Origin: Spirochaetaceae bacterium
GTDB taxonomy: Bacteria > Spirochaetota > Spirochaetia > Treponematales > Rectinemataceae
NCBI GenBank assembly: GCA_025356015.1
Contig: JANXYO010000069.1
Coordinates: 1 to 64,000, forward strand
DNA length: 64,000 bases
Direction of reading: 5' to 3'
The notes below the pieces were generated by a model. The model made no database searches. It had not been told where the DNA came from and saw only the letters and a program-made list of their open reading frames with translations. Numbering within the stretch: the stretch's first letter is position 1; each line of letters opens with the position of its first letter. Positions 1-64,000 of the stretch are shown here, piece by piece. Position numbers and translations under genes: made by a program.

Positions 1-1
1 C

Positions 2-79
2 TTCGGCGAGGCCCTGACGCCCGAGCTGCGCGCAAAGGAGGAAGGGCTTCGCGCCGAGTCGGAACGCAGGCGTGGCTGA
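2..79 (+). CDS. YciI-family (YCII-related) protein, C-terminal end only
   Basis: Only the last 25 codons lie in the window, and the gene begins upstream of base 1. The tail contains FGEALTPELRAKEEGLRAE. This closely matches the C-terminal tail of YCII/DGPF-type small proteins that sit immediately upstream of ECF sigma factors of the SigI/DUF6596 type. Its TGA stop (77-79) lies inside the start region of the downstream sigma gene, giving an 8-base overlap that suggests translational coupling. The biochemical role of these YCII proteins is not settled. The assignment rests on a short tail plus gene context, so it is moderately secure. Confidence 0.6.
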   Translation, partial: FGEALTPELRAKEEGLRAESERRRG

Positions 80-1358
80 GCTCCGGTCCACGATCGAGGC
101 GGTCTGGCGCATCGAGTCGGCCGCCCTGATCGCGCATCTCGCCCGCGTGGTGCGCGATCTCGTCCTGGCCGAGGACCTCGCCCAGGACGCCCTTGTGGCG
201 GCCCTCGAGACCTGGCCCCGCTCGGGTGTCCCGGACAGGCCGGGTGCATGGCTCATGGCGACGGCGAGGAACCGCGCCATCGACCGCATGCGCCGCGACA
301 AGCGGCTCGCTCAGAAGCTCGAGGAGTACGGCAGGGAGGCCGGAGAGGGCCTCGGTGTGGCGCTTCCCGATTTCGACGAGTCCCTCGACCGCGACATCGA
401 CGACGAGATGCTAAGCCTCGCATTCGCGGTCTGCCACCCGGTGCTCTCCAACGAGGCCCGGGTGGCCCTGACCCTCAAGGTCCTGGGCGGCCTCTCGACT
501 GGCGAGATCGCGCGCGCCTACCTCGTCCAGGAAACGACAATGGCCCAGCGCATCGTGCGCGCGAAGCAGAGCCTTGCAGAGGCCAGGGTCCCCTTCGAGA
601 CTCCCCGGGGCGAGGAGCTGCCTGCGAGGCTCTCCTCGGTGCTCGAGGTGATCTACCTGATCTTCAACGAGGGCTACGCCGCAAGTTCCGGCGAGGAGCT
701 GATACGGCCTGCGCTGTGCGAGGAAGCGCTGCGCCTGGGACGGATCCTCAAGGGCCTCATGGGCGGGTATTCCGAGGTCCACGGCCTCGCCGCCCTCATG
801 GAGCTGCAGGCATCGCGCATCCCGGCCCGCGTCGGTCCAACAAGGGAGCCGGTCCTCCTCCTCGACCAGGACCGATCGCGCTGGGACCAGCTCCTGATCA
901 GGCGCGGCATCGCGGCCCTCTCCAAGGCCGAAGCGGCTGCGGCGCAAGCCCTCCCCTCCCCCGCCGCCCTCGGCCCCTACGCGCTCCAGGCCGAGATCGC
1001 GGCCTGCCACGCCCGGGCCCTGTTTGCCACCGACACCGACTGGGCCAGGATCGCCGCCCTCTACGACGCCCTTTCCCAGGTCGCGCCCTCGCCCGTGGTC
1101 GAGCTCAACAGGACCGTCGCCGTGGGCATGGCCTATGGCCACCAGGCCGGCCTCGATATCATCGACGGCCTAGTGGGCGATGGCGCCCTCACGGGCTACC
1201 ACTGGCTGCCGAGCGCCCGCGGGGACCTGCTCTTCAAGCTGGGCAGGTCGGGCGAAGCCGCCGCCGAGTTCGCTCGCGCTGCCGAGCTCGCCCAGAACGG
1301 CCCCGCCAGGGCCCTCCTCCTCCTGCGCGCCGAGGCTTGTCTCCAGCCCGGGGCTTAG
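72..1358 (+). CDS. RNA polymerase ECF-type sigma factor (DUF6596/SigI-like)
   Basis: 428-residue sigma factor. Region 2 lies at about residues 10-80 (VWRIESAALIAHLARVVRD, then LAEDLAQDALVAALETWP and GAWLMATARNRAIDRMRR). Region 4 lies at about 125-175 (ALTLKVLGGLSTGEIARAYL). A long C-terminal helical domain of about 240 residues follows and is characteristic of the DUF6596 group (EVIYLIFNEGYAAS, ARVGPTREPVLLLDQDRSRW). These factors are thought to use the C-terminal extension for control instead of an anti-sigma factor. The GTG start at 72 overlaps the preceding YciI-like gene, the usual partner. The length is normal for the group and no defect is visible. Target promoters cannot be read from this window. 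Confidence 0.93.
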   Translation: MAELRSTIEAVWRIESAALIAHLARVVRDLVLAEDLAQDALVAALETWPRSGVPDRPGAWLMATARNRAIDRMRRDKRLAQKLEEYGREAGEGLGVALPDFDESLDRDIDDEMLSLAFAVCHPVLSNEARVALTLKVLGGLSTGEIARAYLVQETTMAQRIVRAKQSLAEARVPFETPRGEELPARLSSVLEVIYLIFNEGYAASSGEELIRPALCEEALRLGRILKGLMGGYSEVHGLAALMELQASRIPARVGPTREPVLLLDQDRSRWDQLLIRRGIAALSKAEAAAAQALPSPAALGPYALQAEIAACHARALFATDTDWARIAALYDALSQVAPSPVVELNRTVAVGMAYGHQAGLDIIDGLVGDGALTGYHWLPSARGDLLFKLGRSGEAAAEFARAAELAQNGPARALLLLRAEACLQPGA

Positions 1359-1412
1359 GCTACACATGTGGTGGAATGAAAGTACAGCTCCTGGAACCCA
1401 AGGAGAAACGCG

Positions 1413-1937
1413 ATGCAGCGATCAATAAGAATCATCGTCATCTTCCTCGCCTGCCTCTTCCTGCCGGCCCTCATCGGCCTTGTCACCAACCTCGTGAACG
1501 CCCTGGCCAGCTCAGAGTACTTCGTCAAGGTGATGCACTGGGAGAACGTCCGCGGCATCATCTAGGCGACCGTCGCCCAGGGGATCTACGAGGGCCTCAT
1601 CCAGGGCATCCTCTTCGCGCTGCTGTTCTGCTGCGTCTACATAATCTCCAACAGGGCGGAGCTGGGCATCGCCGCGACCCTGCGTTGGCTCGGCCTCATG
1701 GGTCTCGCCGCGGTCTCTCTCTGGGTGATGGGGGGAATCATAGCCATCCTGCTCTCGGTCTTGAGCCCCGAGTTCTACAGGAAGACCTTCGTGAGCGTCC
1801 CCGAGGACCTGGGGCCAATGATCAGATACGCCTGGGTGGGCGGCTCGATATCAGGTGTGACCTACGGTGGGATCGCGGTGATGATCATCGGGACTGTGCT
1901 CTTCAGGAATACCCACGGGAAGAAGAAGGCAGTCTAG
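1413..1937 (+). pseudogene. Four-helix membrane protein interrupted by an in-frame TAG
   Basis: A single reading frame runs from ATG 1413 (good site AAGGAG 10 bases upstream) to TAG 1935-1937 and is broken only by TAG at 1563-1565, codon 51 of about 175. Hydrophobic segments lie on both sides: IIVIFLACLFLPALIGLV before the stop, and three more after it (GLIQGILFALLFCCVYII, LGLMGLAAVSLWVMGGIIA, GVTYGGIAVMIIGTVLF). The frame stays open with normal codon use after the stop, so the break is recent, is a sequencing error, or is read through. I do not recognise the family. An internal start at ATG 1698 would keep only the last two helices. Confidence 0.6.
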
Positions 1938-1961
1938 GAGAGCTGGTCCGGCCACTGGCCC

Positions 1962-2462
1962 TCAGGGGCCGAAGTCCAGGTGCTCCATCACGATGAGGTC
2001 GTGGTACTCACCCTCGAGGAAGATGGCTTTGGCCTTGCGCCCGTACTCCCGGAAGCCCGTCTTCAGGTAGAGGGCGATGGCCGCCACGTTGTCGGCCCTC
2101 ACCTCGAGGTCGATCCTCTTGATCCCGATCGTCCTCGCGTGCTCGATTGTGGCGAGAACGAGGCCCTCGCCGATGCCCTTTCCCCGGTGCCCCTTGAGGA
2201 CGCCCATGCCGAGCTCGGCCCTGTGGCTTAGGGACTTGGTCTGGTAGGGGATGGCGTCGCACCAGCCAACGACAAGCCCGTCCTCGATCGCGACGAACTG
2301 GGGTAGGTTGTTGCTCACCGTGTCGTCGACGAAGGCCTGGATCCTCTCCAGCGTGGGGGCCGCTTCCTTGGCCAGATAACGCCCCTCCCTCGCGACCGAG
2401 TCGAGACAGGCGCGGAAGCCCTCGGCGTCTGCCCTTTCCATCTTCCTCACCACTAGGCCCAT
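1962..2462 (-). CDS. GNAT-family N-acetyltransferase
   Basis: 166-residue single-domain acetyltransferase. The acetyl-CoA-binding motif A is clear at about residues 87-105 (LGMGVLKGHRGKGIGEGLV, the RGxGxG loop), followed by RIDLEVRADNVAAIALYLKTGF, the typical motif B with the Asn and the C-terminal YxKxGF. The N-terminus MGLVVRKMERADAEGF is the usual first strand and helix, and ATG 2462 has AAGGAG about 9 bases upstream. Similar proteins acetylate amines, amino acids or protein N-termini, and the substrate here cannot be predicted. A remnant of a second, different GNAT gene lies immediately upstream on the same strand. Confidence 0.9.
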   Translation of the reverse strand: MGLVVRKMERADAEGFRACLDSVAREGRYLAKEAAPTLERIQAFVDDTVSNNLPQFVAIEDGLVVGWCDAIPYQTKSLSHRAELGMGVLKGHRGKGIGEGLVLATIEHARTIGIKRIDLEVRADNVAAIALYLKTGFREYGRKAKAIFLEGEYHDLIVMEHLDFGP

Positions 2463-2477
2463 TTTGATATGCTCCTT

Positions 2478-2719
2478 CTATTCCCGTTCCGGGTCTTCCC
2501 CGTATTCCCTGATCATCCCCGCGCCGTAATTCTCGGTTGGCCTTCTCACAAAGCCGTACTTCTCGTAAAAGCCCTCCTTCCCCTTCACGCAGAGGAGGCC
2601 CACGGCCAGGTTCCGCTTCATGTGGGAATGGATGTAGGCCATGAGATCGTCCATGATGATCCGCCCGAGGCCCAGGCCATGTGATACCTGCCCATGCGGC
2701 CCTCCCGTCCCCTGCCATC
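2478..2719 (-). pseudogene. Remnant of a second GNAT acetyltransferase (C-terminal part)
   Basis: One minus-strand frame reads GLGLGRIIMDDLMAYIHSH, continues through KEGFYEKYGFVRRP and NYGAGMIREYGED, and stops at TAG 2478-2480. This is the C-terminal half of a small GNAT domain: the acetyl-CoA loop helix, then the FYEKYGF motif. No N-terminal half exists. Upstream the frame runs straight into the end of the damaged receiver-hemerythrin gene, so the first half has been deleted. No plausible start codon with a ribosome site precedes the conserved part, so I treat it as a dead fragment. Confidence 0.6.
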
Positions 2720-3284
2720 CTAGTTCGCCTCACGGCAGTTGCCAAGCGCCGGCCCCTGGTCGTGCAGGAGGTGCCGGAAGCGGGCGAGGACCCTGTCCTC
2801 GTCGCGTATGTGCCGCATGAGCCAGGAGGCGAGGAAGTAGAAAAGCTGGGTCGACTCGACGGAGTCCCTCTCGACCAGGGCCAGCTTGGCGTCTGCGATG
2901 TAGCTGGCGAACTCCTTGTGCCTGAGCTCGTGGCCATCCTCGTCGCAGGCGTGGAGCTGCCTGAAATAGTACTCCTCGTGGGCGAAGTGCAGATGGAGGC
3001 GTGAAGCTTGTTGAGGATGCCCACGAGGTTTTCGTGCTGCTTGTCGAGGACGGGGATGCCCACGCACAGTTCGCTTCGACCCTGCGGTGGGCGGCCAGGA
3101 GCTCGAGGTGGGTCCTGACCCGCTGCAGCACGATTGTGGGGCTGATCGGCTTGGTGATGCAGTCAAATCGTCCATGGCTGTGACGAAGATGACAGGGATC
3201 CCGGCGGTCTCGGGCCTGGCCTTGAGCCTCTCGCAGACTGCATAGCCATCCATTGCGGGCATCATGATGGCCAGGCTCCATCAC
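2720..3284 (-). pseudogene. Frameshifted response-regulator receiver plus bacteriohemerythrin gene
   Basis: Read on the minus strand, the gene is recognisable but split over three frames. The first piece (about 3265 to 3165) is the second half of a receiver domain, MMPAMDGYAVCERLKARPE then IPVIFVTAMDD. The next (about 3165 to 3060) is TKPISPTIVLQRVRTHLELL. A third frame gives GIPVLDKQHENLVGILNKLH, and the last (about 3010 to 2720) gives HLHFAHEEYYFRQLHACDED and MRHIRDEDRVLARF. All seven usual hemerythrin iron ligands are still encoded. The receiver N-terminus is missing, and a stop lies just upstream of the first piece. At least three frameshifts make it a pseudogene unless the sequence is poor here. 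Confidence 0.75.
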
Positions 3285-3314
3285 CCCTAATTCGGCTAAA
3301 GAGGGCCGGGCACT

Positions 3315-4529
3315 TTAGGACGAGCCTGCGACCTCGACCCTGTTGCGCCCCGCCCTCTTCGCCTTGTAGAGGGCCTCGTCGGCGAGCCGCACGATGCGCT
3401 CCTGCGTTTCCGTCTCGGTGATCGCCTGGGACGCGAGCCCCAGGCTCACGGTGACCCGCAGGGGAAGGGCCGAGCCGGCATAGGGGATGGCGAGGCCCTC
3501 GACCGCCGCCCTTATCCGCTCCGCGAGGATCAGCGCTCCCTCAAGGTCGGTCTCGGGCAGGATGAAGGCGAACTCCTCTCCGCCATAACGCGCGGCGAGA
3601 TCGGGCGCGCGCCCGACCAGGCTGGCAAAGAGACCGCCGATGCGCCTGAGGCACTCATCACCAGCGGGATGGCCGTGGGCGTCGTTGAAGTCCTTGAAGA
3701 GATCTATGTCGGCCATGATGACCGAGAGCCAGGCGTGGTTCCGCCTGAGCCTGCGGAACTCGGTGGCGAGGGTCTCGTCGAAGCGCCTTCTGTTGGGCAG
3801 GCCGGTGAGGCTGTCGGTGACCGAATCCTGGAGGGCCGCGTTCCTCTCCCTCTCGAGCTGCCGCGCGAGCTCGGCGACCTTCTCGTTAAGCCTCTGGTTG
3901 AGCATGATGACAAAGCCGAAGGTCCACAGGGTGCTCAGTACGGCCGGGTACACAAAGGCGAAGCGGAGCATCCCGGCCTGGGCCTCGTAGCCCGAGTGCG
4001 CCGGCAGGCCGAGGGCATCGAATCCGCGGAAGAGCGAAAGGCCAGCGTTCACGAGAAAGACAATGGCGACGAAGCGGGCCGAGCCGTAGATGTCCCCCCG
4101 CCCGCGCACGAAAAGGTCGCGCGCGATCATGAGCGAGACCACTGCCATGACAGCGTTGAGCACAACCGTGCGCGGGCCCAGGTCAAAGTCCACGAAAATG
4201 AGACCTAGGTAGGCCAGGAGGAAGGCGGAGTAGAGGGCGGCGAGAAAGGCGATGGAAGGTCTGCCGCCCAGGAAGCTGACGATGCCGACGTGGATGAAGA
4301 AGAGACCCAGCACGTAGAGCGGGTTCGAGAACAGTGCGAGAAGCTGGAGGGACTTCACCATCACCAGGGGCATGAGGATGACGCCGAGGGCCATCAGCGC
4401 GGCCCCCGCCACCCATTGCCCCGGCGCCTTGTAGGACCTGTTCAGGGCGTACTGCAGGCCCAGGACCAGGACCTGGGTCGCGAACATGAGGCCCTGCATC
4501 AGGGCGAGGCTTGGGATGTCGAGGCTCAT
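3315..4529 (-). CDS. Membrane diguanylate cyclase (7 TM + GGDEF)
   Basis: 404-residue protein making cyclic di-GMP from two GTP. About seven hydrophobic helices occupy residues 8-215, followed by a short coiled linker and a GGDEF domain from DSLTGLPNRRRFDETLA onward. The active-site loop is RYGGEEF and has the product-inhibition site RxxD upstream (RAPDLAARYGGEEF), so feedback control by c-di-GMP is expected. The C-terminus ADEALYKAKRAGRNRV is standard. I place the start at MSLDIPSL (4529), which fits relatives. An in-frame ATG at 4556 would add nine residues. It is the only intact larger gene between neighbouring broken ones. Confidence 0.92.
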   Translation of the reverse strand: MSLDIPSLALMQGLMFATQVLVLGLQYALNRSYKAPGQWVAGAALMALGVILMPLVMVKSLQLLALFSNPLYVLGLFFIHVGIVSFLGGRPSIAFLAALYSAFLLAYLGLIFVDFDLGPRTVVLNAVMAVVSLMIARDLFVRGRGDIYGSARFVAIVFLVNAGLSLFRGFDALGLPAHSGYEAQAGMLRFAFVYPAVLSTLWTFGFVIMLNQRLNEKVAELARQLERERNAALQDSVTDSLTGLPNRRRFDETLATEFRRLRRNHAWLSVIMADIDLFKDFNDAHGHPAGDECLRRIGGLFASLVGRAPDLAARYGGEEFAFILPETDLEGALILAERIRAAVEGLAIPYAGSALPLRVTVSLGLASQAITETETQERIVRLADEALYKAKRAGRNRVEVAGSS

Positions 4530-4625
4530 GGCACGTCTCTTGTCGGCACGGCCCATGATAGCACCACAGGGCCCGCGGGTTCTACGGCGCCTTCTCAGCG
4601 GGACAGGGGCGATACCTCGATATCC

Positions 4626-5674
4626 CTATCTCCGCGCATAGAGGGGAAGGATCGGTATGTCGAAGCCGACGAAGCCTAGAAGCTGGTGGGGCTTGGTCCC
4701 CGAGACCTGGGCCGCTTGGGAGGAGACCCCGCTCAGGCTCGGCCCGATCCTCAGCCCGAAACCCGCCGAGACCGGGGAGTCACCCAGGGCGAAGACCAGC
4801 ATGAGGCCGGAGGAGACGATGTCCCTGAGGTCGAAGCTTGCCATCTCTGAGCTTTGGTCGCCGAGGCGGAAGGCAGCCACGGCTCCGATGTCGACCATGG
4901 AGAGCGAGGCCACCAGGATGGCCGAGCCTGTCTGTACCCTTTCGAAGGCCGCGGCGAAGGCCTCGGCCTGGGAGCTGTCGAGGGCACGGACCTTGATCCG
5001 CTCGTGGACGAGGCCGAGGAAGAATGCCCTCGTGCCTGGATCGAGGAGGGCGGCCGCGAGCTTCTCCCTGCCGATCCAGGTACCCGAGGCTCCGCCCTCG
5101 CGCAGGGAATCGCTGAGGACAGACAGGGCGAGGATGAGGGCCCGGGTCCGCGCGAGGTCGGGGTCTGGCGAGGAGGGCCAGGTGGAGGCGAGCGAGCCCA
5201 TCTCGTGGAGGAGGATGGGAGGTTCCCGCTTCTGGGCAAGGCCCCCGGCCAGGCCCGCCATCTCGGCGAGACAAAGACCCTCGGCGCTGCCCAGCATCTG
5301 GTGGTAGTACGCGACCCTCGCCGCGACCTCTTCACCTCCGCCCTCGATCCGGTCGAGCTTTATGTGGTTAGTCGGCAGGATCTCAAGGTCCGACCTGAAC
5401 TGGCTAGGAAGAGAGGCGACCAGGGCTGAAAAATCGGCCCTTGGCAGGGTCACGGCGAGATAGGTGCTGGTGTTGGGGAAGAGCAGAGCCAGCTCAGTGT
5501 GCTGAGGCTCGGGGCCGTCCCCGTGGCCACGATGGCCTGGGCGTGGGCGCCCAAACCCAGGCAAAGAGCCAGGCCAGCAAGACCAAGGCGGGCCGCCCGC
5601 CACGCTCCCGAGGCCGCAAGCCCCACCCCGCCATTCCCCAACCAGGATCGTTTCTCATGGTTTTTTGATCGCAT
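4626..5674 (-). pseudogene. Secreted protein of unknown function with an apparent frameshift
   Basis: Two minus-strand frames join into one protein. The first (from ATG 5674) gives a signal peptide, AARLGLAGLALCLGLGAHAQ followed by AIVATGTAP. The second (from about 5520 to stop 4626) gives ELALLFPNTSTYLAVTLPRA and a roughly 290-residue domain with no motif I know. The switch lies in a G/C-run around 5505-5530. Alone, the second frame would start at 5603 with an arginine- and glycine-rich, unnatural N-terminus and no signal peptide. The predicted mature part alternates strands and short helices and ends LLGFVGFDIPILPLYARR, reminiscent of a beta-rich exported protein. Either a single-base indel inactivated it or the read is wrong at that run. 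Confidence 0.55.
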
Positions 5675-5749
5675 TTGCTACCTCCGTTTTTAGATACGCC
5701 CTCGTGCTCCGTCGGGGCCCCCTGAGCGGGCAGGGCCAGTCAGCGGAAA

Positions 5750-5938
5750 GCTGGCATCCCAGACATCCAAAATCGCATATCGAAGATGGGGCGAGCCATG
5801 TTTGGGATAGGACGAGCCATGTAAAAGATTCGGCGAGCCATGTCAAACATGCCTCGAGCCATCTCAGACAGGGCTTTTCTCATGTCAGAGATGCGAGCAG
5901 CCATGTTTGACATGCGGCGAGGGATCTCCGACGAGAAG
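5750..5938. repeat. Nine degenerate 21-bp tandem repeats
   Basis: Nine consecutive 21-base units start at 5750, 5771, 5792, 5813, 5834, 5855, 5876, 5897 and 5918. The core of the best units is CGAGCCATGTxxxACATG, itself nearly palindromic around CATG. Because the unit is a multiple of three, all frames stay open. On the minus strand (ORF 5740-5988) it reads as a heptad of the type MARxIxDM, and on the plus strand as xxSHVxD. Units differ at several positions, so the array is old or under selection for the heptad pattern. No signal of transcription or translation is visible nearby. Confidence 0.75.
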
Positions 5939-6148
5939 CCGCCACTCCTTCTCATGGTCCTCGAATATATTCTTTGCCACTTCGACAAAATCAGTCTTCA
6001 GAGACCGATAGTTCAGATATTTGTTGTATGTGATGAGCATTACGTTTGCGTTTATCGCATGCGATTTTACAAAATCAATTCGTGCGATCACGGTCTCGAG
6101 TTTATTTCGCTTAAGGTCTTTCCAGACATTTTCGCTCCCCAAAACCAT
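5885..6148 (-). pseudogene. AT-rich orphan reading frame, probable gene remnant
   Basis: An 87-codon minus-strand frame in a stretch much richer in A+T than anything else in the window (about 5940-6210). It contains NVWKDLKRNKLETVIARIDF and NANVMLITYNKYLNYRSLKT, which look like genuine folded-protein sequence. It then runs into the 21-bp repeat array and ends without a domain boundary (CSHL). No ribosome site precedes the ATG, and a stop codon lies just upstream in frame. I do not recognise the family. The base composition suggests foreign origin, with the rest of the gene lost. It and the repeat array are all I see between 5675 and 6209. Confidence 0.35.
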
Positions 6149-6209
6149 GAGATTTTCGGTCCCGGCTATTCAGTTCTCCACTATTTTTAATTGGAACAAA
6201 TGTTATCCC

Positions 6210-7613
6210 TCACCCCACCCCACCCTCATCCCTAGCCGCGATCTTCTCCACCAGGCTCAGGTTCCTCACTATACGCGGGTCGTTTGGATCGAGCCTCGCC
6301 GCCTCCCTGAAGCGCGTGGCGGCCATGTCCTTGCGGCCAAGGCGCCAGAAGAGGGTGCCGATGTTGTTGATCGCCCTCGCGTCCTCGGGCTCGAACCTCA
6401 GGACACGCTCGTAGACCCTGATGGCCTCCTCGATCTTGCCGGCTGCGGCGAGCTCGGCCCCACGCCTCGAGAGGCTCAGGTAGTCCTCCTCCTCGCCCAG
6501 GGTGTGGCGGTTGAAGCTCTCGTCCCTGGCGAAGGAGCGGAACTCGCAGGCCAGGGCCACGACATCGTCGGCATGGGGGGAACCGATGGTGAAGTCGTTG
6601 ATGCCGGAGAGGATGGCCCCGGTGAGGGCAGAGAGATTGTCATCCTTGCAGCCCACGAAGACGTCTGCCAGCCGGTCGCGGCCAAAGGTCTCGCCCTGGT
6701 AGTTGCGGGCTCCCGTCACTCCGTCGGTGAACAAGAGGATGCGGTCGCCTTCCTCGAGTAGGGCGTCCTTGGCGCTGAATATCGTCCCCTCGATCACGCC
6801 GAGGGCCGGATCGCTACCGGCGAGGTCCTCTATCACGCAGCCGCGCCTGTGAAGGAGCATGCAGGCGGGGTGGCCGGCGACGGCGTAGCTAAGGGCACCG
6901 GTCTCGAGGTTGAGGAAGCCGTAGAAGGCCGAGGCGTAATGGTCTGAGCCGCCGATGACGGGGACGAGCTCGGCGTTGATCTCCCCGAGGGCCGTGGCCG
7001 GGTCGATGCCCCAGGCGGCCCTGCTGCGGAAGGCGTTCTTGATGAGGGCCGAGAGGAGGGCCACGGGGACGCCGCGGCCAGAGACATCGGCCGCGAGGAG
7101 GGCGTAGCCGTTCTTGCCGGCGCGCACGACGTCGAAGATGTCGCCGCCCGTGTTCTCTGCCGGGGCGTAGAGAGCGTTGAAGCTGATCTCGGGCCTCGTG
7201 GGAAGCTCCTCGGTCCTGGGCACGACGCGGCGCTGGATGCGGCCGGACATCTTGAGCTCGAGGCGCTTGCCGTCCTGGATATCCTTGAGCTCGTTCAGGG
7301 CGGCAGAAAGGCTTTCCGACTCGGCCGCAGGCAGGGAGCCGGGCGCCGCATCCTCGCCGGCGCTGTCTCCTGCCGCTGGGACCTCGGCCTCGGCCCAGTC
7401 CTCGCGCACTTCGCCCGGCGGGGTAGCCCCGCGGGCGACAAGGAAGGAGAGGAGTCCCGAGCCGAGGGCTAGGCCGACGACGATGGCAAGCCTCATGTCG
7501 GTCCCCTCGCCGAGATCGACGAGGTCGAAGAGCACGAGGGCGGCCACCGCCGTGGCTCCCAAGGCTCCGATCCACGAGAGGAGGAAGATGCCGAAGCGAT
7601 ATGCGGTTCTCAT
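6210..7613 (-). CDS. Membrane-anchored SpoIIE-type PP2C phosphatase with TPR tail
   Basis: 467 residues. Two N-terminal transmembrane helices (about 7-30 and 42-62) are followed by a linker and a SpoIIE/PP2C-type serine phosphatase domain at about 135-350. Its metal-site motifs are NTGGDIFDVV, LLAADVSGRGVPVALL and LLFTDGVTGARN. A C-terminal block at about 375-460 has two to three TPR units (AAAGKIEEAIRVYERVLRFEP, then ARAINNIGTLFWRLGRKDMA). Such proteins dephosphorylate anti-sigma-factor antagonists or other phosphoserine targets in partner-switching pathways. No partner is adjacent, although a STAS-domain protein is encoded at 38116-38442. It stands alone between the decayed region and the metabolic island. 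Confidence 0.9.
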   Translation of the reverse strand: MRTAYRFGIFLLSWIGALGATAVAALVLFDLVDLGEGTDMRLAIVVGLALGSGLLSFLVARGATPPGEVREDWAEAEVPAAGDSAGEDAAPGSLPAAESESLSAALNELKDIQDGKRLELKMSGRIQRRVVPRTEELPTRPEISFNALYAPAENTGGDIFDVVRAGKNGYALLAADVSGRGVPVALLSALIKNAFRSRAAWGIDPATALGEINAELVPVIGGSDHYASAFYGFLNLETGALSYAVAGHPACMLLHRRGCVIEDLAGSDPALGVIEGTIFSAKDALLEEGDRILLFTDGVTGARNYQGETFGRDRLADVFVGCKDDNLSALTGAILSGINDFTIGSPHADDVVALACEFRSFARDESFNRHTLGEEEDYLSLSRRGAELAAAGKIEEAIRVYERVLRFEPEDARAINNIGTLFWRLGRKDMAATRFREAARLDPNDPRIVRNLSLVEKIAARDEGGVG

Positions 7614-7682
7614 CCAAGCACCTACTACAGCCCTTCTTGTGGCTTTGTAATGGCTACAGTCTAGGAGAGGACGGGCCCACGG

Positions 7683-8690
7683 TCAATGCGGGCGGCGGGC
7701 GAAGCTCCTCATGGCCTCGAGGTTCGGGACCGGGGTGTCCCTGGGCAGCTCGCAGCCTGCGTTTACGGCGTACATCGCGTGCCCCGCATCGGAGTAGCAA
7801 GTCGCGAAGGCAGCCTCGACCTCGGCCCCTGTCCCGTTTCGCATGACGCGCACGGGGTCGACATTGCCCGAGAGGAGAAGTCCTGAGCCCAGGTGGAGGC
7901 GGGCCTCTGCCACGCTGACCATCGAGTCGAGGTCGAGGATGTCGGGGCCCACATCTTTGAGGAAGGGCAGGATCGAGCCGATGTTGCCGCAGATATGGAG
8001 CCTCACCTTGAGCCCCATGGAGTGGAGGGCATCGACGTACTTCTTCTGCCACTTTTGCACCTGCCCGCGGTAGAGCCCAGGCCCGATGAGGGAACTGGCC
8101 GCGTCGCCCACGCCCACGACATCGGCCCCGGCCTGCTTCTGCAGCAAGGCGAAGGCCATGGCGTTCTCGTAGACAAAGGAGAAGAGCTCGCCAAGAAAGG
8201 CCGGATCGTCGAAGAAATCGAGCATGACACGGTTGATGCCGCGCAGGTCGCAGGCCTCGGCCACGGGTCCCTCTACCCAGCCCTCGATCACCTTCTCCTT
8301 CCCCACGCCCTGTTTCATGAGACGCAGGGTGTCGAGCCTGTTTGTCATGCGGCGGCCGGGGGCGATGGGCTTGAGGCCCAGGAGGCGGGTCTTGTCGGCG
8401 AGGAGGGCGTGCTCCTCGTCTATGGCCGGAGGCTGGTCCTCGTAGTAGATGACGGCGGCGCCCAAGTCGGCAGCCTCGGTCGTGGGGCAGGTGATGCCCG
8501 AGACCTGGTCGATGTCCCACTTCTCGGCGAAGGCCATCTGGCCGCGCGCGTGCACCTCGGCCTTGGCGATGTACTCGCCGTAGCTCGCGCCCACCTCGCG
8601 CGCAGCGATCATCATCGATATGGGGATGTGGGGCAGGGTATCGGTCTTCTCCCCAGCGATGGCGCCGAGTAGCCTCTGTCTTCCGTTCAT
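7683..8690 (-). CDS. URO-D/MtaA-family corrinoid-type methyltransferase
   Basis: 335 residues, a uroporphyrinogen-decarboxylase-fold protein of the MtaA/MtbA/CmuA type. The zinc site used by methylcobamide:thiol methyltransferases is complete: H232 and C234 in VRLHICGNIGSILPF, and C313 in VNAGCELPRDTP. The N-terminus MNGRQRLLGAIAGEKTD is typical, and the start at 8690 follows AAAGGGGGCAGG. It is the last gene of the left arm of the sugar island, 19 bases after the SDR gene. No corrinoid-binding protein gene is present in the window, so either its partner lies elsewhere or it uses another methyl donor. It differs from the second URO-D protein of the island (19355-20614), which lacks the third zinc ligand. 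Confidence 0.85.
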   Translation of the reverse strand: MNGRQRLLGAIAGEKTDTLPHIPISMMIAAREVGASYGEYIAKAEVHARGQMAFAEKWDIDQVSGITCPTTEAADLGAAVIYYEDQPPAIDEEHALLADKTRLLGLKPIAPGRRMTNRLDTLRLMKQGVGKEKVIEGWVEGPVAEACDLRGINRVMLDFFDDPAFLGELFSFVYENAMAFALLQKQAGADVVGVGDAASSLIGPGLYRGQVQKWQKKYVDALHSMGLKVRLHICGNIGSILPFLKDVGPDILDLDSMVSVAEARLHLGSGLLLSGNVDPVRVMRNGTGAEVEAAFATCYSDAGHAMYAVNAGCELPRDTPVPNLEAMRSFARRPH

Positions 8691-8709
8691 CGCCTGCCCC
8701 CTTTTGCCA

Positions 8710-9564
8710 CTAGATGCTGTAGGACGAGAAGCCGCCGTCGATGGGCAGCACGATGCCCGACACAAAGCTCGAGGCGCCTGAGACCAGGTAGAGGACTCCG
8801 CCTATGAGCTCCTCCGGAACACCATAGCGTCCCATGGGCGTGTGGGCCATGACCTTTTTCGCGCGGGGCGTGGGGCCGCCCGTGCCCTGGTCCACGTGGA
8901 GGAACTTGAGCTGCTCGGTCAACAGGAAGCCGGGGGCGAGGGCGTTTACCCTCACGCCCGTGTGGGCGAAGTGGACGGCCAGCCAGGCCGTGAAGTTGGC
9001 GACAGCCGCCTTTGCGGCCGAGTAGGCGCCGACCTGGGTGAGGGGGGTGAGGGCCCCCATGGAGGCTATGTTGAGGATGCAGCCTGAGCCCTGCTCGACC
9101 ATGCCCCGCGCGAAGATCTTGGTGGGCAGGAAGGTCCCCAGGAAGTTCAGGTCGAAGGTCTTGCGCACCCCCTCGAAGTCAAGGGAGAAGAAGTCGCGGA
9201 GCTCGGGATCGCCGAGCTTCTCGCGCTCGAGGAACTCGGCCTTGGTGCTTCCGCTCGGCACGTTCCCCCCTGCCCCGTTGATGAGGATGTCGGGCTTGCC
9301 CCAGGTTGAGACCAGGGAGTCGTAGGCCGCGGTGAGGCTTTTCGCGTCGAGGACGTCGCAGGCGTAGGCGAGGGCCTTGCCGCCCGCTGCGCTTATCGAA
9401 TCGGCGACGGCCTTGGCGGCCTCGAGCCTTAGGTCGAGTATCGCGACCCTTGCCCCGGCATCGCCGAGGGCCCGGGCCATCACTGAGCAGAGGTCGCCCC
9501 CTCCCCCGGTTATCACGGCGATCTTGTCAGTTACGTCGAACAGTGCGGCTATGTCGGTCTTCAT
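8710..9564 (-). CDS. SDR-family oxidoreductase (sugar/sugar-acid type)
   Basis: 284 residues. NAD(P)-binding loop VITGGGGDLCSVMARAL (the TGxxxGxG equivalent), then NGAGGNVPSGSTK where NNAG is usual, active-site Ser in LNIASMGAL, catalytic YSAAK, and C-terminal PIDGGFSSYSI. The NGAGGN variant and the overall length resemble the SDRs annotated as D-mannonate or fructuronate-type oxidoreductases, so a sugar-acid or ketose substrate is likely but not proven. I start at ATG 9564, six bases after AAAGGA. An earlier ATG at 9570 is too close to that site. It lies between an iron-type alcohol dehydrogenase and an MtaA-like gene on the same strand. Confidence 0.85.
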   Translation of the reverse strand: MKTDIAALFDVTDKIAVITGGGGDLCSVMARALGDAGARVAILDLRLEAAKAVADSISAAGGKALAYACDVLDAKSLTAAYDSLVSTWGKPDILINGAGGNVPSGSTKAEFLEREKLGDPELRDFFSLDFEGVRKTFDLNFLGTFLPTKIFARGMVEQGSGCILNIASMGALTPLTQVGAYSAAKAAVANFTAWLAVHFAHTGVRVNALAPGFLLTEQLKFLHVDQGTGGPTPRAKKVMAHTPMGRYGVPEELIGGVLYLVSGASSFVSGIVLPIDGGFSSYSI

Positions 9565-9649
9565 CCACATTCCTTTCCCCGAAGCCGGGCGGACCCACGA
9601 TACCCTGTCTGGCCCGATGCCGCCTATCACGCTGGAGCCTTAAGGCTCC

Positions 9650-10822
9650 CTACCAGTCCTTCTGCGCGGCGAGATGGAGTATCGCGAGGACCTCTTCCCT
9701 GCCAAGCTTGACCAGGTTGCCAAGGGGACCGAAACGCATGGCCTTTGTCGCCATCTCCTCAAGCCTGTCGCCGGGGATGCCGAGTCCGCCAAGGTCGACG
9801 GGCATCCCTATCGAGACCAGGAAATCCCGCATGCGTTTTATCCCTTCGAGGGCAACAGCCTCAGGCTGTCCCGAGGAATCGACGTCCCAGACCCTCGTCG
9901 CGAACTGGACGAAGCGGCCCAGGTTTGCCTTGTAGACAAAGCGCATCCAGGAGGGGAAGAGGGCGGCGAGCCCGGCTCCGTGGGCGACGTCGTAGATCGC
10001 CGAGAGCTCGTGCTCGATGCGGTGGGTGCCCCAGTCTGCCAGGCGTCCCGTATCCAGGAGACCGTTGTGGGCGAGGGACCCGGCCCACATGAGCTCGGCC
10101 CTGGGCGCGTAGTCGCGTGGATCGGCCAGGGCCCTGGTGACGGCGGCGATCACGGTCTTGAGGGTAGCCTCGCAGAGCCTGTCGGTGAGGTCGACCTCGG
10201 CCTCAGATGTGAAGTAGCGTTCCAGGACATGGGCCATGATGTCGGTGGCCCCGCAGGCCACCTGGTAGGGGGGCAGGCTCATCGAGAGTTCGGGGTTCAT
10301 TATCGCGAAGACGGGCCGTATCGCCGGGGCGTTGCAGGCGAGCTTGTGCCAGCCCTCCTCGTCGGTGATCACCGAGGAGATGGAGGTCTCGCTGCCGGCC
10401 GCGCTCAAGGTGAGGACGACACCCACAGGGAGGCTGGCCGCGGGCTGGGCCTTGCCCGTGTAGAAGTCCCAGACATCCCCGGCGTAGACAGCTCCCGCCG
10501 CGATGGCCTTGGCACTGTCGATGACCGAGCCACCGCCGACGGCCAGGACAGAGCCAATCTTGTGCTTGCGGCAGAGCTCGATGCCCTGGCGGACCAGGGA
10601 AAGCCGGGGATTGGGCTTGACCCCTCCAAGCTCGAGGAGCTCGAGGCCCTCAGCCTCGAGGCTCGCCTTCACCTCGTCGTAGAGGCCCGATCGCTTGATG
10701 CTGCTCGAGCCGTGATGCAGGAGGACGGGGCCGCCGAGCTTCCTCATCTCAGCTCCGACGCGGGTCTGGGTCCCCTTGCCGAAGATGACGCGTGTCCCGT
10801 TCTGGTATTCGAAGTTTCTCAC
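9650..10822 (-). CDS. Iron-containing alcohol dehydrogenase (BdhA/YqhD type)
   Basis: 390 residues, the standard length for group III alcohol dehydrogenases. The nucleotide-binding GGGS motif is in VLAVGGGSVIDSAKAIA. Metal ligands are Asp and His in GATDIMAHVLERY and two His in HRIEHELSAIYDVAHGAGLA. NEL-free variants with SAAGSETSISSVIT resemble BdhA/YqhD, which reduce medium-chain and sugar-derived aldehydes with NAD(P)H. The start is GTG 10822, seven bases after GAGG, since upstream codons in the same frame are not protein-like. A strong terminator separates it from PGK, so it probably has its own promoter. A perfect 16-base palindrome (9634-9649) follows its stop. Confidence 0.9.
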   Translation of the reverse strand: MRNFEYQNGTRVIFGKGTQTRVGAEMRKLGGPVLLHHGSSSIKRSGLYDEVKASLEAEGLELLELGGVKPNPRLSLVRQGIELCRKHKIGSVLAVGGGSVIDSAKAIAAGAVYAGDVWDFYTGKAQPAASLPVGVVLTLSAAGSETSISSVITDEEGWHKLACNAPAIRPVFAIMNPELSMSLPPYQVACGATDIMAHVLERYFTSEAEVDLTDRLCEATLKTVIAAVTRALADPRDYAPRAELMWAGSLAHNGLLDTGRLADWGTHRIEHELSAIYDVAHGAGLAALFPSWMRFVYKANLGRFVQFATRVWDVDSSGQPEAVALEGIKRMRDFLVSIGMPVDLGGLGIPGDRLEEMATKAMRFGPLGNLVKLGREEVLAILHLAAQKDW

Positions 10823-10912
10823 CTTTGTGCCTCGGTCCCCGATCCTAGCACTTCTCCATCGCCAGAATAAGTACAGGGGGCGAGGGGGGCGATCCGGGAG
10901 GGGGCGAAAAGA

Positions 10913-10943
10913 AACGAGGCGGGGGCTCATCCCCCGCCTCGTT
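10913..10943 (-). terminator. Rho-independent terminator after the PGK gene
   Basis: A perfect 13-bp stem (AACGAGGCGGGGG paired with CCCCCGCCTCGTT, 5-base loop) lies 35 bases beyond the PGK stop. Read on the minus strand it is followed by TTTCTTTTCG. It should end the ABC-AOR-GAPDH-PGK transcript before the alcohol dehydrogenase gene. Confidence 0.85.
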
Positions 10944-10977
10944 GGCCTAGAATCCGCTCTTGCGGCCCTTTGGGCCC

Positions 10978-12237
10978 CTAGCGCCTCACTGGCGCCTTCA
11001 GGTTCCTGTCGTAGGCCTTCTCCATCGCGTCGATCAGGGGCAGCTTCTTGCCCGCGAGGAAGCGCACCATGGCCCCTCCCCCCGTGCAGACGTAGCCGTA
11101 CTTGGAAAGGTCGGTGAACTTGGTCGCGGCGCTGATCGTGTCGCCACCGCCCACGACGGTGTAGCCCGGAGCGTCGGCGATCGCGTTCCAGATCTCCTTG
11201 GTCCCCAGCTCCCAGCGCTCGTCCTCGTACATGCCCGCGGGGCCGTTGACGAAGACCGAGCCCGCCTTCGCGAGGCTGGCCTTGAAGCGCGCTATCGTCT
11301 TCCTGCCAATGTCGGGGAAGGCCTTGTCCTTCGCCACGCTCTGCCCCGGCTCGGGCACATCGAGCTCGGCTCGCCTGCCATCCTCCTCGTAGGCGAGGTC
11401 GAGGGGGAGGACGTACTTCGAGCCCCACTTCTCCAGCAGGGCCTTGGCCTCGGGAATGAACTGGTCGAGGCCCTTGTCGGCCAGGAACTTCCTCGTGGTG
11501 GAGCCGAGCTCGACCCCGCGCGCGAGATGCATCACGAGACCGGTCACGCCTGAGGCGAGGATCTCGTCTGCTGCCCCGTCCTCGAGGACCTTGCGCATCA
11601 TGTCAAAGGCGTCAGATATTTTGGCCCCGCCAAGGACGTAGACGCAGGGCCTCCGTGGCTTGTCCATCACGGTCTTGAGGGCCGTGTACTCCTCCATGAG
11701 CTGTATCCCGCCCGCGCTGGGCCGGAGCTCCTGGAAGGCGACCATCGAGGGCGCGTTGCGGTGGGCCGCGGCGAAGGCGTCGTTGACGTAAAAGTCGGCT
11801 ATCGGCGCGAGGCTCCGCACGAGCCAGGTGTCGAGCATCCCCTCCGGCTTTAGCTTGACAGCGGTCTCGAAGGTCGAGATCTCCTCGGCCAGATAGCGCA
11901 GATTGCCCAGGATGACGGCCTCACCGTCCTTCAAGGCCCGCACAGCGGCGAGGGCGGCCGGGCCGCAGACGTCGTCGATGTAGCCGACCTTTCGCCCCGA
12001 CAGTGCCGAGAGCTTCTGGGCGTGCTCGGCCAGGGGGATGAGGTTCTGGTAGTCGAGGGTGTCGCCCTGGTGGGCGATGAGGGCGACCCTCGCCCCCTCG
12101 GACAGCAGGGCCTCGAGGGTGGGGATCGTCTTCTCGATGCGGTTCGTGTTGACGATCTTCTTGGTCTTTGGATCGATGGGCGAGTTGATGTCGGGGCGGA
12201 AGACGACGGTCTTCCCTCTCAGGTCAAACTCGGCCAT
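10978..12237 (-). CDS. pgk: Archaeal-type phosphoglycerate kinase homolog
   Basis: 419 residues. PGK interconverts an acyl phosphate plus ADP and the acid plus ATP. The sequence follows archaeal rather than bacterial PGKs: FRPDINSPI where bacteria have RVDFNVP, AHQGDTLDYQNL at the archaeal THQGKP position, and VNDAFAAAHRNAPSMVAF, VYVLGGAKISDAFD, ADAPGYTVVGGGDTIS and CTGGGAMVRFLAGKKLP. The nucleotide-site glycines are intact. Asp59 occupies the place of the basic residue (Arg in bacteria, Lys/Arg in archaea) that contacts the substrate phosphate, so the acid may not be 3-phosphoglycerate. It starts 12 bases after the GAPDH stop. An in-frame ATG at 12267 would overlap GAPDH. It is the last gene before a terminator. 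Confidence 0.88.
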   Translation of the reverse strand: MAEFDLRGKTVVFRPDINSPIDPKTKKIVNTNRIEKTIPTLEALLSEGARVALIAHQGDTLDYQNLIPLAEHAQKLSALSGRKVGYIDDVCGPAALAAVRALKDGEAVILGNLRYLAEEISTFETAVKLKPEGMLDTWLVRSLAPIADFYVNDAFAAAHRNAPSMVAFQELRPSAGGIQLMEEYTALKTVMDKPRRPCVYVLGGAKISDAFDMMRKVLEDGAADEILASGVTGLVMHLARGVELGSTTRKFLADKGLDQFIPEAKALLEKWGSKYVLPLDLAYEEDGRRAELDVPEPGQSVAKDKAFPDIGRKTIARFKASLAKAGSVFVNGPAGMYEDERWELGTKEIWNAIADAPGYTVVGGGDTISAATKFTDLSKYGYVCTGGGAMVRFLAGKKLPLIDAMEKAYDRNLKAPVRR

Positions 12238-12248
12238 CGGCCTGATCT

Positions 12249-13286
12249 TTAAGCGTGGGCCTTCCATTTTCCTATCCCCAGGTACTCGTTGGTTTTGCCC
12301 GTCCCTTCCAGACGGTCCCTCTGCATCCCCATGCAGGCCCTGATCCCGTCGATGCTCTCGGGGATGGTGACCGACTCCTGGGGGATGTTTATCGCGAACA
12401 TGATGTCCTTGCCCGACTTCACGATCGAGTCCTCCCAGAGGCCGATCTCGTACATGTCGCCGCGGGGATTGCCCAGGTCGCGGGCATAGCGGAAGAAGCT
12501 GGCGTTGCCCTGGAAGCCCTGGGCTATGGTGACGACCCTGATGCGCGGGTGGCTGCGGAAGGCCTCGAGGGCCGCCTCGACCGACATGTCCTTCTTCGTG
12601 GTCATCACGATCGTGATGATGTGGCCGTGGGTGACGGGGGTGTGCACCAGGATGCCCGTCGCGTCGATGTGGGGCATGATCGTCATGAGGTCGAGGGCCT
12701 GGTGGCTCGGCGCGTGGTCGATCTGGAGGGCGTTGGTGAGGCCCCTGTGGTAGTCGCCCGGATCGGCGACGCGGCGGATGATGGTGATGGCGACCTTCTC
12801 GACCCCGACCTGCCTGTCGACGCAGTCGACGGCCCTGATGAGGCCCGTGGTGTTGCAGGAGGTGAGCTTGAGGAACTGGGCGCCCAGGCCCTTCTCGTAG
12901 TTCGCGTAGCCGTGGAAGAAGACGTCGGCCACCGAGTTCTTCTCCCCGCCCTGGAAGATGCCCTTCTTGCCGTGCTTGGCGTAGAGCTCCTTATTTCTGG
13001 CTCCCACGCCGGCGCTCGTCGCGTCGAGCATGACGTCGACCTTCTTCACGAGGTCTTCCATGCTGCCTGTGACGGGGATGCCCGCCTTCTCGAGATCGGC
13101 CCGCTTCTCGTCGGCCGCGCAGTACAGGGCATAGGGCATGCCCTTCTCCTTGAGCGCCTGGACCGAGAGGGTCGGGGCGACATCGGCCACGCCGACGAGC
13201 TCCATGTCGCCCTGGAGGGCCACGCCGTCGGCGAGGCGCTGTCCTATCACGCCGTAGCCGGCCACACCCACCCTTACCTTAGCCAT
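12249..13286 (-). CDS. Archaeal-type (type II) glyceraldehyde-3-phosphate dehydrogenase homolog
   Basis: 345 residues. It lacks the features of bacterial GAPDH and instead follows archaeal type II GAPDH: VGVAGYGVIGQRLADGVALQ (Rossmann start), VDVMLDATSAGVGARN, IFQGGEKNSVADVFF, catalytic C144 in LTSCNTTGL, RRVADPGD, and PQESVTIPESIDGIRA near the end. The expected reaction is phosphorylating oxidation of an aldehyde to an acyl phosphate with NAD(P), feeding the adjacent PGK. Several normally conserved spots differ: SHQALD for SHHGPD, PQES for HQES, and GLTNALQI for GPxNAIVP. These hint at a changed substrate. The gene lies between AOR and PGK in one operon, with an intergenic repeat just upstream. 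Confidence 0.9.
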   Translation of the reverse strand: MAKVRVGVAGYGVIGQRLADGVALQGDMELVGVADVAPTLSVQALKEKGMPYALYCAADEKRADLEKAGIPVTGSMEDLVKKVDVMLDATSAGVGARNKELYAKHGKKGIFQGGEKNSVADVFFHGYANYEKGLGAQFLKLTSCNTTGLIRAVDCVDRQVGVEKVAITIIRRVADPGDYHRGLTNALQIDHAPSHQALDLMTIMPHIDATGILVHTPVTHGHIITIVMTTKKDMSVEAALEAFRSHPRIRVVTIAQGFQGNASFFRYARDLGNPRGDMYEIGLWEDSIVKSGKDIMFAINIPQESVTIPESIDGIRACMGMQRDRLEGTGKTNEYLGIGKWKAHA

Positions 13287-13316
13287 ATCGATACCTCCTA
13301 AATAATCTCTATCTCC

Positions 13317-13330
13317 GCGCCTCTGCGGTT
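13317..13330 (-). repeat. Copy of an intergenic repeat core upstream of the GAPDH gene
   Basis: GCGCCTCTGCGGTT here is identical to 18064-18077, part of the inverted-repeat element at 17916-18077. Flanking bases (CTATCTCC before, ATCTTCC after) are only partly shared. It lies in the roughly 80-base gap between the AOR and GAPDH genes. Confidence 0.5.
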
Positions 13331-13367
13331 ATCTTCCACAGCCCGGCCCAAAGGCCCCTTCGTTTTG

Positions 13368-15248
13368 CTACATGAGCCAGCCGAGGCCGAGCTCCTTGAG
13401 CTTAACCTCGGTCGGATCCCCGGTCACGGGGTCCCAGCCGTTGAGAGCGTAGTACTCGGAGCGCCTCGCGAAGAAGTTGGCCCTGTCGAGCTTCCTGCCC
13501 TTGCCACGGCCCTCGTTGACGAGGCCGTCCTCGAAGAGCCGCTCGGGAAGGACGTCGTCCTTGGCCTCGAAACCCTCGCGCTTGTTGAACATCTTCATCA
13601 TGTTGATGCGGCGTTCGCCAAGGAGCATAAACTCATAGAGCGAGTAATTCCAGCCCGTCGCCGCGTTGACCGCATCCATGAACTCCTCGAAGTTGTAGAT
13701 CGTCCAGGTGTGGAAGGTGAACTGGCAGACCGACATGGTGTCGATCCCGCTAACGAAACGTTGCGAAACCGACATTAGTTTGGTCTTCTCGAAGTCGAGG
13801 GTGGCCGGGTTGGGCACGCTCTCGTAGAAGCCGAAGGCCTTGAGGTTGTCGGCCGGCTCGACCAGGCAGCCGTCGTGCTCGGTGGAGACATGGTCGGGGC
13901 CGAAGGGGTTCACCGCGTAGGCCAGGGCCATGATGCCCTTGGAGGTGGGCATGTGGGCGGGGAACTCCTTGTCCTTGACGGTCATGCATATCCGCTCCGC
14001 CGCCGGCCCGAGCTTGCGCGCCAGTCGGGCGGTGCCTTCGGCCATCGCGTCGCCAAAGCCCTCGCGCTTCACGGTCATCTCGGCGAGCTTCACGACGGCG
14101 GCGGCGTCGCCAAAACTGGCGCTCATCCCGATGTCCTTCTCGCCGAGGATCCCCTTCTCGAAGCATTCCATGACAAAGCCGATGACCCCGCCCAGGGCTA
14201 TCGTGTCGGCCCCGTACTTGCTGGCTATCTCGTTGGCCTTGGAGATGGCCATGATGTCGCCCACGCCGCAATTCGGGCCCAGCATGCCCAGGCTCTCGTA
14301 CTCGGGGCCGCCGTAGCGGGGCTCGATCATCCAGGGGCTGGTGATTCCCTTCTTTATGTCCCGTTTGCAGGCCTGGGCGCAGGCCCAGCAGGTGCCCGGG
14401 CCGTCCATCATCGTGTCGTGGTAGACCTCGGCCGTGAGCTTGTCGGCGCCCTCGAACTGGCCCATTGTCCAGTTACGGGTGGGCAGGCCGCCCAGGTCGC
14501 TGTTCCAGCTCACGTTGAGGGTCGTGCCGTACTTCTTCCAGTTGTTCGCTCCCTCGTTCTCCTCGACGCGCTTGGCGCCGAGCTTCCCGAGCTCGGCGAG
14601 CCGGGCAGGGTCGTGGAACTCGGGCTTGCGCGTGCCCCTGACGGCCACGGCCTTGAGGTTCTTCGAGCCCATGACGGCCCCCACACCCGAGCGGCCGTTG
14701 AAATGCTTGAGCTCGTTGGCTATCCCGGCGAAGCGCACGAGCTTCTCTCCGGCCGGCCCGATGAGGCAGACCCTGACCCTCTCGTCCTTGAGCTCGGCCC
14801 GGATCGCGTCCTGGGCCTCGCCCGTGACCTTGCCCCAGATGCCCGTGGCGTCGCGCAGCTCGTAGGCGCCGTCCTTGATCCACAGGTAGACCGGCTTGGG
14901 CGACCTTCCCTTTATGACGATCGCGTCGAAGCCCGCGAAACGGAGCTCGGGCGCCCAGAAGCCTCCGGCCTCGCCGGTGGCGAAGCCTCCAGTCTGGGGG
15001 GACTTGGTGGTCACGCAGTGCCGGGCGTTGCCCGAGACCGGAGCCCCGGTGATCGGCCCTATGGAGTAGACGAGGACGTTGTCCGGACTCAAAGGCTCGA
15101 CGCCGCTCTTCATCATGGTGAGGAGGTAGTAGGCGCCGATGGCCCCGCCGCCGACGTACTTGCGGTAGAAGGCCTCGGCCGGCCGCTCTTCCTCGAATTT
15201 CCCGGTGCTCAAGTCAACGTGAAGGACGACTCCCGAGTAACCTTTCAT
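13368..15248 (-). CDS. aor: Tungsten-type aldehyde:ferredoxin oxidoreductase (AOR family)
   Basis: 626 residues, full length for the family. Enzymes of this type oxidise aldehydes to acids using a tungstopterin cofactor and pass electrons to ferredoxin in the cytoplasm. The 4Fe-4S ligands are visible: C287, C290 and C294 in TCWACAQACKRD, plus C508 in TMSVCQF, matching the spacing in hyperthermophile AOR. The N-terminal pterin domain has GGGAIGAYYLL, GPITGAPVSGNARH, GGFWAPELRFAGFDAIVIKG and NGRSGVGAVMGSKNLKAVAV. It could be an AOR or GAPOR-like enzyme, and sequence alone does not settle the aldehyde. It lies between the ABC importer genes and the GAPDH-PGK pair. No ferredoxin or tungstate transporter gene is visible here. 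Confidence 0.93.
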   Translation of the reverse strand: MKGYSGVVLHVDLSTGKFEEERPAEAFYRKYVGGGAIGAYYLLTMMKSGVEPLSPDNVLVYSIGPITGAPVSGNARHCVTTKSPQTGGFATGEAGGFWAPELRFAGFDAIVIKGRSPKPVYLWIKDGAYELRDATGIWGKVTGEAQDAIRAELKDERVRVCLIGPAGEKLVRFAGIANELKHFNGRSGVGAVMGSKNLKAVAVRGTRKPEFHDPARLAELGKLGAKRVEENEGANNWKKYGTTLNVSWNSDLGGLPTRNWTMGQFEGADKLTAEVYHDTMMDGPGTCWACAQACKRDIKKGITSPWMIEPRYGGPEYESLGMLGPNCGVGDIMAISKANEIASKYGADTIALGGVIGFVMECFEKGILGEKDIGMSASFGDAAAVVKLAEMTVKREGFGDAMAEGTARLARKLGPAAERICMTVKDKEFPAHMPTSKGIMALAYAVNPFGPDHVSTEHDGCLVEPADNLKAFGFYESVPNPATLDFEKTKLMSVSQRFVSGIDTMSVCQFTFHTWTIYNFEEFMDAVNAATGWNYSLYEFMLLGERRINMMKMFNKREGFEAKDDVLPERLFEDGLVNEGRGKGRKLDRANFFARRSEYYALNGWDPVTGDPTEVKLKELGLGWLM

Positions 15249-15291
15249 TTCGCTTCCTCCATTGCCTTTGATTCTGCCGTGCGTGAGCCGC

Positions 15292-16305
15292 TCACCGGGT
15301 CTTCCTGTGCGAGAGGAAGTCCAGGGAGACGGCGACTAGGAGGACGAGGCCCGTCACCAGCGACTGCCAGTAGGGTCCCACGTCCATCAGGTTGAGCGAG
15401 GTCTGGATGAGGGCGAGGAGGGCTATGCCCAGGACAGAGCCGAAGATCGTGCCCTCGCCTCCGTTCAGGCTCGCCCCGCCGATGACCGCCGCGGAGATCG
15501 CGTCCATGTTCACCGTCGTCGCCAGGGTGTTCGTCGCCGAGTTGAAACGGGCTATGGAGAGGATGCCGGCGAAGGCCGCGAGGGCACCCACGAGCATGTA
15601 GACTCCCATCCTCACCTTGTTGACATTGATGCCCGAGAAGCGGGCCGACTTCTCGTTCGAGCCGACGTAGTAGATCTTGCGTATGATCGTGGCCCTACGG
15701 GAGAGGAAGTCGAAGACGAAAACCACGACCAGGAAGAGAAGGATGACGAAGGGCATCCCCGTCGAGCCTATCATGCCGCGTCCGATGAACTTGAAGGCGT
15801 CGGGCAGGCTCTGCAGCGGGAGGGGCATGCCCTGGGACACGACCGAGGCGACGCCGTAGCCGACCTGCATCATGCCCAATGTCGTAATGAAGGGCGACAG
15901 GCCGATGCGCGTGATGAAGAGGCCGTTGATCGCCCCGATGAGGAGGCCCAGGCCGATGCCGATGGCTGCGGCCAGCCAGATGTTCATGTGGAGGTTCAGG
16001 AAGAGGGTCCCCACCACGATGCCCACGAGGGCCATGACGGCGCCGACCGAGAGGTCGATGCCCCCGCTGATGAGGGCCAATGTCATGGCGATGACGACCA
16101 TGCCGTTGATGGCGAAGCTCATGAACATGGTCCTGAAGTTCTCCACCGTGAGGAAGTAGGGGGAGAGAAAGGTCATGATCAGGCCGAGGCCCAGGATCAC
16201 GAGGATCGTCGTGCCCTCCCTGAAGCCGCCCTTTCCGCCGAGCCGTCCTGCCCTGCCCCTCTTCGCGTCGGCCGGGGCCGCGCCCTTGATAGTGCTCGCA
16301 TTCAT
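15292..16305 (-). CDS. Ribose-type sugar ABC transporter permease (left arm)
   Basis: 337-residue inner-membrane permease of the RbsC/AraH family (BPD_transp_2) with eight to ten hydrophobic helices. Family motifs are IALISGGIDLSVGAVMALVG-like (ALISGGIDLSVGAVMAL), GAINGLFITRIGLSPFITTL, YYVGSNEKSARFSGI and VIGGASLNGGEGTIFGSV. The start ATG 16305 overlaps the ATPase stop by four bases (ATGA), showing translational coupling. The polar, lysine/arginine-rich first 30 residues are cytoplasmic. The AOR gene follows 43 bases later, tying transport to aldehyde oxidation. The substrate cannot be read from the permease. Confidence 0.93.
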   Translation of the reverse strand: MNASTIKGAAPADAKRGRAGRLGGKGGFREGTTILVILGLGLIMTFLSPYFLTVENFRTMFMSFAINGMVVIAMTLALISGGIDLSVGAVMALVGIVVGTLFLNLHMNIWLAAAIGIGLGLLIGAINGLFITRIGLSPFITTLGMMQVGYGVASVVSQGMPLPLQSLPDAFKFIGRGMIGSTGMPFVILLFLVVVFVFDFLSRRATIIRKIYYVGSNEKSARFSGINVNKVRMGVYMLVGALAAFAGILSIARFNSATNTLATTVNMDAISAAVIGGASLNGGEGTIFGSVLGIALLALIQTSLNLMDVGPYWQSLVTGLVLLVAVSLDFLSHRKTR

Positions 16306-17870
16306 ACCGCTGCTCCTGTGCCTTCGGTTTCGCGCTCTTCGCTGCTCAGGCATGCCATCTGGATGATGGACCGCTCGTTCACGTCTGCGCCCTCGAGTAT
16401 CCCGCAGATCCTGCCCTCGTACATGACAGCCACCCGGTCGCAGACCCCGATGACCTCGGGCAGCTCGGAGGAGATCATGATGACCCCGATCCCCTCGCTG
16501 GCGAGCTTGCGCAGGAGGTGGTATATCTGGGCCTTTGACCCGATGTCGATGCCCCTCGTGGGCTCGTCCATGATGACGACCTTGGGAGCCACGGAGAGGA
16601 GCTTTGAGATGAGGACCTTCTGCTGGTTGCCGCCCGAGAGGCTGTTCGCCTTCTGGCCCACGCTGGCGAGCTTGATCTGCATCTCGCTTGAGTACTTCTC
16701 GGCGAGGCCCGACTCGGCCTTCGCCTGGATGAGGCCGACGGACGCGACCCGGGAGAGGTCCATGACCGAGATGTTCTTGGCGATCGAGAGGTCCAGGAAG
16801 AGACCCTCGAGGGCGCGGTTCTCGGTCAGGTAGACAAGACCCTTCGCAATGGCGTCCCGGTACTCGCGAGGCTCGATCTCCTCGCCAAGGAGGCTGACCC
16901 TGCCAGAGTCCTTGCGGCTCAGGCCGCAGATGGCCCGCGCCACCTCGGTCCTGCCGGAGCCGACCAGGCCCGCGAAGCCGAGGATCTCGCCGCGGCGCAG
17001 GGAGAAGCTCACGTCCTCGAACTCGCCCTTGCGTGTGAGGCCTGAGACCTCGAGGATCGGCTCGGCCGTGGCCGGGCCCGCGGTGGCGGCGGCGCCGCAT
17101 CCCATCGCCGAGGCCACGGCTTTGGCGGGGTAGATGTCCTTGAGGTCGCGGCCGACCATGCGGTTGACGAGTTCGACCTGCGTGATATCGGCGACGGCCC
17201 TTGTCTCGATGAGGCGGCCATCGCGCAGGATCGTCACCATGTCGGCCACCCGGTAGATCTCGGCGAGGCGGTGGCTTATATAGAGGATTCCGATGCCCTT
17301 CTTCTTGAGGGTCCCGATGATGCGGAACAGGACCTCGGTCTCCGACTCGGTGAGGGCCGCGGTGGGCTCGTCGAAGATGATCACCTTGCAGTTGACCGAT
17401 AGGGCCTTGACGATCTCGATGACCTGCTGCTGGGAGATGCTCAGGTCCCTCACCTTCTGGTGGGGATCGATGCGGCTGTGTGCCTCGAAATCGGCCAGGA
17501 GCTTCGCCGTCTTGGCGAAGATGCCCTTGAAGTCGACGAGGCCGGCGCCCCTGATGGCCGGCATGAAGATGTTCTCGGCGACGCTTATGTGCTGGCAGAG
17601 GGCTATCTCCTGGTGGACGAAGCCTATGCCGAGCTGGAGGGCGTCGTTGGGCGAGCGGACCGAGACCTTCTCGCCCTCGAGATAGATCTCGCCCTCGTCC
17701 GTCTGGTAGACCCCGCCGATGACGTTCATCAGGGTCGATTTTCCCGCCCCGTTCTCGCCGACGACTGCGTGGACCGTGCCCGGCTCCACACAGATGCTGA
17801 CCCCGTCGAGGGCCTGGGTGGCGAAGAACCGCTTGCGGATGCCGCGCACTTCCAGAATCGGATTAGCCAT
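16302..17870 (-). CDS. Ribose-type sugar ABC transporter double ATPase (left arm)
   Basis: 522 residues with two ABC domains, as in RbsA/MglA. Domain one has Walker A GENGAGKST, signature region LSISQQQVIEIVKALS and Walker B VIIFDEPTAALTESE. Domain two has the degenerate loop GLVGSGRTEVARA, signature LSGGNQQKVLISK and Walker B VVIMDEPTRGIDIG, the usual asymmetry in this family. I start at MANPILEV (17870), about six bases after GAGGGGCG. Codons further upstream belong to an intergenic repeat. It powers import with the permease (ATGA overlap) and the binding protein encoded 240 bases upstream. Confidence 0.93.
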   Translation of the reverse strand: MANPILEVRGIRKRFFATQALDGVSICVEPGTVHAVVGENGAGKSTLMNVIGGVYQTDEGEIYLEGEKVSVRSPNDALQLGIGFVHQEIALCQHISVAENIFMPAIRGAGLVDFKGIFAKTAKLLADFEAHSRIDPHQKVRDLSISQQQVIEIVKALSVNCKVIIFDEPTAALTESETEVLFRIIGTLKKKGIGILYISHRLAEIYRVADMVTILRDGRLIETRAVADITQVELVNRMVGRDLKDIYPAKAVASAMGCGAAATAGPATAEPILEVSGLTRKGEFEDVSFSLRRGEILGFAGLVGSGRTEVARAICGLSRKDSGRVSLLGEEIEPREYRDAIAKGLVYLTENRALEGLFLDLSIAKNISVMDLSRVASVGLIQAKAESGLAEKYSSEMQIKLASVGQKANSLSGGNQQKVLISKLLSVAPKVVIMDEPTRGIDIGSKAQIYHLLRKLASEGIGVIMISSELPEVIGVCDRVAVMYEGRICGILEGADVNERSIIQMACLSSEERETEGTGAAV

Positions 17871-17915
17871 GTCTTCGCCCCTCATGCAAAAGAATCGAAC
17901 CGCAGGAGAAATATG

Positions 17916-18077
17916 AACCGCAGAGACGCAGAGACGCAGAGGGAATAGGGGATAGAGAAGAGCCGAGCGAAGGAAATCGTTGGAGGACACCACATGCTGC
18001 GGCGATCATTTCTTCTTCTCCATCCCTTCTTTCATCTCGTCTCCCTCCCCTCTCTGCGACTCTGCGCCTCTGCGGTT
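17916..18077. repeat. 162-bp imperfect inverted-repeat element between binding-protein and ATPase genes
   Basis: The left end (17916-17943) begins AACCGCAGAGACGCAGAG and the right end (18048-18077) is its near-complement ending CTCTGCGGTT. The inner arms also pair imperfectly (ATAGGGGATAGAGAAGA against a run reading CTCCATCCCTTCTTTC). The whole could fold as one long hairpin. A related core lies at 13317-13330. The CGCAGAG-type repeat resembles widespread intergenic palindromes. It could lower expression of the downstream ATPase relative to the binding protein. Confidence 0.65.
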
Positions 18078-18110
18078 TCTTCTAGTTGACGGCTTGCCGG
18101 TAGTTCAGCC

Positions 18111-19136
18111 TCACCAGCCGACGAACTGCTTGGATCCGCGCTTCTTGAGCCAGTCGTTCGTGTAGAAGTACTTGGCGTTGTCGGCGGTGATCAGGTCGAG
18201 GCCGTTGTCGACGTAGGGGAGGCTGAGGAGGAAGTCACCCTTGGCCGAGGCGCCGTTGAGCGGATCGACCATCTGGTTCTTCGTGAGATAGAGGATCATG
18301 AAGCTGAGGTAGCCCTGCATGTAGGCGTTCGGCTGGATGGAGCCCATCATCTGACCCTTCTGGATCATCTCGAGGATGGCGGCGTCCATGTCGCAGCAGA
18401 GGACCTTGATCTTCCCGCCGAGCTCGACCGAGGCCTGGGCGGCCGCGCGGCCCGAGGGGCCTTCGGGGCTGAAGATGCCGCCGAGGTCGGGGTTCTTCTG
18501 GGCGACGCTCATGATCGCGGCGTAGGTCTTGGCCCCGTCCTGCTGGGACATGTACTCGGCCACGACCTCGATCCCGGGGAACTCGTCCTTGAGGGTCTTG
18601 ATGAAGGTGTTGACGCGGATCTGGTGGTTGGTCTGGGTGTTGCGGGTGACCATGACCTTGCCCTTGCCGCCGAGGGCCTTGGCCATCGCGCGGGCGGCGA
18701 AAGCGCCTTCCTTCTCATTGGAGGAGGTGACGAAGCCGACCTTGGCGGTGTTGGTGTCGCTGGCGAAGGTGACGACGGGGATCTTCTTGGCCATCGCCGA
18801 CTTTACGGGCTCGATGAAGGCCGCGTCGTCGACCGGGGAAAGGGCGATGCCCGCCGGCTTCTTGGTCATGATCTGCTCAAAGGCCGTGACCTGCTTGGGA
18901 CCATCGTACTCGGTCGTGCCCTGGTAGACGGCCTTCACGCCCATCTGCCTGGCGGCGTCCTTGAAGCCCTCGAAGGCGGCGACCCAGTACTCCACACCCG
19001 AGACGAAGGTGCACATGTAGTAGGTCTGGTCGGCCGGGCCGGAGAACTTCTTGTTCTGGACCTGCGCGGCGACTGCACCCATTCCGAGGATGCAGAGGAT
19101 GAGGAGAATCGAGAGAACTTTCACAGTCTTTGCCAC
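18111..19136 (-). CDS. Sugar ABC transporter substrate-binding protein (left arm)
   Basis: 341 residues with a signal peptide (KVLSILLILCILGMGAVAAQ, cleavage about residue 24), then a periplasmic-binding-protein type 1 fold (Peripla_BP_4): YYMCTFVSGVEYWVAAFEGF, ITFASDT-like hinge VVTFASDTNTAKVGFVTSSN, KVMVTRNTQTNHQIRVNTF, and a lobe switch near IFSPEGPSGRAAAQ. Starts with GTG 19136, preceded by AGGAGG. It is the first gene of the left operon, reading away from the shared divergent control region. Closest in kind to ribose/xylose/autoinducer-type binding proteins. The ligand is unknown. A long repeat element follows it. Confidence 0.92.
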   Translation of the reverse strand: MAKTVKVLSILLILCILGMGAVAAQVQNKKFSGPADQTYYMCTFVSGVEYWVAAFEGFKDAARQMGVKAVYQGTTEYDGPKQVTAFEQIMTKKPAGIALSPVDDAAFIEPVKSAMAKKIPVVTFASDTNTAKVGFVTSSNEKEGAFAARAMAKALGGKGKVMVTRNTQTNHQIRVNTFIKTLKDEFPGIEVVAEYMSQQDGAKTYAAIMSVAQKNPDLGGIFSPEGPSGRAAAQASVELGGKIKVLCCDMDAAILEMIQKGQMMGSIQPNAYMQGYLSFMILYLTKNQMVDPLNGASAKGDFLLSLPYVDNGLDLITADNAKYFYTNDWLKKRGSKQFVGW

Positions 19137-19191
19137 GATGAACCTCCTGGTTCTACAGGCTGGTCGATCAAGTCGTCCAGCTCATGGGGGC

Positions 19192-19220
19192 AGTGTGGGG
19201 CAGGTTTGGGACTTTGTCAA
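19192..19220 (-). promoter_or_regulatory. Candidate sigma70 promoter for the left arm
   Basis: On the minus strand a perfect -35 TTGACA (19215-19220) is followed after 17 bases by CACACT (19192-19197), a weak -10 that keeps the A at position 2 and T at position 6. It lies 56 bases upstream of the binding-protein GTG. The poor -10 suggests an activator-dependent promoter. Confidence 0.35.
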
Positions 19221-19239
19221 CGAATATTTTACTGGCAGT

Positions 19240-19258
19240 CGTTAGATTTGATATAACG
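19240..19258. promoter_or_regulatory. Candidate operator in the divergent control region
   Basis: CGTTA-N9-TAACG is a perfect 5-bp inverted repeat centred between the two arms, upstream of both promoters. The 9-base AACGAATAT occurs twice around it (19219 and 19255). The inner ATTTGATATA recurs at 21678-21687 near the promoter of the alcohol dehydrogenase gene. IclR, encoded at 20703, is the natural candidate to bind. Confidence 0.4.
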
Positions 19259-19266
19259 AATATATG

Positions 19267-19294
19267 TTGACTGAAACGCCGAACTTGCTATAAT
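19267..19294 (+). promoter_or_regulatory. Strong sigma70-type promoter for the right arm
   Basis: TTGACT (19267-19272), a 16-base spacer and a perfect TATAAT (19289-19294) lie 60 bases before the ATG of the URO-D-family gene at 19355. It is the best promoter match in the window. The candidate operator lies directly upstream. Confidence 0.7.
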
Positions 19295-19354
19295 TCGCTC
19301 GACAGGCTAAGAGACCGCGGACACCCACCCATCAAATGGGAAGGAGATCGATCC

Positions 19355-20614
19355 ATGAACGGAAGAGAAAGGATACGGCTCGCCCTCGATCACAAGGAAG
19401 CAGACAGGGTCCCGGTGGATTTCGGGGGCTGCGCCCAGACGACCATCCACGTGAGCGTAATTGCCCAGCTTCGGGACCACTTCGGCCTGCCCAAGGAGCC
19501 GGTCATCGTCGAGGAGCCCTACACCATGATGGGACGCCTCGACGAGGACCTCAAACAGGCCATGGGTGTCGACGTCGACGCCCTCAACCCCCTGTATTCC
19601 TTCTTTGGCATCCCTCGCGCGGGCTGGAAGGAGTTCAGGATGGAGGACGGCCTGGAGGTCCTGGTGCCGGGCGACTTCCACGTGACGAGGGACAGTCAGG
19701 GGGACATATTCACCTATCCCCAGGGCGACACTTCCGTCCCTCCGAGCGCCCGCATGCCCAAGGGTGGCTACTACTTCGACGCCCTTATGCGGCAGGAGCC
19801 CATCGTCGAGGAAAAGCTGAAAGCAGAGGACAATCTCGAGGAGTTCGGCCAGGTGAGCGAGCAGGAGCTCGATTTCCTCGTCCAGGGCCTCAAGGCACAG
19901 GCCGCCTCGGGCCGCGCCAGTCTTGGCGTCGTGCCCGGCTCTGGTCTGGGCGACATCGCCTGCGTACCGGCGCCATGGATGAAGGCTCCCAAGGGCATCA
20001 GGGACATCGAGGAATGGTACATCTCCACGATTGCCCGGCCCGAACTCCTCCACGAGATCTTCTCCCGCCAGACCGATATTGCCATCGGGAACCTCAAGCG
20101 GATCCACGACAGGATCGGCGAGGGCATGGACGTGGCATGGGTCTGCGGAGCCGACTTCGGTACCCAGACCTCGACCTTCTGCTCGCCTGGGACCTTCAAC
20201 GAGCTTTACAAGCCCTACTACCGCAAGGTCAACGACTGGATCCACGGGAACACGGCCTGGAGGACCTTCAAGCACTGCTGCGGTGCGATCGAGTCCTTTA
20301 TGGAAGCTTTCATAGAATCGGGCTTTGACGTCATCAATCCCGTCCAGTGGACGGCGAGCGGCATGGACCCGAAGCTCCTCAAGGAGCGCTACGGCTCGCG
20401 CATGGTGTTCTGGGGCGGCGGGGTCGACACTCAGAGGACCCTGCCCTTCGGGACTCCCCAGCAGGTCCGGGCCGAGGTCCTCTCGGTCTGCGAAACCTTC
20501 GCCCCGGGGGGCGGCTTTGTCTTCAACACCATACACAACATCCAGGCGAACACCCCGGTAGCCAACATCGTCGCCATGCTCGATGCCCTGGACGAATACA
20601 ATGGCCGCCCCTAG
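19355..20614 (+). CDS. URO-D-family protein of the sugar island (second, divergent type)
   Basis: 419 residues with the uroporphyrinogen-decarboxylase/methyltransferase barrel. The N-terminus MNGRERIRLALDHKEADRVP and the strand GADFGTQTSTFCSP are typical. The metal-site region reads FKHCCGAIESFM, but the region that carries the third zinc ligand in MtaA-type enzymes reads FNTIHNIQANTPVANI, so that Cys is absent. This marks a separate subfamily often found in carbohydrate clusters, with no established function. The ATG has AAGGAGATCG upstream and follows a strong promoter. It is the first gene of the right arm and faces the ABC operon of the left arm. It is not a haem enzyme judging by context. 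Confidence 0.82.
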   Translation: MNGRERIRLALDHKEADRVPVDFGGCAQTTIHVSVIAQLRDHFGLPKEPVIVEEPYTMMGRLDEDLKQAMGVDVDALNPLYSFFGIPRAGWKEFRMEDGLEVLVPGDFHVTRDSQGDIFTYPQGDTSVPPSARMPKGGYYFDALMRQEPIVEEKLKAEDNLEEFGQVSEQELDFLVQGLKAQAASGRASLGVVPGSGLGDIACVPAPWMKAPKGIRDIEEWYISTIARPELLHEIFSRQTDIAIGNLKRIHDRIGEGMDVAWVCGADFGTQTSTFCSPGTFNELYKPYYRKVNDWIHGNTAWRTFKHCCGAIESFMEAFIESGFDVINPVQWTASGMDPKLLKERYGSRMVFWGGGVDTQRTLPFGTPQQVRAEVLSVCETFAPGGGFVFNTIHNIQANTPVANIVAMLDALDEYNGRP

Positions 20615-20702
20615 GGGCCCCTCAAGGCGGGGAGGGGCGGACAAGGTGGCTCCACTTGACCTCAGGCAGGACGATGGGCTAGCCTTATTTCCATATACCA
20701 CA

Positions 20703-21581
20703 ATGATCGACCTCGAGGAGGACGACCTGGCCAGCCCCAAGAAGAAGACAAAGGAACCCCGGGAATACTCAGCACCCGCCGTCGACCGCACCCTCGATGT
20801 CCTCGAATACATGGCCAAAAGCTCCCAGCCCTACGGGGCGACCGAGCTTTCCCGCGCCCTCAAGATCCCCCTCAACTCCGTCTTCCGCATCCTCAAGCGT
20901 CTCACCGAGCGCGAATACACGACCCAGGACCCCATCTCGGGCGGCTACCAGCTCGGGACCAAGGTCTTTTCCCTGGGGATGAGCCTGTACACACGCTACG
21001 AGCTCCGCCAGCGGGCCAGGGTCCACCTTGAGTGGCTGTGCCGGGAGACCGAGGAGACTGTCCAGATGTCAGTCCCCCGGGGCGAAAAGCTCCTCGTCCT
21101 GGACACGATCAGCCCCGAGGTCGAATTCTACCTCAGGGTCGTGCCGGGGAGCCTCGTATACTACCACCCGAGCGCCTTCGGCAAGGCGATCCTCGCCTTC
21201 GAGACCGAGGAGAGGGTCCTTGAGATCCTCCCGCCCCGGCTTCCGGCCCTCACCCCAAAGACCATCCTCCTGCGCACCGAGCTGGTTAAGAGCCTCGAGG
21301 AAACGAGGAAGACGGGCCTCGCCTACGACGACGAGGAGTACACGACGGGCATCCTCTGCATCGGCGCCCCCGTCTTCGACGTTTCCGAGAGGGCCGTCGC
21401 CGGCCTGGGCATCACCGGCCTGATCTCAACCTTCGGCAAGGGCCGCAAGGCCATATTCGAGCAGCTCGTCCTCGAATGCGCCCGCCGGGTCTCCAAGGAT
21501 ATCGGCTACACGGGCAAGTTCTTCGACGACAAGCTCAACCGGATCGTCGAGAGCCTTCCCAAGGAGCCCGAGGTCTACTAG
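20703..21581 (+). CDS. IclR-family transcriptional regulator
   Basis: 292 residues. Winged helix-turn-helix at about 20-85 (APAVDRTLDVLEYMAKSSQP, YGATELSRALKIPLNSVFRI) and an IclR effector domain at about 100-275 (FGKAILAFETEE, GLAYDDEEYTTGILCIGAPV). It is about 25 residues longer than many IclRs, owing to a charged N-terminal tail. The ATG at 20703 has no clear ribosome site, and CATATACC lies just upstream, so a leaderless start is possible. It sits 88 bases after the URO-D gene and is followed by a terminator. It is the only regulator in the island and the likely controller of both arms, probably responding to a pathway intermediate. Confidence 0.93.
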   Translation: MIDLEEDDLASPKKKTKEPREYSAPAVDRTLDVLEYMAKSSQPYGATELSRALKIPLNSVFRILKRLTEREYTTQDPISGGYQLGTKVFSLGMSLYTRYELRQRARVHLEWLCRETEETVQMSVPRGEKLLVLDTISPEVEFYLRVVPGSLVYYHPSAFGKAILAFETEERVLEILPPRLPALTPKTILLRTELVKSLEETRKTGLAYDDEEYTTGILCIGAPVFDVSERAVAGLGITGLISTFGKGRKAIFEQLVLECARRVSKDIGYTGKFFDDKLNRIVESLPKEPEVY

Positions 21582-21616
21582 CGCCCGACAAGCCCAGCAA
21601 CAATCTTCGTCACACT

Positions 21617-21646
21617 AGGCCCCTCCCCGCGGAGGGGCCTTTTTTT
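21617..21646 (+). terminator. Rho-independent terminator after the IclR gene
   Basis: AGGCCCCTCC and GGAGGGGCCT form a 10-bp stem around a 4-base loop, followed by seven T residues. It separates the URO-D/iclR unit from the catabolic genes downstream. Confidence 0.9.
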
Positions 21647-21710
21647 GTGCGCCCAAATGGAAGCCATATATTCTGCATTTGATATACCAATTTTACCTGT
21701 GGAATAATCA

Positions 21711-21739
21711 TTGACAGTTGAAATATAGCATGGTACTAC
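21711..21739 (+). promoter_or_regulatory. Candidate sigma70 promoter for the right-arm catabolic genes
   Basis: A perfect -35 TTGACA (21711-21716), a 17-base spacer and TACTAC (21734-21739) lie about 120 bases before ATG 21860. ATTTGATATACC lies 24 bases upstream of the -35 and shares ATTTGATATA with the divergent control region at 19246-19255. Confidence 0.5.
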
Positions 21740-21859
21740 TACCTGTAAAATGAATCAGAGAGCACGGAACCTGGTCTAGGAAGGACGGTTTCAACCGGAA
21801 CAGCGGCGTCGCCGCGGCCTTCGAGAGGGAATCCGGAAGATCAATTTAGGAGGGTGGAT

Positions 21860-23026
21860 ATGATCAAGGACTTCAGCTTCTACATTCCCGTGAAACTCGT
21901 GTTTGGCGAAGGCAAGCTCGCCGCCGCGGGCGACGAGGTGAAGGCCATCGGCAAGAAGGCCCTCATTGTCACGACCGGCGAACTCTTCAAGAAGACGGGC
22001 CTCGTCGACCGCCTGGCAAAGGTCCTTGCCGCCGCAGGCGTGGCTTCGGCCGAGTACAGCGACGTCTCCCCCAACCCGCTCCACACCGAGATAGACGCCG
22101 GCGCCGCCTTCGCGAAGAAGAACGGCTGCGACGTCATGATCGGCCTCGGCGGCGGCAGCGCCATCGACGCGGCCAAGGGCATGGCCATCGCCCTCGGCCA
22201 CGACAGGCCCATCTGGGACTTCTGCATGGGACCGAACCAGGCCAGCATCAGCTCGAAGACCCTGCCCATCGTCGCCATCACGACGACCTCGGGCACAGGC
22301 AGCGAAGGGACCCAGTGGGCCGTGATCACCAACAAGGCCACCCTCGAGAAGCCGGGCATCGGCTCTGACTACACCTTTGCCCGCGTGGCCATCGTCGACC
22401 CCGAGCTCATGGTTTCCATGCCCCCCAAGGTCACCGCCTCCACCGGCTTCGACGCCCTGGCCCACTCCATAGAGGCCTACACCTCGACCCTCGCCACCCC
22501 CATCACCGACATGTACTGCGAAGAGGCCATCAGACTCATCGGCAAGTACCTGCGCCGGGCCGTCAAGGACGGCAAGGACCGCGAGGCCCGCAATGGCATG
22601 GCCTTCGCCAACACCCTTGGCGGCTTCTCGATCGCCGTCGGCATCGTCACGGTCTGCCACGGCCTGGCCCACTCGGTCGGCGGGGTCGCGAACACCACCC
22701 ATGGCGAGAGCCTCGCCGCCATGACCCCCCAGACCATGCGCTTCTCCATGGCCGGCAACCCCGACAAGTTCAAGAACATTGGAATGTTCCTCCGAGACGA
22801 GTATGTGAACCTTGGCCAGGAAAGGCTCGAGGACTCGGTGCGCGAGGTTGAGAGGCTCATCGCCGACGTGGGCCTCGACAACGGGCTCTCGAAGCAGGGC
22901 GTGAAGGAAGGCGACATCGAGCGCATCGCCGACGGCGTCGTCCGCTACATGGGCGGCTCGATCGAGATCGATCCCATGAATCCCACAAAGAAGGACCTCG
23001 TCGAGATCCTCAGGAAATCCATGTAG
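21860..23026 (+). CDS. Iron-containing alcohol dehydrogenase (right arm)
   Basis: 388 residues. GLGGGSAIDAAKGMAIAL is the nucleotide loop, and TTTSGTGSEGTQWAVIT is the classical FeADH motif. Metal ligands are Asp and His in TGFDALAHSIEAY and His residues in VTVCHGLAHSVGGVANTTHG. Relatives oxidise or reduce 1,3-propanediol, butanol, lactaldehyde or glycolaldehyde. The start ATG 21860 is placed at optimum distance from AGGAGGG; a GTG six bases earlier lies inside that site. It is a different subgroup from the left-arm enzyme at 9650-10822, so the island has two non-redundant dehydrogenases. It is the first gene of the unit that runs to the transketolase genes. Confidence 0.92.
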   Translation: MIKDFSFYIPVKLVFGEGKLAAAGDEVKAIGKKALIVTTGELFKKTGLVDRLAKVLAAAGVASAEYSDVSPNPLHTEIDAGAAFAKKNGCDVMIGLGGGSAIDAAKGMAIALGHDRPIWDFCMGPNQASISSKTLPIVAITTTSGTGSEGTQWAVITNKATLEKPGIGSDYTFARVAIVDPELMVSMPPKVTASTGFDALAHSIEAYTSTLATPITDMYCEEAIRLIGKYLRRAVKDGKDREARNGMAFANTLGGFSIAVGIVTVCHGLAHSVGGVANTTHGESLAAMTPQTMRFSMAGNPDKFKNIGMFLRDEYVNLGQERLEDSVREVERLIADVGLDNGLSKQGVKEGDIERIADGVVRYMGGSIEIDPMNPTKKDLVEILRKSM

Positions 23027-23037
23027 CTGCCGCGCTC

Positions 23038-23075
23038 GAGGAGGCAAAAGGCCCCAAACGGGCCTCCCGCCTCCT
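23038..23075. other. Intergenic hairpin between the ADH and lactonase genes
   Basis: GAGGAGGC pairs with GCCTCCTT, with an inner AGGCCC/GGGCCT stem. No T-run follows, so it is more likely an mRNA-stability or partial-termination element than a true terminator. Confidence 0.4.
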
Positions 23076-23104
23076 TATGATCGCGCACGAGGGGCCATAC
23101 ACCG

Positions 23105-23989
23105 ATGAAAGCCGAGCCTAGCGTCCAACATGTGCTTTGCGTGGGGAACGAGATCGGCGAGGCGCCGATCTGGGTTCCCGAGGAAGGAAGGCTCTACTGG
23201 GTCGACACCGAAGGCTCACGCGCCTTCTCCTGGCGGCCTTCATCCTGCGAGCTCAGGAGCTACGAGCTCAAGATGCCGGCCACCGCCCTCCTGCGGCGCA
23301 GGGGAGGCGGCTGGCTGGCTGTGACGAAGAAGGGCCTGGCCTTCTGGGACCAGGGCTCGGGCCAGTTCGAGTTCATCGTCGATCCCGTGGCCGACAATCC
23401 AGAGCTCTGCTTCAACGACGGGGCGATCGACCGCCGCGGCGTCCTGGTAACGGGCACGATGAACTTCCACGAGCATGTCAGAAAGGACGGCCGGGTCTAC
23501 CGCATGGGCACCGACCTCGCCTTGAGCGAGATCGCCTCGGGCCTGTCGGTCGCGAACGGGATCGGCTTCAGCCTCGACGGGAAGACGCTCTACGTCTCCG
23601 AGCAGTTCGCGGGCCGCATCCTCGCCTGGAACTACGACCAGGGCTCAGATCTGCTCTCGAACATGAGGACCTTCGCCGAGGTCGAGAGGGAGAAGGGCCT
23701 GCCAGACGGGATCATCGTCGACGCCGAGGGCTTTGTCTGGAACGGCCGCTGGGGCGGGGGCAGGATCGCGCGTTATGCGCCCGATGGGAGCCTCGATCGC
23801 GAGATCCTCCTGCCCGTCGAGGTGGGCACCTGCATGGCCTTTGGCGGCGAGGACCTTGACGAGCTCTACATCACGACGGCCTGGTACGGCCTCGATACGG
23901 CCGGCAGGGAAGCAAAACCACAATCCGGCGACCTCTTCAGGGTGCGGACCGGAATCAAGGGCCTCGTCGAACCACGGTTCGCGGGCTAG
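23105..23989 (+). CDS. SMP-30/gluconolactonase/LRE-family lactonase
   Basis: 294 residues forming a six-bladed propeller that hydrolyses sugar lactones with a divalent metal. Metal and substrate residues are visible: Glu in IGEAPIWVPE, Asn in CFNDGAIDRRG, Asn in GLSVANGIGFS and Asp in GLPDGIIVDAEG. RLYWVDTEG and KTLYVSEQFAGRI are typical blades. It has no signal peptide, so it is cytoplasmic. Its presence implies that a cyclic sugar is first oxidised to a lactone, most simply by one of the SDRs encoded immediately downstream. The next gene follows 22 bases later. Confidence 0.9.
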   Translation: MKAEPSVQHVLCVGNEIGEAPIWVPEEGRLYWVDTEGSRAFSWRPSSCELRSYELKMPATALLRRRGGGWLAVTKKGLAFWDQGSGQFEFIVDPVADNPELCFNDGAIDRRGVLVTGTMNFHEHVRKDGRVYRMGTDLALSEIASGLSVANGIGFSLDGKTLYVSEQFAGRILAWNYDQGSDLLSNMRTFAEVEREKGLPDGIIVDAEGFVWNGRWGGGRIARYAPDGSLDREILLPVEVGTCMAFGGEDLDELYITTAWYGLDTAGREAKPQSGDLFRVRTGIKGLVEPRFAG

Positions 23990-24011
23990 AGCACACACGA
24001 GGAAGGTAGTC

Positions 24012-24797
24012 ATGTCCGAAGCAAGCGAGCTGACATTCAACTTCAGGGGCAAGAGCGTCATCGTCACCGGAGCCGCCAAGGGCATCGGGCGCGACCTCGC
24101 CCTCGCCTTCGCCGGCGCGGGCTGCAAGGTGGCCGCCGTCGACAGGCCCCAGGCCGAGGCCGAGCTCTTGGCGGTGGCCGCCGAGATCGTGGCCCTGGGC
24201 AGCGAGTGCATCACCTATCTGGCCGACCTCGCGAAGGCCGAGGACTGCATCGCCATGGCCGAGTCCTTCTGCAAGAGCCTGGGCAAGGTGGACATCCTCG
24301 TCAACAACGCGGGCCTGAGCTTCCCCGAGACCCTCGTCAACCTCGACGTCGAGCACTGGAACACGACGATCAACGTGAACCTCCGTGCCCCGACCCTCAT
24401 CTCCAAGGTCGTCGCCCGGAACATGATAGCCAACGGTGGCGGAGCGATCGTGAACATCGCGAGCAACGCGGCCATTGGCGGGATCGAGGAGCACACGGCC
24501 TACTGCGCGAGCAAGTTCGGCCTCGACGGGGTCACCAAGGTGATGGCCGTCGAGCTCGGGCCGCACAAGATCAGGGTCAACGCTGTCGCGCCGACCGTCG
24601 TCCTCACCCCAATGGGCGCCCAGGTCTGGGGAGACCCGGCCAAGGCCGCCCCCCTCATCCGCAAGATCCCCCTTGGCCGCTTCTGCATGCCCAAGGAGGT
24701 CACCGAGGTCGTCCTTTTCCTCGCCTCCGACTCCGCCTCGATGATCCACGGCGAGACTGTCCTGATCGACGGGGGCGCAAATGCCAAGCTCTACTGA
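24012..24797 (+). CDS. SDR-family oxidoreductase 1 (right arm)
   Basis: 261-residue classical short-chain dehydrogenase. TGAAKGIGRDLALAF (TGxxxGxG), VDILVNNAGLSFPE, Ser in IVNIASNAAIG, YCASK active site, and IHGETVLIDGGA at the C-terminus. VDRPQAEAE after the second strand suggests NAD preference (an acidic residue ends the strand). It resembles carbonyl or xylulose-reductase-like SDRs in the region NLDVEHWNTTINVNLRAP. Start ATG 24012 follows GAGGAAGG. Its last 17 bases overlap the next SDR gene, so the two are coupled and probably act on the same substrate series. Confidence 0.92.
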   Translation: MSEASELTFNFRGKSVIVTGAAKGIGRDLALAFAGAGCKVAAVDRPQAEAELLAVAAEIVALGSECITYLADLAKAEDCIAMAESFCKSLGKVDILVNNAGLSFPETLVNLDVEHWNTTINVNLRAPTLISKVVARNMIANGGGAIVNIASNAAIGGIEEHTAYCASKFGLDGVTKVMAVELGPHKIRVNAVAPTVVLTPMGAQVWGDPAKAAPLIRKIPLGRFCMPKEVTEVVLFLASDSASMIHGETVLIDGGANAKLY

Positions 24798-25527
24798 AAA
24801 GAAGACGGCCATGGTCACCGGCGCGGCCGGGACCCTCGGCCTCGTCGTGACCAAGGCCCTCCTGGCCCAGGGCATGCGCGTGGTCATGGCCGACGTGAAC
24901 CAGGAGCGCCTGGACGAGCTATCGGCATCCCTGCCCGGCGAGACCTTCCCCTTCGCCTTCAACCTGGGCGACCCGGTCCAGGTGAAGACGGCCTGGGAGA
25001 AGATCCAGAAGGCGGTGGGCACTGTCGACGTCCTCGTGAACAACGCGGGCATCCTCACGAACAACAAGCTCGAGACCACGAGCGCCGAGGAATGGCAGCG
25101 GGTCATCGACGTCAACGTCAACGGGGTCTTCTACCTCTCCCAGCTCGTCGTGCCCGGCATGAAGAGCAAGAAGTGGGGCAGGATCATCAACACCTCGAGC
25201 CTCGCCGCGAAGACCGGCGGGATCACCGCGGGCACTGCCTACTCGACCTCGAAGGGCGCGGTGATCTCCTTCACCTTCTCCCTCGCCGCCGAGCTCGCCT
25301 GCCACGGGATCACGGTCAACGGGATAGCCCCGGCCTATGTGCGGACCCCCATGGTCACCGAGCAGCTCAGCGAGGCCCAGCGCGCCGAGGTCATGGCCAA
25401 GATCCCCGTGGGCCGCTTCTGCGAGCCCGAGGAGTTCGCCCACGTCGTCCTCTTCCTGGTCGACGACAAGGCCGGTTTCATCACGGGCGAGATCATCGAC
25501 CAGAACGGCGGTCTTCACTTCGACTGA
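24781..25527 (+). CDS. SDR-family oxidoreductase 2 (right arm)
   Basis: 248 residues. TGAAGTLGLVVTKAL nucleotide loop, VVMADVNQERL (Asp favouring NAD), VDVLVNNAGILTNNKLE, Ser in IINTSSLAAKTGG, YSTSK catalytic pair, and FITGEIIDQNGGLHFD at the end. It resembles 3-oxoacyl-ACP-reductase-like and sugar-alcohol dehydrogenases, a family too broad for a firm substrate. It starts inside the end of the first SDR gene. The transketolase N-half follows 28 bases later, which suggests that its product is a ketose used by transketolase. Confidence 0.92.
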   Translation: MPSSTEKKTAMVTGAAGTLGLVVTKALLAQGMRVVMADVNQERLDELSASLPGETFPFAFNLGDPVQVKTAWEKIQKAVGTVDVLVNNAGILTNNKLETTSAEEWQRVIDVNVNGVFYLSQLVVPGMKSKKWGRIINTSSLAAKTGGITAGTAYSTSKGAVISFTFSLAAELACHGITVNGIAPAYVRTPMVTEQLSEAQRAEVMAKIPVGRFCEPEEFAHVVLFLVDDKAGFITGEIIDQNGGLHFD

Positions 25528-25555
25528 AAGAGACAATGACAGGAGCGGCAGGGCA

Positions 25556-26398
25556 ATGAACAAGACGAGGATAGGCGAGCTCGAGGGCATCGCCAGGGAA
25601 ATCAGGATGCTCACGATCGACGAGATCGGCTTCCTGGGTGTGGGTCACATAGGCGGGGCCATGTCGGTCGTCGAGCTCCTCACCCTCCTGTACTACGAGC
25701 ACATGGTCGTGGATCCGGCCAAACCCCGGGAGAGCGAGCGCGACTGGCTCGTCCTCTCAAAGGGACACGCGGGACCGACCCTCTACGCGACATTGGCCCA
25801 CAAGGGCTTCTTCCCGAGGGAGTGGCTCCACACCCTCAACCAGGGCGGGACGAGCCTGCCGAGCCATTGCGACCGTAACCTCACCCCCGGGGTCGACATG
25901 ACCACGGGTTCCCTGGGCCAGGGCTTCTCGGCCGCGGTCGGCGTGGCCCTGGGCCTCCTCATGCAGGGCCGCTCCTCGAAGGTCTTCACCGTCATAGGAG
26001 ACGGGGAGTCCGACGAAGGACAGGTCTGGGAGGCGGCCATGTTCGCCGCCCACCACAAGCTCGACAACCTGGTGGGCTTCACCGACTACAACAAGCAGCA
26101 GCTCGACGGGACCACAAAGGACATCCTCGACCTCGAGTCCCTCGACGAGAAGTGGAGGGCCTTCGGCTGGTTCACGCAACGCGTCAATGGCCACGACTTC
26201 GCCTCCCTCGACGAGGCGGTGAGGAGGGCCAAGGCCAACACGGGCAAACCCTCGATGATCGTCATGGACACGATCAAGGGCAAGGGCTGCAGCTTCGCCG
26301 AGGGCCTGGTATCAAACCACAACATGAGCTTCGGGATGGAGGAGGCCAACAAGGCCATCGCGATCCTGAGGGCCGAGACCGTTGGCGGGGGGGCCTAG
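25556..26398 (+). CDS. Transketolase, N-terminal (thiamine-diphosphate) subunit
   Basis: 280 residues. The thiamine-diphosphate motif is GDGESDEGQVWEAA followed by the Asn of FTDYNKQQLDG. LSKGHAGPTLYATLA and TTGSLGQGFSAAVGVALG are the characteristic N-half loops. As in other split transketolases it needs the pyrimidine-binding half encoded next (26403). Together they transfer a two-carbon ketol unit between a ketose and an aldose. No sugar kinase or isomerase is nearby, which raises the question whether substrates are phosphorylated. The start ATG 25556 is preceded by AGGAGCGGCAGG. Confidence 0.93.
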   Translation: MNKTRIGELEGIAREIRMLTIDEIGFLGVGHIGGAMSVVELLTLLYYEHMVVDPAKPRESERDWLVLSKGHAGPTLYATLAHKGFFPREWLHTLNQGGTSLPSHCDRNLTPGVDMTTGSLGQGFSAAVGVALGLLMQGRSSKVFTVIGDGESDEGQVWEAAMFAAHHKLDNLVGFTDYNKQQLDGTTKDILDLESLDEKWRAFGWFTQRVNGHDFASLDEAVRRAKANTGKPSMIVMDTIKGKGCSFAEGLVSNHNMSFGMEEANKAIAILRAETVGGGA

Positions 26399-26402
26399 CA
26401 CC

Positions 26403-27341
26403 ATGGAATCAAAAGAGATGCGCGCGGCCTACGCCGACACCCTCGTCGAGCTCGCCGCCACCAATCCAGAAATCGTGGTCCTCGAGGCCGACCTCATGCG
26501 CGCCACTGGCACCGGTTCCTTCCAGAAGGCCTACCCCGACCGCCTCGTCAACGTGGGCGTCGCCGAGGCCAACATGGTCGGCATCGCCTCGGGCCTCTCG
26601 GCCACGGGCAAGATCCCCTTCGCCTCCACGTTCGGCTGCTTCGCCTCGAGACGGGCCTTCGACCAGTTCTTCCTCTCCGCCAACTACGCGAGGCTCAACG
26701 TCAAGCTCGTGGGCACAGACCCCGGGGTGACCGCGGCCTACAACGGCGGGACCCACATGCCCTTCGAGGACCTGGCCCTCATGAGGACTGTCCCCGGCCT
26801 CACCATCGCCGAGCCCTCCGATCCCGCCTCCTGCGCCGCCCTCGTGCGCGCGGCGGCGGCGATGTACGGCTGCGTCTACCTCCGGCTGCCCCGGAAGGCC
26901 GCCCCCTACCTCTACGGCAGCGGGGAGAAGTTCGAGTTCGGCAAGTCCAAGGTCCTGAAGGATGGCAAGGACCTCTGCTTTGTGTCCCTGGGGGCCCTGA
27001 TGGCAGGCGAGTGCCTTGCTGCCGCGAAGCTCCTCGAAGCCGAGGGCATCAACGCGGGCGTCATCGATGCCTTGAGCCTCAAGCCACTGGACAGCCCCGC
27101 CATCCTGGCGGCCGCCAGGGCCACGGGCAGGATCATCACGGCAGAGAACCACCAGATCGCCGGCGGGCTCGGCAGCGCCGTCGCAGAACTCCTGGCCGAG
27201 AACAGCTTCGGTGGCGGCTTCGCCCGCGTGGGAGTGCGCGACCTATTCGGCGAGGTGGGGACACAGGACTACCTGATGAAACGCTTCGGCCTGACCGCCG
27301 CCGACCTCGCGCGCCAGGCGCGCGCGATGCTCGGCGCCTAA
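26403..27341 (+). CDS. Transketolase, C-terminal subunit
   Basis: 312 residues. The pyrimidine-binding domain has the conserved Glu in RLVNVGVAEANMVGIASGLS. FASTFGCFASRRAFDQF and DPGVTAAYNGGTHMPFEDLA are typical, and the transketolase C-terminal domain starts near LCFVSLGALMAGECLAA. ATG 26403 lies four bases after the N-half stop, so the halves are co-translated and form one enzyme. The domain that contacts the acceptor phosphate in full-length enzymes cannot be judged reliably by eye. A promoter-like element and a new ribosome site follow before the transporter genes. Confidence 0.93.
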   Translation: MESKEMRAAYADTLVELAATNPEIVVLEADLMRATGTGSFQKAYPDRLVNVGVAEANMVGIASGLSATGKIPFASTFGCFASRRAFDQFFLSANYARLNVKLVGTDPGVTAAYNGGTHMPFEDLALMRTVPGLTIAEPSDPASCAALVRAAAAMYGCVYLRLPRKAAPYLYGSGEKFEFGKSKVLKDGKDLCFVSLGALMAGECLAAAKLLEAEGINAGVIDALSLKPLDSPAILAAARATGRIITAENHQIAGGLGSAVAELLAENSFGGGFARVGVRDLFGEVGTQDYLMKRFGLTAADLARQARAMLGA

Positions 27342-27397
27342 AACCAAGGTCCCCGGGAACGGGGGAAGGAGGGAGGGAAAAGAGAGGTTTATTTCTC

Positions 27398-27425
27398 TTG
27401 TTTGGATCCGTGAACAGTCTACTAT
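27398..27425 (+). promoter_or_regulatory. Candidate promoter for the right-arm ABC transporter
   Basis: TTGTTT (27398-27403), a 16-base spacer and TACTAT (27420-27425) lie 36 bases before the binding-protein ATG. A small AAGAGA/TCTCTT hairpin lies just upstream. It could allow transporter expression apart from the catabolic genes. Confidence 0.4.
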
Positions 27426-27461
27426 CCTACAGGGAATCTCGATGACGAGAAGGAGCACAGG

Positions 27462-28490
27462 ATGAACAGGAATCTGCGAGCATTGACATTCGTGATGGCA
27501 ATCGTTCTGGCCGTGACCATGATCCCCGCCGCCGTCGCCCAGGCGAAGCCGCTGAAGATCGCCTTCTTTGTTTCAGACCTCAGCAACGTCTTCCACCAGG
27601 CCCAGTTCACCGAGGCGAAGAAGTACGCCAAGGCGAAGTACAACGCCGACGTCTACGCCTTCGACGGCAAGTCCGACGGCGCCGTCATGACCCAGAACGT
27701 CGACCAGATCGTCGCCCAGGGCATGGACATGGCCACCCTCCACATCTGGGACGGCGAAGCCGCGAAGCCCGGGATCCTCGACGCCCTCAAGAACGGAGTC
27801 ATCGTAACCTCCTTCTTCAGCCCCATCGCCGACACCGGCATCCCCACCGCCCGCTCGGACGAGGCGGGAATCTCCTTCGACATGGGCAAGCAGATGGCCA
27901 CCCAGTGGAAGAAGGCCTTCCCCGGCAAGAGCATTGTCATGGTGCAGCTCGGCTGGCCGAACCACACCGAGGTCCAGTCCGGACGGACCGCTCCCTTCGT
28001 GAAGGGCGTCCTCTCCGTCGACCCCAAGGCCACGAACCTCGGCTGCCAGGACGCCAGCAAGGGCGCCGACGCCGCGAAGCAGATCGTCACCGACCTCGTG
28101 ACCCAGCACCCCGAAGTCAACCTCATCTATTCCGAGTCCTCCAACCTCACCGTCGGCGTCATGGCCGCCCTGAGCCAGGCCGGCCGCGGCAAGTTCGCAA
28201 ACGGCAAGCCCCTCACCGAGATCGTCTGTTCGGTCGACTTCGACGAGGTCGAGATGAAGAGCGTCTACGACCCCAACTCCTCCCTCAAGCTCTCCATGGG
28301 CCTCCCGCCCGTCGAGACCGCCCGCGGCCGCATCGACCTCATGTTCGACATCAAGAACGGCAAGGTCGCCAAGACGAGCCAGCCCGCGGCCGAGAAGTTC
28401 TACAAGGCCTACACCGTCTCCTTCTGGTCCATGCCCCGGCCCGAGGCCGTGAAGTGGCTCAACACCCAGTTCGGTACCAGCGTAAAGTAA
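27462..28490 (+). CDS. Sugar ABC transporter substrate-binding protein (right arm)
   Basis: 342 residues. Signal peptide ALTFVMAIVLAVTMIPAAVAQ, then a Peripla_BP_4 fold: LKIAFFVSDLSNVFHQAQF, GVIVTSFFSPIADTGIP, IVMVQLGWPNHTEVQSGR, NLIYSESSNLTVGVMAAL. ATG 27462 is preceded by GAGAAGGAGC. It differs strongly from the left-arm binding protein, so the two importers probably have different ligands. A GC-rich hairpin follows the gene, as is common after binding-protein genes that are expressed more than the rest of the operon. Confidence 0.92.
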   Translation: MNRNLRALTFVMAIVLAVTMIPAAVAQAKPLKIAFFVSDLSNVFHQAQFTEAKKYAKAKYNADVYAFDGKSDGAVMTQNVDQIVAQGMDMATLHIWDGEAAKPGILDALKNGVIVTSFFSPIADTGIPTARSDEAGISFDMGKQMATQWKKAFPGKSIVMVQLGWPNHTEVQSGRTAPFVKGVLSVDPKATNLGCQDASKGADAAKQIVTDLVTQHPEVNLIYSESSNLTVGVMAALSQAGRGKFANGKPLTEIVCSVDFDEVEMKSVYDPNSSLKLSMGLPPVETARGRIDLMFDIKNGKVAKTSQPAAEKFYKAYTVSFWSMPRPEAVKWLNTQFGTSVK

Positions 28491-28504
28491 GCTAGATCAG
28501 GGAT

Positions 28505-28549
28505 CGGGCCGACCGGGCCGCGCGAGCGAAGCGCGACCTGGCCGGCCCG
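28505..28549 (+). other. GC-rich intercistronic hairpin
   Basis: CGGGCC (28505) pairs with GGCCCG (28544), with a second inner stem around CCGCGCGAGCGAAGCGCG. No T-run follows. It probably stabilises the binding-protein mRNA or partly ends transcription before the ATPase gene. Confidence 0.45.
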
Positions 28550-28585
28550 CGCCATTCCGGCAGCGCAATTTGAGGGAGACCATCC

Positions 28586-30076
28586 ATGGAACTGACAGAC
28601 AACGTTTTGGAGATAAGGGACCTCGTCAAGGATTTTCCAAGTGTCCGGGCCGTGAACAATGTCAGTTTCGATATCAAGCGGAACACCGTTCACTGCCTGG
28701 TCGGCGAGAACGGCGCAGGGAAGTCGACCCTGATCAAGATCCTCACCGGAGCCGACCAGAGGACAAGCGGGAACATACGCCTGAACGGCGCGGAGTACGC
28801 GCCGCGCTCGACCAAGGACGCGAAGCTCAAGGGCATCAGCACCCTCTTCCAGGAGCTCAACGTCGTCGACCAGCTCACGGTCGAGGAGAACCTCAGCCTC
28901 GGCATGGAGGACACCACCCTCGGCTTCCTGCGCCGCACCGACAAGACCAAGCGGATGGTCGAGGCCATGAACAGCCTCGAGCCCTCGATAAAGCCCAGGC
29001 AGCTGGTGTCGTCTTTGAGCGTCGCGAAGAAGCAGATCGTCGAGATCGCCAAGGCGGTCGCCACCGAATCCGACATCATCATCATGGACGAGCCCACGGC
29101 AGCCATTTCCGAGGGCGAGATCAAGCGGCTCTTCAAGATCATAAAGGGCCTGCGCGAGCGCAATGTCACCGTCATCTACATATCCCACAGGCTCGACGAG
29201 ATCTTCGAGCTTGGTGACTACGTGACGGTGATGCGCGACGGCAAGCACATAGACACGAGGCCGATATCCCAGATCAAGGACCGCGGCGAGCTCGTGAAGC
29301 TGATGATCGGCAAGACGGTCTTCGAGCAGTACACGCTCAAGGAGGGGGCCTGCAAGGATCCCATCCTCGAGGTGCGCGGCCTCTCCAACCAGAAGCTCAA
29401 TGACATCTGCTTCGACGTGCACCCCGGCGAGATAGTGGGTTTCTACGGCCTTGTCGGCGCAGGCAAGACCGAGCTCGCCCGGGCCATCTACGGCGCGGAC
29501 AGCTACGGCGGCGAGATCCGCTTCAAGGGCAGGAGGCTCCCGAACTCGCCCGACAAGGTGATAGCGGCCGGCATCGCCCTCGTCCCCGAGGAGCGCAGGT
29601 CCCAGGGCCTCTTTACGATCCTCACGATACGGTCCAACGTGCCGGTCATGAACATGAGGAAGATATCCCGCGCGGGCTTCATCGACGGCAGCCGGGAGAG
29701 GAAGATAAGTCAGGAATACATAGAGAAGCTCAGGATAGCCACGAGCAGCATGGAGAAGGAGACGCGCAAGCTCTCCGGTGGAAACCAGCAGAAGGTGGTG
29801 CTCGCGAAGTGCCTCTTCGCCGACGCCGACCTCCTCATGCTCGACGAGCCCACGCGTGGGATCGACGTGGGTGCGAAGAGCGAGATCTACGCAATAATCC
29901 GGCGCCTCTCGGAGGAGGGAAAGGCGATCATGATCTTCTCCTCCGAGCTTCCCGAAGTCGTCAACATCTGCGACACGATCTACCTGCTTTACGACGGGAG
30001 CCTCAAGGAAACCATAAGGAACGGCTGTGATCTCGACAGCGAAAAGATCCTTCATACAGTCACGGGTGGAGCATGA
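28586..30076 (+). CDS. Ribose-type sugar ABC transporter double ATPase (right arm)
   Basis: 496 residues with two ABC domains. First: GENGAGKSTLIKILTG, signature-like SSLSVAKKQIVEIAKA and IIIMDEPTAAISEGE. Second: GLVGAGKTELARAIYG, LSGGNQQKVVLAKCL and LMLDEPTRGIDVGA. The second P-loop keeps the Lys, unlike the left-arm paralogue (GRTE). The sugar-ATPase hallmark IALVPEERRSQGLF is present. Starts at ATG 28586 and overlaps the first permease gene by four bases (ATGA), so the two are translationally coupled. Confidence 0.93.
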   Translation: MELTDNVLEIRDLVKDFPSVRAVNNVSFDIKRNTVHCLVGENGAGKSTLIKILTGADQRTSGNIRLNGAEYAPRSTKDAKLKGISTLFQELNVVDQLTVEENLSLGMEDTTLGFLRRTDKTKRMVEAMNSLEPSIKPRQLVSSLSVAKKQIVEIAKAVATESDIIIMDEPTAAISEGEIKRLFKIIKGLRERNVTVIYISHRLDEIFELGDYVTVMRDGKHIDTRPISQIKDRGELVKLMIGKTVFEQYTLKEGACKDPILEVRGLSNQKLNDICFDVHPGEIVGFYGLVGAGKTELARAIYGADSYGGEIRFKGRRLPNSPDKVIAAGIALVPEERRSQGLFTILTIRSNVPVMNMRKISRAGFIDGSRERKISQEYIEKLRIATSSMEKETRKLSGGNQQKVVLAKCLFADADLLMLDEPTRGIDVGAKSEIYAIIRRLSEEGKAIMIFSSELPEVVNICDTIYLLYDGSLKETIRNGCDLDSEKILHTVTGGA

Positions 30077-31095
30077 GCATGAGAACCAACCAAGCATCGG
30101 GCGCCGCCCTGCCCCAGATGAGCAACGAGTCCTTCCTCACCCTCTTCATGGTCGGCGTGCTGGCCGTCATCTTCGCCATCGCCTGTCTTGTAGTCCCCAA
30201 CTTCTTCCAGGCGCGCAACGTGCTCAACATCGTGACGAACAACTGGTTCATCATCATCCTTGGCATCGGCGTGACCTTCCTCCTCATCACCGGGAACTTT
30301 GACATGTCCGTGGGCGGGGTCATAGCGCTCACCGGGGTGCTGTCGGTCTGGTTCTGCCAGGGCGCCAATGTGTCCCAGAACGTCCTCGCCAACGGCCTTG
30401 GCCTGCCCTACATCCTGGCGGTGGGCCTCGCCCTGCTCTGCGCCGTGGGAATTGGGGCTATAAACGCCTTCTTCATCGCGAGGCTCAAGGTCCCCTCCAT
30501 CATCATCACCTTGGGCACGATGATGCTGGCCAGGGGCATCGCCCAGATCATCACCCACGGGGCCCAGAGGAACACCAGCCTGCCCGACGAGTTCGGCCTG
30601 GTCGGAACCGCCGCCCTGCCCGGGACGAACATAAAGATCTCGGTCCTCGTCATGGTGGTCCTTGTGCTCCTCGCCTTCGTGTTCGAGAAGATGACGGTAT
30701 CCGGCCGGCGCATCTACCTGATCGGCGCCAACTCCGAGGCCTCGAGGCTCTCGGGCGTAAAGGTCGGCAGGCACCTCGCCTCCCTGTACATGCTGAGCGC
30801 CCTCCTCGCGGGCATCACGGGCATCCTCCTCGCATCGGAGTACAAGGCCGGCGTATCCAACAGGGCCACTGGCTACGAGTTCGACGCCCTCGTCATCGCC
30901 CTCCTGGGTGGCGTGAGCATAGCCGGAGGCTTCGGCTCGGTGCTCGGGATGTTCGTCGGCGCGATCATCCTCTCGGTCGTGACCTCGGCGGCGACGGGTC
31001 TCCTTCTGTCCCCGGACTGGCAGTTCACGATCAAGGGCGTGGTGACCTTCCTCGCCATCCTCGCCCAGCGTTTCGCGCTGGACAGGAGGAAGTGA
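30073..31095 (+). CDS. Sugar ABC transporter permease 1 (right arm)
   Basis: 340-residue RbsC-type permease. FLLITGNFDMSVGGVIALTG, GAINAFFIARLKVPSIIITL, YLIGANSEASRLSGVKV and LLGGVSIAGGFGSVLG are the family motifs, within about nine hydrophobic helices. Starts at ATG 30073 inside the ATPase stop. Its TGA overlaps the ATG of the second permease by one base. Two different permeases with one ATPase and one binding protein suggest a heterodimeric channel. Confidence 0.92.
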   Translation: MSMRTNQASGAALPQMSNESFLTLFMVGVLAVIFAIACLVVPNFFQARNVLNIVTNNWFIIILGIGVTFLLITGNFDMSVGGVIALTGVLSVWFCQGANVSQNVLANGLGLPYILAVGLALLCAVGIGAINAFFIARLKVPSIIITLGTMMLARGIAQIITHGAQRNTSLPDEFGLVGTAALPGTNIKISVLVMVVLVLLAFVFEKMTVSGRRIYLIGANSEASRLSGVKVGRHLASLYMLSALLAGITGILLASEYKAGVSNRATGYEFDALVIALLGGVSIAGGFGSVLGMFVGAIILSVVTSAATGLLLSPDWQFTIKGVVTFLAILAQRFALDRRK

Positions 31096-32186
31096 TGGGC
31101 CCCGTAGCGCCGCAGAAAGCCGCCTGGGCAAGCAAGGAACAGGAGGGCAAGACCGTGAGCAGAACAAGCCAGGAATCTGTGCGGGGGCGCCTGGAGAGGT
31201 CCAATGCCCTCCGCGCGAACATAAAGCGGGTCTACATCTACGTCTTCCTGGTCCTCATCGTCGCGATCTTCAGCGTCGCGAAGCTCGGCCAGGTCGAGAT
31301 GTTCGGCCGAGGGCACTTCCTGAGCCCCAACAGCATCGTCAACCTCCTGCGCAGCGCCGTGCCCATCATGACCCTGGCCGGTGCCTTCACCCTCCTCATG
31401 ATCTCGGGCTACATAGACCTCTCGGTCGGTAGCGCGATGAGCCTCGCCGCCGTCGTCTTCGCCCTCATGATCAGGAGCGGAGCAAGCCTCCCGGCCTCGA
31501 TCGCCGGCGTCCTCGTCATGGGCATCGCCCTGGGCGCGATCAACGGCTTCCTTGTCATGAAGCTCCGGATCACTCCGGTCATCGCGACCCTCGTCACCTT
31601 GAACCTCTACAAGGGCATCGCCCTCCTCATCGTCCCCGACGGCCTTTCGGCCATCAAGGGCACGGCCGAGGCGCCCATGCCGGCATGGATCAACGACTAC
31701 GCGCGCAAGGACGTCCTCCTGGGACTTCCCTGGGCCTTCTACGTCGCCCTCCTCGTGATAGCCGCCCTCGTCATCCTCCAGAGGAAGACGATCATCGGCA
31801 AGTACGCGGCGGCGATCGGCGGCAACCGCACGGCCGCCGAGCTCTCGGGCATAAGCGCCGTCAAGATGGTCTGGATCCTGTACGCCGCGGTTGGCGCCTT
31901 CGCGGCCCTCGCCGGCATATCCCGGGCGAGCTACATGTCCCTGGGCGATCCATTGTCTGGCGACAACATGGAGCTGGACTGCATCATCGCCGTCCTCCTG
32001 GGCGGCACCGCCTTCTCCGGCGGCGAGGGCTCGGTCGCCAAGACCATCGTCGGCGCCCTCATCATCATGTGCGTGACGACGGGGCTCATGACCGTCATTC
32101 CGGCGTACTGGCAGACCGTCGCCAAGGCGAGCGTCCTCCTCATCGCCGTCATCCTCAACCACCTCCTGGTCAGGGTGAAGGCTTAA
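31095..32186 (+). CDS. Sugar ABC transporter permease 2 (right arm)
   Basis: 363 residues, same family. LLMISGYIDLSVGSAMSLAA, GAINGFLVMKLRITPVIATL, AIGGNRTAAELSGISAVKM and LLGGTAFSGGEGSVAKTI. The N-terminal 45 residues are polar and charged. I prefer ATG 31095, five bases after AGGAGG; the overlapping GTG 31092 is possible. It is the last gene of the right arm, and the convergent diguanylate cyclase-hemerythrin gene ends 66 bases further on. Confidence 0.9.
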   Translation: MGPVAPQKAAWASKEQEGKTVSRTSQESVRGRLERSNALRANIKRVYIYVFLVLIVAIFSVAKLGQVEMFGRGHFLSPNSIVNLLRSAVPIMTLAGAFTLLMISGYIDLSVGSAMSLAAVVFALMIRSGASLPASIAGVLVMGIALGAINGFLVMKLRITPVIATLVTLNLYKGIALLIVPDGLSAIKGTAEAPMPAWINDYARKDVLLGLPWAFYVALLVIAALVILQRKTIIGKYAAAIGGNRTAAELSGISAVKMVWILYAAVGAFAALAGISRASYMSLGDPLSGDNMELDCIIAVLLGGTAFSGGEGSVAKTIVGALIIMCVTTGLMTVIPAYWQTVAKASVLLIAVILNHLLVRVKA

Positions 32187-32252
32187 GGCGTAGGGACTCG
32201 GGACCAAGGCCGGAGCCCTGGCCAGCCTGGGGGCGCCCGCGCCGGCGCAGTT

Positions 32253-33863
32253 CTAGGGAGGGGTCGACCTCATTCCGCGCGCCGCCCCTTTAGGGCCTGT
32301 CACCCGGGTCAGGGCGAAGAACTTGACGTCCTCGGCCTGGATGTGGCCGAGGATGAGGTCGTCGACCAGGAAGCCGCAGAACTCGCCTAGGTCCATCTGA
32401 CCCGCCAGGAGACGGCTTCCTAGGCCATTCAGCTCGGCGACGAGGCGGCGGTGGAGCTCGGCGTGCTCCGCGAGCCGTGGGAAAGCCGCGAGGGAGAGCA
32501 GGCCCTCCTCATCGGCAAAATGCCGGACCGCGGTGTCGATGAGACGCTGGAAGTAGGGACCAAGCGTCGAGGGCGGGGAGTCGGGGGGCAGGTCCAGGAA
32601 ATCCTGGGCGAGCTCGAGGAGGACCCTGTGCTCGTCGTCGATGAGGCGGTTGCCCGACTCCAGCTCGGCCTGCAGCTCAAGGCGCACCAGGGACTGCTGC
32701 GAGTACTCCTCTGGGCCAAGGCAGGCGACGCGGTTCCGGCCTCCGCGCTTGGCCCGATACAGGGCGCGGTCAACGCGTCTAAATAGCTCGCCCAGCCCCT
32801 CCCCGGGTTTCCACTGCGTCACCCCGAGGCTCGCCGTCACCGTGCCGACCTTTGGATGCAGCTCGTCCGAGAGGGCACGGCGGATCTTCTCGGCGAGGAC
32901 CGCGGCACCGTCAAGGTCGGTGTGGGGGGCAAGGACGAGGAATTCCTCGCCGCCCCAGCGGAAGATCCTGTCGGTGTCGCGGATCATCCCGCGCGACAGG
33001 GAGGCGGCGCGGACCAGGACCCCGTCGCCCCTCTCGTGGCCCCAGGCATCGTTCACATGCTTGAAGTGGTCGAGATCCAGCAGGACAAGGGAGAGGGGCT
33101 GGGGGTAGCGGCCCGCCCTTTCCATCTCGGCCGCGACGACGCTCTCCAGGTGGTGGCGGTTCCCAAGGCCGGTGAGCTTGTCGGTCGTGGCGAGCTCGGC
33201 CAGGGAACGGTTCCTCCGCTCAAGCTCGCCGAGGAGGGCCGAGATATCGAGGCCGATGACCAGGCCTCCCCAGAGCACCGAGAAGAAGACCAGGAGGCCG
33301 ACGGTGTAGCTGCCCACTAGGTCCTGGTCCATCGCCATCGCACCGCTGTCCCTGAACGCGAGGATCAGGATGAACCTCAGCATGAATCCCCCCATGTAGA
33401 CCAGGGCGACCACCCAGGCCGAGCGTCTCATGAAGGCCGCGATGGTCGGCCTCCCCCCTTCGAGGGCCACGAGGAACTCCGCGGCAAGCAGGATCGCGAA
33501 CAGGGACATCGAAGCGGCCCTGAGCATGGAGGCCCCGCCGAAGAGGATCTGGCAGAGGAGGCAGATGGCGAGGTAGAGGCCGAAGCGCCTGGGCCAGGGC
33601 CTCGGGTGGCCAAGGCTTGTGCGCAGGCCCCAGGCCAGGCAGAGCTGGAAGGCGGCGTCGAGGAGGCTGGCGGCCGAAACGCTCAGGAGGGAGCCCCGGC
33701 TTCCCTGCCAAAGCATGATGGTGGATCCCAGGCCGGCGCAGACATAGGCCGCGGCATAGATGTAGAGGGACCTCTCCCGCCTGAACGCCGCGAAGGCCAC
33801 GGCAATCAGGGCGACCGCGGCGGATACGAGGATCAGCATTATCGCAAGAGAGGGCGTGTCCAC
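32253..33863 (-). CDS. Diguanylate cyclase fused to a C-terminal hemerythrin domain
   Basis: 536 residues. Six to seven membrane helices span residues 5-215. The GGDEF domain lies at about 232-390, with active loop RWGGEEF and an RxxD inhibition site just upstream (RDTDRIFRWGGEEF). A bacteriohemerythrin domain lies at about 405-520, with all ligands visible: His in IDDEHRVLLEL, His and Glu in RHFADEEGLL, two His in LAEHAELHRRL, and His and Asp in LGHIQAEDVKFF. The di-iron site should bind O2, so c-di-GMP output is probably tuned by oxygen. It ends the chemosensory gene run (CheW is 43 bases upstream). A decayed receiver-hemerythrin gene lies at 2720-3284. Confidence 0.92.
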   Translation of the reverse strand: MDTPSLAIMLILVSAAVALIAVAFAAFRRERSLYIYAAAYVCAGLGSTIMLWQGSRGSLLSVSAASLLDAAFQLCLAWGLRTSLGHPRPWPRRFGLYLAICLLCQILFGGASMLRAASMSLFAILLAAEFLVALEGGRPTIAAFMRRSAWVVALVYMGGFMLRFILILAFRDSGAMAMDQDLVGSYTVGLLVFFSVLWGGLVIGLDISALLGELERRNRSLAELATTDKLTGLGNRHHLESVVAAEMERAGRYPQPLSLVLLDLDHFKHVNDAWGHERGDGVLVRAASLSRGMIRDTDRIFRWGGEEFLVLAPHTDLDGAAVLAEKIRRALSDELHPKVGTVTASLGVTQWKPGEGLGELFRRVDRALYRAKRGGRNRVACLGPEEYSQQSLVRLELQAELESGNRLIDDEHRVLLELAQDFLDLPPDSPPSTLGPYFQRLIDTAVRHFADEEGLLSLAAFPRLAEHAELHRRLVAELNGLGSRLLAGQMDLGEFCGFLVDDLILGHIQAEDVKFFALTRVTGPKGAARGMRSTPP

Positions 33864-33905
33864 CCCATAAGCATAGATCGCCCGCGCGATGGATGCCAGA
33901 ACTTA

Positions 33906-34421
33906 CTATGCCCCCGTCAGCGCCTTCCCTGCGTCCTGGCCAAGCTCATCTCTGACCAGCCAGAGTTCCTTGTCGGAGAAGACCCTCTCGGTATCCAGTA
34001 TGACGACGAATTCCCCGTCCTTCTTGGCTATCGCGTGGACGATGTTGGAGTTCAGCTGCATGCCAAAACGCGGCGGCGCCTCGAGGTCCTTCTTCTCGCA
34101 GCGCATCACCCCCTTCACGGCATCGACGAGGGCGCCTATGAGGGTCGCCTCGCCCTCGTGCACGAGGTCGACAATGATGATCGAGGTGTCCACGGTGTTG
34201 TCGACGGCGCTCATGCCGAACTTCCTGTGCAGGTCGACGACGGGTATGACGCTGCCACGCAGGTTTATGACCCCCGCGAGGAAGTCCATCGAGCTCGGAA
34301 GCGGGGTGATCTGCACCAGGGACATGACCTCGTGCACCTTCAGGACATCGAAGGCGTAGCTCCTGCCCGCGAGGTGGAATCGAAGGTACTGCGACTGCTC
34401 GGTCGCCCGAAGCTCATTCAT
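33906..34421 (-). CDS. cheW: Chemotaxis coupling protein CheW
   Basis: 171 residues with the CheW-like SH3 pair of beta barrels: YLRFHLAGRSYAFDVLKVHE, ITPLPSSMDFLAGVINLRGS (the NLRG motif), VIPVVDLHRKFGM, and VILDTERVFSDKE near the end. It bridges the MCP and CheA encoded immediately upstream in the same operon (14 bases from the MCP stop). The C-terminal 20 residues are an extra tail. Cytoplasmic. No second cheW is visible here. Confidence 0.93.
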   Translation of the reverse strand: MNELRATEQSQYLRFHLAGRSYAFDVLKVHEVMSLVQITPLPSSMDFLAGVINLRGSVIPVVDLHRKFGMSAVDNTVDTSIIIVDLVHEGEATLIGALVDAVKGVMRCEKKDLEAPPRFGMQLNSNIVHAIAKKDGEFVVILDTERVFSDKELWLVRDELGQDAGKALTGA

Positions 34422-34435
34422 GTTCCCTCCCCGCC

Positions 34436-35989
34436 TTAATAGCGCTCGAACTCTTCATCGTCAGCGCCCTCGTGCGCGACGTGCGCGGCCTTGGGCCTTG
34501 CGGTCTGGGCCGACAGCGCGGCCTTGTGCCCCTCAAGGGGCCTTATCGCTGTCGTGCGCCCGCCAGGGCCCCTAGCCGGTGCGGCGCGCGATGGCCGCCC
34601 CTTGTCCCTCGGCGCGGGCTCCCCGGCGCCCCTCTTTCCCGTCCTGAGCAGGTTTACCGAGTCGCTCATCATCTCCGCCTGGGAGGCGAGCTCCTCGGCC
34701 GTCGCGGCGAGCTCCTCGGCGCTCGCCGCGTTCTCCTGGACGACGCTGCTCAGCTGCTGGACAGCCTTGTTGATCTGCTGGACTCCGTTCGCCTGTTCCC
34801 CGCTCGCGGCGTTGATCTCGGTAACGAGATCGGCCGTCTTCTGGATGTCGGGTACCAGATGCTCGAGCATGGCTCCCGCGCCTTCCGCCGTGGCCACGCT
34901 GTCCCTCGACAGGTCCTCGATCTCCTTGGCGGCTCCCTGGCTCCGTTCCGCCAGCTTCTGCACCTCGTTGGCCACCACGGCGAAGCCCCGGCCGTGCTCG
35001 CCGGCCCGGGCTGCCTCGATGGCCGCGTTGAGCGACAGGAGGTTGGTCTGCCGCGCTATCTCCTGGATCACCATGACGCGCTCCGAGATGTCCTTCATCG
35101 CCTTGAGGGTCCTGGTCACTGCCTGGCCGCTCTCCTTCGCGTCGAGGGCCGACCTCGAGGCTATCTTCTCGGTCTGGCTCGCGTTGTCGGCATTCTGCCT
35201 GATCGTCGCTGTCAGCTCCTCGAGGCTCGAGGAAACCTCCTCAACGCTCGCGGCCTGCTCGTTCGCGCCCTGGGCCATCTGCTGCGAGGAGCCCGAGACC
35301 TGGCCCACGCCCGTGGTCACGTTTTCGGTGGCCCCGTCGATGTCGACCAGGATGCGCAGTATCGAATTGGTTATCAGGAGCCCCATCAGGATCGATATAA
35401 GGACGGCGACCACGATGACGCCCACCATTACCAGCGTCGCGGAGTTGACGAGCTTCTCGTTGTCCTTGTTGGTCTGGCTGACATAGGCCGAGTTGAAATC
35501 GGTCATCGCTTTCAGGCTGGCGGTCAGCGCGTTCACGACAGCGAGCATCGCGGGGCCGTGGACCACGGCCACCCCTTCGCTGTTCTTGTTCGCCAGGCCG
35601 AGGTCCATGACGCGCTTGGCGACGGCCAGGTAGGCGCTCCATGCCTGCCCGAGCTTCTCGAAATTGGCCTTGTCCTCTGCGTTCGTGAAGGAACCAGAAT
35701 AATCCTTGAGCGCCTTCGTCATGTCGGCGACACCGGCATCGTAGGTCTTCGTGGCGGCCTGGTTCAGGGCCTCGTCCGTCGAGATCACGGCGTCCCTGGT
35801 CGCGACCCTTACCTCGTCGTAGGCCCTGAGCATCTCCATGTTCTGCACCAGGCTCACGGTCCCGTTCTCAAAAGACGATGCTTCCGCAGTCCCCATCGCC
35901 TTGAGGCTGAAGATCCCCACAAGGCCGATGGCGGCGGCGATCAGGCTCACCCCCAGAAAGCCAAGCAGCAATTTCGCGCGAAGTGCCAT
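34436..35989 (-). CDS. Methyl-accepting chemotaxis protein without a visible HAMP domain
   Basis: 517 residues. TM1 ([20 protein letters not shown]), a roughly 160-residue helical periplasmic sensor of the 4HB type, and TM2 ([20 protein letters not shown]). The signal domain then begins within about 25 residues, with its hairpin tip at [20 protein letters not shown]. The roughly 50-residue HAMP linker expected after TM2 is not there. The C-terminal 75 residues are disordered and end EEFERY, matching the aromatic-x-x-aromatic pentapeptide that docks CheR/CheB. Neither gene is in the cluster. Partner genes cheA and cheW flank it. Confidence 0.93.
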
Positions 35990-36019
35990 TCCTTCCTCCT
36001 TGATTTCTTCCCCGATCTC

Positions 36020-38119
36020 CTACCTGCCAATCCTCGCCCTGACGATCTCAGCTACATCAAGTATCAAGGCGACCGATCCGTCGCCCAGGATGGTCGCCCC
36101 CGATACCGCCTTGATGCTGCTCACAGCCCTCGAGAGGGGCTTTATCACCACCTGTTTTCGCCCAACCACGGCATCGACCTCGAGGCCCACCGACGCGCCC
36201 TCGCTGTTCACGATGACAAGCCTGGCCAGTCCATCGTAGTCCCCGTCGATCATGAGGCTTTCCCGTAGCGCGATGATCGGAATCGTCATCCCGCGCAGGT
36301 TGAGCATCGAATCCCGCCCCCCGGCCCCCCGGGCCGAGGCTGTCATGTCGACGCATTCCTGGACCTGGTTCAGGCCGATCACATAGTTGTGCCCGCCTAT
36401 CATCACAAGGAGGCCATCGATGATGACGAGGGTGAGGGGTATCGAGAGGGTGAGCTTCGCCCCCCGCCCTTCCTCGGAACTCAGGCTCACCTCTCCCCTG
36501 AGGCGTTCAAGGTTGCGCTTGACCACGTCAAGGCCCACTCCGCGGCCCGAAATGTCGGTGGTCTTCTCGGAGGTGGAAAAGCCCGGCTCGAAGACCATCG
36601 ACCTGATCCTCTCCTCGTCTGTCTCTCCCGCCCCGATGAGCCCCTTCTCCACGGCCCGCTCGCGTATCCTTCCCATGTCGAGGCCGGCCCCGTCGTCGGC
36701 GATGCTGATCTCGACGCGTGGGCCAACCTGGCGGGCATCGATCGAGATCGTGGCGACCGGGGCCTTGCCCAGGCGGGAGCGGAGCTCTGGCGTCTCGACC
36801 CCATGGTCTGCCGAGTTGCGGATGATGTGGACCAAGGGGTCCTTCAGGAGCTCGATGACGTTCTTGTCGAGCTCGGTGCTCCCGCCCGAGATCTCGAGAC
36901 GCAGCGGCTTGCCCACCTGGGCCGAAAGGTCGCGGACAAGACGCTGGAAACCCATGAAGAATTCCTGCAGGGGCACTATCCTCATGCTCATGCTCGTGTC
37001 GCGGAGGTCGGCGGAAAGCCTGCCGAGATTCTCCGAAAGGGAGGCGAAGGCCCCGGCTGAATCCTTTTTCGCCTCCTGCTCCATCATCGCCTGAAGGATC
37101 ACGAGCTCCCCAACGAGGTCCATGAGGCCGTCGAGCTTCTCCTTCCTCACGCGGATCGTGGCAGCTTCCTGCCGGCTCTCCCGCTCTGAGCCTATGGTCC
37201 TGACCATGGCCTGCTCGGCGAGGGCAGCCTCCACGTGCTCGGCGCTCACCTTGCCCTTGTCGATCGCCACCGCCCCGAAGGGCTTCTGCTCCTGGCGTAT
37301 CTCCTCCACATCGGAATCCTGGAGGAAGCCCCGGTCGACCAGGATCTCTCCCAGTTTGGGGACCATGATCCCTTCCTCGCCAGCGCCGAGCTCGACCGGG
37401 CTGATCGCGAGCTCACAGTAGTCCTCCACAAATATGAAGACCGAACGGACGGCCTCCAGGTCTTCCCGCGTGGATATCGTGATGAGCCAGGACATGTGCA
37501 GCAGGCTTGGCTCGAGTTCTCCAAGTTCTGGGACAGCTTCGGTTACGGCGGTGACATGGCAGCTGCCCAGGCTCGAGAGCTCCCTGAAAAGGGTTTCCAG
37601 CCTGACCCCGCGATGCAGGAGGTCCTTCTGGGGTCTGAAGCTCAGCCTGAATATCCGCTCCGGCCCGGAACCGGGAGCGGTGACCCGAGGCCTTGGCTCT
37701 CCTTCCTCCGCCTCAGCCGCACGGACTGCCCTTGAAACCCTTTCCCCGGCGCCATCGCCCTCGAGCCCTTCGATGGCCGAGAGGATGCCAAGCCTTTCCT
37801 CGCCCCCGTCACCGCCGGCGAGGAGGAGGGATATGCAGTCCACCGAACGCAATCCGATATCGATGATCCGTGAATCCACCGGGAAGTGGCCCGAGCGGAC
37901 CTCGTCGAAGAGGCTCTCGACATGATGGGTAAAGTCGGCCACCGACTGGAATCCGAACATCGAACCCGAGCCCTTGATGGTGTGCAGGCCCCTGAACACC
38001 TCGTTGACCAGGTCCATGTCCGCCGGCTGCTTCTCGAGGATCACGAGCGAGCCTTCGATAGTCTGGAGCCTGTCCCTGGCCTCCTCAATAAAAAGTGCCT
38101 GGTTGTCCTCGAAGTTCAT
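36020..38119 (-). CDS. cheA: Chemotaxis histidine kinase CheA
   Basis: 699 residues. HPt domain with phospho-His46 (LHTIKGSGSMFGF), a long middle region, a dimerisation helix (RVRKEKLDGLMDLVGELVIL), an ATPase domain (HIIRNSADHGVETPE, DDGAGLD, ISGRGVGLDVVKRN) and a CheW-like domain at the C-terminus (GHNYVIGLNQVQECVDM, GRKQVVIKPL). The middle carries an unusual pair of short units (KLGEILVDRGFLQDSDVEEI and KGKVSAEHVEAALAEQ) in place of a clear CheY-binding P2 domain. ATG 38119 overlaps the STAS gene stop by four bases. The overall make-up suggests a non-flagellar or alternative CheA. Confidence 0.93.
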   Translation of the reverse strand: MNFEDNQALFIEEARDRLQTIEGSLVILEKQPADMDLVNEVFRGLHTIKGSGSMFGFQSVADFTHHVESLFDEVRSGHFPVDSRIIDIGLRSVDCISLLLAGGDGGEERLGILSAIEGLEGDGAGERVSRAVRAAEAEEGEPRPRVTAPGSGPERIFRLSFRPQKDLLHRGVRLETLFRELSSLGSCHVTAVTEAVPELGELEPSLLHMSWLITISTREDLEAVRSVFIFVEDYCELAISPVELGAGEEGIMVPKLGEILVDRGFLQDSDVEEIRQEQKPFGAVAIDKGKVSAEHVEAALAEQAMVRTIGSERESRQEAATIRVRKEKLDGLMDLVGELVILQAMMEQEAKKDSAGAFASLSENLGRLSADLRDTSMSMRIVPLQEFFMGFQRLVRDLSAQVGKPLRLEISGGSTELDKNVIELLKDPLVHIIRNSADHGVETPELRSRLGKAPVATISIDARQVGPRVEISIADDGAGLDMGRIRERAVEKGLIGAGETDEERIRSMVFEPGFSTSEKTTDISGRGVGLDVVKRNLERLRGEVSLSSEEGRGAKLTLSIPLTLVIIDGLLVMIGGHNYVIGLNQVQECVDMTASARGAGGRDSMLNLRGMTIPIIALRESLMIDGDYDGLARLVIVNSEGASVGLEVDAVVGRKQVVIKPLSRAVSSIKAVSGATILGDGSVALILDVAEIVRARIGR

Positions 38120-38442
38120 GCGCTCTCGGTCTTGGAGGCCAGAAGCCTTTTGACATTGATGCCCAACAGATCGGCCACCTGGAGGAGGACATGGCCGGCT
38201 GGCAATGGACGCAGGGCAAGGGACCTCCCCCCGCGCGAGAGGCTCAGTTCGAGGGATAGCAGGAGCTGCAGGAAGCTTACGTCCACGGCGCTAAGGCCGC
38301 TGAGGGCGAGCCTGACCAGAGGCGCCCCGGACTCAAGGGCTTTGCGGAATGCCGAGGCCAGCTCGTCCGATTCGTCGATGCCGGCCCTGCCGTCGATCGA
38401 CAGCAAGAGATCACCGGGCGACTCTGCTATTTGTATATTCAT
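38116..38442 (-). CDS. STAS-domain protein
   Basis: 108 residues, a single STAS domain (MNIQIAESPGDLLLSIDGRA, then GAPLVRLALSGLSAVDVSFLQLL). The Ser of VDVSFLQLLL aligns with the phosphoserine position of anti-sigma-factor antagonists, so it could be part of a partner switch, or a non-phosphorylated CheA accessory. I start at ATG 38442, after GGGAGAG; an ATG 33 bases earlier has no site. It is coupled to cheA by an ATGA overlap. The SpoIIE-type phosphatase at 6210-7613 could be a distant partner, but nothing here proves it. Confidence 0.8.
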   Translation of the reverse strand: MNIQIAESPGDLLLSIDGRAGIDESDELASAFRKALESGAPLVRLALSGLSAVDVSFLQLLLSLELSLSRGGRSLALRPLPAGHVLLQVADLLGINVKRLLASKTESA

Positions 38443-38484
38443 GTACTCTCCCGCGTGAGGAGGCGAGGACACCACTCACTAGGG

Positions 38485-38513
38485 AAGTTACGGAGTACTG
38501 GTGACTATATCAA
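38485..38513 (-). promoter_or_regulatory. Candidate sigma70 promoter for the STAS-cheA-MCP-cheW operon
   Basis: On the minus strand TTGATA (38508-38513), 17 bases, then TAACTT (38485-38490), 43 bases before the STAS ATG. It would let this operon be expressed apart from the kinase and CheY genes upstream. Confidence 0.4.
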
Positions 38514-38561
38514 TCACAATGCTTGTTTTCCAGTGTATGGTTATCCGGAGCGTGGCCGGGT

Positions 38562-38592
38562 CCGGGGGACGGGGCTCGGGCCCATCCCCCGG
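38562..38592 (-). terminator. GC-rich hairpin after the CheY-like gene
   Basis: CCGGGGGATGGG pairs with CCCCGTCCCCCGG shortly after the stop at 38604. There is no T-run, so termination may be weak or protein-dependent. Confidence 0.45.
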
Positions 38593-38603
38593 CACCACAG
38601 GGA

Positions 38604-38999
38604 TCAGGGCAGGAGCTTCAAGGACGCAAGCTCCTCAAGGAGCTTGGCCTTCTGGATGGGCTTGGCGAGGTAGGCGTCGCAGAGGTTGTAATATGCCTTG
38701 CCCACGTTCTTCATGTCGTCCATCGCCGTGGTCATGATGACCCGGGCTCCGTCGGTGACATCGAGGCCCTTGGCCTTTTCCAGGGACCTGATCTCGGTGA
38801 GGGCCTCGTGGCCGTCCATCTCCGGCATCATGATGTCGAGGCAAATGAGCCTGTAGTGCTCCCCCGACTCGAGGGCGAGGCGGACCGCCTCAACCGCTTC
38901 CTTGCCGTTCACGGCAATGTGGGTCTCCCCGTACTTCTTCAGGATCTCCTGGAGGAGCAGGCGGCTCGTGAAATCATCCTCGACAATCAGCGTCTTCAT
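38604..38999 (-). CDS. CheY-like single-domain response regulator
   Basis: 131 residues. [20 protein letters not shown] supplies the acidic pair, [13 protein letters not shown] the phospho-acceptor Asp, [10 protein letters not shown] the switch Thr region, and [12 protein letters not shown] the Lys. The DKxMP/MDG pattern and the [14 protein letters not shown] loop are common among receivers associated with hybrid kinases. The preferred start is 38999. An in-frame ATG ten codons earlier exists. The gene overlaps the end of the hybrid kinase gene by 26 bases, so it is the likely phosphate acceptor of that kinase. Confidence 0.92.
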
Positions 39000-41900
39000 G
39001 CTTTTCTCCTCGTGCGATAAGCAATTCACTATCCATGGACATCACTTCCTTGAGTCTGTCGAAAGCGGACTTGAGCCCGCCCAGCTTGTCCTTCACAAAG
39101 CCCAGCTCCCCTGCCCTCGCCGCCATCTCCATCTCAAGCGCCAGGGCCTTTAGGACCTCCCCGCCGACATTCGCCGAGGCTCCCTTTATGCTGTGGCACA
39201 CGCGCTCGGCCGCGGGGCCGTCACCGGCGTCCAGGCTTTCGCCAAGGGCGAGGATCTGCCTGGGGATGTCCTCGATGAAGCAGTCGCCGATCGTGCGGGC
39301 AAGTGCCCCGTCCTCCATGAGGCGGGAGAGCATGCCGCTCTTGTCCCACACGGGAGCTTCGGCTCCCGCTGGCTTGCCGTCCCCAGGAAGCCAGGTCTCA
39401 AGGGCCTCGGCCAGGGCTTGGGGCGATATCGGCTTCGACAGATAGTCGTTCATCCCCGCCTCGAGGCATTTCTCGCGGTCGCCCTGCATCGCGTGGGCTG
39501 TCATCGCGATGATGGGAATGCCGTGGTCGCGGACTGCGGAAAGGGGACTGCGGATGGTCCTCGTCGCCGTGTAGCCGTCCATCTCGGGCATCTGGACATC
39601 CATGAGGACCAGGTCGTAGTCCCCCCCTTCGAGCGCGCGCACCGACTCAAGACCGTTGGCCACGGCATCGGCGGCCAGCCCGAGCTTCCCGAGGAGGCCG
39701 AGGGCGACCTGCCGGTTGACGAGGTTGTCCTCGGCGAGGAGGATGCGGGCCTTCCCCTCGAGCCTGAGGCTCTGGCTCTCCCTGGCCATGTGGCGGGTCA
39801 CGATGGGACGGGGAAGGCCGCCCCCCCCCTTCTCGGCGAGGACCAGGGACAGCACGCCCTTGAGGTCCCTCTGGCGTATCGGCTTGGGGATGTAGGCCGC
39901 GAAACCCCGCTCCGAGAAGCGGCTGGCCTCTCCCCTGGTCCCCATCGAGGTCATGAGCACCAGATCTGTCCCGCCGAGTCGGGAGTCGGCGCGGATCGCC
40001 ACGCCCAGGGTCTCGCCGTCCATCCCCGGCATCCTCATGTCAACAAGGGCGACCCTGTAGGGATCGGCTTCCTGGACCGCCCGGAGCAGGGCATCGAGGG
40101 CCTGGGCACCGCTGGCGGCCTCGGTCGGGCGCATGCCCCAGGAGGCCAGGCGGGTCACGAGGATCTCGCGGCTGTTCGCGTTGTCATCTACGACGAGGGC
40201 GCGCACCGCCTTGAGGTCGGCATGCCTCGCGGTCTCGGCCCTTGGCCCACGGGCCTGCCTGCCCAGGGGCAGGGTGAACCAGAACTCCGATCCCCGGCCC
40301 TCCTCGCTGTTCACCCCGATCTCCCCACCCATCATCTCGACAAGCTGCTTCGAGATGGCAAGGCCCAGGCCTGTCCCGCCATACTGCCGCGTCGTAGAGG
40401 AATCGACCTGGCTGAACTTGTTGAAAAGCAGGCCCAGCTTCCCCGAGGGTATGCCGATGCCGGTGTCGCGCACCGCGAAGCGTATGAGGGCAGTCTCGGC
40501 CGTTTCGGAGACGAGCTCGGCCCGCACCGCCACGTCGCCCGAACTGCTGAACTTGACAGCATTGCCAACAAGGTTGTTGAGGACCTGGCGGAGCCTGCCA
40601 GGATCGCCCCGAAGCAGGACGGGGATGCCGGGGGACAGGGCGCACAGGAGCTCGAGGCCCTTGTCCTGGGCCCGGGAGGCGTGGCTTGCCGCAAAGTCGT
40701 CGAGCAGAATCGAGAGGTCGAAATCGAGGATCTCGAGCTCGAGCTTGCCCGCCTCGATCTTGGAGAAATCGAGGATGTCGTTGAGCAGGACCAGGAGGGA
40801 TTCGCCCGATGACTGGACGATCTCGGCATAGCGCCTCTGCTCATCGTCAAGCTTGCCGTCGAGGAGGAGGCCGATCATGCCGATCACCCCGTTCAGGGGC
40901 GTCCTGATCTCGTGGCTCATGGTCGCCAGGAACTGGGACTTCGCCCTATTGGCCTCCTCCGCCTTGACCGCCATCTCGTTGGCGACCGCCGTGGTGGCCT
41001 CGAGGTCGCAGGTGGTCTCGATCAGCCTCGCCTCGGATTCCTTGAGCTCGGTGATGTCGATGTCGGTGCCGAACATCATCTGCGGCCTGCCGTCGACCAC
41101 GCTTGCGCTGATCCTGCCCCGGTCCAGCAGCCAGACCCAGTGTCCGTCCTTGTGTCTCATCCGGAACTCGCATTCGTAGGCCGAGTCCTCTCCAGCGACG
41201 TGGCGGGTGATGTAGCGCACCAGGAGATTGGCCGCCTTGCTCCAGTCATCGGGATGGGTGAGGGCCTTTCTGGTCTTTTCACTCAGGGGCGAGAGCTCCT
41301 CCAGGGAATAGCCGAGGATGGCCGCCCAGGTCTCGTTGACGGCTGACTCTCCGGTCTGGAAGTTCCATTCCCATGTCCCGACCCTGGCGCCCTCGATGAT
41401 CCGATTGAGCCGCCAGCTGGCAGCAAGGAGGGCGGCCTCGGCATCCTTGCGGTCACTCACGTCGACCTGGGTGCCCCAGATCATCTTCAACAGGCCGCCC
41501 CGCATGATTCCAACCATGCTGCGGGACACCTGGACCACGTGTGCATCGGGAAGGATCGAGGTGGTCTCCTGCTTGACCACCCGGTAGCCGCGCTCGACGA
41601 ACTCGGCCAAGCTCCCGCGTTCCGCCTCGCAGGTCGCTGCGCCCAGGGCTTCCCTGAAGGTCATCCCGATGACGTCGTGATGCAGGCGGAAGCCATGCAT
41701 CTCGGCCCAGGCGATATTGCACTCGACGACGATGGCATGGTCCTCGATCATGGCGACCTGCTCCCCGACTGGAATGTCGAAGGGCACGTCCCGCCTGAGC
41801 TCGAGGCAGAAGATGCCCTGCTGGCTCTGCTGGATGAAGCCCTGGTACTTCTCCTCGCTGATCTGCAGTTTCCGGTGGGCATCGTGGAGCCTCTGGGCCA

Positions 41901-42261
41901 TCCTTATCGAGGCTATGAGAACGGCGAACTCCGATGACTTGAGCACATAGCCATAATTGGTGATTTCTTCTGTCCTGGACACCGTCTCGCTGTCGATGTG
42001 GCTGGTCAGGAAGATTATGGGGACTTCATGCTTTTCCAGGATGGCCCGTGCGACTTGGCAGCCGTCCATGCCGTTCCCAAGCTCGATCTCCATGAGGATG
42101 AGGTCGATCGAGTCCGCCCGGGAGAGGGCCATCTCGACCGCCTTCTCGCCCGTGTCGGCCAGCAGGACGGAATAGCCCTCGCCCACGAGGGCGAACGACT
42201 CGTTCGCGGCCAGTGGCTGATCCCCGTCAACGAGGAGGATGGTCTTTCCGGGACTTGGCAT
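38974..42261 (-). CDS. Multi-domain hybrid sensor histidine kinase
   Basis: 1,095 residues, cytoplasmic. Order: receiver 1 (about 5-125), PAS (about 135-270), PAS with PAC motif (about 280-410), HisKA with the phospho-His in [20 protein letters not shown], HATPase ([32 protein letters not shown]), receiver 2 ([14 protein letters not shown]), receiver 3 ([15 protein letters not shown]) and HPt ([13 protein letters not shown]). In receiver 1 the acceptor position is Glu58 ([15 protein letters not shown]) instead of Asp, so it cannot be phosphorylated normally. The remaining parts allow a full His-Asp-His-Asp relay to the overlapping CheY-like protein. No transmembrane helix is present, so it senses internal cues. 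Confidence 0.93.
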
Positions 42262-42294
42262 GAAACCTCGCAGGGACGGGACTTCGTCGGTATT

Positions 42295-42322
42295 AGTATA
42301 GACGTTTTGTCGTCATTGCCAA
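42295..42322 (-). promoter_or_regulatory. Sigma70-type promoter for the hybrid kinase gene
   Basis: On the minus strand TTGGCA (42317-42322), 16 bases, then TATACT (42295-42300), 34 bases before the ATG at 42261. Confidence 0.55.
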
Positions 42323-42362
42323 GGTCGGCGCCGCCCCCCCTGCCTCCATTTCGCCTGATTCC

Positions 42363-42391
42363 TTGTCGCCATGCCGGGCCGGCACTAGAAT
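42363..42391 (+). promoter_or_regulatory. Candidate promoter for the exported propeller protein
   Basis: TTGTCG (42363-42368), 17 bases, then TAGAAT (42386-42391), 46 bases before ATG 42437 and divergent from the kinase promoter. Confidence 0.45.
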
Positions 42392-42436
42392 GTGCGGGTG
42401 GCCATAGGGATATCGGGCAATCGAAGGGGGTACTAC

Positions 42437-43921
42437 ATGAGGATGGTGGCTTTCGCCGGCTTGCTCTTGCTCTCGGTCCTCCCTGCCCTTGGCCTCCCGG
42501 TCTCCGTTTCGGAAGGGAGGCTCATTGTCCTCCCCCCCGGAGTCGACCCCGCAGCCGTCGCGATAGCGGCCGATGCCTCCCAAATCGCCTATCCGCTCGA
42601 GGACGGGGGCAAGGTCTCTGTTGTTCTCGACGGGAAGGTGGGAGAGCAATACGACAAGGTCGAGGGCCTCAGGTTCGTGGAGGGGGGAAGGCTCCTCAGC
42701 TATGTTGGCAGCCTCGCCGGGCGCTTCTATTTCGTCTGCGCAGACAGGAGAAGCGGCCCCTGGGACGAGGTGAAGCTGCCCGCATTCTGGAACGGTCCCG
42801 CCCCGAATCCGGCGGCCTTCATCGGAAGGTCCGGAGCCACGAGCTCCCTCGTGGTGGACGGGGCCGAGGGCCCGCGCTTCGAGGAGATCGCCACCGTCGC
42901 CGTCTCCACAGACGGAAGCTCCCTCGCCTATGTGGGCCGAACCGGCGGCATCTACAGTGTCATCTGGAATGCCAAGCGTTATGACTATCCCTCGAAGGTC
43001 GACTCCTTGAGCCTCGCCCGCTTCGGCGACGACCTGCACATAGCCTGGATACTCCACGAGAAAGGCCGTGAGTCCCTCGTGGTGGACGGGGTCAGAGGCC
43101 GCGGCTACGAAGCGATCGGCTCGTGCGTGGCCTTCGACAGCATCGGCGCCGCCAAGCCCCTTTATGCCTACGAGGCACGGACAGGAGACACGTGGCGCTA
43201 CGTCGTGGGCGATACCGAGACCCCGGCCTTTGACCAGGTCATGCTCGAGTCCCTCGTGCTCGCTTCCGACGGGAGGATCCTCGCCTACGCGACGCCATCC
43301 AAGGATGGCTGGTACCTGCGACGCGGCGGGGCCTTGGACGGGCCCTACATGGACATGTACTGCGCCTACCTCCTTCCCGACGGCAAGTCGCTCATCCTCT
43401 TCGCGGTGGACGCGACCGGGAATTCGGTGGTCGTCGTCGACGGGCGCGAAAAGGCACGCTACGACAACAACGGCCAATTCTACTTCCTGACTGATTTCCA
43501 TGCCCCCGACAAGTGGGCGGTGGCCGGAAAGAAAACCGGCCAGTGGTACATATTCTCCGACGCGGGAACAAGTCAGGCCTATGACGATATCCACCAGATC
43601 GCCTACGGAAGCGACGGGATCATCCATGTGGTCTCGGGCAAGGGCGGCAGCCTCTTCGTGGACTCTGGCGCCGACCGCTCCGGACCCTACGAGAACGCCG
43701 AGTTCCTGTGGATCGGCGGCTCCTCCCCCTATCTTGGCTTCGGCGGGACCACGGCGGCGGTCATGGTCAGGAAGCAGGGCAAGTACTCGATCCTCATCGG
43801 CTCGCAGTCCACGGCCGACTACGATCGCATACGCTTCTACGAGGGGGATGCCGAGGCCGCCTTCACCTTCTTCGGATTCAGGGGGCAGGAGGTCTGGAAG
43901 GGAATCGTCGCCCGGAAATAG
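42437..43921 (+). CDS. Exported beta-propeller-like protein of unknown function
   Basis: 494 residues. A signal peptide (MRMVAFAGLLLLSVLPALGL) is followed by at least seven loosely repeated units of about 45-60 residues. Each holds a strand pair ending in a turn such as VVLDGKVGEQYDKV, LVVDGAEGPRFEEI, LVVDGVRGRGYEAI or VVVDGREKARYDNN. The pattern (V-V-V-D-G-x-x-G-x-x-Y-D) is that of WG/WD40-like propellers in periplasmic or surface proteins. No catalytic motif or anchor is seen. ATG 42437 follows AAGGGGG. It stands alone between the sensory cluster and priA. A role in binding envelope or extracellular ligands is only a guess. Confidence 0.8.
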   Translation: MRMVAFAGLLLLSVLPALGLPVSVSEGRLIVLPPGVDPAAVAIAADASQIAYPLEDGGKVSVVLDGKVGEQYDKVEGLRFVEGGRLLSYVGSLAGRFYFVCADRRSGPWDEVKLPAFWNGPAPNPAAFIGRSGATSSLVVDGAEGPRFEEIATVAVSTDGSSLAYVGRTGGIYSVIWNAKRYDYPSKVDSLSLARFGDDLHIAWILHEKGRESLVVDGVRGRGYEAIGSCVAFDSIGAAKPLYAYEARTGDTWRYVVGDTETPAFDQVMLESLVLASDGRILAYATPSKDGWYLRRGGALDGPYMDMYCAYLLPDGKSLILFAVDATGNSVVVVDGREKARYDNNGQFYFLTDFHAPDKWAVAGKKTGQWYIFSDAGTSQAYDDIHQIAYGSDGIIHVVSGKGGSLFVDSGADRSGPYENAEFLWIGGSSPYLGFGGTTAAVMVRKQGKYSILIGSQSTADYDRIRFYEGDAEAAFTFFGFRGQEVWKGIVARK

Positions 43922-43942
43922 GCGCGCCGGATTCCCGCGCCA

Positions 43943-45940
43943 TTACAGGAGGGAGACCGGATCGACGTCGCTCTCGACGCGTACCGTCGTCGGCACCTGG
44001 TAGGCATCGAGGAGGGAGGAGACTGCCGAGTGCAGGGGGCCGAGCTCCTCGGCCCGCAGCAGGATCTGCCAGCGCGCCGTCCCCGCGATCATTCCCAGCG
44101 GACACTCGGCCGGACCCAGAAGCTCGGCCCCCGCAGGCAGGGAGGGAAGGGCCAGGGCCGCGAAGTCGGCCGCTGCGAGGGCGGCCTTCTCCTTGTTCTT
44201 CGAGCGGAACACGATGCGTATGATCCGCGTGTAGGGTGGAAAGCCGAGCTCCCTCCGCGCCTCGAGCTCGGCCTTGTAGAAGGCCGGGGCATCAAGGGCG
44301 GCGGCATAGCGGATGACGCCGGAGTCGGGCCTATAGGTCTGCACGATCACCTCGCCGTCCGGAGAGAAGCGCCCCGCCCTGCCTCCGACCTGGACGATGA
44401 GGGCGAAGGCCCGCTCCGATGCCCGAAAGTCCGGCAGGTTGAGCGTCGTGTCGGCGAGAACCACCCCCACGGTCTTCACCCTGGGGAAGTTGAGGCCCTT
44501 CGCCACCATCTGGGTCCCGAGGAGTATGTCGGCCCTGCCCTCCCTGAAGTCGGACAGGGCGGTCTCGAGCTCGCCCTTGCGCGAGGTCGAGTCGGCATCG
44601 AGGCGGACAAGCCTCATCTCGGGGAAGAGCCTGGCCGCCTCCTCCTCGACGCGCTCGGTGCCGAAGCCCGCCCAGCCCACGTCCAGGGAGCCGCAGGCGG
44701 GGCAGGAGGAGGGCGGGGGAGCGCGGAAGCCGCAGTAGTGGCAGACCAGGGTGTTGCGGTCCTTGTGGAAGGTGAGGGCCACCGAGCAGTGCTTGCAGCG
44801 TATCTCGTGGCCACAGGTCGAGCAGCGGAAGAAATAGGAGAAGCCGCGGCGGTTGAGGAAGAGGATCGACTGCCTGCCCTGGGCGTGGGAGGCCCTGACC
44901 GCCTGGGCCAGGCGGCGCGAGATGGGCCCTGTCTCCCTGCCCATGTCCACGACCTCGACCCTGGGCCTGGCCCCTCCGGAGAGCCGCTTCGTGAGGATGA
45001 GGCGCTCAATGTTGCCTTCCTCCATGAGGCGCCAGGCCTCGATGGAGGGGGTCGCGCTCCCCATGACAAGTCGGGCGCCCTCGAGGGCGCGGCGCTTCAT
45101 CGCCACCTGGCGGGCATGGTAGCGCGGGGCCGAGCCCGCCTTGTAGCTCGACTCGTGCTCCTCGTCGATGATGATGAGGCCCAGGCTCTGCACCGGGGCG
45201 AAGATGGCCCCCCTCGCGCCTATGGCGACAGTGGCCTCCCCCCGCCGCAGGCGCCGCCACTCGGCGAGGCGCTGCGAGGGAGTGAGCCTCGAGTGGAGGA
45301 CGGCGCACCTGTCCCCGAAGCGCGCCGTGGCGGCCTCCACGACCTGGCCCGTGAGGGCGATCTCCGGCACCAGGTAGATCACCCCCCTCCCCTCGGCCAG
45401 GGTAGCGTCGGCGGCGCGCAGGAAGACCTCGGTCTTCCCGGTCCCGGTGAGCCCGAAGAGGTAGGAAAGGCCCTTGGGCTCGCGCGTTATGCGCTCGAGA
45501 GCGAGGGCCTGCTCGTCCGAAAGCTCGAGCTCCCCCGAGAGCAGGGCGGGGTTGCCAAGGTCGAAGTCCTCTCCCTCGATGGTGGCCCGCTCGGCCTCGT
45601 CGCCCCCAGCGCTCCGGGCCGTCTCGCGCCTTCCCGAGGGCAGCATGGCTGCCAGGGCCTCCCCCTGGCCGCAGAAGTACATCCCCGCGAGCCAGCGCGC
45701 GAGCTCGACCGTGCCCGAGTCGAAGAGGCCCTCCTTGTCGATGGTCCGCGTTATGCGCTTTATGCTTGTCTCGCCGAGGTCGCTCTGTTCGAGCTCGCCC
45801 ACCACGAAGCCCGTGGCCTCCCTGCGGCCAAAGGGCGCGAGGACCCGGCGCCCTATCGAGGCGCTGCCCTTCTCGTCGTTGCGGTAGGTGAAGGCGCCCA
45901 GCCTGGGCAGGTCGAAGAGGACCTTGAGATACTCGGACAT
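43943..45940 (-). CDS. priA: Primosomal replication-restart helicase PriA
   Basis: 665 residues, cytoplasmic DNA helicase that reloads the replisome at stalled forks. An N-terminal DNA-binding domain is followed by Walker A in GLTGTGKTEVFLRA, IIIDEEHESSYK (DEEH box), GSATPSIEAW and LFLNRRGFSYFFRCSTCGH. Next are the two zinc-binding Cys clusters (CSTCGHEIRCKHC and CHYCGFRAPPPSSCPACG), helicase motifs V/VI (ILLGTQMVAKGLNFPRV, QVGGRAGR) and the C-terminal domain. It is slightly shorter than E. coli PriA, as is common outside proteobacteria. It starts three bases after the uracil-DNA glycosylase stop in a tightly packed operon. Confidence 0.97.
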   Translation of the reverse strand: MSEYLKVLFDLPRLGAFTYRNDEKGSASIGRRVLAPFGRREATGFVVGELEQSDLGETSIKRITRTIDKEGLFDSGTVELARWLAGMYFCGQGEALAAMLPSGRRETARSAGGDEAERATIEGEDFDLGNPALLSGELELSDEQALALERITREPKGLSYLFGLTGTGKTEVFLRAADATLAEGRGVIYLVPEIALTGQVVEAATARFGDRCAVLHSRLTPSQRLAEWRRLRRGEATVAIGARGAIFAPVQSLGLIIIDEEHESSYKAGSAPRYHARQVAMKRRALEGARLVMGSATPSIEAWRLMEEGNIERLILTKRLSGGARPRVEVVDMGRETGPISRRLAQAVRASHAQGRQSILFLNRRGFSYFFRCSTCGHEIRCKHCSVALTFHKDRNTLVCHYCGFRAPPPSSCPACGSLDVGWAGFGTERVEEEAARLFPEMRLVRLDADSTSRKGELETALSDFREGRADILLGTQMVAKGLNFPRVKTVGVVLADTTLNLPDFRASERAFALIVQVGGRAGRFSPDGEVIVQTYRPDSGVIRYAAALDAPAFYKAELEARRELGFPPYTRIIRIVFRSKNKEKAALAAADFAALALPSLPAGAELLGPAECPLGMIAGTARWQILLRAEELGPLHSAVSSLLDAYQVPTTVRVESDVDPVSLL

Positions 45941-45943
45941 CGG

Positions 45944-46693
45944 CTAGTCGCCGCTCGGGGCAGGGTCGCCGAGGAATTCACGGAGCTTCTTGAGGTCCTC
46001 CCATGCCGGGCGCTTGAGGGTATCGTCGCGCAGGAGGGCGCTCGGGTGGAAAGTGGCGATGAGGGGCAGGCCCTCGAAGGAGAGCCAGCGGCCGCGCAGG
46101 CGGTTGATGCCCTCCTTCCAGCCGGTGAGGGCCTGGGTCGCTACCCGCCCCACGCAGAGTATCACCCGGGGCTGGAGCACGGCGATCTGGCGCCGCAGGT
46201 AGAGGATGCAGGCCTCCACCTCGTCGGGCGCGGGGTCACGGTTCATCGGCGGCCTGCACTTGACGACGTTTGCGATGTAGCAGTTGGTCTCGCGGGAAAG
46301 CCCCACAGCGCCGAGCATGCGGTCGAGGAGCTTGCCCGCCGGTCCAACGAAGGGAAGGCCCTGGGCATCCTCCTCGGCCCCCGGTCCCTCCCCGACGACG
46401 AGGACATCGGGAGTCAGGGTACCCATGCCGCAGACGGCGCGGATCCGGCCCTCGCCGAGCCTGCACTTAGTGCAGCTCGTCACCTCGGCGCAGATTGCCG
46501 CGAGCTCCTCGGGACAGGCGTTCCTCGCTGTGCCCGCTTCCCTCCGGCCCGGCTGCCCGGGCGTGGCCGCAGGAGCGAGAGTCATCGGGCCGGAGAAATC
46601 AGGTTCCTGCCTTTCGACACGGATCCCGCCCGCCGACCAGTCCTCGAGGAGGGAAAGCTCCCGCCACAGCAGCCTGCGCTCGTCTTCCGTCAC
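45944..46693 (-). CDS. Family 4 (iron-sulfur) uracil-DNA glycosylase
   Basis: 249 residues, removes uracil from DNA. Family 4 signatures are GEGPGAEEDAQGLPFVGPAG (motif A) and HPSALLRDD (motif B). Fe-S ligands are in TSCTKCRLGEGR (CxxC), plus Cys in VVKCRPPMNRDP and ILCVGRVATQ. The N-terminal 60 residues are low-complexity. I start at GTG 46693, after AAGGAGAAGC, overlapping the cyclase stop by four bases (GTGA). Open codons further upstream in the same frame are the shadow of the cyclase gene. A thermophile-type UDG is common in spirochaetes. Confidence 0.93.
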   Translation of the reverse strand: MTEDERRLLWRELSLLEDWSAGGIRVERQEPDFSGPMTLAPAATPGQPGRREAGTARNACPEELAAICAEVTSCTKCRLGEGRIRAVCGMGTLTPDVLVVGEGPGAEEDAQGLPFVGPAGKLLDRMLGAVGLSRETNCYIANVVKCRPPMNRDPAPDEVEACILYLRRQIAVLQPRVILCVGRVATQALTGWKEGINRLRGRWLSFEGLPLIATFHPSALLRDDTLKRPAWEDLKKLREFLGDPAPSGD

Positions 46694-49600
46694 AGCTTCT
46701 CCTTGCCGGCGCCGAGCAGGTCGAGCGCTTCCTGGATCTTCCCGTAGGACCGTATGGAAAGGAAACCCGAGATGAGCCCCGCGATGCCGAGCCTCGACTT
46801 CTCCTCCTCGAGGAGCCTGAAGGCGACAGCCATGTTGCGCTCCGAGGACGCGGGATCGAGGAGCTTGGCCGCGAGGTAGTAGTACAGGATCACGTCCTTC
46901 GAGGGCAGGAGGTAGCCGGTGGTGAAGAAGTACGAGGCCTCGACCAGGAAGAAGCGCGAGCGCTCCTCGTTGCCGCGGTCGTGGGAGACCTCGGCAAGGA
47001 GGATGAGGAGGCTGAAGGTCGGCCAGTAGCAGGAGTGCCGCAGGCCCATGGTGAGGGCCTCGAGGGCCGTGGCCTCGGCCTTGCGCTGCTCCCCGGCGAG
47101 GAAGCGGCACAAGGCAAGGGTGCGCAGGGAGTCCACCCTCTCGAAGTCGTTGCGGATCTGGCCCGCGTAGAACTCGGCCTGCACGAAGCGGTCCCGCGCC
47201 TCCTCCTTGTCGCCGAAGAACACCGAGGCCAGGCCCAGGAGGGCATTGGCCTGGCTCACCGAGGACTCGGAGAGGGAGCCGATGGCGACAAGGCGCCTGG
47301 CGCATTCGCGCATCCCCTGGAAGTCGCAGAGCTGCCAGAGGGTCTTCACCTTGAGATCGAGGGCGAAGAAGAATGAGGAGTGCAGCTGGTCGGAGAGGTC
47401 GCGCAGGATGCGGTCGACCGAGGACAGGGCCTTCTCGTAGTCGCCGGTGAGGAGCTGGTACTCGGCCCTGGCTATCCAGGCCTCTGCCGGATCGCCGCCG
47501 GGGATCGCCTCGCACTGGCCGATGATCCGCCTCGCCTCGTCGAGCTCGTTGCGCATGACATAGGACTGGGCCACCGTGTGCAGGAGGCTCTGCACGCTGC
47601 GCGCACCTATGTCGGAGCGGCGGTAGTAGTACAGGGCCTTCTGCCCGGCGAAGATCGCCTTCTGGAAGGAATAGGTCATGTGGTTGTAGGCGCAGATCTG
47701 GTGGTAGGCGTAGCCCATGAGGGTAGCATCGCGGCGGATCACGGCAGTCCTCATGATGCGCTTGAGCACGGCCTCGGACTCCTCGATCTTGCCACCGTTG
47801 AAAAGCTGGGCGGCCTTCGTGATGAGGAGGCGGATGATGGCCTTGCCGTCCTCCTTGAGGCGGCGTATCAGGATGTCTATGTAGGGCAGCACCTCGTAGT
47901 TGTAGGTGCGGTCGGGGTCGTCGAAGAGGGCCTTCGCGGCCTCGGCATAGCGCTCGGCGCGCACGAGGTGGTGGATGAGGCGGATGCGGTGGGGCCTCTC
48001 CTGCCGCAAGAGGATGTCGGCGATCAGGCCGTGCAGGACGCGCTTGTTGTGGTTGAGGAGGCTCGAGTAGAGGGCCTTCTTGAACACGTCGAGGCGGAAG
48101 CAGAAACTCTCGTTCTCGCGCAGGAGGAGGCCGTCGGCCTCGAACTGGGCGAGGGCCTCGTCCACCCAGGGGGCCTCGGCCTCGCTCGCTCCCTGCAGGA
48201 AGCGCGCGTCGGAGGGGCTGAAGGAGTGAAGGAAGGCCGAGAGCCGCTTGGCGAGGTCGCGCCACTCGGGTGGGTAGCGCTCGAGGCTGGCGAGGAAAAT
48301 GTTCTGCACGGTCGCGGGGAGGAGAGACAGGTCGCGGTGCTTGCGCGCGTAGGCGGCGTACTCCCGCAGAAAGAGGGGATTGCCGCTGCTCAAGGAGAGG
48401 ATGCGCTGCAAACCCTCGGCCTCGGCCTCGGGCCAGTGGAATCGCACGAGGGCCTCCGACTCCTCGGCCGAGAGCGGCCCGAGGCGGATGGCCTTCAGGC
48501 CCTGGAAGACCTTTCGCAGCTCGGGCCCCATCTCGCGGCCCGCGAGGAGGAAGAAGGGCTTGATCCTGCCGTGCTTGAAGAAGTACTGGAAGAACTCTCG
48601 CGAGAGGCGGTCCATCGAGGCGGCGTTGTCGACGCAGACCACAATGGGATAGAGGTCGCCCGCATGGCGCTCGAGGACGGCCTCGAAGACGTCGTAGAGG
48701 GTCGCGATCGAGCTCGAGTCGGGGCTGCCGGGGTCGGCGCAGCAGGCTATCTCGGTGAAGCGCCCGGCGACCGCCTCGCCGATCCCTGGCAGGCCGGCGG
48801 CGGCCTGGGCGGCGCTCTCGCGGTCGACGGGGGAGTCGAGGCCGAGGTAGCCGAGCAGGACGTCGAGGATGACCGAGAAGCTGCCGGGGCGGAACTTCTG
48901 GGCCCGGGCCGAGAGGATGGGGGTGGTGAAGTCGGGGAACTGCCTGAGCTTCTCGAGGAAGGCTGTGATGACCCGGGTCTTGCCCGAGCCCGCCTCGCCC
49001 GAAAGGTAGAAGCCCGAGACCTCGTCGTAGCGGTTGCGGATGTAGGCCTTGAGCATCTCGTCGAGGAGCTCCCGGCGGCCCACGAGGGGGCTTGCGTCCC
49101 TCACCGCCCCTGAGACCTCGCCCTTCACCTGGTAGACGGTGACGGGCTCGGTCTTGCCCTTGGCCTCGATCCTGCGCGGTCCCTCGAACTCGAACTCCCC
49201 CTCGCACTTCTCCCTGACAGCCTCGGAGACGAAGACCGATCCGGGGGCGGCGGCGGCCTCGATGCGTTGGGCGACATTCATCGCGTGCCCCGTGACGACA
49301 TCGAACTCGCCCCTGCGTCCCGTCGTGACGAGGCCGATGTGGATGCCCGTGCGGAAGGAGATGTTTGGGATGCCGCCGCGGCCGACAAAGCGGCCCTGGA
49401 TGCTCGAGCGCTCGTTCTGGAGCCTTGTCTGGAACTCGAGGGCCGAACGGACGGCGCGGGATGGGTCGTCCTCGTGGAGCTCGCTCACGCCAAAGACGGC
49501 GACTAGGGCGTCGCCTATGTATTTCTCCACCTGGCCGCCGTAGCTTCGGATGATCTCCTCGAAGAGGCCGAAGATGCGGCCCATGAGCCCGTCCATCTCC

Positions 49601-49704
49601 TCGGGGTCGGCGTGCTCGGAAAGGCTGGTGAAGCCCTTCATGTCCGAGAAGAGGATGGTGGCGACGCGGCGCTCGCCAGCCTTCAGTTCATCGCGGTCGG
49701 CCAT
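46690..49704 (-). CDS. Class III nucleotide cyclase fused to a STAND-type ATPase and TPR repeats
   Basis: 1,004 residues. The cyclase domain is at about 10-185: metal Asp in ATILFSDMKGFTSLSE, Lys in GGQVEKYIGDALVAVFG, Asn/Arg in VVTGHAMNVAQRIEAAA, consistent with adenylate specificity. A P-loop ATPase follows (Walker A LSGEAGSGKTRVITA, about 235; Walker B-like PIVVCVDNAA). From about 560 to the end are TPR/helical repeats. Such large cyclases are regulatory switches with unknown ligands. The gene overlaps that of a DNA-repair enzyme, an odd pairing, and is transcribed with priA. It is probably cytoplasmic, since no membrane helix is seen. Confidence 0.92.
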   Translation of the reverse strand: MADRDELKAGERRVATILFSDMKGFTSLSEHADPEEMDGLMGRIFGLFEEIIRSYGGQVEKYIGDALVAVFGVSELHEDDPSRAVRSALEFQTRLQNERSSIQGRFVGRGGIPNISFRTGIHIGLVTTGRRGEFDVVTGHAMNVAQRIEAAAAPGSVFVSEAVREKCEGEFEFEGPRRIEAKGKTEPVTVYQVKGEVSGAVRDASPLVGRRELLDEMLKAYIRNRYDEVSGFYLSGEAGSGKTRVITAFLEKLRQFPDFTTPILSARAQKFRPGSFSVILDVLLGYLGLDSPVDRESAAQAAAGLPGIGEAVAGRFTEIACCADPGSPDSSSIATLYDVFEAVLERHAGDLYPIVVCVDNAASMDRLSREFFQYFFKHGRIKPFFLLAGREMGPELRKVFQGLKAIRLGPLSAEESEALVRFHWPEAEAEGLQRILSLSSGNPLFLREYAAYARKHRDLSLLPATVQNIFLASLERYPPEWRDLAKRLSAFLHSFSPSDARFLQGASEAEAPWVDEALAQFEADGLLLRENESFCFRLDVFKKALYSSLLNHNKRVLHGLIADILLRQERPHRIRLIHHLVRAERYAEAAKALFDDPDRTYNYEVLPYIDILIRRLKEDGKAIIRLLITKAAQLFNGGKIEESEAVLKRIMRTAVIRRDATLMGYAYHQICAYNHMTYSFQKAIFAGQKALYYYRRSDIGARSVQSLLHTVAQSYVMRNELDEARRIIGQCEAIPGGDPAEAWIARAEYQLLTGDYEKALSSVDRILRDLSDQLHSSFFFALDLKVKTLWQLCDFQGMRECARRLVAIGSLSESSVSQANALLGLASVFFGDKEEARDRFVQAEFYAGQIRNDFERVDSLRTLALCRFLAGEQRKAEATALEALTMGLRHSCYWPTFSLLILLAEVSHDRGNEERSRFFLVEASYFFTTGYLLPSKDVILYYYLAAKLLDPASSERNMAVAFRLLEEEKSRLGIAGLISGFLSIRSYGKIQEALDLLGAGKEKL

Positions 49705-49789
49705 GGTTCAACTCTGGAGTGTAGCCGGGCTATGCCCTTGCGGACAAGCACTGCGGCGAGGCAGGGAGCCTTTGGATACCTGGTGGCCC

Positions 49790-51223
49790 TCAGGGCTTCC
49801 CCGGCCCGGCCTGGCCCGGGATGGCCGGGGCGGCGACAGCGGGAGGCCTGTCCCTGACCGTCTCGGAGGCCGTGCGGTTCTCGGCCAGCATGAACTGGAC
49901 GATGGGTATGATGCAGACAATGATGAAGATGATCTCGAGGGTGACCATGCGGCGCTCGCCGGATTCGCCCTTGAGCATCTCGTAGACCCCCTGGAGGGCG
50001 TCCAGGCGCCTCTCGATCGACCATTTCCAGCCCTCGACATTGAAGATCGAGCAGAGCCTGTCGTAGATCTGTCCCAGATAGTAGTCTCCGATGATCTTCG
50101 AGGAATTCTCCAGGTTCTCCAGGATGAAGAGGGAGTCGAAGCGGAGGGCCTGGATGGTCGCGAACTTCAGCTTGGCCGAGCCGAGGATCCTCTTGCTCCG
50201 CCCGCTCCCCGAGTAGGCCCGGCGTATGTCCTTCTCGGCGGTGTCCAGCCAGACATCGAGGAGCTTGTCGAGGACGCGCAGCTCGAGCAGCTGGTAGTTG
50301 GCGTGCTCGACGATGAGGAGGATGTCCTCGTAGTCGGCGGCCGAGTCGATGATCAGGCAGCGGTCGAGGTCGAAGACCGCGAGGTCGCCGCGGTGGTAGG
50401 ACGAGGGCTTTCCGAGGGTCGCGTCGATCTGGGACTCGTGGAGCTCGGAACCGGACTCCTCGGCGATGAGGAGGGCGGCGGTATAGTCCCGGTTCCTCTC
50501 GAGGAAGACGGCAGGGTCGCCGGGGCAGTCAAGGAGGCAGAAGGCCGCATAGGTCTCGCGGTCGCAGGTCTCGGCCGGGAAGGGCTCGCTCACCGCGCTG
50601 CCGATCGCGTCGTAGAGCTTGCGGAAGCCCTCCTCGGCATAGAGCGGGATGGTGAGGGCCCGTCCGCCCGTTTCGATGCGCCTGTCCTTGAGCCGGTGGA
50701 GCTCGCCAAAGGGAGTCCTCGCCTTGACCCTGATGAGGACGGTGATGACGCCCTCGTCGTAGATCTTGGCCTGGGCGGTGAAGCACTCGAAGCCCGAGTG
50801 GTCGATGCACTCCTCCTCGCCTATCTGGAGGATGAGGGGTTTGGGCAGGGTGAGGGAGGCGGGCGTGTCGCGGCGCTTCACGATGCCTATGTCGGGGTGG
50901 GCGGGGATGAGGGCCGCGACCTTCTTCAGGTCGATGCTGCGGCCGACATCGTAGAGGAAGAAGTACACGACCTCGATGAGGTGCTCGATCGTGGTGTCGC
51001 TCGTGGGCTTGCGCTTCCTGCGGGCATGCAGGGGCGCGGGGGGAAGGGCCTGCTCCGACATCGGCCTGCCCGCCGGGCGCCTGCGGCCGGGGATCCGGGC
51101 CGGGCCAATGCCAAGGGCTGGCTTGTGCCTCTCCCTCTCGGAGTGGGGGCCGAAGGGGAAGGAGTCAGGGCGGGCCTCCCCCGATGAAGCGCCCGGGGCC
51201 ACGCCCCGGGCCTTGCGGCTCAT
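49790..51223 (-). CDS. RMD1/RMND1-like (DUF155) membrane protein, C-tail anchored
   Basis: 477 residues. A low-complexity N-terminus (about 70) is followed by VEVVYFFLYDVGRSIDL-type sequence and a central alpha/beta part. The helical end has the DUF155 plan: a LENLENSSKIIGDYYLGQIY block, then SIERRLDALQGVYEMLKGES, then the anchor VTLEIIFIIVCIIPIVQFML. In mitochondria relatives support translation; in bacteria the role is unknown. ATG 51223 overlaps the PASTA gene stop (ATGA), so I keep it. A start at 51061 (MSEQALPP) would remove the odd leader. The family assignment is moderate because the central region is divergent. Confidence 0.65.
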   Translation of the reverse strand: MSRKARGVAPGASSGEARPDSFPFGPHSERERHKPALGIGPARIPGRRRPAGRPMSEQALPPAPLHARRKRKPTSDTTIEHLIEVVYFFLYDVGRSIDLKKVAALIPAHPDIGIVKRRDTPASLTLPKPLILQIGEEECIDHSGFECFTAQAKIYDEGVITVLIRVKARTPFGELHRLKDRRIETGGRALTIPLYAEEGFRKLYDAIGSAVSEPFPAETCDRETYAAFCLLDCPGDPAVFLERNRDYTAALLIAEESGSELHESQIDATLGKPSSYHRGDLAVFDLDRCLIIDSAADYEDILLIVEHANYQLLELRVLDKLLDVWLDTAEKDIRRAYSGSGRSKRILGSAKLKFATIQALRFDSLFILENLENSSKIIGDYYLGQIYDRLCSIFNVEGWKWSIERRLDALQGVYEMLKGESGERRMVTLEIIFIIVCIIPIVQFMLAENRTASETVRDRPPAVAAPAIPGQAGPGKP

Positions 51224-52293
51224 GGCGCCCTCACCTCTACCCTCGGGGGCACCTCGCGGTCGAGGACGGTGAGGACCAGGGTCGAGCCCTCCTTTAGCAC
51301 ATAGGGCGCCGTGAAGGGGCCGCCCGGATGGTTGACGGTGATGATGGGGCTGCGCTCACCCATGGATCCCATGGCCTCGAGGGTCACCTTGAGGGGATAG
51401 GGGTATTCTGGAAGGTCGCGGGAGAAGATGCCTGCCACCGTCCCCTTCTCGACCGCCGGTGCGGTGATGGTGACGGTGACGCGCGCGATGCTTGATATCA
51501 TGGATCCGGGATCGGGAAGCTGGGCCACGACAGTCCCCGCCCGCTCGCTCCGGCCCGCGGGCCGCATCGTGAATTTCACTGGCAGGTCGGACTTCTCCAC
51601 CTGGAGGATGGCATCGGTGATGGACAGGCCGACGAGGTCGGGCACACGGATCTGGGCCTTCTCGGGGCCGCGGCTGACCACGAGCTCGAGGGGCACGGGG
51701 CTCGAGAGCTCGGTCTCGGGCGCGGGCTTCTGCTCGAGGATGGTGCCGGCCGGGGCCTTGTCGAAGAGATAGATCGGCGGCTCCTTGACGATGAGGAGGG
51801 CCCGGGTCGAGGCGAAGAGGGTCTGGAGGTGGATCTTCACCTCATTGAGGTCCTGGCCGACGAAGTTCTCCACCCTGTCCACGACGGCTCCACGGCTCAC
51901 GCTAAGCTGGATGCGCCGGCCCGCCTTCACGATGGCTCCGGCGTCGGGTCGCTGCTCGAAGATCTTGCCGCGGTCGTTGGGGTTGTCGGTGAAGCGCAGG
52001 GCTATGCGGGGGTAGAGTTCCTTTTCCTGGAGCTTGATCAGGGCCTGGGCGAGTTCCATGCCCTTGACGTCGGGAACCATGGTCTGCTCCTCGCCCCTCA
52101 AGGAAAGGACAAAGGCCGTGAAACCCGCGACGACCATGAGGACGATGATCGCGGAGAGGGCGTAGACCGCCATGCGGTAATGGTCGCGGTCGAGGTTCTC
52201 GAGCTTGCGCAGGTCCAAGGGGAGGTCGGGAAGACGGAGGTCCTTGAGCTTTGAGAATTTGAGCATGCTGGGGAGCTTGAATTTGAGCTTCAT
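51220..52293 (-). CDS. PASTA-domain membrane protein (no kinase domain)
   Basis: 357 residues. One transmembrane helix (YALSAIIVLMVVAGFTAFVL, about 45-64), with a basic cytoplasmic leader, followed by at least three PASTA units on the outer side: VPDVKGMELAQALIKLQEKE, VENFVGQDLNEVKIHLQTLF and VPDLVGLSITDAILQVEKSD, each with the PxAGTxV-like turn (EQRPDAGAIV, EQKPAPETEL, AQLPDPGSMI). A fourth, degenerate unit may close the protein. PASTA domains bind peptidoglycan or muropeptides, but no Ser/Thr kinase or PBP is attached. It is coupled by ATGA overlaps to fmt upstream and to the DUF155-like gene downstream. Confidence 0.93.
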   Translation of the reverse strand: MKLKFKLPSMLKFSKLKDLRLPDLPLDLRKLENLDRDHYRMAVYALSAIIVLMVVAGFTAFVLSLRGEEQTMVPDVKGMELAQALIKLQEKELYPRIALRFTDNPNDRGKIFEQRPDAGAIVKAGRRIQLSVSRGAVVDRVENFVGQDLNEVKIHLQTLFASTRALLIVKEPPIYLFDKAPAGTILEQKPAPETELSSPVPLELVVSRGPEKAQIRVPDLVGLSITDAILQVEKSDLPVKFTMRPAGRSERAGTVVAQLPDPGSMISSIARVTVTITAPAVEKGTVAGIFSRDLPEYPYPLKVTLEAMGSMGERSPIITVNHPGGPFTAPYVLKEGSTLVLTVLDREVPPRVEVRAP

Positions 52294-53288
52294 GGGCTGT
52301 CCGATCCCTCCGGCGACGGGCCTCCCAGAACGGCGCCCACGAGATCGCGGATCCCATTGGCGAACTCCCTGTAAGGAAGGGCCCTTTTGTGCTGGATCTG
52401 GAGACGCCTGAGGGCCATGAGGCCGTCATTTGTTTGTACCATTATGCCCCGAGCCTTGTCCAGACCGAGGACCCTCCCGGGAACAATGTCATCGAAGTCG
52501 AGGCTCGTCGCTCCGGCGGCGAAGGTGACATGGGGGTAGGGGTAGGCCTCGAGAATGCTCAGACGCTGGCCTCCCAGGAAGGTGAATGCCCCTGGCCATG
52601 GATAGAAGGCCCTGACCTTGGCGTCGATGTCCAGGACGGGGCGCTTCCAGTCGATCATCCCGTCCTCCTTGCGCAGGAGCTGGCAATAGCTCGGCTCACC
52701 CACCTGGGGCTCGGCCTTCGCCTTGCCCTCGTCAATCTCCTGCAGGACCCTGGAAAGGAGGTCGGCCCCGACGATCGCGGCGGTCTCGGCCAGGTCCTCG
52801 GCGTTCTCGAGGCCCAGGAGCCTGATCCTATCGACGCCGAGGAGATCGCCAGTGTCCAGCTCCACGGCCAGACGCTGCACGCAGATGCCCGTCTCGCTCT
52901 CCCGGTTGAGGATGGCGTAGGGGATCGGGGCTGGCCCCCGGTACTTGGGCAGGAGGCTCGGATGGACATTGACCCCGCCCTTGGGGAAGAGGGCCAGGAA
53001 GCGGGGACCGAAGATCTTGCCATAGGCGTAGGAGACGAGGATGTCGGGCTTGAGGGCGGCGACTGCTTCCCTGGCCTCGCTCCCGAGCCTCTCGAAGGCC
53101 AGGATGGGGATATCGCCATGGAAAACCGCGAGGGCAGCCTCGGCGACGGGGGTCTGGCTCATCGAGAGTCCCCTGCCCTTCTGCATGTCGGGGTTGGTGA
53201 GGATCCCGACTATCTCCTGCTCGAAGGAGAGGCGGACCAGTGATGGTATGGCTATGTCGGGACTGCCCGCAAAGAGGACTCGCAGCAC
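52290..53288 (-). CDS. fmt: Methionyl-tRNA formyltransferase
   Basis: 332 residues. Transfers formyl from 10-formyl-tetrahydrofolate to Met-tRNA for initiation. FAGSPDIAIPSL at the N-terminus, TNPDMQKGRGLSMSQTPV, catalytic Asn/His in VNVHPSLLPKYRGPAPIPYA, and Asp in AVELDTGDLLGVDRI. The C-terminal domain starts after KVRAFYPWPGAFTF. Length and motif order are normal. It starts seven bases after def on the same strand, the classical def-fmt pair, and its stop overlaps the PASTA gene start. Confidence 0.96.
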   Translation of the reverse strand: MLRVLFAGSPDIAIPSLVRLSFEQEIVGILTNPDMQKGRGLSMSQTPVAEAALAVFHGDIPILAFERLGSEAREAVAALKPDILVSYAYGKIFGPRFLALFPKGGVNVHPSLLPKYRGPAPIPYAILNRESETGICVQRLAVELDTGDLLGVDRIRLLGLENAEDLAETAAIVGADLLSRVLQEIDEGKAKAEPQVGEPSYCQLLRKEDGMIDWKRPVLDIDAKVRAFYPWPGAFTFLGGQRLSILEAYPYPHVTFAAGATSLDFDDIVPGRVLGLDKARGIMVQTNDGLMALRRLQIQHKRALPYREFANGIRDLVGAVLGGPSPEGSDSP

Positions 53289-53295
53289 TTTCGCT

Positions 53296-53784
53296 CTACA
53301 TGCGAAGGAGGCGGCGGTAGTGCGCCAGGGCCCGTTCCCGCCTCGCAGGAGACAGGCGGTCGATGAAGAGTACGCCCTCGAGGTGGTCGTATTCGTGGAG
53401 CATCACCCGGGCGAGGATCCCGCTGGCTTCGATGGAGAAGGGCTTGCCCTTCTCGTTCCATGCCTGGATGCGCACTGATTCGGGACGCTTGAGGGAGAGG
53501 TAGAGCCCAGGCAGAGAGAGGCAGCCCTCCTCGAACTCTATCTCCTCCTGGGAGGTGAGGACGATCTCGGGGTTGATGAAGACCCTTGGCTTGTCCTCCT
53601 CGACATGGGTGACAAAGACACGCAGGGCGCTCGCCACCTGGGGGGCGGCTAGGCCGATGCCCTTGCCGATGCGCATGGCCTCGAGCATCTCGGCGACAAG
53701 GGTAGAGACCTCGGGGCCGAAATCGGTCACGCCCTGGGCCTTCTGATTCAGTATTTCGTTTCCGTACGTGACGATCTCGAGCAT
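53296..53784 (-). CDS. def: Peptide deformylase
   Basis: 162 residues. Removes the formyl group from nascent N-termini. All three motifs are present: GIGLAAPQ, EEGCLSLPG and MLHEYDHLEG (HExxH zinc site). It starts at ATG 53784 (MLEIVTYGNEILNQKAQGV). It is followed by fmt after seven bases and heads the operon that continues through PASTA, DUF155-like and cyclase genes to priA, judged by spacing and strand. Confidence 0.97.
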   Translation of the reverse strand: MLEIVTYGNEILNQKAQGVTDFGPEVSTLVAEMLEAMRIGKGIGLAAPQVASALRVFVTHVEEDKPRVFINPEIVLTSQEEIEFEEGCLSLPGLYLSLKRPESVRIQAWNEKGKPFSIEASGILARVMLHEYDHLEGVLFIDRLSPARRERALAHYRRLLRM

Positions 53785-53882
53785 GCCAGCGATCTCCTAA
53801 TGATGGAATGTAGCCACGAGAGCTCGCCGCGGTCAACCGATGCCCAAGAGGAGCCGGGTTGTGCGGCAGAACCCCCTCCCCC

Positions 53883-54377
53883 TTAGTCGAGGGCTGGCAT
53901 CCTCACCAGGTCTCCGCTTTTGACGCCCGCCTTCTGGAACCAGCCCCGTGGGACCTCAAGGGCGTAGCGGACCGAGCGCTCGGACTGGACAGGGTCGAGG
54001 GATCCGGGGACGAGGTCGAAGATCTCCCTGATCGTCCCGTCTGAGCCGATATAGGCGATGGACAGGGCCAGTTTCGTGTTCTTCATCCAGAAGGCGAGCC
54101 TCTGGTCGGCCTCAAACACAAAGAGCATGCCCTTGCCCTCGCTCAAGGAGGTCCTGAACATGAGGCCCGTCTCGCGCTCAAGGGGGCTCCGGGCGAGCTC
54201 GGCGAGGACAGTGGCCTCGCCCACCTTGAGCTCCACGGTTTTCAGGACCGGATTTGGCTTTGTCGGCTCGGCGTCGGCGCTCTTGGCGGCGCAGGAGCCG
54301 AGGGCGAAGACAAGAAGGGCCGCCAGCAGGCAGGCCAAGGCCTGCGGCCGCGGCCGGACTCCATTAGCCATGGTCAT
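53883..54377 (-). CDS. DUF192-family exported lipoprotein
   Basis: 164 residues. A hydrophobic signal segment ends in a lipobox-like LGSC (LLAALLVFALGSC), then a DUF192 beta domain: VELKVGEATVLAELARSPLE, RETGLMFRTSLSEGKGMLFV (the usual xxGLMxRxxLxxxxGMLF motif), FWMKNTKLALSIAYI, and VRYALEVPRGWFQKAGVKSG. The family is common and its function unsettled; proposals include envelope or stress roles. The gene stands alone, about 100 bases from def and 150 from rpsU. Confidence 0.92.
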   Translation of the reverse strand: MTMANGVRPRPQALACLLAALLVFALGSCAAKSADAEPTKPNPVLKTVELKVGEATVLAELARSPLERETGLMFRTSLSEGKGMLFVFEADQRLAFWMKNTKLALSIAYIGSDGTIREIFDLVPGSLDPVQSERSVRYALEVPRGWFQKAGVKSGDLVRMPALD

Positions 54378-54420
54378 TGTTCGTCCTTAAAGAATGGGAA
54401 CCGCGCGCCTTTTCGGGCAC

Positions 54421-54443
54421 AAAAAAAGCCGCGAAAGCGCAGC
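54421..54443 (-). terminator. Rho-independent terminator after rpsU
   Basis: On the minus strand GCTGCG-CTTT-CGCGGC is followed by seven T residues. The DNA between it and rpsU also contains a GTCAAGC/GCTTGAC stem and the palindrome GGTCCTGGACC, so the 3' end of the transcript is strongly folded. Confidence 0.8.
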
Positions 54444-54529
54444 AGTCAAGCTTCAAGACTCATCGTCGTGCTTGACCTACGGGCTCTCGCGGTCCTGGAC
54501 CGATACATGATCCTGAATCGAAGGGTTTT

Positions 54530-54748
54530 TTAGTAACCGCCCTTGGAGTCGCGGGGCTTGCGAGCCTTTTTGAGGAGCTTGCGTGCCAGCGCTTTCATCT
54601 TGCGGTTCTTGACCGTGGAAGGCTTCTCGAAAAATTCGCGCTTCTTCCATTCGCGGATAATTCCCTCTTTCTCGACCATGCGCTTGAAGCGCTTGATGGC
54701 CTTCTCGAGGGGTTCGCCTTCGTCCACGATGATCTGCTTGATAAACAT
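54530..54748 (-). CDS. rpsU: 30S ribosomal protein bS21
   Basis: 72 residues, basic, of normal length: [40 protein letters not shown], then a Lys/Arg tail. bS21 sits near the 3' end of 16S rRNA and helps initiation. The start is ATG 54748, inside GGGAGGTGATG. The GGAGG is only two bases from ATG, which is unusually close, and an overlapping GTG at 54751 is even closer. The stop of the upstream M23 gene overlaps the start by one base (TGATG), so coupling probably sets its translation. Confidence 0.96.
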
Positions 54749-55881
54749 CACCTCCCTTCGATCAACCCGGTCATTTTAGCGATTAGGAGGTCATTGTCAA
54801 GGGGAGGGCGGCTGAGCCAGTACTCAGGATCGACGGCCTGGCCACTGGCCCTGAGCTCCCAGTGCAGGTGGGGGCCGGTCGAGAGTCCGGTCGAGCCCGA
54901 GGCGGCGATCCTCTGCCCGGCCTCGACCAGCTGGCCTTCTTTGGTCTCGAGGATCGAGAGGTGCATGTAGATCGAGAAGAGACCGGGCAGGTGCTCGATG
55001 ACGACCGTGTTCCCCGTCACGATGCGCTCTGCCGCGAAGACGACCTTCCCCCGGGCGCAGGCGAGCACCGAGCCGCCCTGGGGCACGGCGAAATCGATGC
55101 CCTGATGGACGCTCGAGTCAGAGCCCCCCGAGGCATAGGTGTAAAGGCGCCTGTCGCCGAAGCCCGAGGTCCTGCGTTTGGAATCGACGGGTATGGCGAA
55201 GGCCCCGGGGCCAAGATAGCTCGCCGCGGGATCCACCTGTGAAAGCAGGGCCTGGAGCTTCCTGGCCTCGGCGTCCTTGCGCGGATCGGGGACCTGCAGG
55301 AGCTCGGCGTTCGCCCCGCTCAGGGGGATCTGCTCGAAGGGAAAGCTCCGGGCGGAGATGCCGATGGGATGGACGAGCTCCGCCTCTAGGCCGGCCACCG
55401 AACGAGGCGAGCGGACGACGAGGCGGTAGGCGCCCGCCTTTAGGCCCATTGGTATGGGGATGAGGATGCCGGAAAGCCTGGCCTGGCCCCCCTTTGGTCC
55501 CGGGGCGATCGCGGTGGCCTCAAAGGAAAGCGCCGTTCCCGCCGTCTTTCCCGCCTCATCCTCGAGGCGGGCCTCGTAACCGCCTGGGCCTGCGTCGGCC
55601 GAAAGGAGCCAGGCGAGTAGGGGGTCCCCCTGTCTGAGCCGGTCGGGGGCGATCAGCACCGGCCCCGGTGCCTGCGCAAGGCCGACCGCTGGGGCGGTGC
55701 TCGGGCTTGCCGCGGGCGCGGTGGCCGGGGCGAGTGCCCCCGCGGGCGCGGGGGGCAGCGCCGAAGGCGGCTTCTGGGAGCTCTGGGCCTGGGCCGCGGC
55801 CGGAAGCAGCAGGAGCGCCGCGACCAGGCCGGCGAGGCGATGCGTTGCATGCGCTGACATGGGACGAACGTAGCGTTCCAT
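54748..55881 (-). CDS. Secreted M23-family (LytM) metallopeptidase
   Basis: 377 residues. Signal peptide ([18 protein letters not shown]), a proline/alanine-rich linker to about 70, a beta-rich middle domain, and a C-terminal LytM domain at about 240-355. Zinc ligands are His and Asp of [16 protein letters not shown] and the His pair of [28 protein letters not shown] loop gives the first part of the site. The product should cut peptidoglycan peptide bridges in the periplasm, or act as a LytM activator if regulated. The start is ATG 55881 or 55860, neither with a good ribosome site. It precedes rpsU and diverges from the coiled-coil gene. Confidence 0.93.
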
Positions 55882-55929
55882 CGGGAAATCGTCTATACTC
55901 CAGCCGTATATCCTTATCTATCCGATACC

Positions 55930-58900
55930 ATGGAGTTCCGCATGCTCTTCACGACGGGAAACCTCATAACGCTCGGGATCGTCCTGGTGGTCCTCCTGAT
56001 TTACCGCCAGCTCGACCGGGACAACCGCTCCCTCGAGAAAGTGAAGAAGTACGCGGAGCGGCTCCGCGACGAGTTGGCTGTCTACGTCGACAAGCGGGCC
56101 GAGGACCTGAAGCGCTATGGCATCGAGCTCGACGTCCACCAGAAGGCCGCCAAGATCGCCCTCGACAGGATCCAGGGCGTCCAGGAGGGCCTGGCCGCCA
56201 GGGCTGGGGCCATCGAGGGCATCGAAAAGCGGCTTGGCGAGTACGACGCCGCCCTCGCGAAGCTGATGGACATGACGGCCCGGGTCGACGAGAACCTCGT
56301 GCGGCTTCACGAGGAGTCGTCCTTCACCGACCAGGTCGGCCGCAAGCTCGACAGCGCGCAGAAGACCATGGCCCAGATAGCCCAGGAGCTCCCGGCGCTC
56401 AGGGCAAATTTCGCCGCCGACAGCGCCTCCACCCTCGAGTCCTTCAAGGAAGGAATGCTTGTCGAGGTAGGCAAGAGGCTCGACGAGATAGGCTCGGTCC
56501 TCGAACGTGCCCGCGGCGAGGCAGGAGCCTCTTTGAACCGCGCCGAGACAGGCAGGGCCGAGCTCGAACGCGACCTGGCCCGCGCCTTCGAACGGGCCCG
56601 CGCCGAGGCCGAGAAGCTCGAGGATGCGGCATTCACCAAGCTCAAGGAGGGGACGGAGGCGAAGGCCGCCCGCCTCAAGGAGATCATCGAGGATAAATTC
56701 GCCCAGCTCGGCGGCCTGTCCAAGGAGCGCATGAGCGAGACCCAGGGCCTCATCAAGGCATTCAAGGCCGACTGGAAGACCGAATCCGAGGAGCTTCTCG
56801 CCGCTGCCAGGGCAGAGACCGGCGAGGTCCTCGCCACCGCTCGGGCCGAGAACATGAAGGTGCTCGCCATCGCCCGGGCCGAGACTGCCGACTTCCTCTC
56901 GGCAGCCCGGACGGACACAGAGGCCCTAGTCACCGGCGCGAAGTCCGACATCGCCGACGCCGCCGACCGCCTTGGTTCGAGGATCGACGAGGTGGACACC
57001 AGGGTCCTGGCCGCCGAGCGCCTCTACGACGAGCGTTTCGAGAAGGTGGAGCTGCGGGCCGAGGAGCTCGCGGCCGGCCTCGTCGAGAAGACCAAGGCCC
57101 TCCTCCTCGAGCAGCGCAGGGAGCTCGAGCGTCTCGCTTCCGAGAACGCCTCTGCGGCCGAGGCAATCGAGGGTCTCGCAAGGGACAGGACCGAGGCCAT
57201 CGACCGCAGGATAGCCGAGCACGAGTCCCTCCTCGGAGCGAGGATCATCGCCTTCGACCGCCAGATCGAGGAGCACGAGGCGACGGTCAGGTCGAGGACT
57301 GAGTCGGTAGGGGCCGCCCAGGCGGCCGCCCTCGACCGCTTCACGGCCGAGAGCCGGGACTTCATCGAGGGCTACAAGGCCGAGATCGCGGCGGCCATCA
57401 AGACAGCGTCGGCCGAGCTCACCCGCACCGAGGCCTCTCTCAAGGAGACGACGGCCCGCGCGAGCCGGGACATGGCCGCGCTCGAGGCCCGTCTTGGCAG
57501 CGAGGGCGAGGGCCTGGCGAACCGGGCCTTCGAGGAGTTCGGCAAGCGTCTCGAGGAGTACGGCTCCGAGGCCGAGGCCCGCTTCGAGCGCCTCGAGTCG
57601 GCGGGGGAGGAGATCGGCAGGCTCGACACGGCCTTGCGGACCTCGATGGAACAGGTGGGCCGCAGGGTCGAAAACGACTTTGCCGCCTTTGGAAGGGCCC
57701 TGGAGGACAGGCGCGCCCGCTTCGAGGAAGCCTTCCTCGGGGAGGCCGCCAAGCTCCGCGCAGGCATGGCCGCCCTCGAGGAGGAGCTTGCGGCCCTCAA
57801 GACAAGGGCATACGAGAACGTGTCCGAGAAGCTCAAGGTCTTCGAGGACGACTTCTTCATCGACCTGAAGACCCGCGGTGAGAACATCGAGGCCCGTCTC
57901 GAGTCCTGGCGCTCAGACCTCGACAAGACCCTCTCCGACCTGGCGGCCCGCGCCGCCTCCGACCGCACGATTGCCGAGAGAGCCGCGGGCGAGGAGATGC
58001 GCAGCCGCATCGCCGACGCCCAGGCCAGGCTCCAGGACCAGCTGGCCACCCTCCGCGACCGCGTGGAGGCCGTCCAGGACGGGATCCAGGCCCAGAGCGG
58101 CATGGCGGGGGAGGCCCTCGCCGCGCTCAAGGACAATGTCCTCAAGGACGCCGCAGACGCCAGGGCGACGGCCCAGGCCTACGTCGAGGGCGAGATCTCC
58201 CATTTCTCCCTCGAGACCAACGCGCGGCTCAAGACATCGGAACGCGACCTCGAGGGAAGGCTATCCGCCCTCGAGACCCTCGTCTCGGCCGAGGAGGCCA
58301 GGGTCCGCGAGACCAGGGACACCGTCTCGGCCGCGACCGAATCCCTGCGGACCCGCTTCGCCGAGGCGCTAGGCGCCGCCGAAAGCCGGGTCAGGTCGGA
58401 CCTCGAGTCCTTCTCGGGCGCCTCCTCGGCCCTCATCGACAATGCGCGGGCCGAGTACGAGGCCCAGCGCGACTCCTTCGCCTCGGCGGCCCAGGCCGAG
58501 CGGGACCGCATCTCGAAGGAACTCACGAGCCTGGCCGATAGAACAGCCGAGCTCAGGCAGGACCTCTCGACCAGGATATCCCAGGCCCTCGAAGGCTTCT
58601 CGCGGGGCTACGAGAGCCTCCTCGCCGACATCGGCAAACGCCAGAGGGATGCCCAGACGGAATCCGAGAGCCGCGTGCGCGAGGTCAGGGACGCCATCCA
58701 GGACCTATCCCTCAAGCTGGAGTCGGGTCGGGCCCAGTCCTTCGGCAAGGTTGAATCCGAGGCTGCCCGCCTCTCCCAGGTCCTGGCCGAGATCGACAAG
58801 GGCCAGAAGGCCTTCATCGCCCAGACCAGGGTCTTCGAGCGGGCCGATGAGATACGGGAGACCCTCGCCACGGGCATCGAGTCCATGAAGGCCGACCTCT

Positions 58901-59697
58901 CCCGTCTCGATGGACGCCGGGCCGAGGTGGCCGAGCTCGAGAACCAGCTGGGACGGGTCAAGCGGCTCGAGGATGAAGTGAACCAGAAGGTCACCCGCTT
59001 CCTCGCCGAAAAGCGGCGCATCGACGCCCTCGAGGAGGACTTCGGCCGCCTCGCGGCCGTGTCCCAGAACGTCGACAAGAAGCTTGAGCAGGTCACCGGA
59101 CAGGCCGATGCCCTCACCGAGGCCCAGTCTACGATCAGGAAGCTCCTCGACCTCGCCCAGGAAGCCGACGCCAAGTACGAGCGCCTCGAGAAGAAGACGG
59201 GGGTCCTTGATTCGACCACCGAGGCCGTGGACAAGAACTTCCAGTCCATCCAGGGCATCGAGAAGGCCATCGCCTCCATCGGCACCGAGCTTCGCAAGAT
59301 ACCGGACAGGGTCGTCGAGATACGCAAGACTGTGGACATCCTCGCCGCAGACAAGGCCAAGGCCGACGAGGCCATGGCCAAGCTCGGCGAGCTGGACGGC
59401 ATCATCGCCGACTCCGAGAAGCGCATCGCCGAGGTCCAGAAGGCCCGCGAGTGGCTGGCGAGGGCCGAGACCCGGCTCGAGGAGATCGACCGCCGCGCCC
59501 AGGAGCAGCTCAAGCTCCTTTCCACCCTCCTCAAGGACGAGGGCGGAAAACGCGGTCCCGGCGCCCCGCCCTCGAGCGTCCAGGACACGGTCCGCAAGCT
59601 CGCGAGGCAGGGCTGGAGCGCCGACGAGATAGCGCGGGCGGTGAAGGTCTCGCGGGGTGAGGTCGAGCTCATCCTCGAGCTCGGGGCGAAAACCTAA
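55930..59697 (+). CDS. Giant membrane-anchored coiled-coil protein (SpiroCoCo family)
   Basis: 1,255 residues. One N-terminal helix (LITLGIVLVVLLIYRQL, about residues 12-28) is followed by more than 1,100 residues of nearly unbroken coiled coil rich in Ala, Glu, Arg and Leu. A small globular end reads VRKLARQGWSADEIARAVKV and looks like a helix-turn-helix of the DUF-type found at the C-terminus of this spirochaete family. Its length if fully extended would be over 150 nm (1.5 Å per residue). In spirochaetes such proteins are thought to shape or brace the cell. Repeats such as VLATARAENMKVLAIARAET suggest internal duplications. Confidence 0.88.
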   Translation: MEFRMLFTTGNLITLGIVLVVLLIYRQLDRDNRSLEKVKKYAERLRDELAVYVDKRAEDLKRYGIELDVHQKAAKIALDRIQGVQEGLAARAGAIEGIEKRLGEYDAALAKLMDMTARVDENLVRLHEESSFTDQVGRKLDSAQKTMAQIAQELPALRANFAADSASTLESFKEGMLVEVGKRLDEIGSVLERARGEAGASLNRAETGRAELERDLARAFERARAEAEKLEDAAFTKLKEGTEAKAARLKEIIEDKFAQLGGLSKERMSETQGLIKAFKADWKTESEELLAAARAETGEVLATARAENMKVLAIARAETADFLSAARTDTEALVTGAKSDIADAADRLGSRIDEVDTRVLAAERLYDERFEKVELRAEELAAGLVEKTKALLLEQRRELERLASENASAAEAIEGLARDRTEAIDRRIAEHESLLGARIIAFDRQIEEHEATVRSRTESVGAAQAAALDRFTAESRDFIEGYKAEIAAAIKTASAELTRTEASLKETTARASRDMAALEARLGSEGEGLANRAFEEFGKRLEEYGSEAEARFERLESAGEEIGRLDTALRTSMEQVGRRVENDFAAFGRALEDRRARFEEAFLGEAAKLRAGMAALEEELAALKTRAYENVSEKLKVFEDDFFIDLKTRGENIEARLESWRSDLDKTLSDLAARAASDRTIAERAAGEEMRSRIADAQARLQDQLATLRDRVEAVQDGIQAQSGMAGEALAALKDNVLKDAADARATAQAYVEGEISHFSLETNARLKTSERDLEGRLSALETLVSAEEARVRETRDTVSAATESLRTRFAEALGAAESRVRSDLESFSGASSALIDNARAEYEAQRDSFASAAQAERDRISKELTSLADRTAELRQDLSTRISQALEGFSRGYESLLADIGKRQRDAQTESESRVREVRDAIQDLSLKLESGRAQSFGKVESEAARLSQVLAEIDKGQKAFIAQTRVFERADEIRETLATGIESMKADLSRLDGRRAEVAELENQLGRVKRLEDEVNQKVTRFLAEKRRIDALEEDFGRLAAVSQNVDKKLEQVTGQADALTEAQSTIRKLLDLAQEADAKYERLEKKTGVLDSTTEAVDKNFQSIQGIEKAIASIGTELRKIPDRVVEIRKTVDILAADKAKADEAMAKLGELDGIIADSEKRIAEVQKAREWLARAETRLEEIDRRAQEQLKLLSTLLKDEGGKRGPGAPPSSVQDTVRKLARQGWSADEIARAVKVSRGEVELILELGAKT

Positions 59698-59720
59698 GGG
59701 GCCGGGTACCCGGCCCCCTT
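59696..59720. terminator. Palindromic hairpin between converging genes
   Basis: GGGGCCGGGTACCCGGCCCC is a perfect 20-base palindrome flanked by AA/CTT, directly after the coiled-coil gene stop. On the minus strand it is followed by TTAGGTTTTCG. It may end transcription from both sides. Confidence 0.5.
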
Positions 59721-59759
59721 AGACCCGGCCTGAGGCGGGCAGCCCCGCCGGGTGGCCGC

Positions 59760-60467
59760 CTATTTCGCGAGCAGGGCCGCGAGGCCCACTTCGGCCATGG
59801 CCCTGAAGCTCTTTTCCCGCTCCGCGCTCGTGGTCTCCTCCCCGGTGACGAGGTGGTCGCTCACGGTGAGGACGGCGAGGGCCTCGACACCGTACTTGGC
59901 CGCCAGGGTGTAGAGCTCGGCTGTCTCCATCTCGACGGCCAGGCTTCCAAAGGAGGCCCAGAGCTTCCAGAGATCGGCCTCGTGCTGATAGAAGCTGTCG
60001 GTGGAGAGGATGGAGCCGACGTGGGGCTTGAGGCCAGAGGCCAGGGCGGCCTGGTGGGCGGCGAGGAGGAGGCGGAAGGAGGCAGTGGGGGCGTAGTCCA
60101 TGCCCTTGAAGCGCATCCTGTTGACCGCCGAGTCCGTGGAGGCGCTCATCGCGATGACGAGCTCGCGGACGCCAACCTCCTTCTTCATCGCCCCGCAGGT
60201 GCCGACCCTGATGAGGCGCTTGACCCCGTAGTCCTTGATGAGCTCGTTGACGTAGATCGAGAGGCTCGGCATCCCCATGCCCGTGCCCATGACCGAGACC
60301 CGCTCGCCCTTGTAGAGCCCCGTGTAGCCGAACATGTTGCGGACCTCGTTGAATCGCTCCGGCTTCTCGAGCCAGGTCTCGGCGATGAACTTCGCGCGAA
60401 GGGGGTCGCCGGGCAGGAGGATGCCCTCGGCGATCTGGCCCTTCGCGGCGGTGATGTGGACGCTCAT
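59760..60467 (-). CDS. deoD: Purine-nucleoside phosphorylase (DeoD type)
   Basis: 235 residues. Cleaves purine (deoxy)nucleosides with phosphate. [75 protein letters not shown], catalytic Glu in [12 protein letters not shown], and Asp in [12 protein letters not shown] are all canonical for the hexameric family. It converges on the coiled-coil gene. Confidence 0.96.
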
Positions 60468-60535
60468 GTGAAACCTCTTTCGGTGGCAGCATGACCCGTG
60501 CGGGGCCGCTCAAGGCACCGCGCCAGCCTGGAGGA

Positions 60536-61321
60536 TCATGCTACCATGTCCACGCGCTTTTCGGAACCGCCAGGGCCCCGGGGCGAGGCCGCCTCCCCGT
60601 AGCGGCGCGCCACCTCGCTGCCGCGCGTTGCCTCCTCGGCCCTGATGGCGGCGGCCTGGGCCATCGCCTCGGCCTCCATAGAGGCGGCTGCGGCGGCGAC
60701 AGCCAGGTCGGCTGCCGAGGGATCGATGGGCGCAAGGGCCGCGGCCTTCACTATCCGCATCTTGCTGGCTGTCTCCTCGGGCCTTCCCGGGACGGGCTGG
60801 GTGTCGATGCCCACCTCGCCCCCGACGGCGTAGCTCCGACCATCGGGCCCGCGCTCGAGGGTGTAGCTGGCGCCCCCCGTGATGTAGCTGCCGCCGGCGG
60901 CGACATGGGCGGCCTCGTGGGCCCTGACCTCGGCATCCCTCGCGCTGAGGAGCTCGATCATGCGCACGACTTCTGCCGACTGGGCGTTGTTCCTCTGGGC
61001 CAGCCGCCTGCGGGCCTCGGCCAGGTCGCCGAGGGCCTGGTCTTCCCGTGCGTGCCCCGCTCGAGCCTGGTCTGTGCCGGCCCTGGCCTGTCCAGCAAAC
61101 AGGAGCGATTCGGGCCGGCGGGGATCGGCGTCCCGGCGTGGCTGCGCCGCGGTCGCGGGAGGGGCCGCGGCTGGCCCCGATGCGGCTCCCTCGCTCCTGC
61201 CAGCAAAAAGCCCAAGCGCCGCCGGGATCCCCTGGACGGGCCTGATCCGCCCCAGTTCACCAATACGGGGAGTCGAAGAGGAAGACTCGGCCCCGATCGT
61301 GGTCACGGCGGGGATCGCCAT
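60536..61321 (-). CDS. SprA-related putative zinc metalloprotease
   Basis: 261 residues. A low-complexity Ala/Pro/Arg-rich first half, then the family core: LSARDAEVRAHEAAHVAAGG (HExxH-type HEAAH), YITGGASYTLERGPDGRSYA, VGGEVGIDTQPVPGRPEETA and MRIVKAAALAPIDPSAADLA. It has no signal peptide in the preferred form (start MAIPAVTT, 61321). Upstream in-frame codons to 61447 would cross the start of the divergent gene. The activity is inferred from the HExxH motif. The Ala-rich end (about 220-261) is typical. The ribosome site is weak. Confidence 0.8.
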   Translation of the reverse strand: MAIPAVTTIGAESSSSTPRIGELGRIRPVQGIPAALGLFAGRSEGAASGPAAAPPATAAQPRRDADPRRPESLLFAGQARAGTDQARAGHAREDQALGDLAEARRRLAQRNNAQSAEVVRMIELLSARDAEVRAHEAAHVAAGGSYITGGASYTLERGPDGRSYAVGGEVGIDTQPVPGRPEETASKMRIVKAAALAPIDPSAADLAVAAAAASMEAEAMAQAAAIRAEEATRGSEVARRYGEAASPRGPGGSEKRVDMVA

Positions 61322-61458
61322 AAGCAGAAGATAGCCATGAGCCGGGAGCCGGAGCAAGACCGAAAGACTCAAAGGCGCCCGGAGGGCGGGAGGCCACCGA
61401 CAGCGCTCGCTATCCCCTGACTTGGGCTCCGTGCTATCGTTTGCCACCCGGAGGAAGC

Positions 61459-62211
61459 GTGGATCAATTCGAGATACTCTACGAGGACGAGGACATACTC
61501 ATCGCCAACAAGCTCGCGCCCATACCCGTCCAGCCCGAGAAGACCAAGGATCCCTCCCTCCAGGAGCTGCTCAGCGGCCACGGCTCGGGGCGCCACTTCC
61601 TCGAGGCCGCCCACCGCATCGACCGCAGGGCCTCTGGGGCTGTCCTATTCGCCAAGACCGCCAAGTCCCTCACCACGATCGACGCGGCCTTCAGGGCCCG
61701 CCGGGTGGAGAAGAAATACCTGGCCTGCGTCGAGAAGGAGCCCCAGCCCGCCTCAGGCAGGCTCGAGCACGGCCTTTTGTGGGACAGGCGGCGGAACATC
61801 GTCCGTGCCCTTCCCATACAGCCCGGTCTGCCCGGCATCGAGACCGTGAGCGCCAAGAAATCCCCGGGACCCAAGGCCGACAAGGACGCGAAAGGGGGCG
61901 AGATCGAGCGCGCCATCCTCGACTACCGTCTCGTCGGCCGGTCGGAGCGCTACTTCTTCGTGGCGGTCGACCTCATCACCGGCCGCCACCACCAGATCAG
62001 GGCCCAGTTCTCGGCCTCGGGCTTTTCGATCCGCGGAGACCTCAAGTACGGGGCAAAACGGAGCTGCGCCAATGGACTCATCATGCTCCACGCCCGCGAG
62101 CTGGCGATCGCCCATCCCCGCACCGGGGAGAGGGTCGAGGTCACCGCTCCCTTCCCCGCCTCCGAGCCCCTCTGGGCGGTCCTGAGCATCGAGGACGAAA
62201 GCAAGGAATAG
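61459..62211 (+). CDS. RluA-family RNA pseudouridine synthase
   Basis: 250 residues. The start GTG 61459 is directly after GGAGGAAGC. ILYEDEDILIANKLAPIPVQ is the usual opening, the catalytic Asp lies in AAHRIDRRASGAVLFAKT (HRxDxxxSG), followed by KKYLACVEKEP and the C-terminal GRHHQIRAQFSASGFSIRGD with MLHARELAI. There is no S4 domain, so it resembles the small RluA/TruC-like enzymes, and the target uridine cannot be assigned. It contains an extra Lys-rich stretch at about residues 138-155 (AKKSPGPKADKDAKGG). Confidence 0.93.
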   Translation: MDQFEILYEDEDILIANKLAPIPVQPEKTKDPSLQELLSGHGSGRHFLEAAHRIDRRASGAVLFAKTAKSLTTIDAAFRARRVEKKYLACVEKEPQPASGRLEHGLLWDRRRNIVRALPIQPGLPGIETVSAKKSPGPKADKDAKGGEIERAILDYRLVGRSERYFFVAVDLITGRHHQIRAQFSASGFSIRGDLKYGAKRSCANGLIMLHARELAIAHPRTGERVEVTAPFPASEPLWAVLSIEDESKE

Positions 62212-62223
62212 ACGGCAGCGGCC

Positions 62224-62967
62224 CTAGAAGACCTGGGGCATCGCCTTCATGGAACCCGCCGCCTGGTAGTTGAGGAGGCTCCAGTGCATGTAGGCGCTCC
62301 GGCCTCCGCCCGTGGGCTCGACCAGAAGCTCGAAGATCCCGCAGTTGCTCGTCGGCAGGAGGGGCATCCAGGAGCGGCATCCGAAGGTTGAGCGCACGAG
62401 CCACTGGATGAAGCCCCCGTGGGTCACGCAGGCGACGGCCTTCTCCCCCGACACTGCCCGCTGCCGGAGCAGGGCCCAGCCGCGGACCGCCCGGGCAAAA
62501 ACCTGGCTGCTCGTTTCGGCGTCGGCCACCCCGTCCCAGCTCATGCTCCTGAAGGCCTCGTAATCCTCGGGGTGGGCCTTGCTGGATTCCTCGAGGCTCA
62601 GGCCCGAGAACTTCCCGGTGTCGATCTCCATGAACTCGGGATCTAGCCGCGGCGCCCCAAGGCCACAGGCCGAGCAGAGGATGTCAGCGGTTTCGGAAGC
62701 CCTCGAAAGGGGGGAGGACGTTATCGAGGAGATCCCCTTCTGTGAGAGCCAGGCCCCGGCTGCCGCGGCCTGCATGCGGCCGGAATCGTCCAGGGGCAGG
62801 TCGAGCCTGCCCTGGATTATCATCCGCGCATTGCCCTCGCTCTGGCCGTGCCTGACGATGTAAAAGCGGCATGGCTCGCGGAGCATGGCGAAGAACTGGC
62901 CGTCGGCGGCGGGGCCAGGAGCCGGCTTGGCCGGGAGGACATTTCGTGGGGGCATCTCTCTCTTCAT
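62224..62967 (-). CDS. Histidine-phosphatase (phosphoglycerate-mutase-like) family protein
   Basis: 247 residues from the preferred start. The phospho-His sits in FYIVRHGQSEGNARMIIQGR (RHGxxxxN), with the second Arg in SSPLSRASETADIL, acceptor Glu in FMEIDTGKFSGLSLEE, and His in ACVTHGGFIQWLV. Related enzymes hydrolyse phosphosugars, cobalamin precursors or phosphoserine. The N-terminus is uncertain: ATG at 62967, 62955 or 62886. The shortest starts four residues before the first core strand. It converges with the pseudouridine synthase gene, with only 12 bases between. Confidence 0.88.
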   Translation of the reverse strand: MKREMPPRNVLPAKPAPGPAADGQFFAMLREPCRFYIVRHGQSEGNARMIIQGRLDLPLDDSGRMQAAAAGAWLSQKGISSITSSPLSRASETADILCSACGLGAPRLDPEFMEIDTGKFSGLSLEESSKAHPEDYEAFRSMSWDGVADAETSSQVFARAVRGWALLRQRAVSGEKAVACVTHGGFIQWLVRSTFGCRSWMPLLPTSNCGIFELLVEPTGGGRSAYMHWSLLNYQAAGSMKAMPQVF

Positions 62968-63036
62968 TTCGGGGCGAGTATAGCGAGGCCGTCTTGTCAT
63001 GGGAAAGGGAGGCCCTAATGCCCCCGGAAAAGCCGA

Positions 63037-63060
63037 AAGCCCGCCTTAATGAGGCGGGCC
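63037..63060 (-). terminator. Rho-independent terminator after the Gly-rich lipoprotein gene
   Basis: On the minus strand GCCCGCCT-CATTA-AGGCGGGC is followed by TTTCGGCTTTT, 24 bases after the lipoprotein stop. Confidence 0.7.
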
Positions 63061-63084
63061 TTCGTTCTTTCCTCGATTTGGCTA

Positions 63085-63642
<558 letters not shown>

Positions 63643-63774
63643 GGTGCGCTCCTTAGGTTGAAATAGTGCCCCCATTCTAGCGCCACTCTAGGGAAAATCA
63701 AGGCTCTGCGCGCGGCATCCGAAAACCGGCCCCCGTGCTTGCGGAAGCCCTATTCGGGCGACTACATTCAAGCC

Positions 63775-64000
63775 GTGCCAAGAACAGCCCTTCCCGCTTC
63801 GGCCCTCCTCATCTCGGCCCTCGCTGCCCTCTCGGCCCTCCTCCTCTCATCCTGCTATGTCACCGGCCAGGGGGCGCGCTACATGGCGATCCGCTCCCGC
63901 GCCATACCGGTCGAGAGGGCCCTGGCCGACCCCAGGACACCGGGTCCTGTCCGTGCCCTCCTCGAAAGGGCGGCCTCGGTCCGCGCTTTCGCCGAGAGCA
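63775..64000 (+). CDS. Putative aminopeptidase (PF10023-like), N-terminal part
   Basis: The first 75 codons only; the gene runs off the window. GTG start, signal segment LLISALAALSALLLSSCYV with a lipobox-like SSC, then GQGARYMAIRSRAIPVERAL and LLERAASVRAFAES. This order (Cys, Y-x-x-x-Q-G, then LLE-x-x-x-x-R-x-FA) is that of the putative aminopeptidase family found in envelopes of many Gram-negatives. The catalytic zinc motif would lie beyond base 64000, so the assignment is provisional. Confidence 0.65.
   Translation, partial: MPRTALPASALLISALAALSALLLSSCYVTGQGARYMAIRSRAIPVERALADPRTPGPVRALLERAASVRAFAES

Follow-up and report, generated by a model that had tools for sequence, protein, structure and literature searches.

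Type II GAPDH and archaeal-type PGK genes in bacterial inositol loci and a proposed transketolase-malate route

The gene set described here resembles several known systems and departs from each of them. The classical myo-inositol pathway of Bacillus subtilis and Salmonella (IolG-E-D-B-C-J-A) has an upper part in common with it, namely IolG, IolE and IolD over curated cut-offs and an IolB-like isomerase. However, the classical pathway also contains IolC and IolA and proceeds by aldol cleavage to DHAP and malonate semialdehyde, whereas we propose a transketolase cleavage to a C4 semialdehyde. A precedent for the conversion of malic semialdehyde to D-malate and further to pyruvate and CO2 has been shown experimentally in carnitine degradation (PMC11353897). 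In contrast to the GAPDH-II and PGK homologues and the transketolase-derived aldehyde considered here, that pathway employs a non-phosphorylating ALDH with no gain of ATP, and it differs in its exit, racemase plus malic enzyme being commoner in the present gene set. Transketolase also acts on sulfofructose (PMC9594981), but the Sulfo-TK pathway, with its SqwGH transketolase, uses a sulfonated substrate, has no GAPDH-II/PGK step and excretes a C2 sulfonate.

The archaeal modified glycolysis (type II GAPDH, PGK and GAPOR) draws on the same GAPDH and PGK families and on the same logic of an AOR-family bypass. Here, however, the GAPDH belongs to a separate bacterial clade with changed substrate loops, the AOR is not a GAPOR, and the genes stand in a catabolic operon context alongside house GAPDH and PGK. 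The chemistry of malate kinase and malate-semialdehyde dehydrogenase is known from an engineered malyl-phosphate pathway to 2,4-dihydroxybutyrate, where it was called previously unreported (PMC5481828). In that pathway aspartate-pathway enzymes act on the 4-carboxyl of L-malate, whereas we propose natural enzymes working on the 1-carboxyl of D-malate in the opposite direction.

In this study, we analysed a 64-kb stretch of DNA (contig JANXYO010000069.1; hereafter the window) from a Spirochaetaceae bacterium, together with related loci in other bacteria. We propose, with a probability of about 70%, that the type II GAPDH (GAPDH-II) and the PGK encoded there form the energy-conserving middle section of a catabolism of myo-inositol, and probably of other keto-aldonates, that does without IolC. 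In the open-licence PMC literature, no description of an inositol route via malate semialdehyde, transketolase or type II GAPDH was found.

The AOR, GAPDH and PGK genes and their surroundings

As the original prediction had it, genes for AOR, type II GAPDH and archaeal-type PGK lie in tandem on the minus strand behind a ribose-type ABC importer. Profile searches identify all three, and they are separated by gaps of 43 nt (permease to AOR) and 81 nt (AOR to GAPDH) and by a 19-nt overlap of GAPDH and PGK (Table 1). The strong terminator thought to end the unit is borne out in part: a hairpin with a fold z of -2.4 follows PGK, but terminator-like sites as a class are no commoner in the window than in shuffles (6 versus 6.6). 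The unit belongs to a larger cluster at about 7.7-32.2 kb, whose divergent plus-strand arm carries a split transketolase and a second ABC importer. The IclR-type protein is probably the local regulator, and the ADH, SMP30-like protein and SDRs of the plus-strand arm are possibly feeder enzymes for a second sugar. The best named model for the sugar-binding protein of the first importer is the rhizopine-binding protein NF052284, at 83 of 420 bits far under its cut-off. The transketolase pair at 25.6-27.3 kb was absent from the first reading of the window, and the inositol operon sits on another contig.

Table 1. Features of the cluster in the window. L058 and L062 are loci of other carriers.
Feature	Position	Strand	Basis
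SDR oxidoreductase, D-mannonate oxidoreductase subfamily; possible local sugar-acid step	8710..9630	-	PRK08277 364 bits (cut-off 281)
Iron-type alcohol dehydrogenase	9650..10822	-	PF00465
Terminator-like hairpin after PGK	10943-10913	-	13-pair, G+C-rich, T-rich tail
Archaeal-type PGK, 429 aa	10978..12267	-	PF00162 331 bits (cut-off 27)
Type II GAPDH, 345 aa	12249..13286	-	TIGR01546 305 bits (cut-off 233); NF003251 408 bits (cut-off 185)
AOR-family tungsten-type aldehyde:ferredoxin oxidoreductase, 626 aa	13368..15248	-	PF02730 (AFOR_N) 242 bits; PF01314 (AFOR_C) 362 bits
Ribose-type ABC importer permease A	15292..16305	-	PF02653; 87% to L062 orthologue
Ribose-type ABC importer ATPase A	16302..17870	-	BLAST to operon ATPases; 73% to L062 orthologue
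Periplasmic sugar-binding protein A	18111..19136	-	PF13407
IclR-type regulator	20583..21581	+	PF01614, PF09339
Iron-type ADH	21854-23026	+	
SMP30/gluconolactonase-like protein	23105-23989	+	named from sequence; no NCBIfam match
SDR	24012-24797	+	
SDR	24781-25527	+	
Transketolase N-terminal half (TKn)	25556..26398	+	PRK05899.2-5 positions 9-281 of 627; 67% to TKn of L058 inositol operon
Transketolase C-terminal half (TKc)	26403..27341	+	PRK05899.2-5 positions 317-624 of 627; 62% to operon TKc
Second ABC importer periplasmic binding protein	27462..28490	+	position and signal-like start
Second ABC importer ATPase	28586-30076	+	72-78% to L062 orthologues (range for 28586..32186)
Second ABC importer permease	30073-31095	+	as for ATPase
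Second ABC importer permease	31092-32186	+	as for ATPase

The view that each of the three proteins follows the archaeal version of its family holds for GAPDH and PGK, for which family models, solved structures and trees agree. Among solved structures, the GAPDH comes nearest to Pyrococcus 2czc and the PGK to Pyrococcus 2cun (270 bits; the best bacterial PGK structure reaches 184), an affinity also seen in the PGK tree. The AOR has the CxxCxxxC motif (CWACAQAC at residue 287) and is a general member of its family; its assignment as a GAPOR was rejected (NF040818, 43 bits versus a cut-off of 1300). In the GAPDH tree, the GAPDH-II proteins make up a single bacterial clade drawn from Spirochaetota, Bacillota, Chloroflexota, Synergistota, Atribacterota and Planctomycetota. 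Because this clade spans several phyla, acquisition by the spirochaete itself, as first suggested, is doubtful, and the tree gives no support to a recent transfer from archaea into the spirochaete.

The window GAPDH-II keeps the catalytic Cys144 (SCNTTG) and His222. In the alignment, substrate loops that are invariant among archaeal GAPDHs are altered throughout the bacterial clade, changes that are at most suggestive of a substrate other than glyceraldehyde-3-phosphate. The window PGK retains the usual 3-phosphoglycerate-binding residues (Asp24, Asn26, Arg39, His62, Arg122, Arg170 and Lys219) save one, position 65, which is Asp here and variable in normal PGKs too. We rejected the missing basic residue at this position as proof of a new substrate, as it is also absent from the house PGK of the genome and from yeast PGK. 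The case for malate rather than 3-phosphoglycerate as the substrate of the PGK is argued from gene context.

The search for ordinary glycolytic enzymes elsewhere in the genome found both a type I GAPDH, whose gene is divided between two contig ends, and a second, standard bacterial PGK. The pair is therefore peripheral, as had been expected, and its role as house glycolysis was rejected; a further PGK is likewise present in 31/31 carrier genomes tested. The GAPDH-II of the window is the only one that profile searches detected in its genome.

Inositol genes and the distribution of the gene set

In the window genome, the upper inositol genes are found on a different contig (C67), where IolG (492 bits, cut-off 355), IolE (419, cut-off 290) and IolD (905, cut-off 715) exceed their curated cut-offs. 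The IolB-like isomerase beside them scores 96 bits with TIGR04378, below the cut-off of 205, and the IolB-like proteins scored lie at 96-106 bits. Profile searches of this genome, on which its gene absences rest, gave no IolC (best kinase 119 bits versus a cut-off of 300) and no match to IolA. The same contig carries a malic enzyme and a LarA racemase. Among all LarA models, LarAH6 (NF052593) fits this racemase best, at 402 bits against a curated cut-off of 500, of which the LarA proteins scored at 399-402 bits fall short; in eight other carrier genomes LarAH6 scores are over the cut-off, at 528-557 bits. Its closest solved relative is the LarAH6 malate racemase Mar2 (6d6z, 231 bits versus 174 for lactate racemase), with which it shares Tyr172, Gln293 and Lys351, Lys173 being replaced by Phe.

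At least six bacterial phyla have GAPDH-II and PGK in operons that also contain IolG, IolE, IolD, an IolB-like protein, a split transketolase, a malate racemase of the LarAH6 type and malic enzyme. The carriers include culturable bacteria such as Flexilinea flocculi, Fonticella tunisiensis and Carboxydocella thermautotrophica. When the neighbour clusters of 91 loci were named by family searches, LarA was found in 54, IolD in 48, the IolE cluster in 48, the split transketolase in 41/38, IolG in 41, the IolB-like protein in 38 and malic enzyme in 30. TKn occurs in 29 of 48 iol loci, the transketolase being missing from some. Loci with a tartrate/D-malate-dehydrogenase-like gene lack both LarA and malic enzyme; at one locus without LarA (L050), TIGR02089 (D-malate/tartrate dehydrogenase) scores 469.8 bits against a cut-off of 470.4.

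By contrast with the classical pathway, IolC exceeded its cut-off in profile searches of just 2 of the 49 carrier genomes (47/49 without), and IolA is present in only 3 of 34 (31/34 without), compared with 4/4 IolC-positive spirochaetes. Across 296 Spirochaetota, GAPDH-II occurs in 6 of 13 IolD carriers versus 3 of 283 others (Fisher, 1.5e-7), and within the IolD carriers in none of the four with IolC versus six of the nine without it (p = 0.049). Where the GAPDH-II/PGK pair lies outside an iol operon, IolD is encoded elsewhere in 11/11 genomes and LarAH6 exceeds its cut-off in 8/11. These counts, along with a second standard PGK, led us to reject pairs beside aspartyl-tRNA synthetase in Clostridia MAGs as house glycolysis.

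The pair might instead comprise dedicated glycolytic isoenzymes acting on ordinary glyceraldehyde-3-phosphate from sugar catabolism, with a GAPOR-like AOR. Family annotation and the mostly conserved substrate site of the PGK would suit this reading, as would the link of glyceraldehyde-3-phosphate to transketolase chemistry. We consider it improbable. Every carrier tested also has a standard PGK, and the common neighbour clusters show no recurrent aldolase, IolC or triosephosphate isomerase. In addition, the AOR is far from GAPOR, glyceraldehyde-3-phosphate would be required as transketolase acceptor, and the malate racemase and malic enzyme would be left unexplained. Both the neighbouring genes and those that are missing favour inositol-derived malate semialdehyde over glyceraldehyde-3-phosphate, the substrate first supposed.

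A proposed transketolase-malate route

From gene content and clustering we infer the substrates, the direction of flux and the role of the AOR as follows. Inositol would be converted to 5-dehydro-2-deoxy-D-gluconate by IolG, IolE, IolD and the IolB-like isomerase. The two transketolase halves, which are adjacent in the window, are proposed to act on this compound, moving its C5-C6 ketol unit to glyceraldehyde-3-phosphate and releasing xylulose-5-phosphate and (R)-malate semialdehyde (OHC-CHOH-CH2-COO-). 5-Dehydro-2-deoxy-D-gluconate shares the 3S,4R configuration seen in transketolase donors, and the stereochemistry is compatible with both transketolase and D-malate. (R)-Malate semialdehyde, or D-malate semialdehyde, is an isostere and mimic of D-glyceraldehyde-3-phosphate. 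As a putative phosphorylating D-malate-semialdehyde dehydrogenase, GAPDH-II would use phosphate and NAD(P) to oxidise it to 1-malyl-phosphate, and the PGK, as a D-malate kinase, would pass the phosphate to ADP to give D-malate and ATP. The exit to pyruvate and CO2 would be by a LarAH6-type racemase plus malic enzyme, or by D-malate dehydrogenase. In the window, the AOR may provide a ferredoxin-linked route that bypasses both GAPDH and PGK, in keeping with the earlier idea that one aldehyde could be oxidised by either means. It is also quite likely that this is a natural and widespread bacterial pathway that combines cleavage by a split transketolase, a GAPDH-II/PGK step via 1-malyl-phosphate, substrate-level ATP formation at D-malate and a physiological role for malate racemases.

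The GAPDH and PGK reactions are reversible in the parent families, and the pair could in principle run reductively, consuming ATP and NAD(P)H to supply biosynthesis with malate semialdehyde, or a related aldehyde, formed from malate. This is very unlikely, as the pairs cluster with importers, LacI regulators and catabolic Iol enzymes and no biosynthetic sink was seen.

In the window genome, the GAPDH-II, PGK and split transketolase genes share one contig, and a second contig encodes the upper enzymes together with the malic enzyme and the racemase; with this separation and the other sugar genes of the cluster, the cluster may serve another substrate. Its SDRs and SMP30-like lactonase could yield a 5-keto-aldonate, from which transketolase would form tartrate semialdehyde or a similar C4 aldehyde, to be oxidised to tartrate by GAPDH plus PGK or by the AOR, with inositol secondary. 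These local genes and the two importers are conserved in part with L062, whose genome has a second archaeal-type PGK adjoining IolD, and IolD is absent from 9 of 24 carriers tested. Transketolase is known to cleave 5-ketogluconate to tartaric semialdehyde (PMC12016104), and some malate racemases epimerise tartrate (PMC11770544). In the window genome, however, IolG, IolE and IolD are accompanied by neither IolC nor IolA, the GAPDH-II is the only one, and no gene of the cluster could be assigned to a tartrate dehydratase or decarboxylase; a mainly non-inositol function of the module is a remote prospect beside the inositol route.

Implications for inositol use

Inositol, which comes largely from phytate, is plentiful as a carbon source in guts, soils and anaerobic digesters. 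In a large published survey, inositol users are identified by core genes, IolC among them (PMC9430895), and genomes with the GAPDH-II module would tend to escape such a survey or to appear without a lower branch. If the proposed route is correct, it would bring natural malyl-1-phosphate chemistry and an ATP-yielding oxidation of a C4 semialdehyde. It would also provide a physiological source of D-malate, explaining the malate racemases, whose in vivo role was left open in the LarA field (PMC7583248). In many anaerobes, the products of genes now labelled type II GAPDH and PGK may not be glycolytic enzymes, and across several bacterial phyla this gene set probably breaks down inositol, a sugar alcohol of plant origin, by an undescribed route.

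Gene content of the cluster and the household enzymes

The AOR, GAPDH and PGK genes of the original prediction are present in the window, closely downstream of an ABC sugar importer (gaps of 43 and 81 nt). A 19-nt overlap joins GAPDH to PGK, which is followed by a 13-pair hairpin. The GAPDH exceeds both curated cut-offs for type II, the nearest solved structure to the archaeal-type PGK is Pyrococcus PGK, and the AOR is a member of the AOR family that scores far under the GAPOR model. The cluster extends beyond these genes to a plus-strand arm encoding an iron-type ADH, an SMP30-like protein, SDRs, a split transketolase and a second importer. It also holds two URO-D/MtaA-like genes, both far under the curated methyltransferase cut-offs.

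Coordinates of features in the window and in two compared loci
Feature	Sequence	Position	Strand
URO-D/MtaA-like gene	window	7683-8765	-
PGK	window	10978-12267	-
GAPDH-II	window	12249-13286	-
AOR	window	13368-15248	-
URO-D/MtaA-like gene	window	19355-20614	+
Split transketolase, first part	window	25556-26398	+
Split transketolase, second part	window	26403-27341	+
Aldolase-to-LarA gene run	L102 (Tindallia)	2034-10482	
GAPDH-II homologue without Cys motif	L056 (G246)	9113-10126	

A second, standard PGK (486 bits) is encoded on contig C136 of the same genome, adjoined by a type I GAPDH gene that is split across the ends of contigs C136 and C12. A further PGK was found in all 31 genomes with an operon PGK, usually scoring 464-596 bits (in the Treponema MAG of locus L062 it is broken across contig ends). 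The GAPDH-II/PGK pair is therefore peripheral, as predicted; neither placement among ordinary bacterial enzymes nor lack of another GAPDH and PGK was found.

The order SBP-ATPase-permease-AOR-GAPDH-PGK and the adjoining second importer are conserved in L062 at 67-87% identity, and another archaeal-type PGK in that genome adjoins IolD. In L102 and L114, too, an AOR gene has GAPDH-II, PGK, malic enzyme and LarA nearby. We read AOR as a ferredoxin-linked bypass. Five other AOR-family genes in the window genome (C57, C150, C19, C100, C99) share only 25-34% identity with the window AOR over the aligned parts. The L102 run, which lacks IolD, comprises an HpaI-type aldolase-like gene, AOR, an IolB-like gene, GAPDH-II, PGK, malic enzyme and LarA; with the aldolase and IolB-like gene named by sequence alone, it is possibly another source of the C4 semialdehyde proposed below.

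Association with inositol genes

The best 80 of at least 514 relatives returned by a genome-collection scan formed a sample biased to close relatives and were compared alongside ten spirochaete loci and the window. Recurrent neighbours in this set were PGK, LarA-like protein, IolD, IolE, IolG, split transketolase, IolB-like protein and malic enzyme. Family searches identified IolD (907 bits), IolG (496 bits), split transketolase and malic enzyme; a tartrate/D-malate-dehydrogenase-like protein was identified in a subset of the loci. Neighbour cluster c8 is IolE, with a window-genome member at 419 bits. The best model for the operon LarA is the LarAH6 malate racemase, and alignment with Mar2, a known member, shows Tyr172, Gln293 and Lys351 retained and Lys173 not. 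In this compared set (the best 80 of at least 514, plus the spirochaete loci and the window), LarA and malic enzyme were both absent from all six loci with the dehydrogenase-like gene (Fisher 0.002), at most five of them independent, as L055 and L073 are apparently one contig. Among long loci the figure was 4/4 (p = 0.010). The exclusion holds within the locus only, some such genomes having LarA homologues elsewhere.

Among 296 Spirochaetota, GAPDH-II tracks IolD (6/13 with IolD vs 3/283 without; Fisher 1.5e-7, indicative since species are not independent), and among IolD carriers it avoids IolC (0/4 vs 6/9; one-sided p = 0.049, likewise indicative). Where the pair lies outside an iol operon, IolD is found elsewhere in the genome in 11/11 cases. 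IolC exceeded its cut-off in 1/34 and 1/15 carrier genomes and IolA in 3/34; IolA was found in all four IolC-positive spirochaetes with IolD. Three spirochaetes, G256 (L155), G293 (L156) and G024, have IolD with neither IolC nor GAPDH-II over cut-off, and a further lower branch may exist in genomes of this type. Four GAPDH-II/PGK/transketolase/malic-enzyme loci (L064, L110, L113, L134) carry an IolO-like epimerase, and the absence of IolD from three of the four genomes suggests a different sugar-acid feed.

In the window genome, the 8.6-kb contig C67 encodes IolG, IolD and IolE over cut-off and an IolB-like protein, malic enzyme and LarA under it; GAPDH-II, PGK and transketolase are absent from this contig. 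The only GAPDH-II of the genome lies in the window. In relatives such as L061, GAPDH-II and PGK sit between IolD and malic enzyme. C67 and the window are complementary halves, not physically joined in the assembly.

Phylogeny and sequence signatures

In short-search trees that had no bootstrap and included few archaeal references, operon PGKs cluster with Pyrococcus (SH-aLRT 93) and are separated from the house PGKs (99), and operon GAPDHs form a single clade (100), distinct from archaeal GAPDHs and from a plasmid-borne bacterial GAPDH-II group. This clade spans Spirochaetota, Bacillota, Chloroflexota, Synergistota, Atribacterota and Planctomycetota, which argues against the private acquisition by the spirochaete originally proposed. 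GAPDH retains Cys144 and His222, but clade-wide changes affect positions that do not vary in the archaeal set (GPI to GLT, SHHG to SHQA, and His299 in Methanothermus numbering to Pro). In PGK the site is largely unchanged, and its residues do not prove a new substrate.

In L056, the GAPDH-II homologue that adjoins split transketolase and PGK no longer has the catalytic Cys motif (PQPSLV in place of SCNTTG) and on this basis may be a pseudo-enzyme or have another activity. The plasmid group (about 34-38% identity) occurs in Rhodococcus, Acidovorax, Meiothermus and others (e.g., L160, L161, L162), with neighbours including phosphorylase, phosphofructokinase, aldolase and AarF/UbiB genes and no PGK within the stretches read. 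IMG/VR contigs (L138-L152) also carry type II GAPDH genes, which group by themselves near the archaeal enzymes.

A proposed route from inositol to D-malate

We infer all substrate assignments that follow. Drawn as a 2-ketose, 5-dehydro-2-deoxy-D-gluconate matches transketolase donors in configuration. Sulfofructose and 5-ketogluconate are both known transketolase substrates (PMC9594981, PMC12016104). Removal of C5-C6 would give (R)-3-hydroxy-4-oxobutanoate, i.e., D-malate semialdehyde, which differs from D-glyceraldehyde-3-phosphate solely in having -COO- in place of -O-PO3. GAPDH and PGK would then yield D-malate and ATP. No account of this route turned up in the open-licence PMC literature searched; one may exist in a preprint or a subscription journal. 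In carnitine degradation, conversion of malic semialdehyde through D-malate to pyruvate is experimentally known (PMC11353897). The window module may also serve another sugar, via the local SDRs. In the proposed inositol route, D-malate would be passed on either by a racemase and malic enzyme or by D-malate dehydrogenase, alternatives that are both seen in the loci; the in vivo role of malate racemase was left open by its discoverers (PMC7583248).
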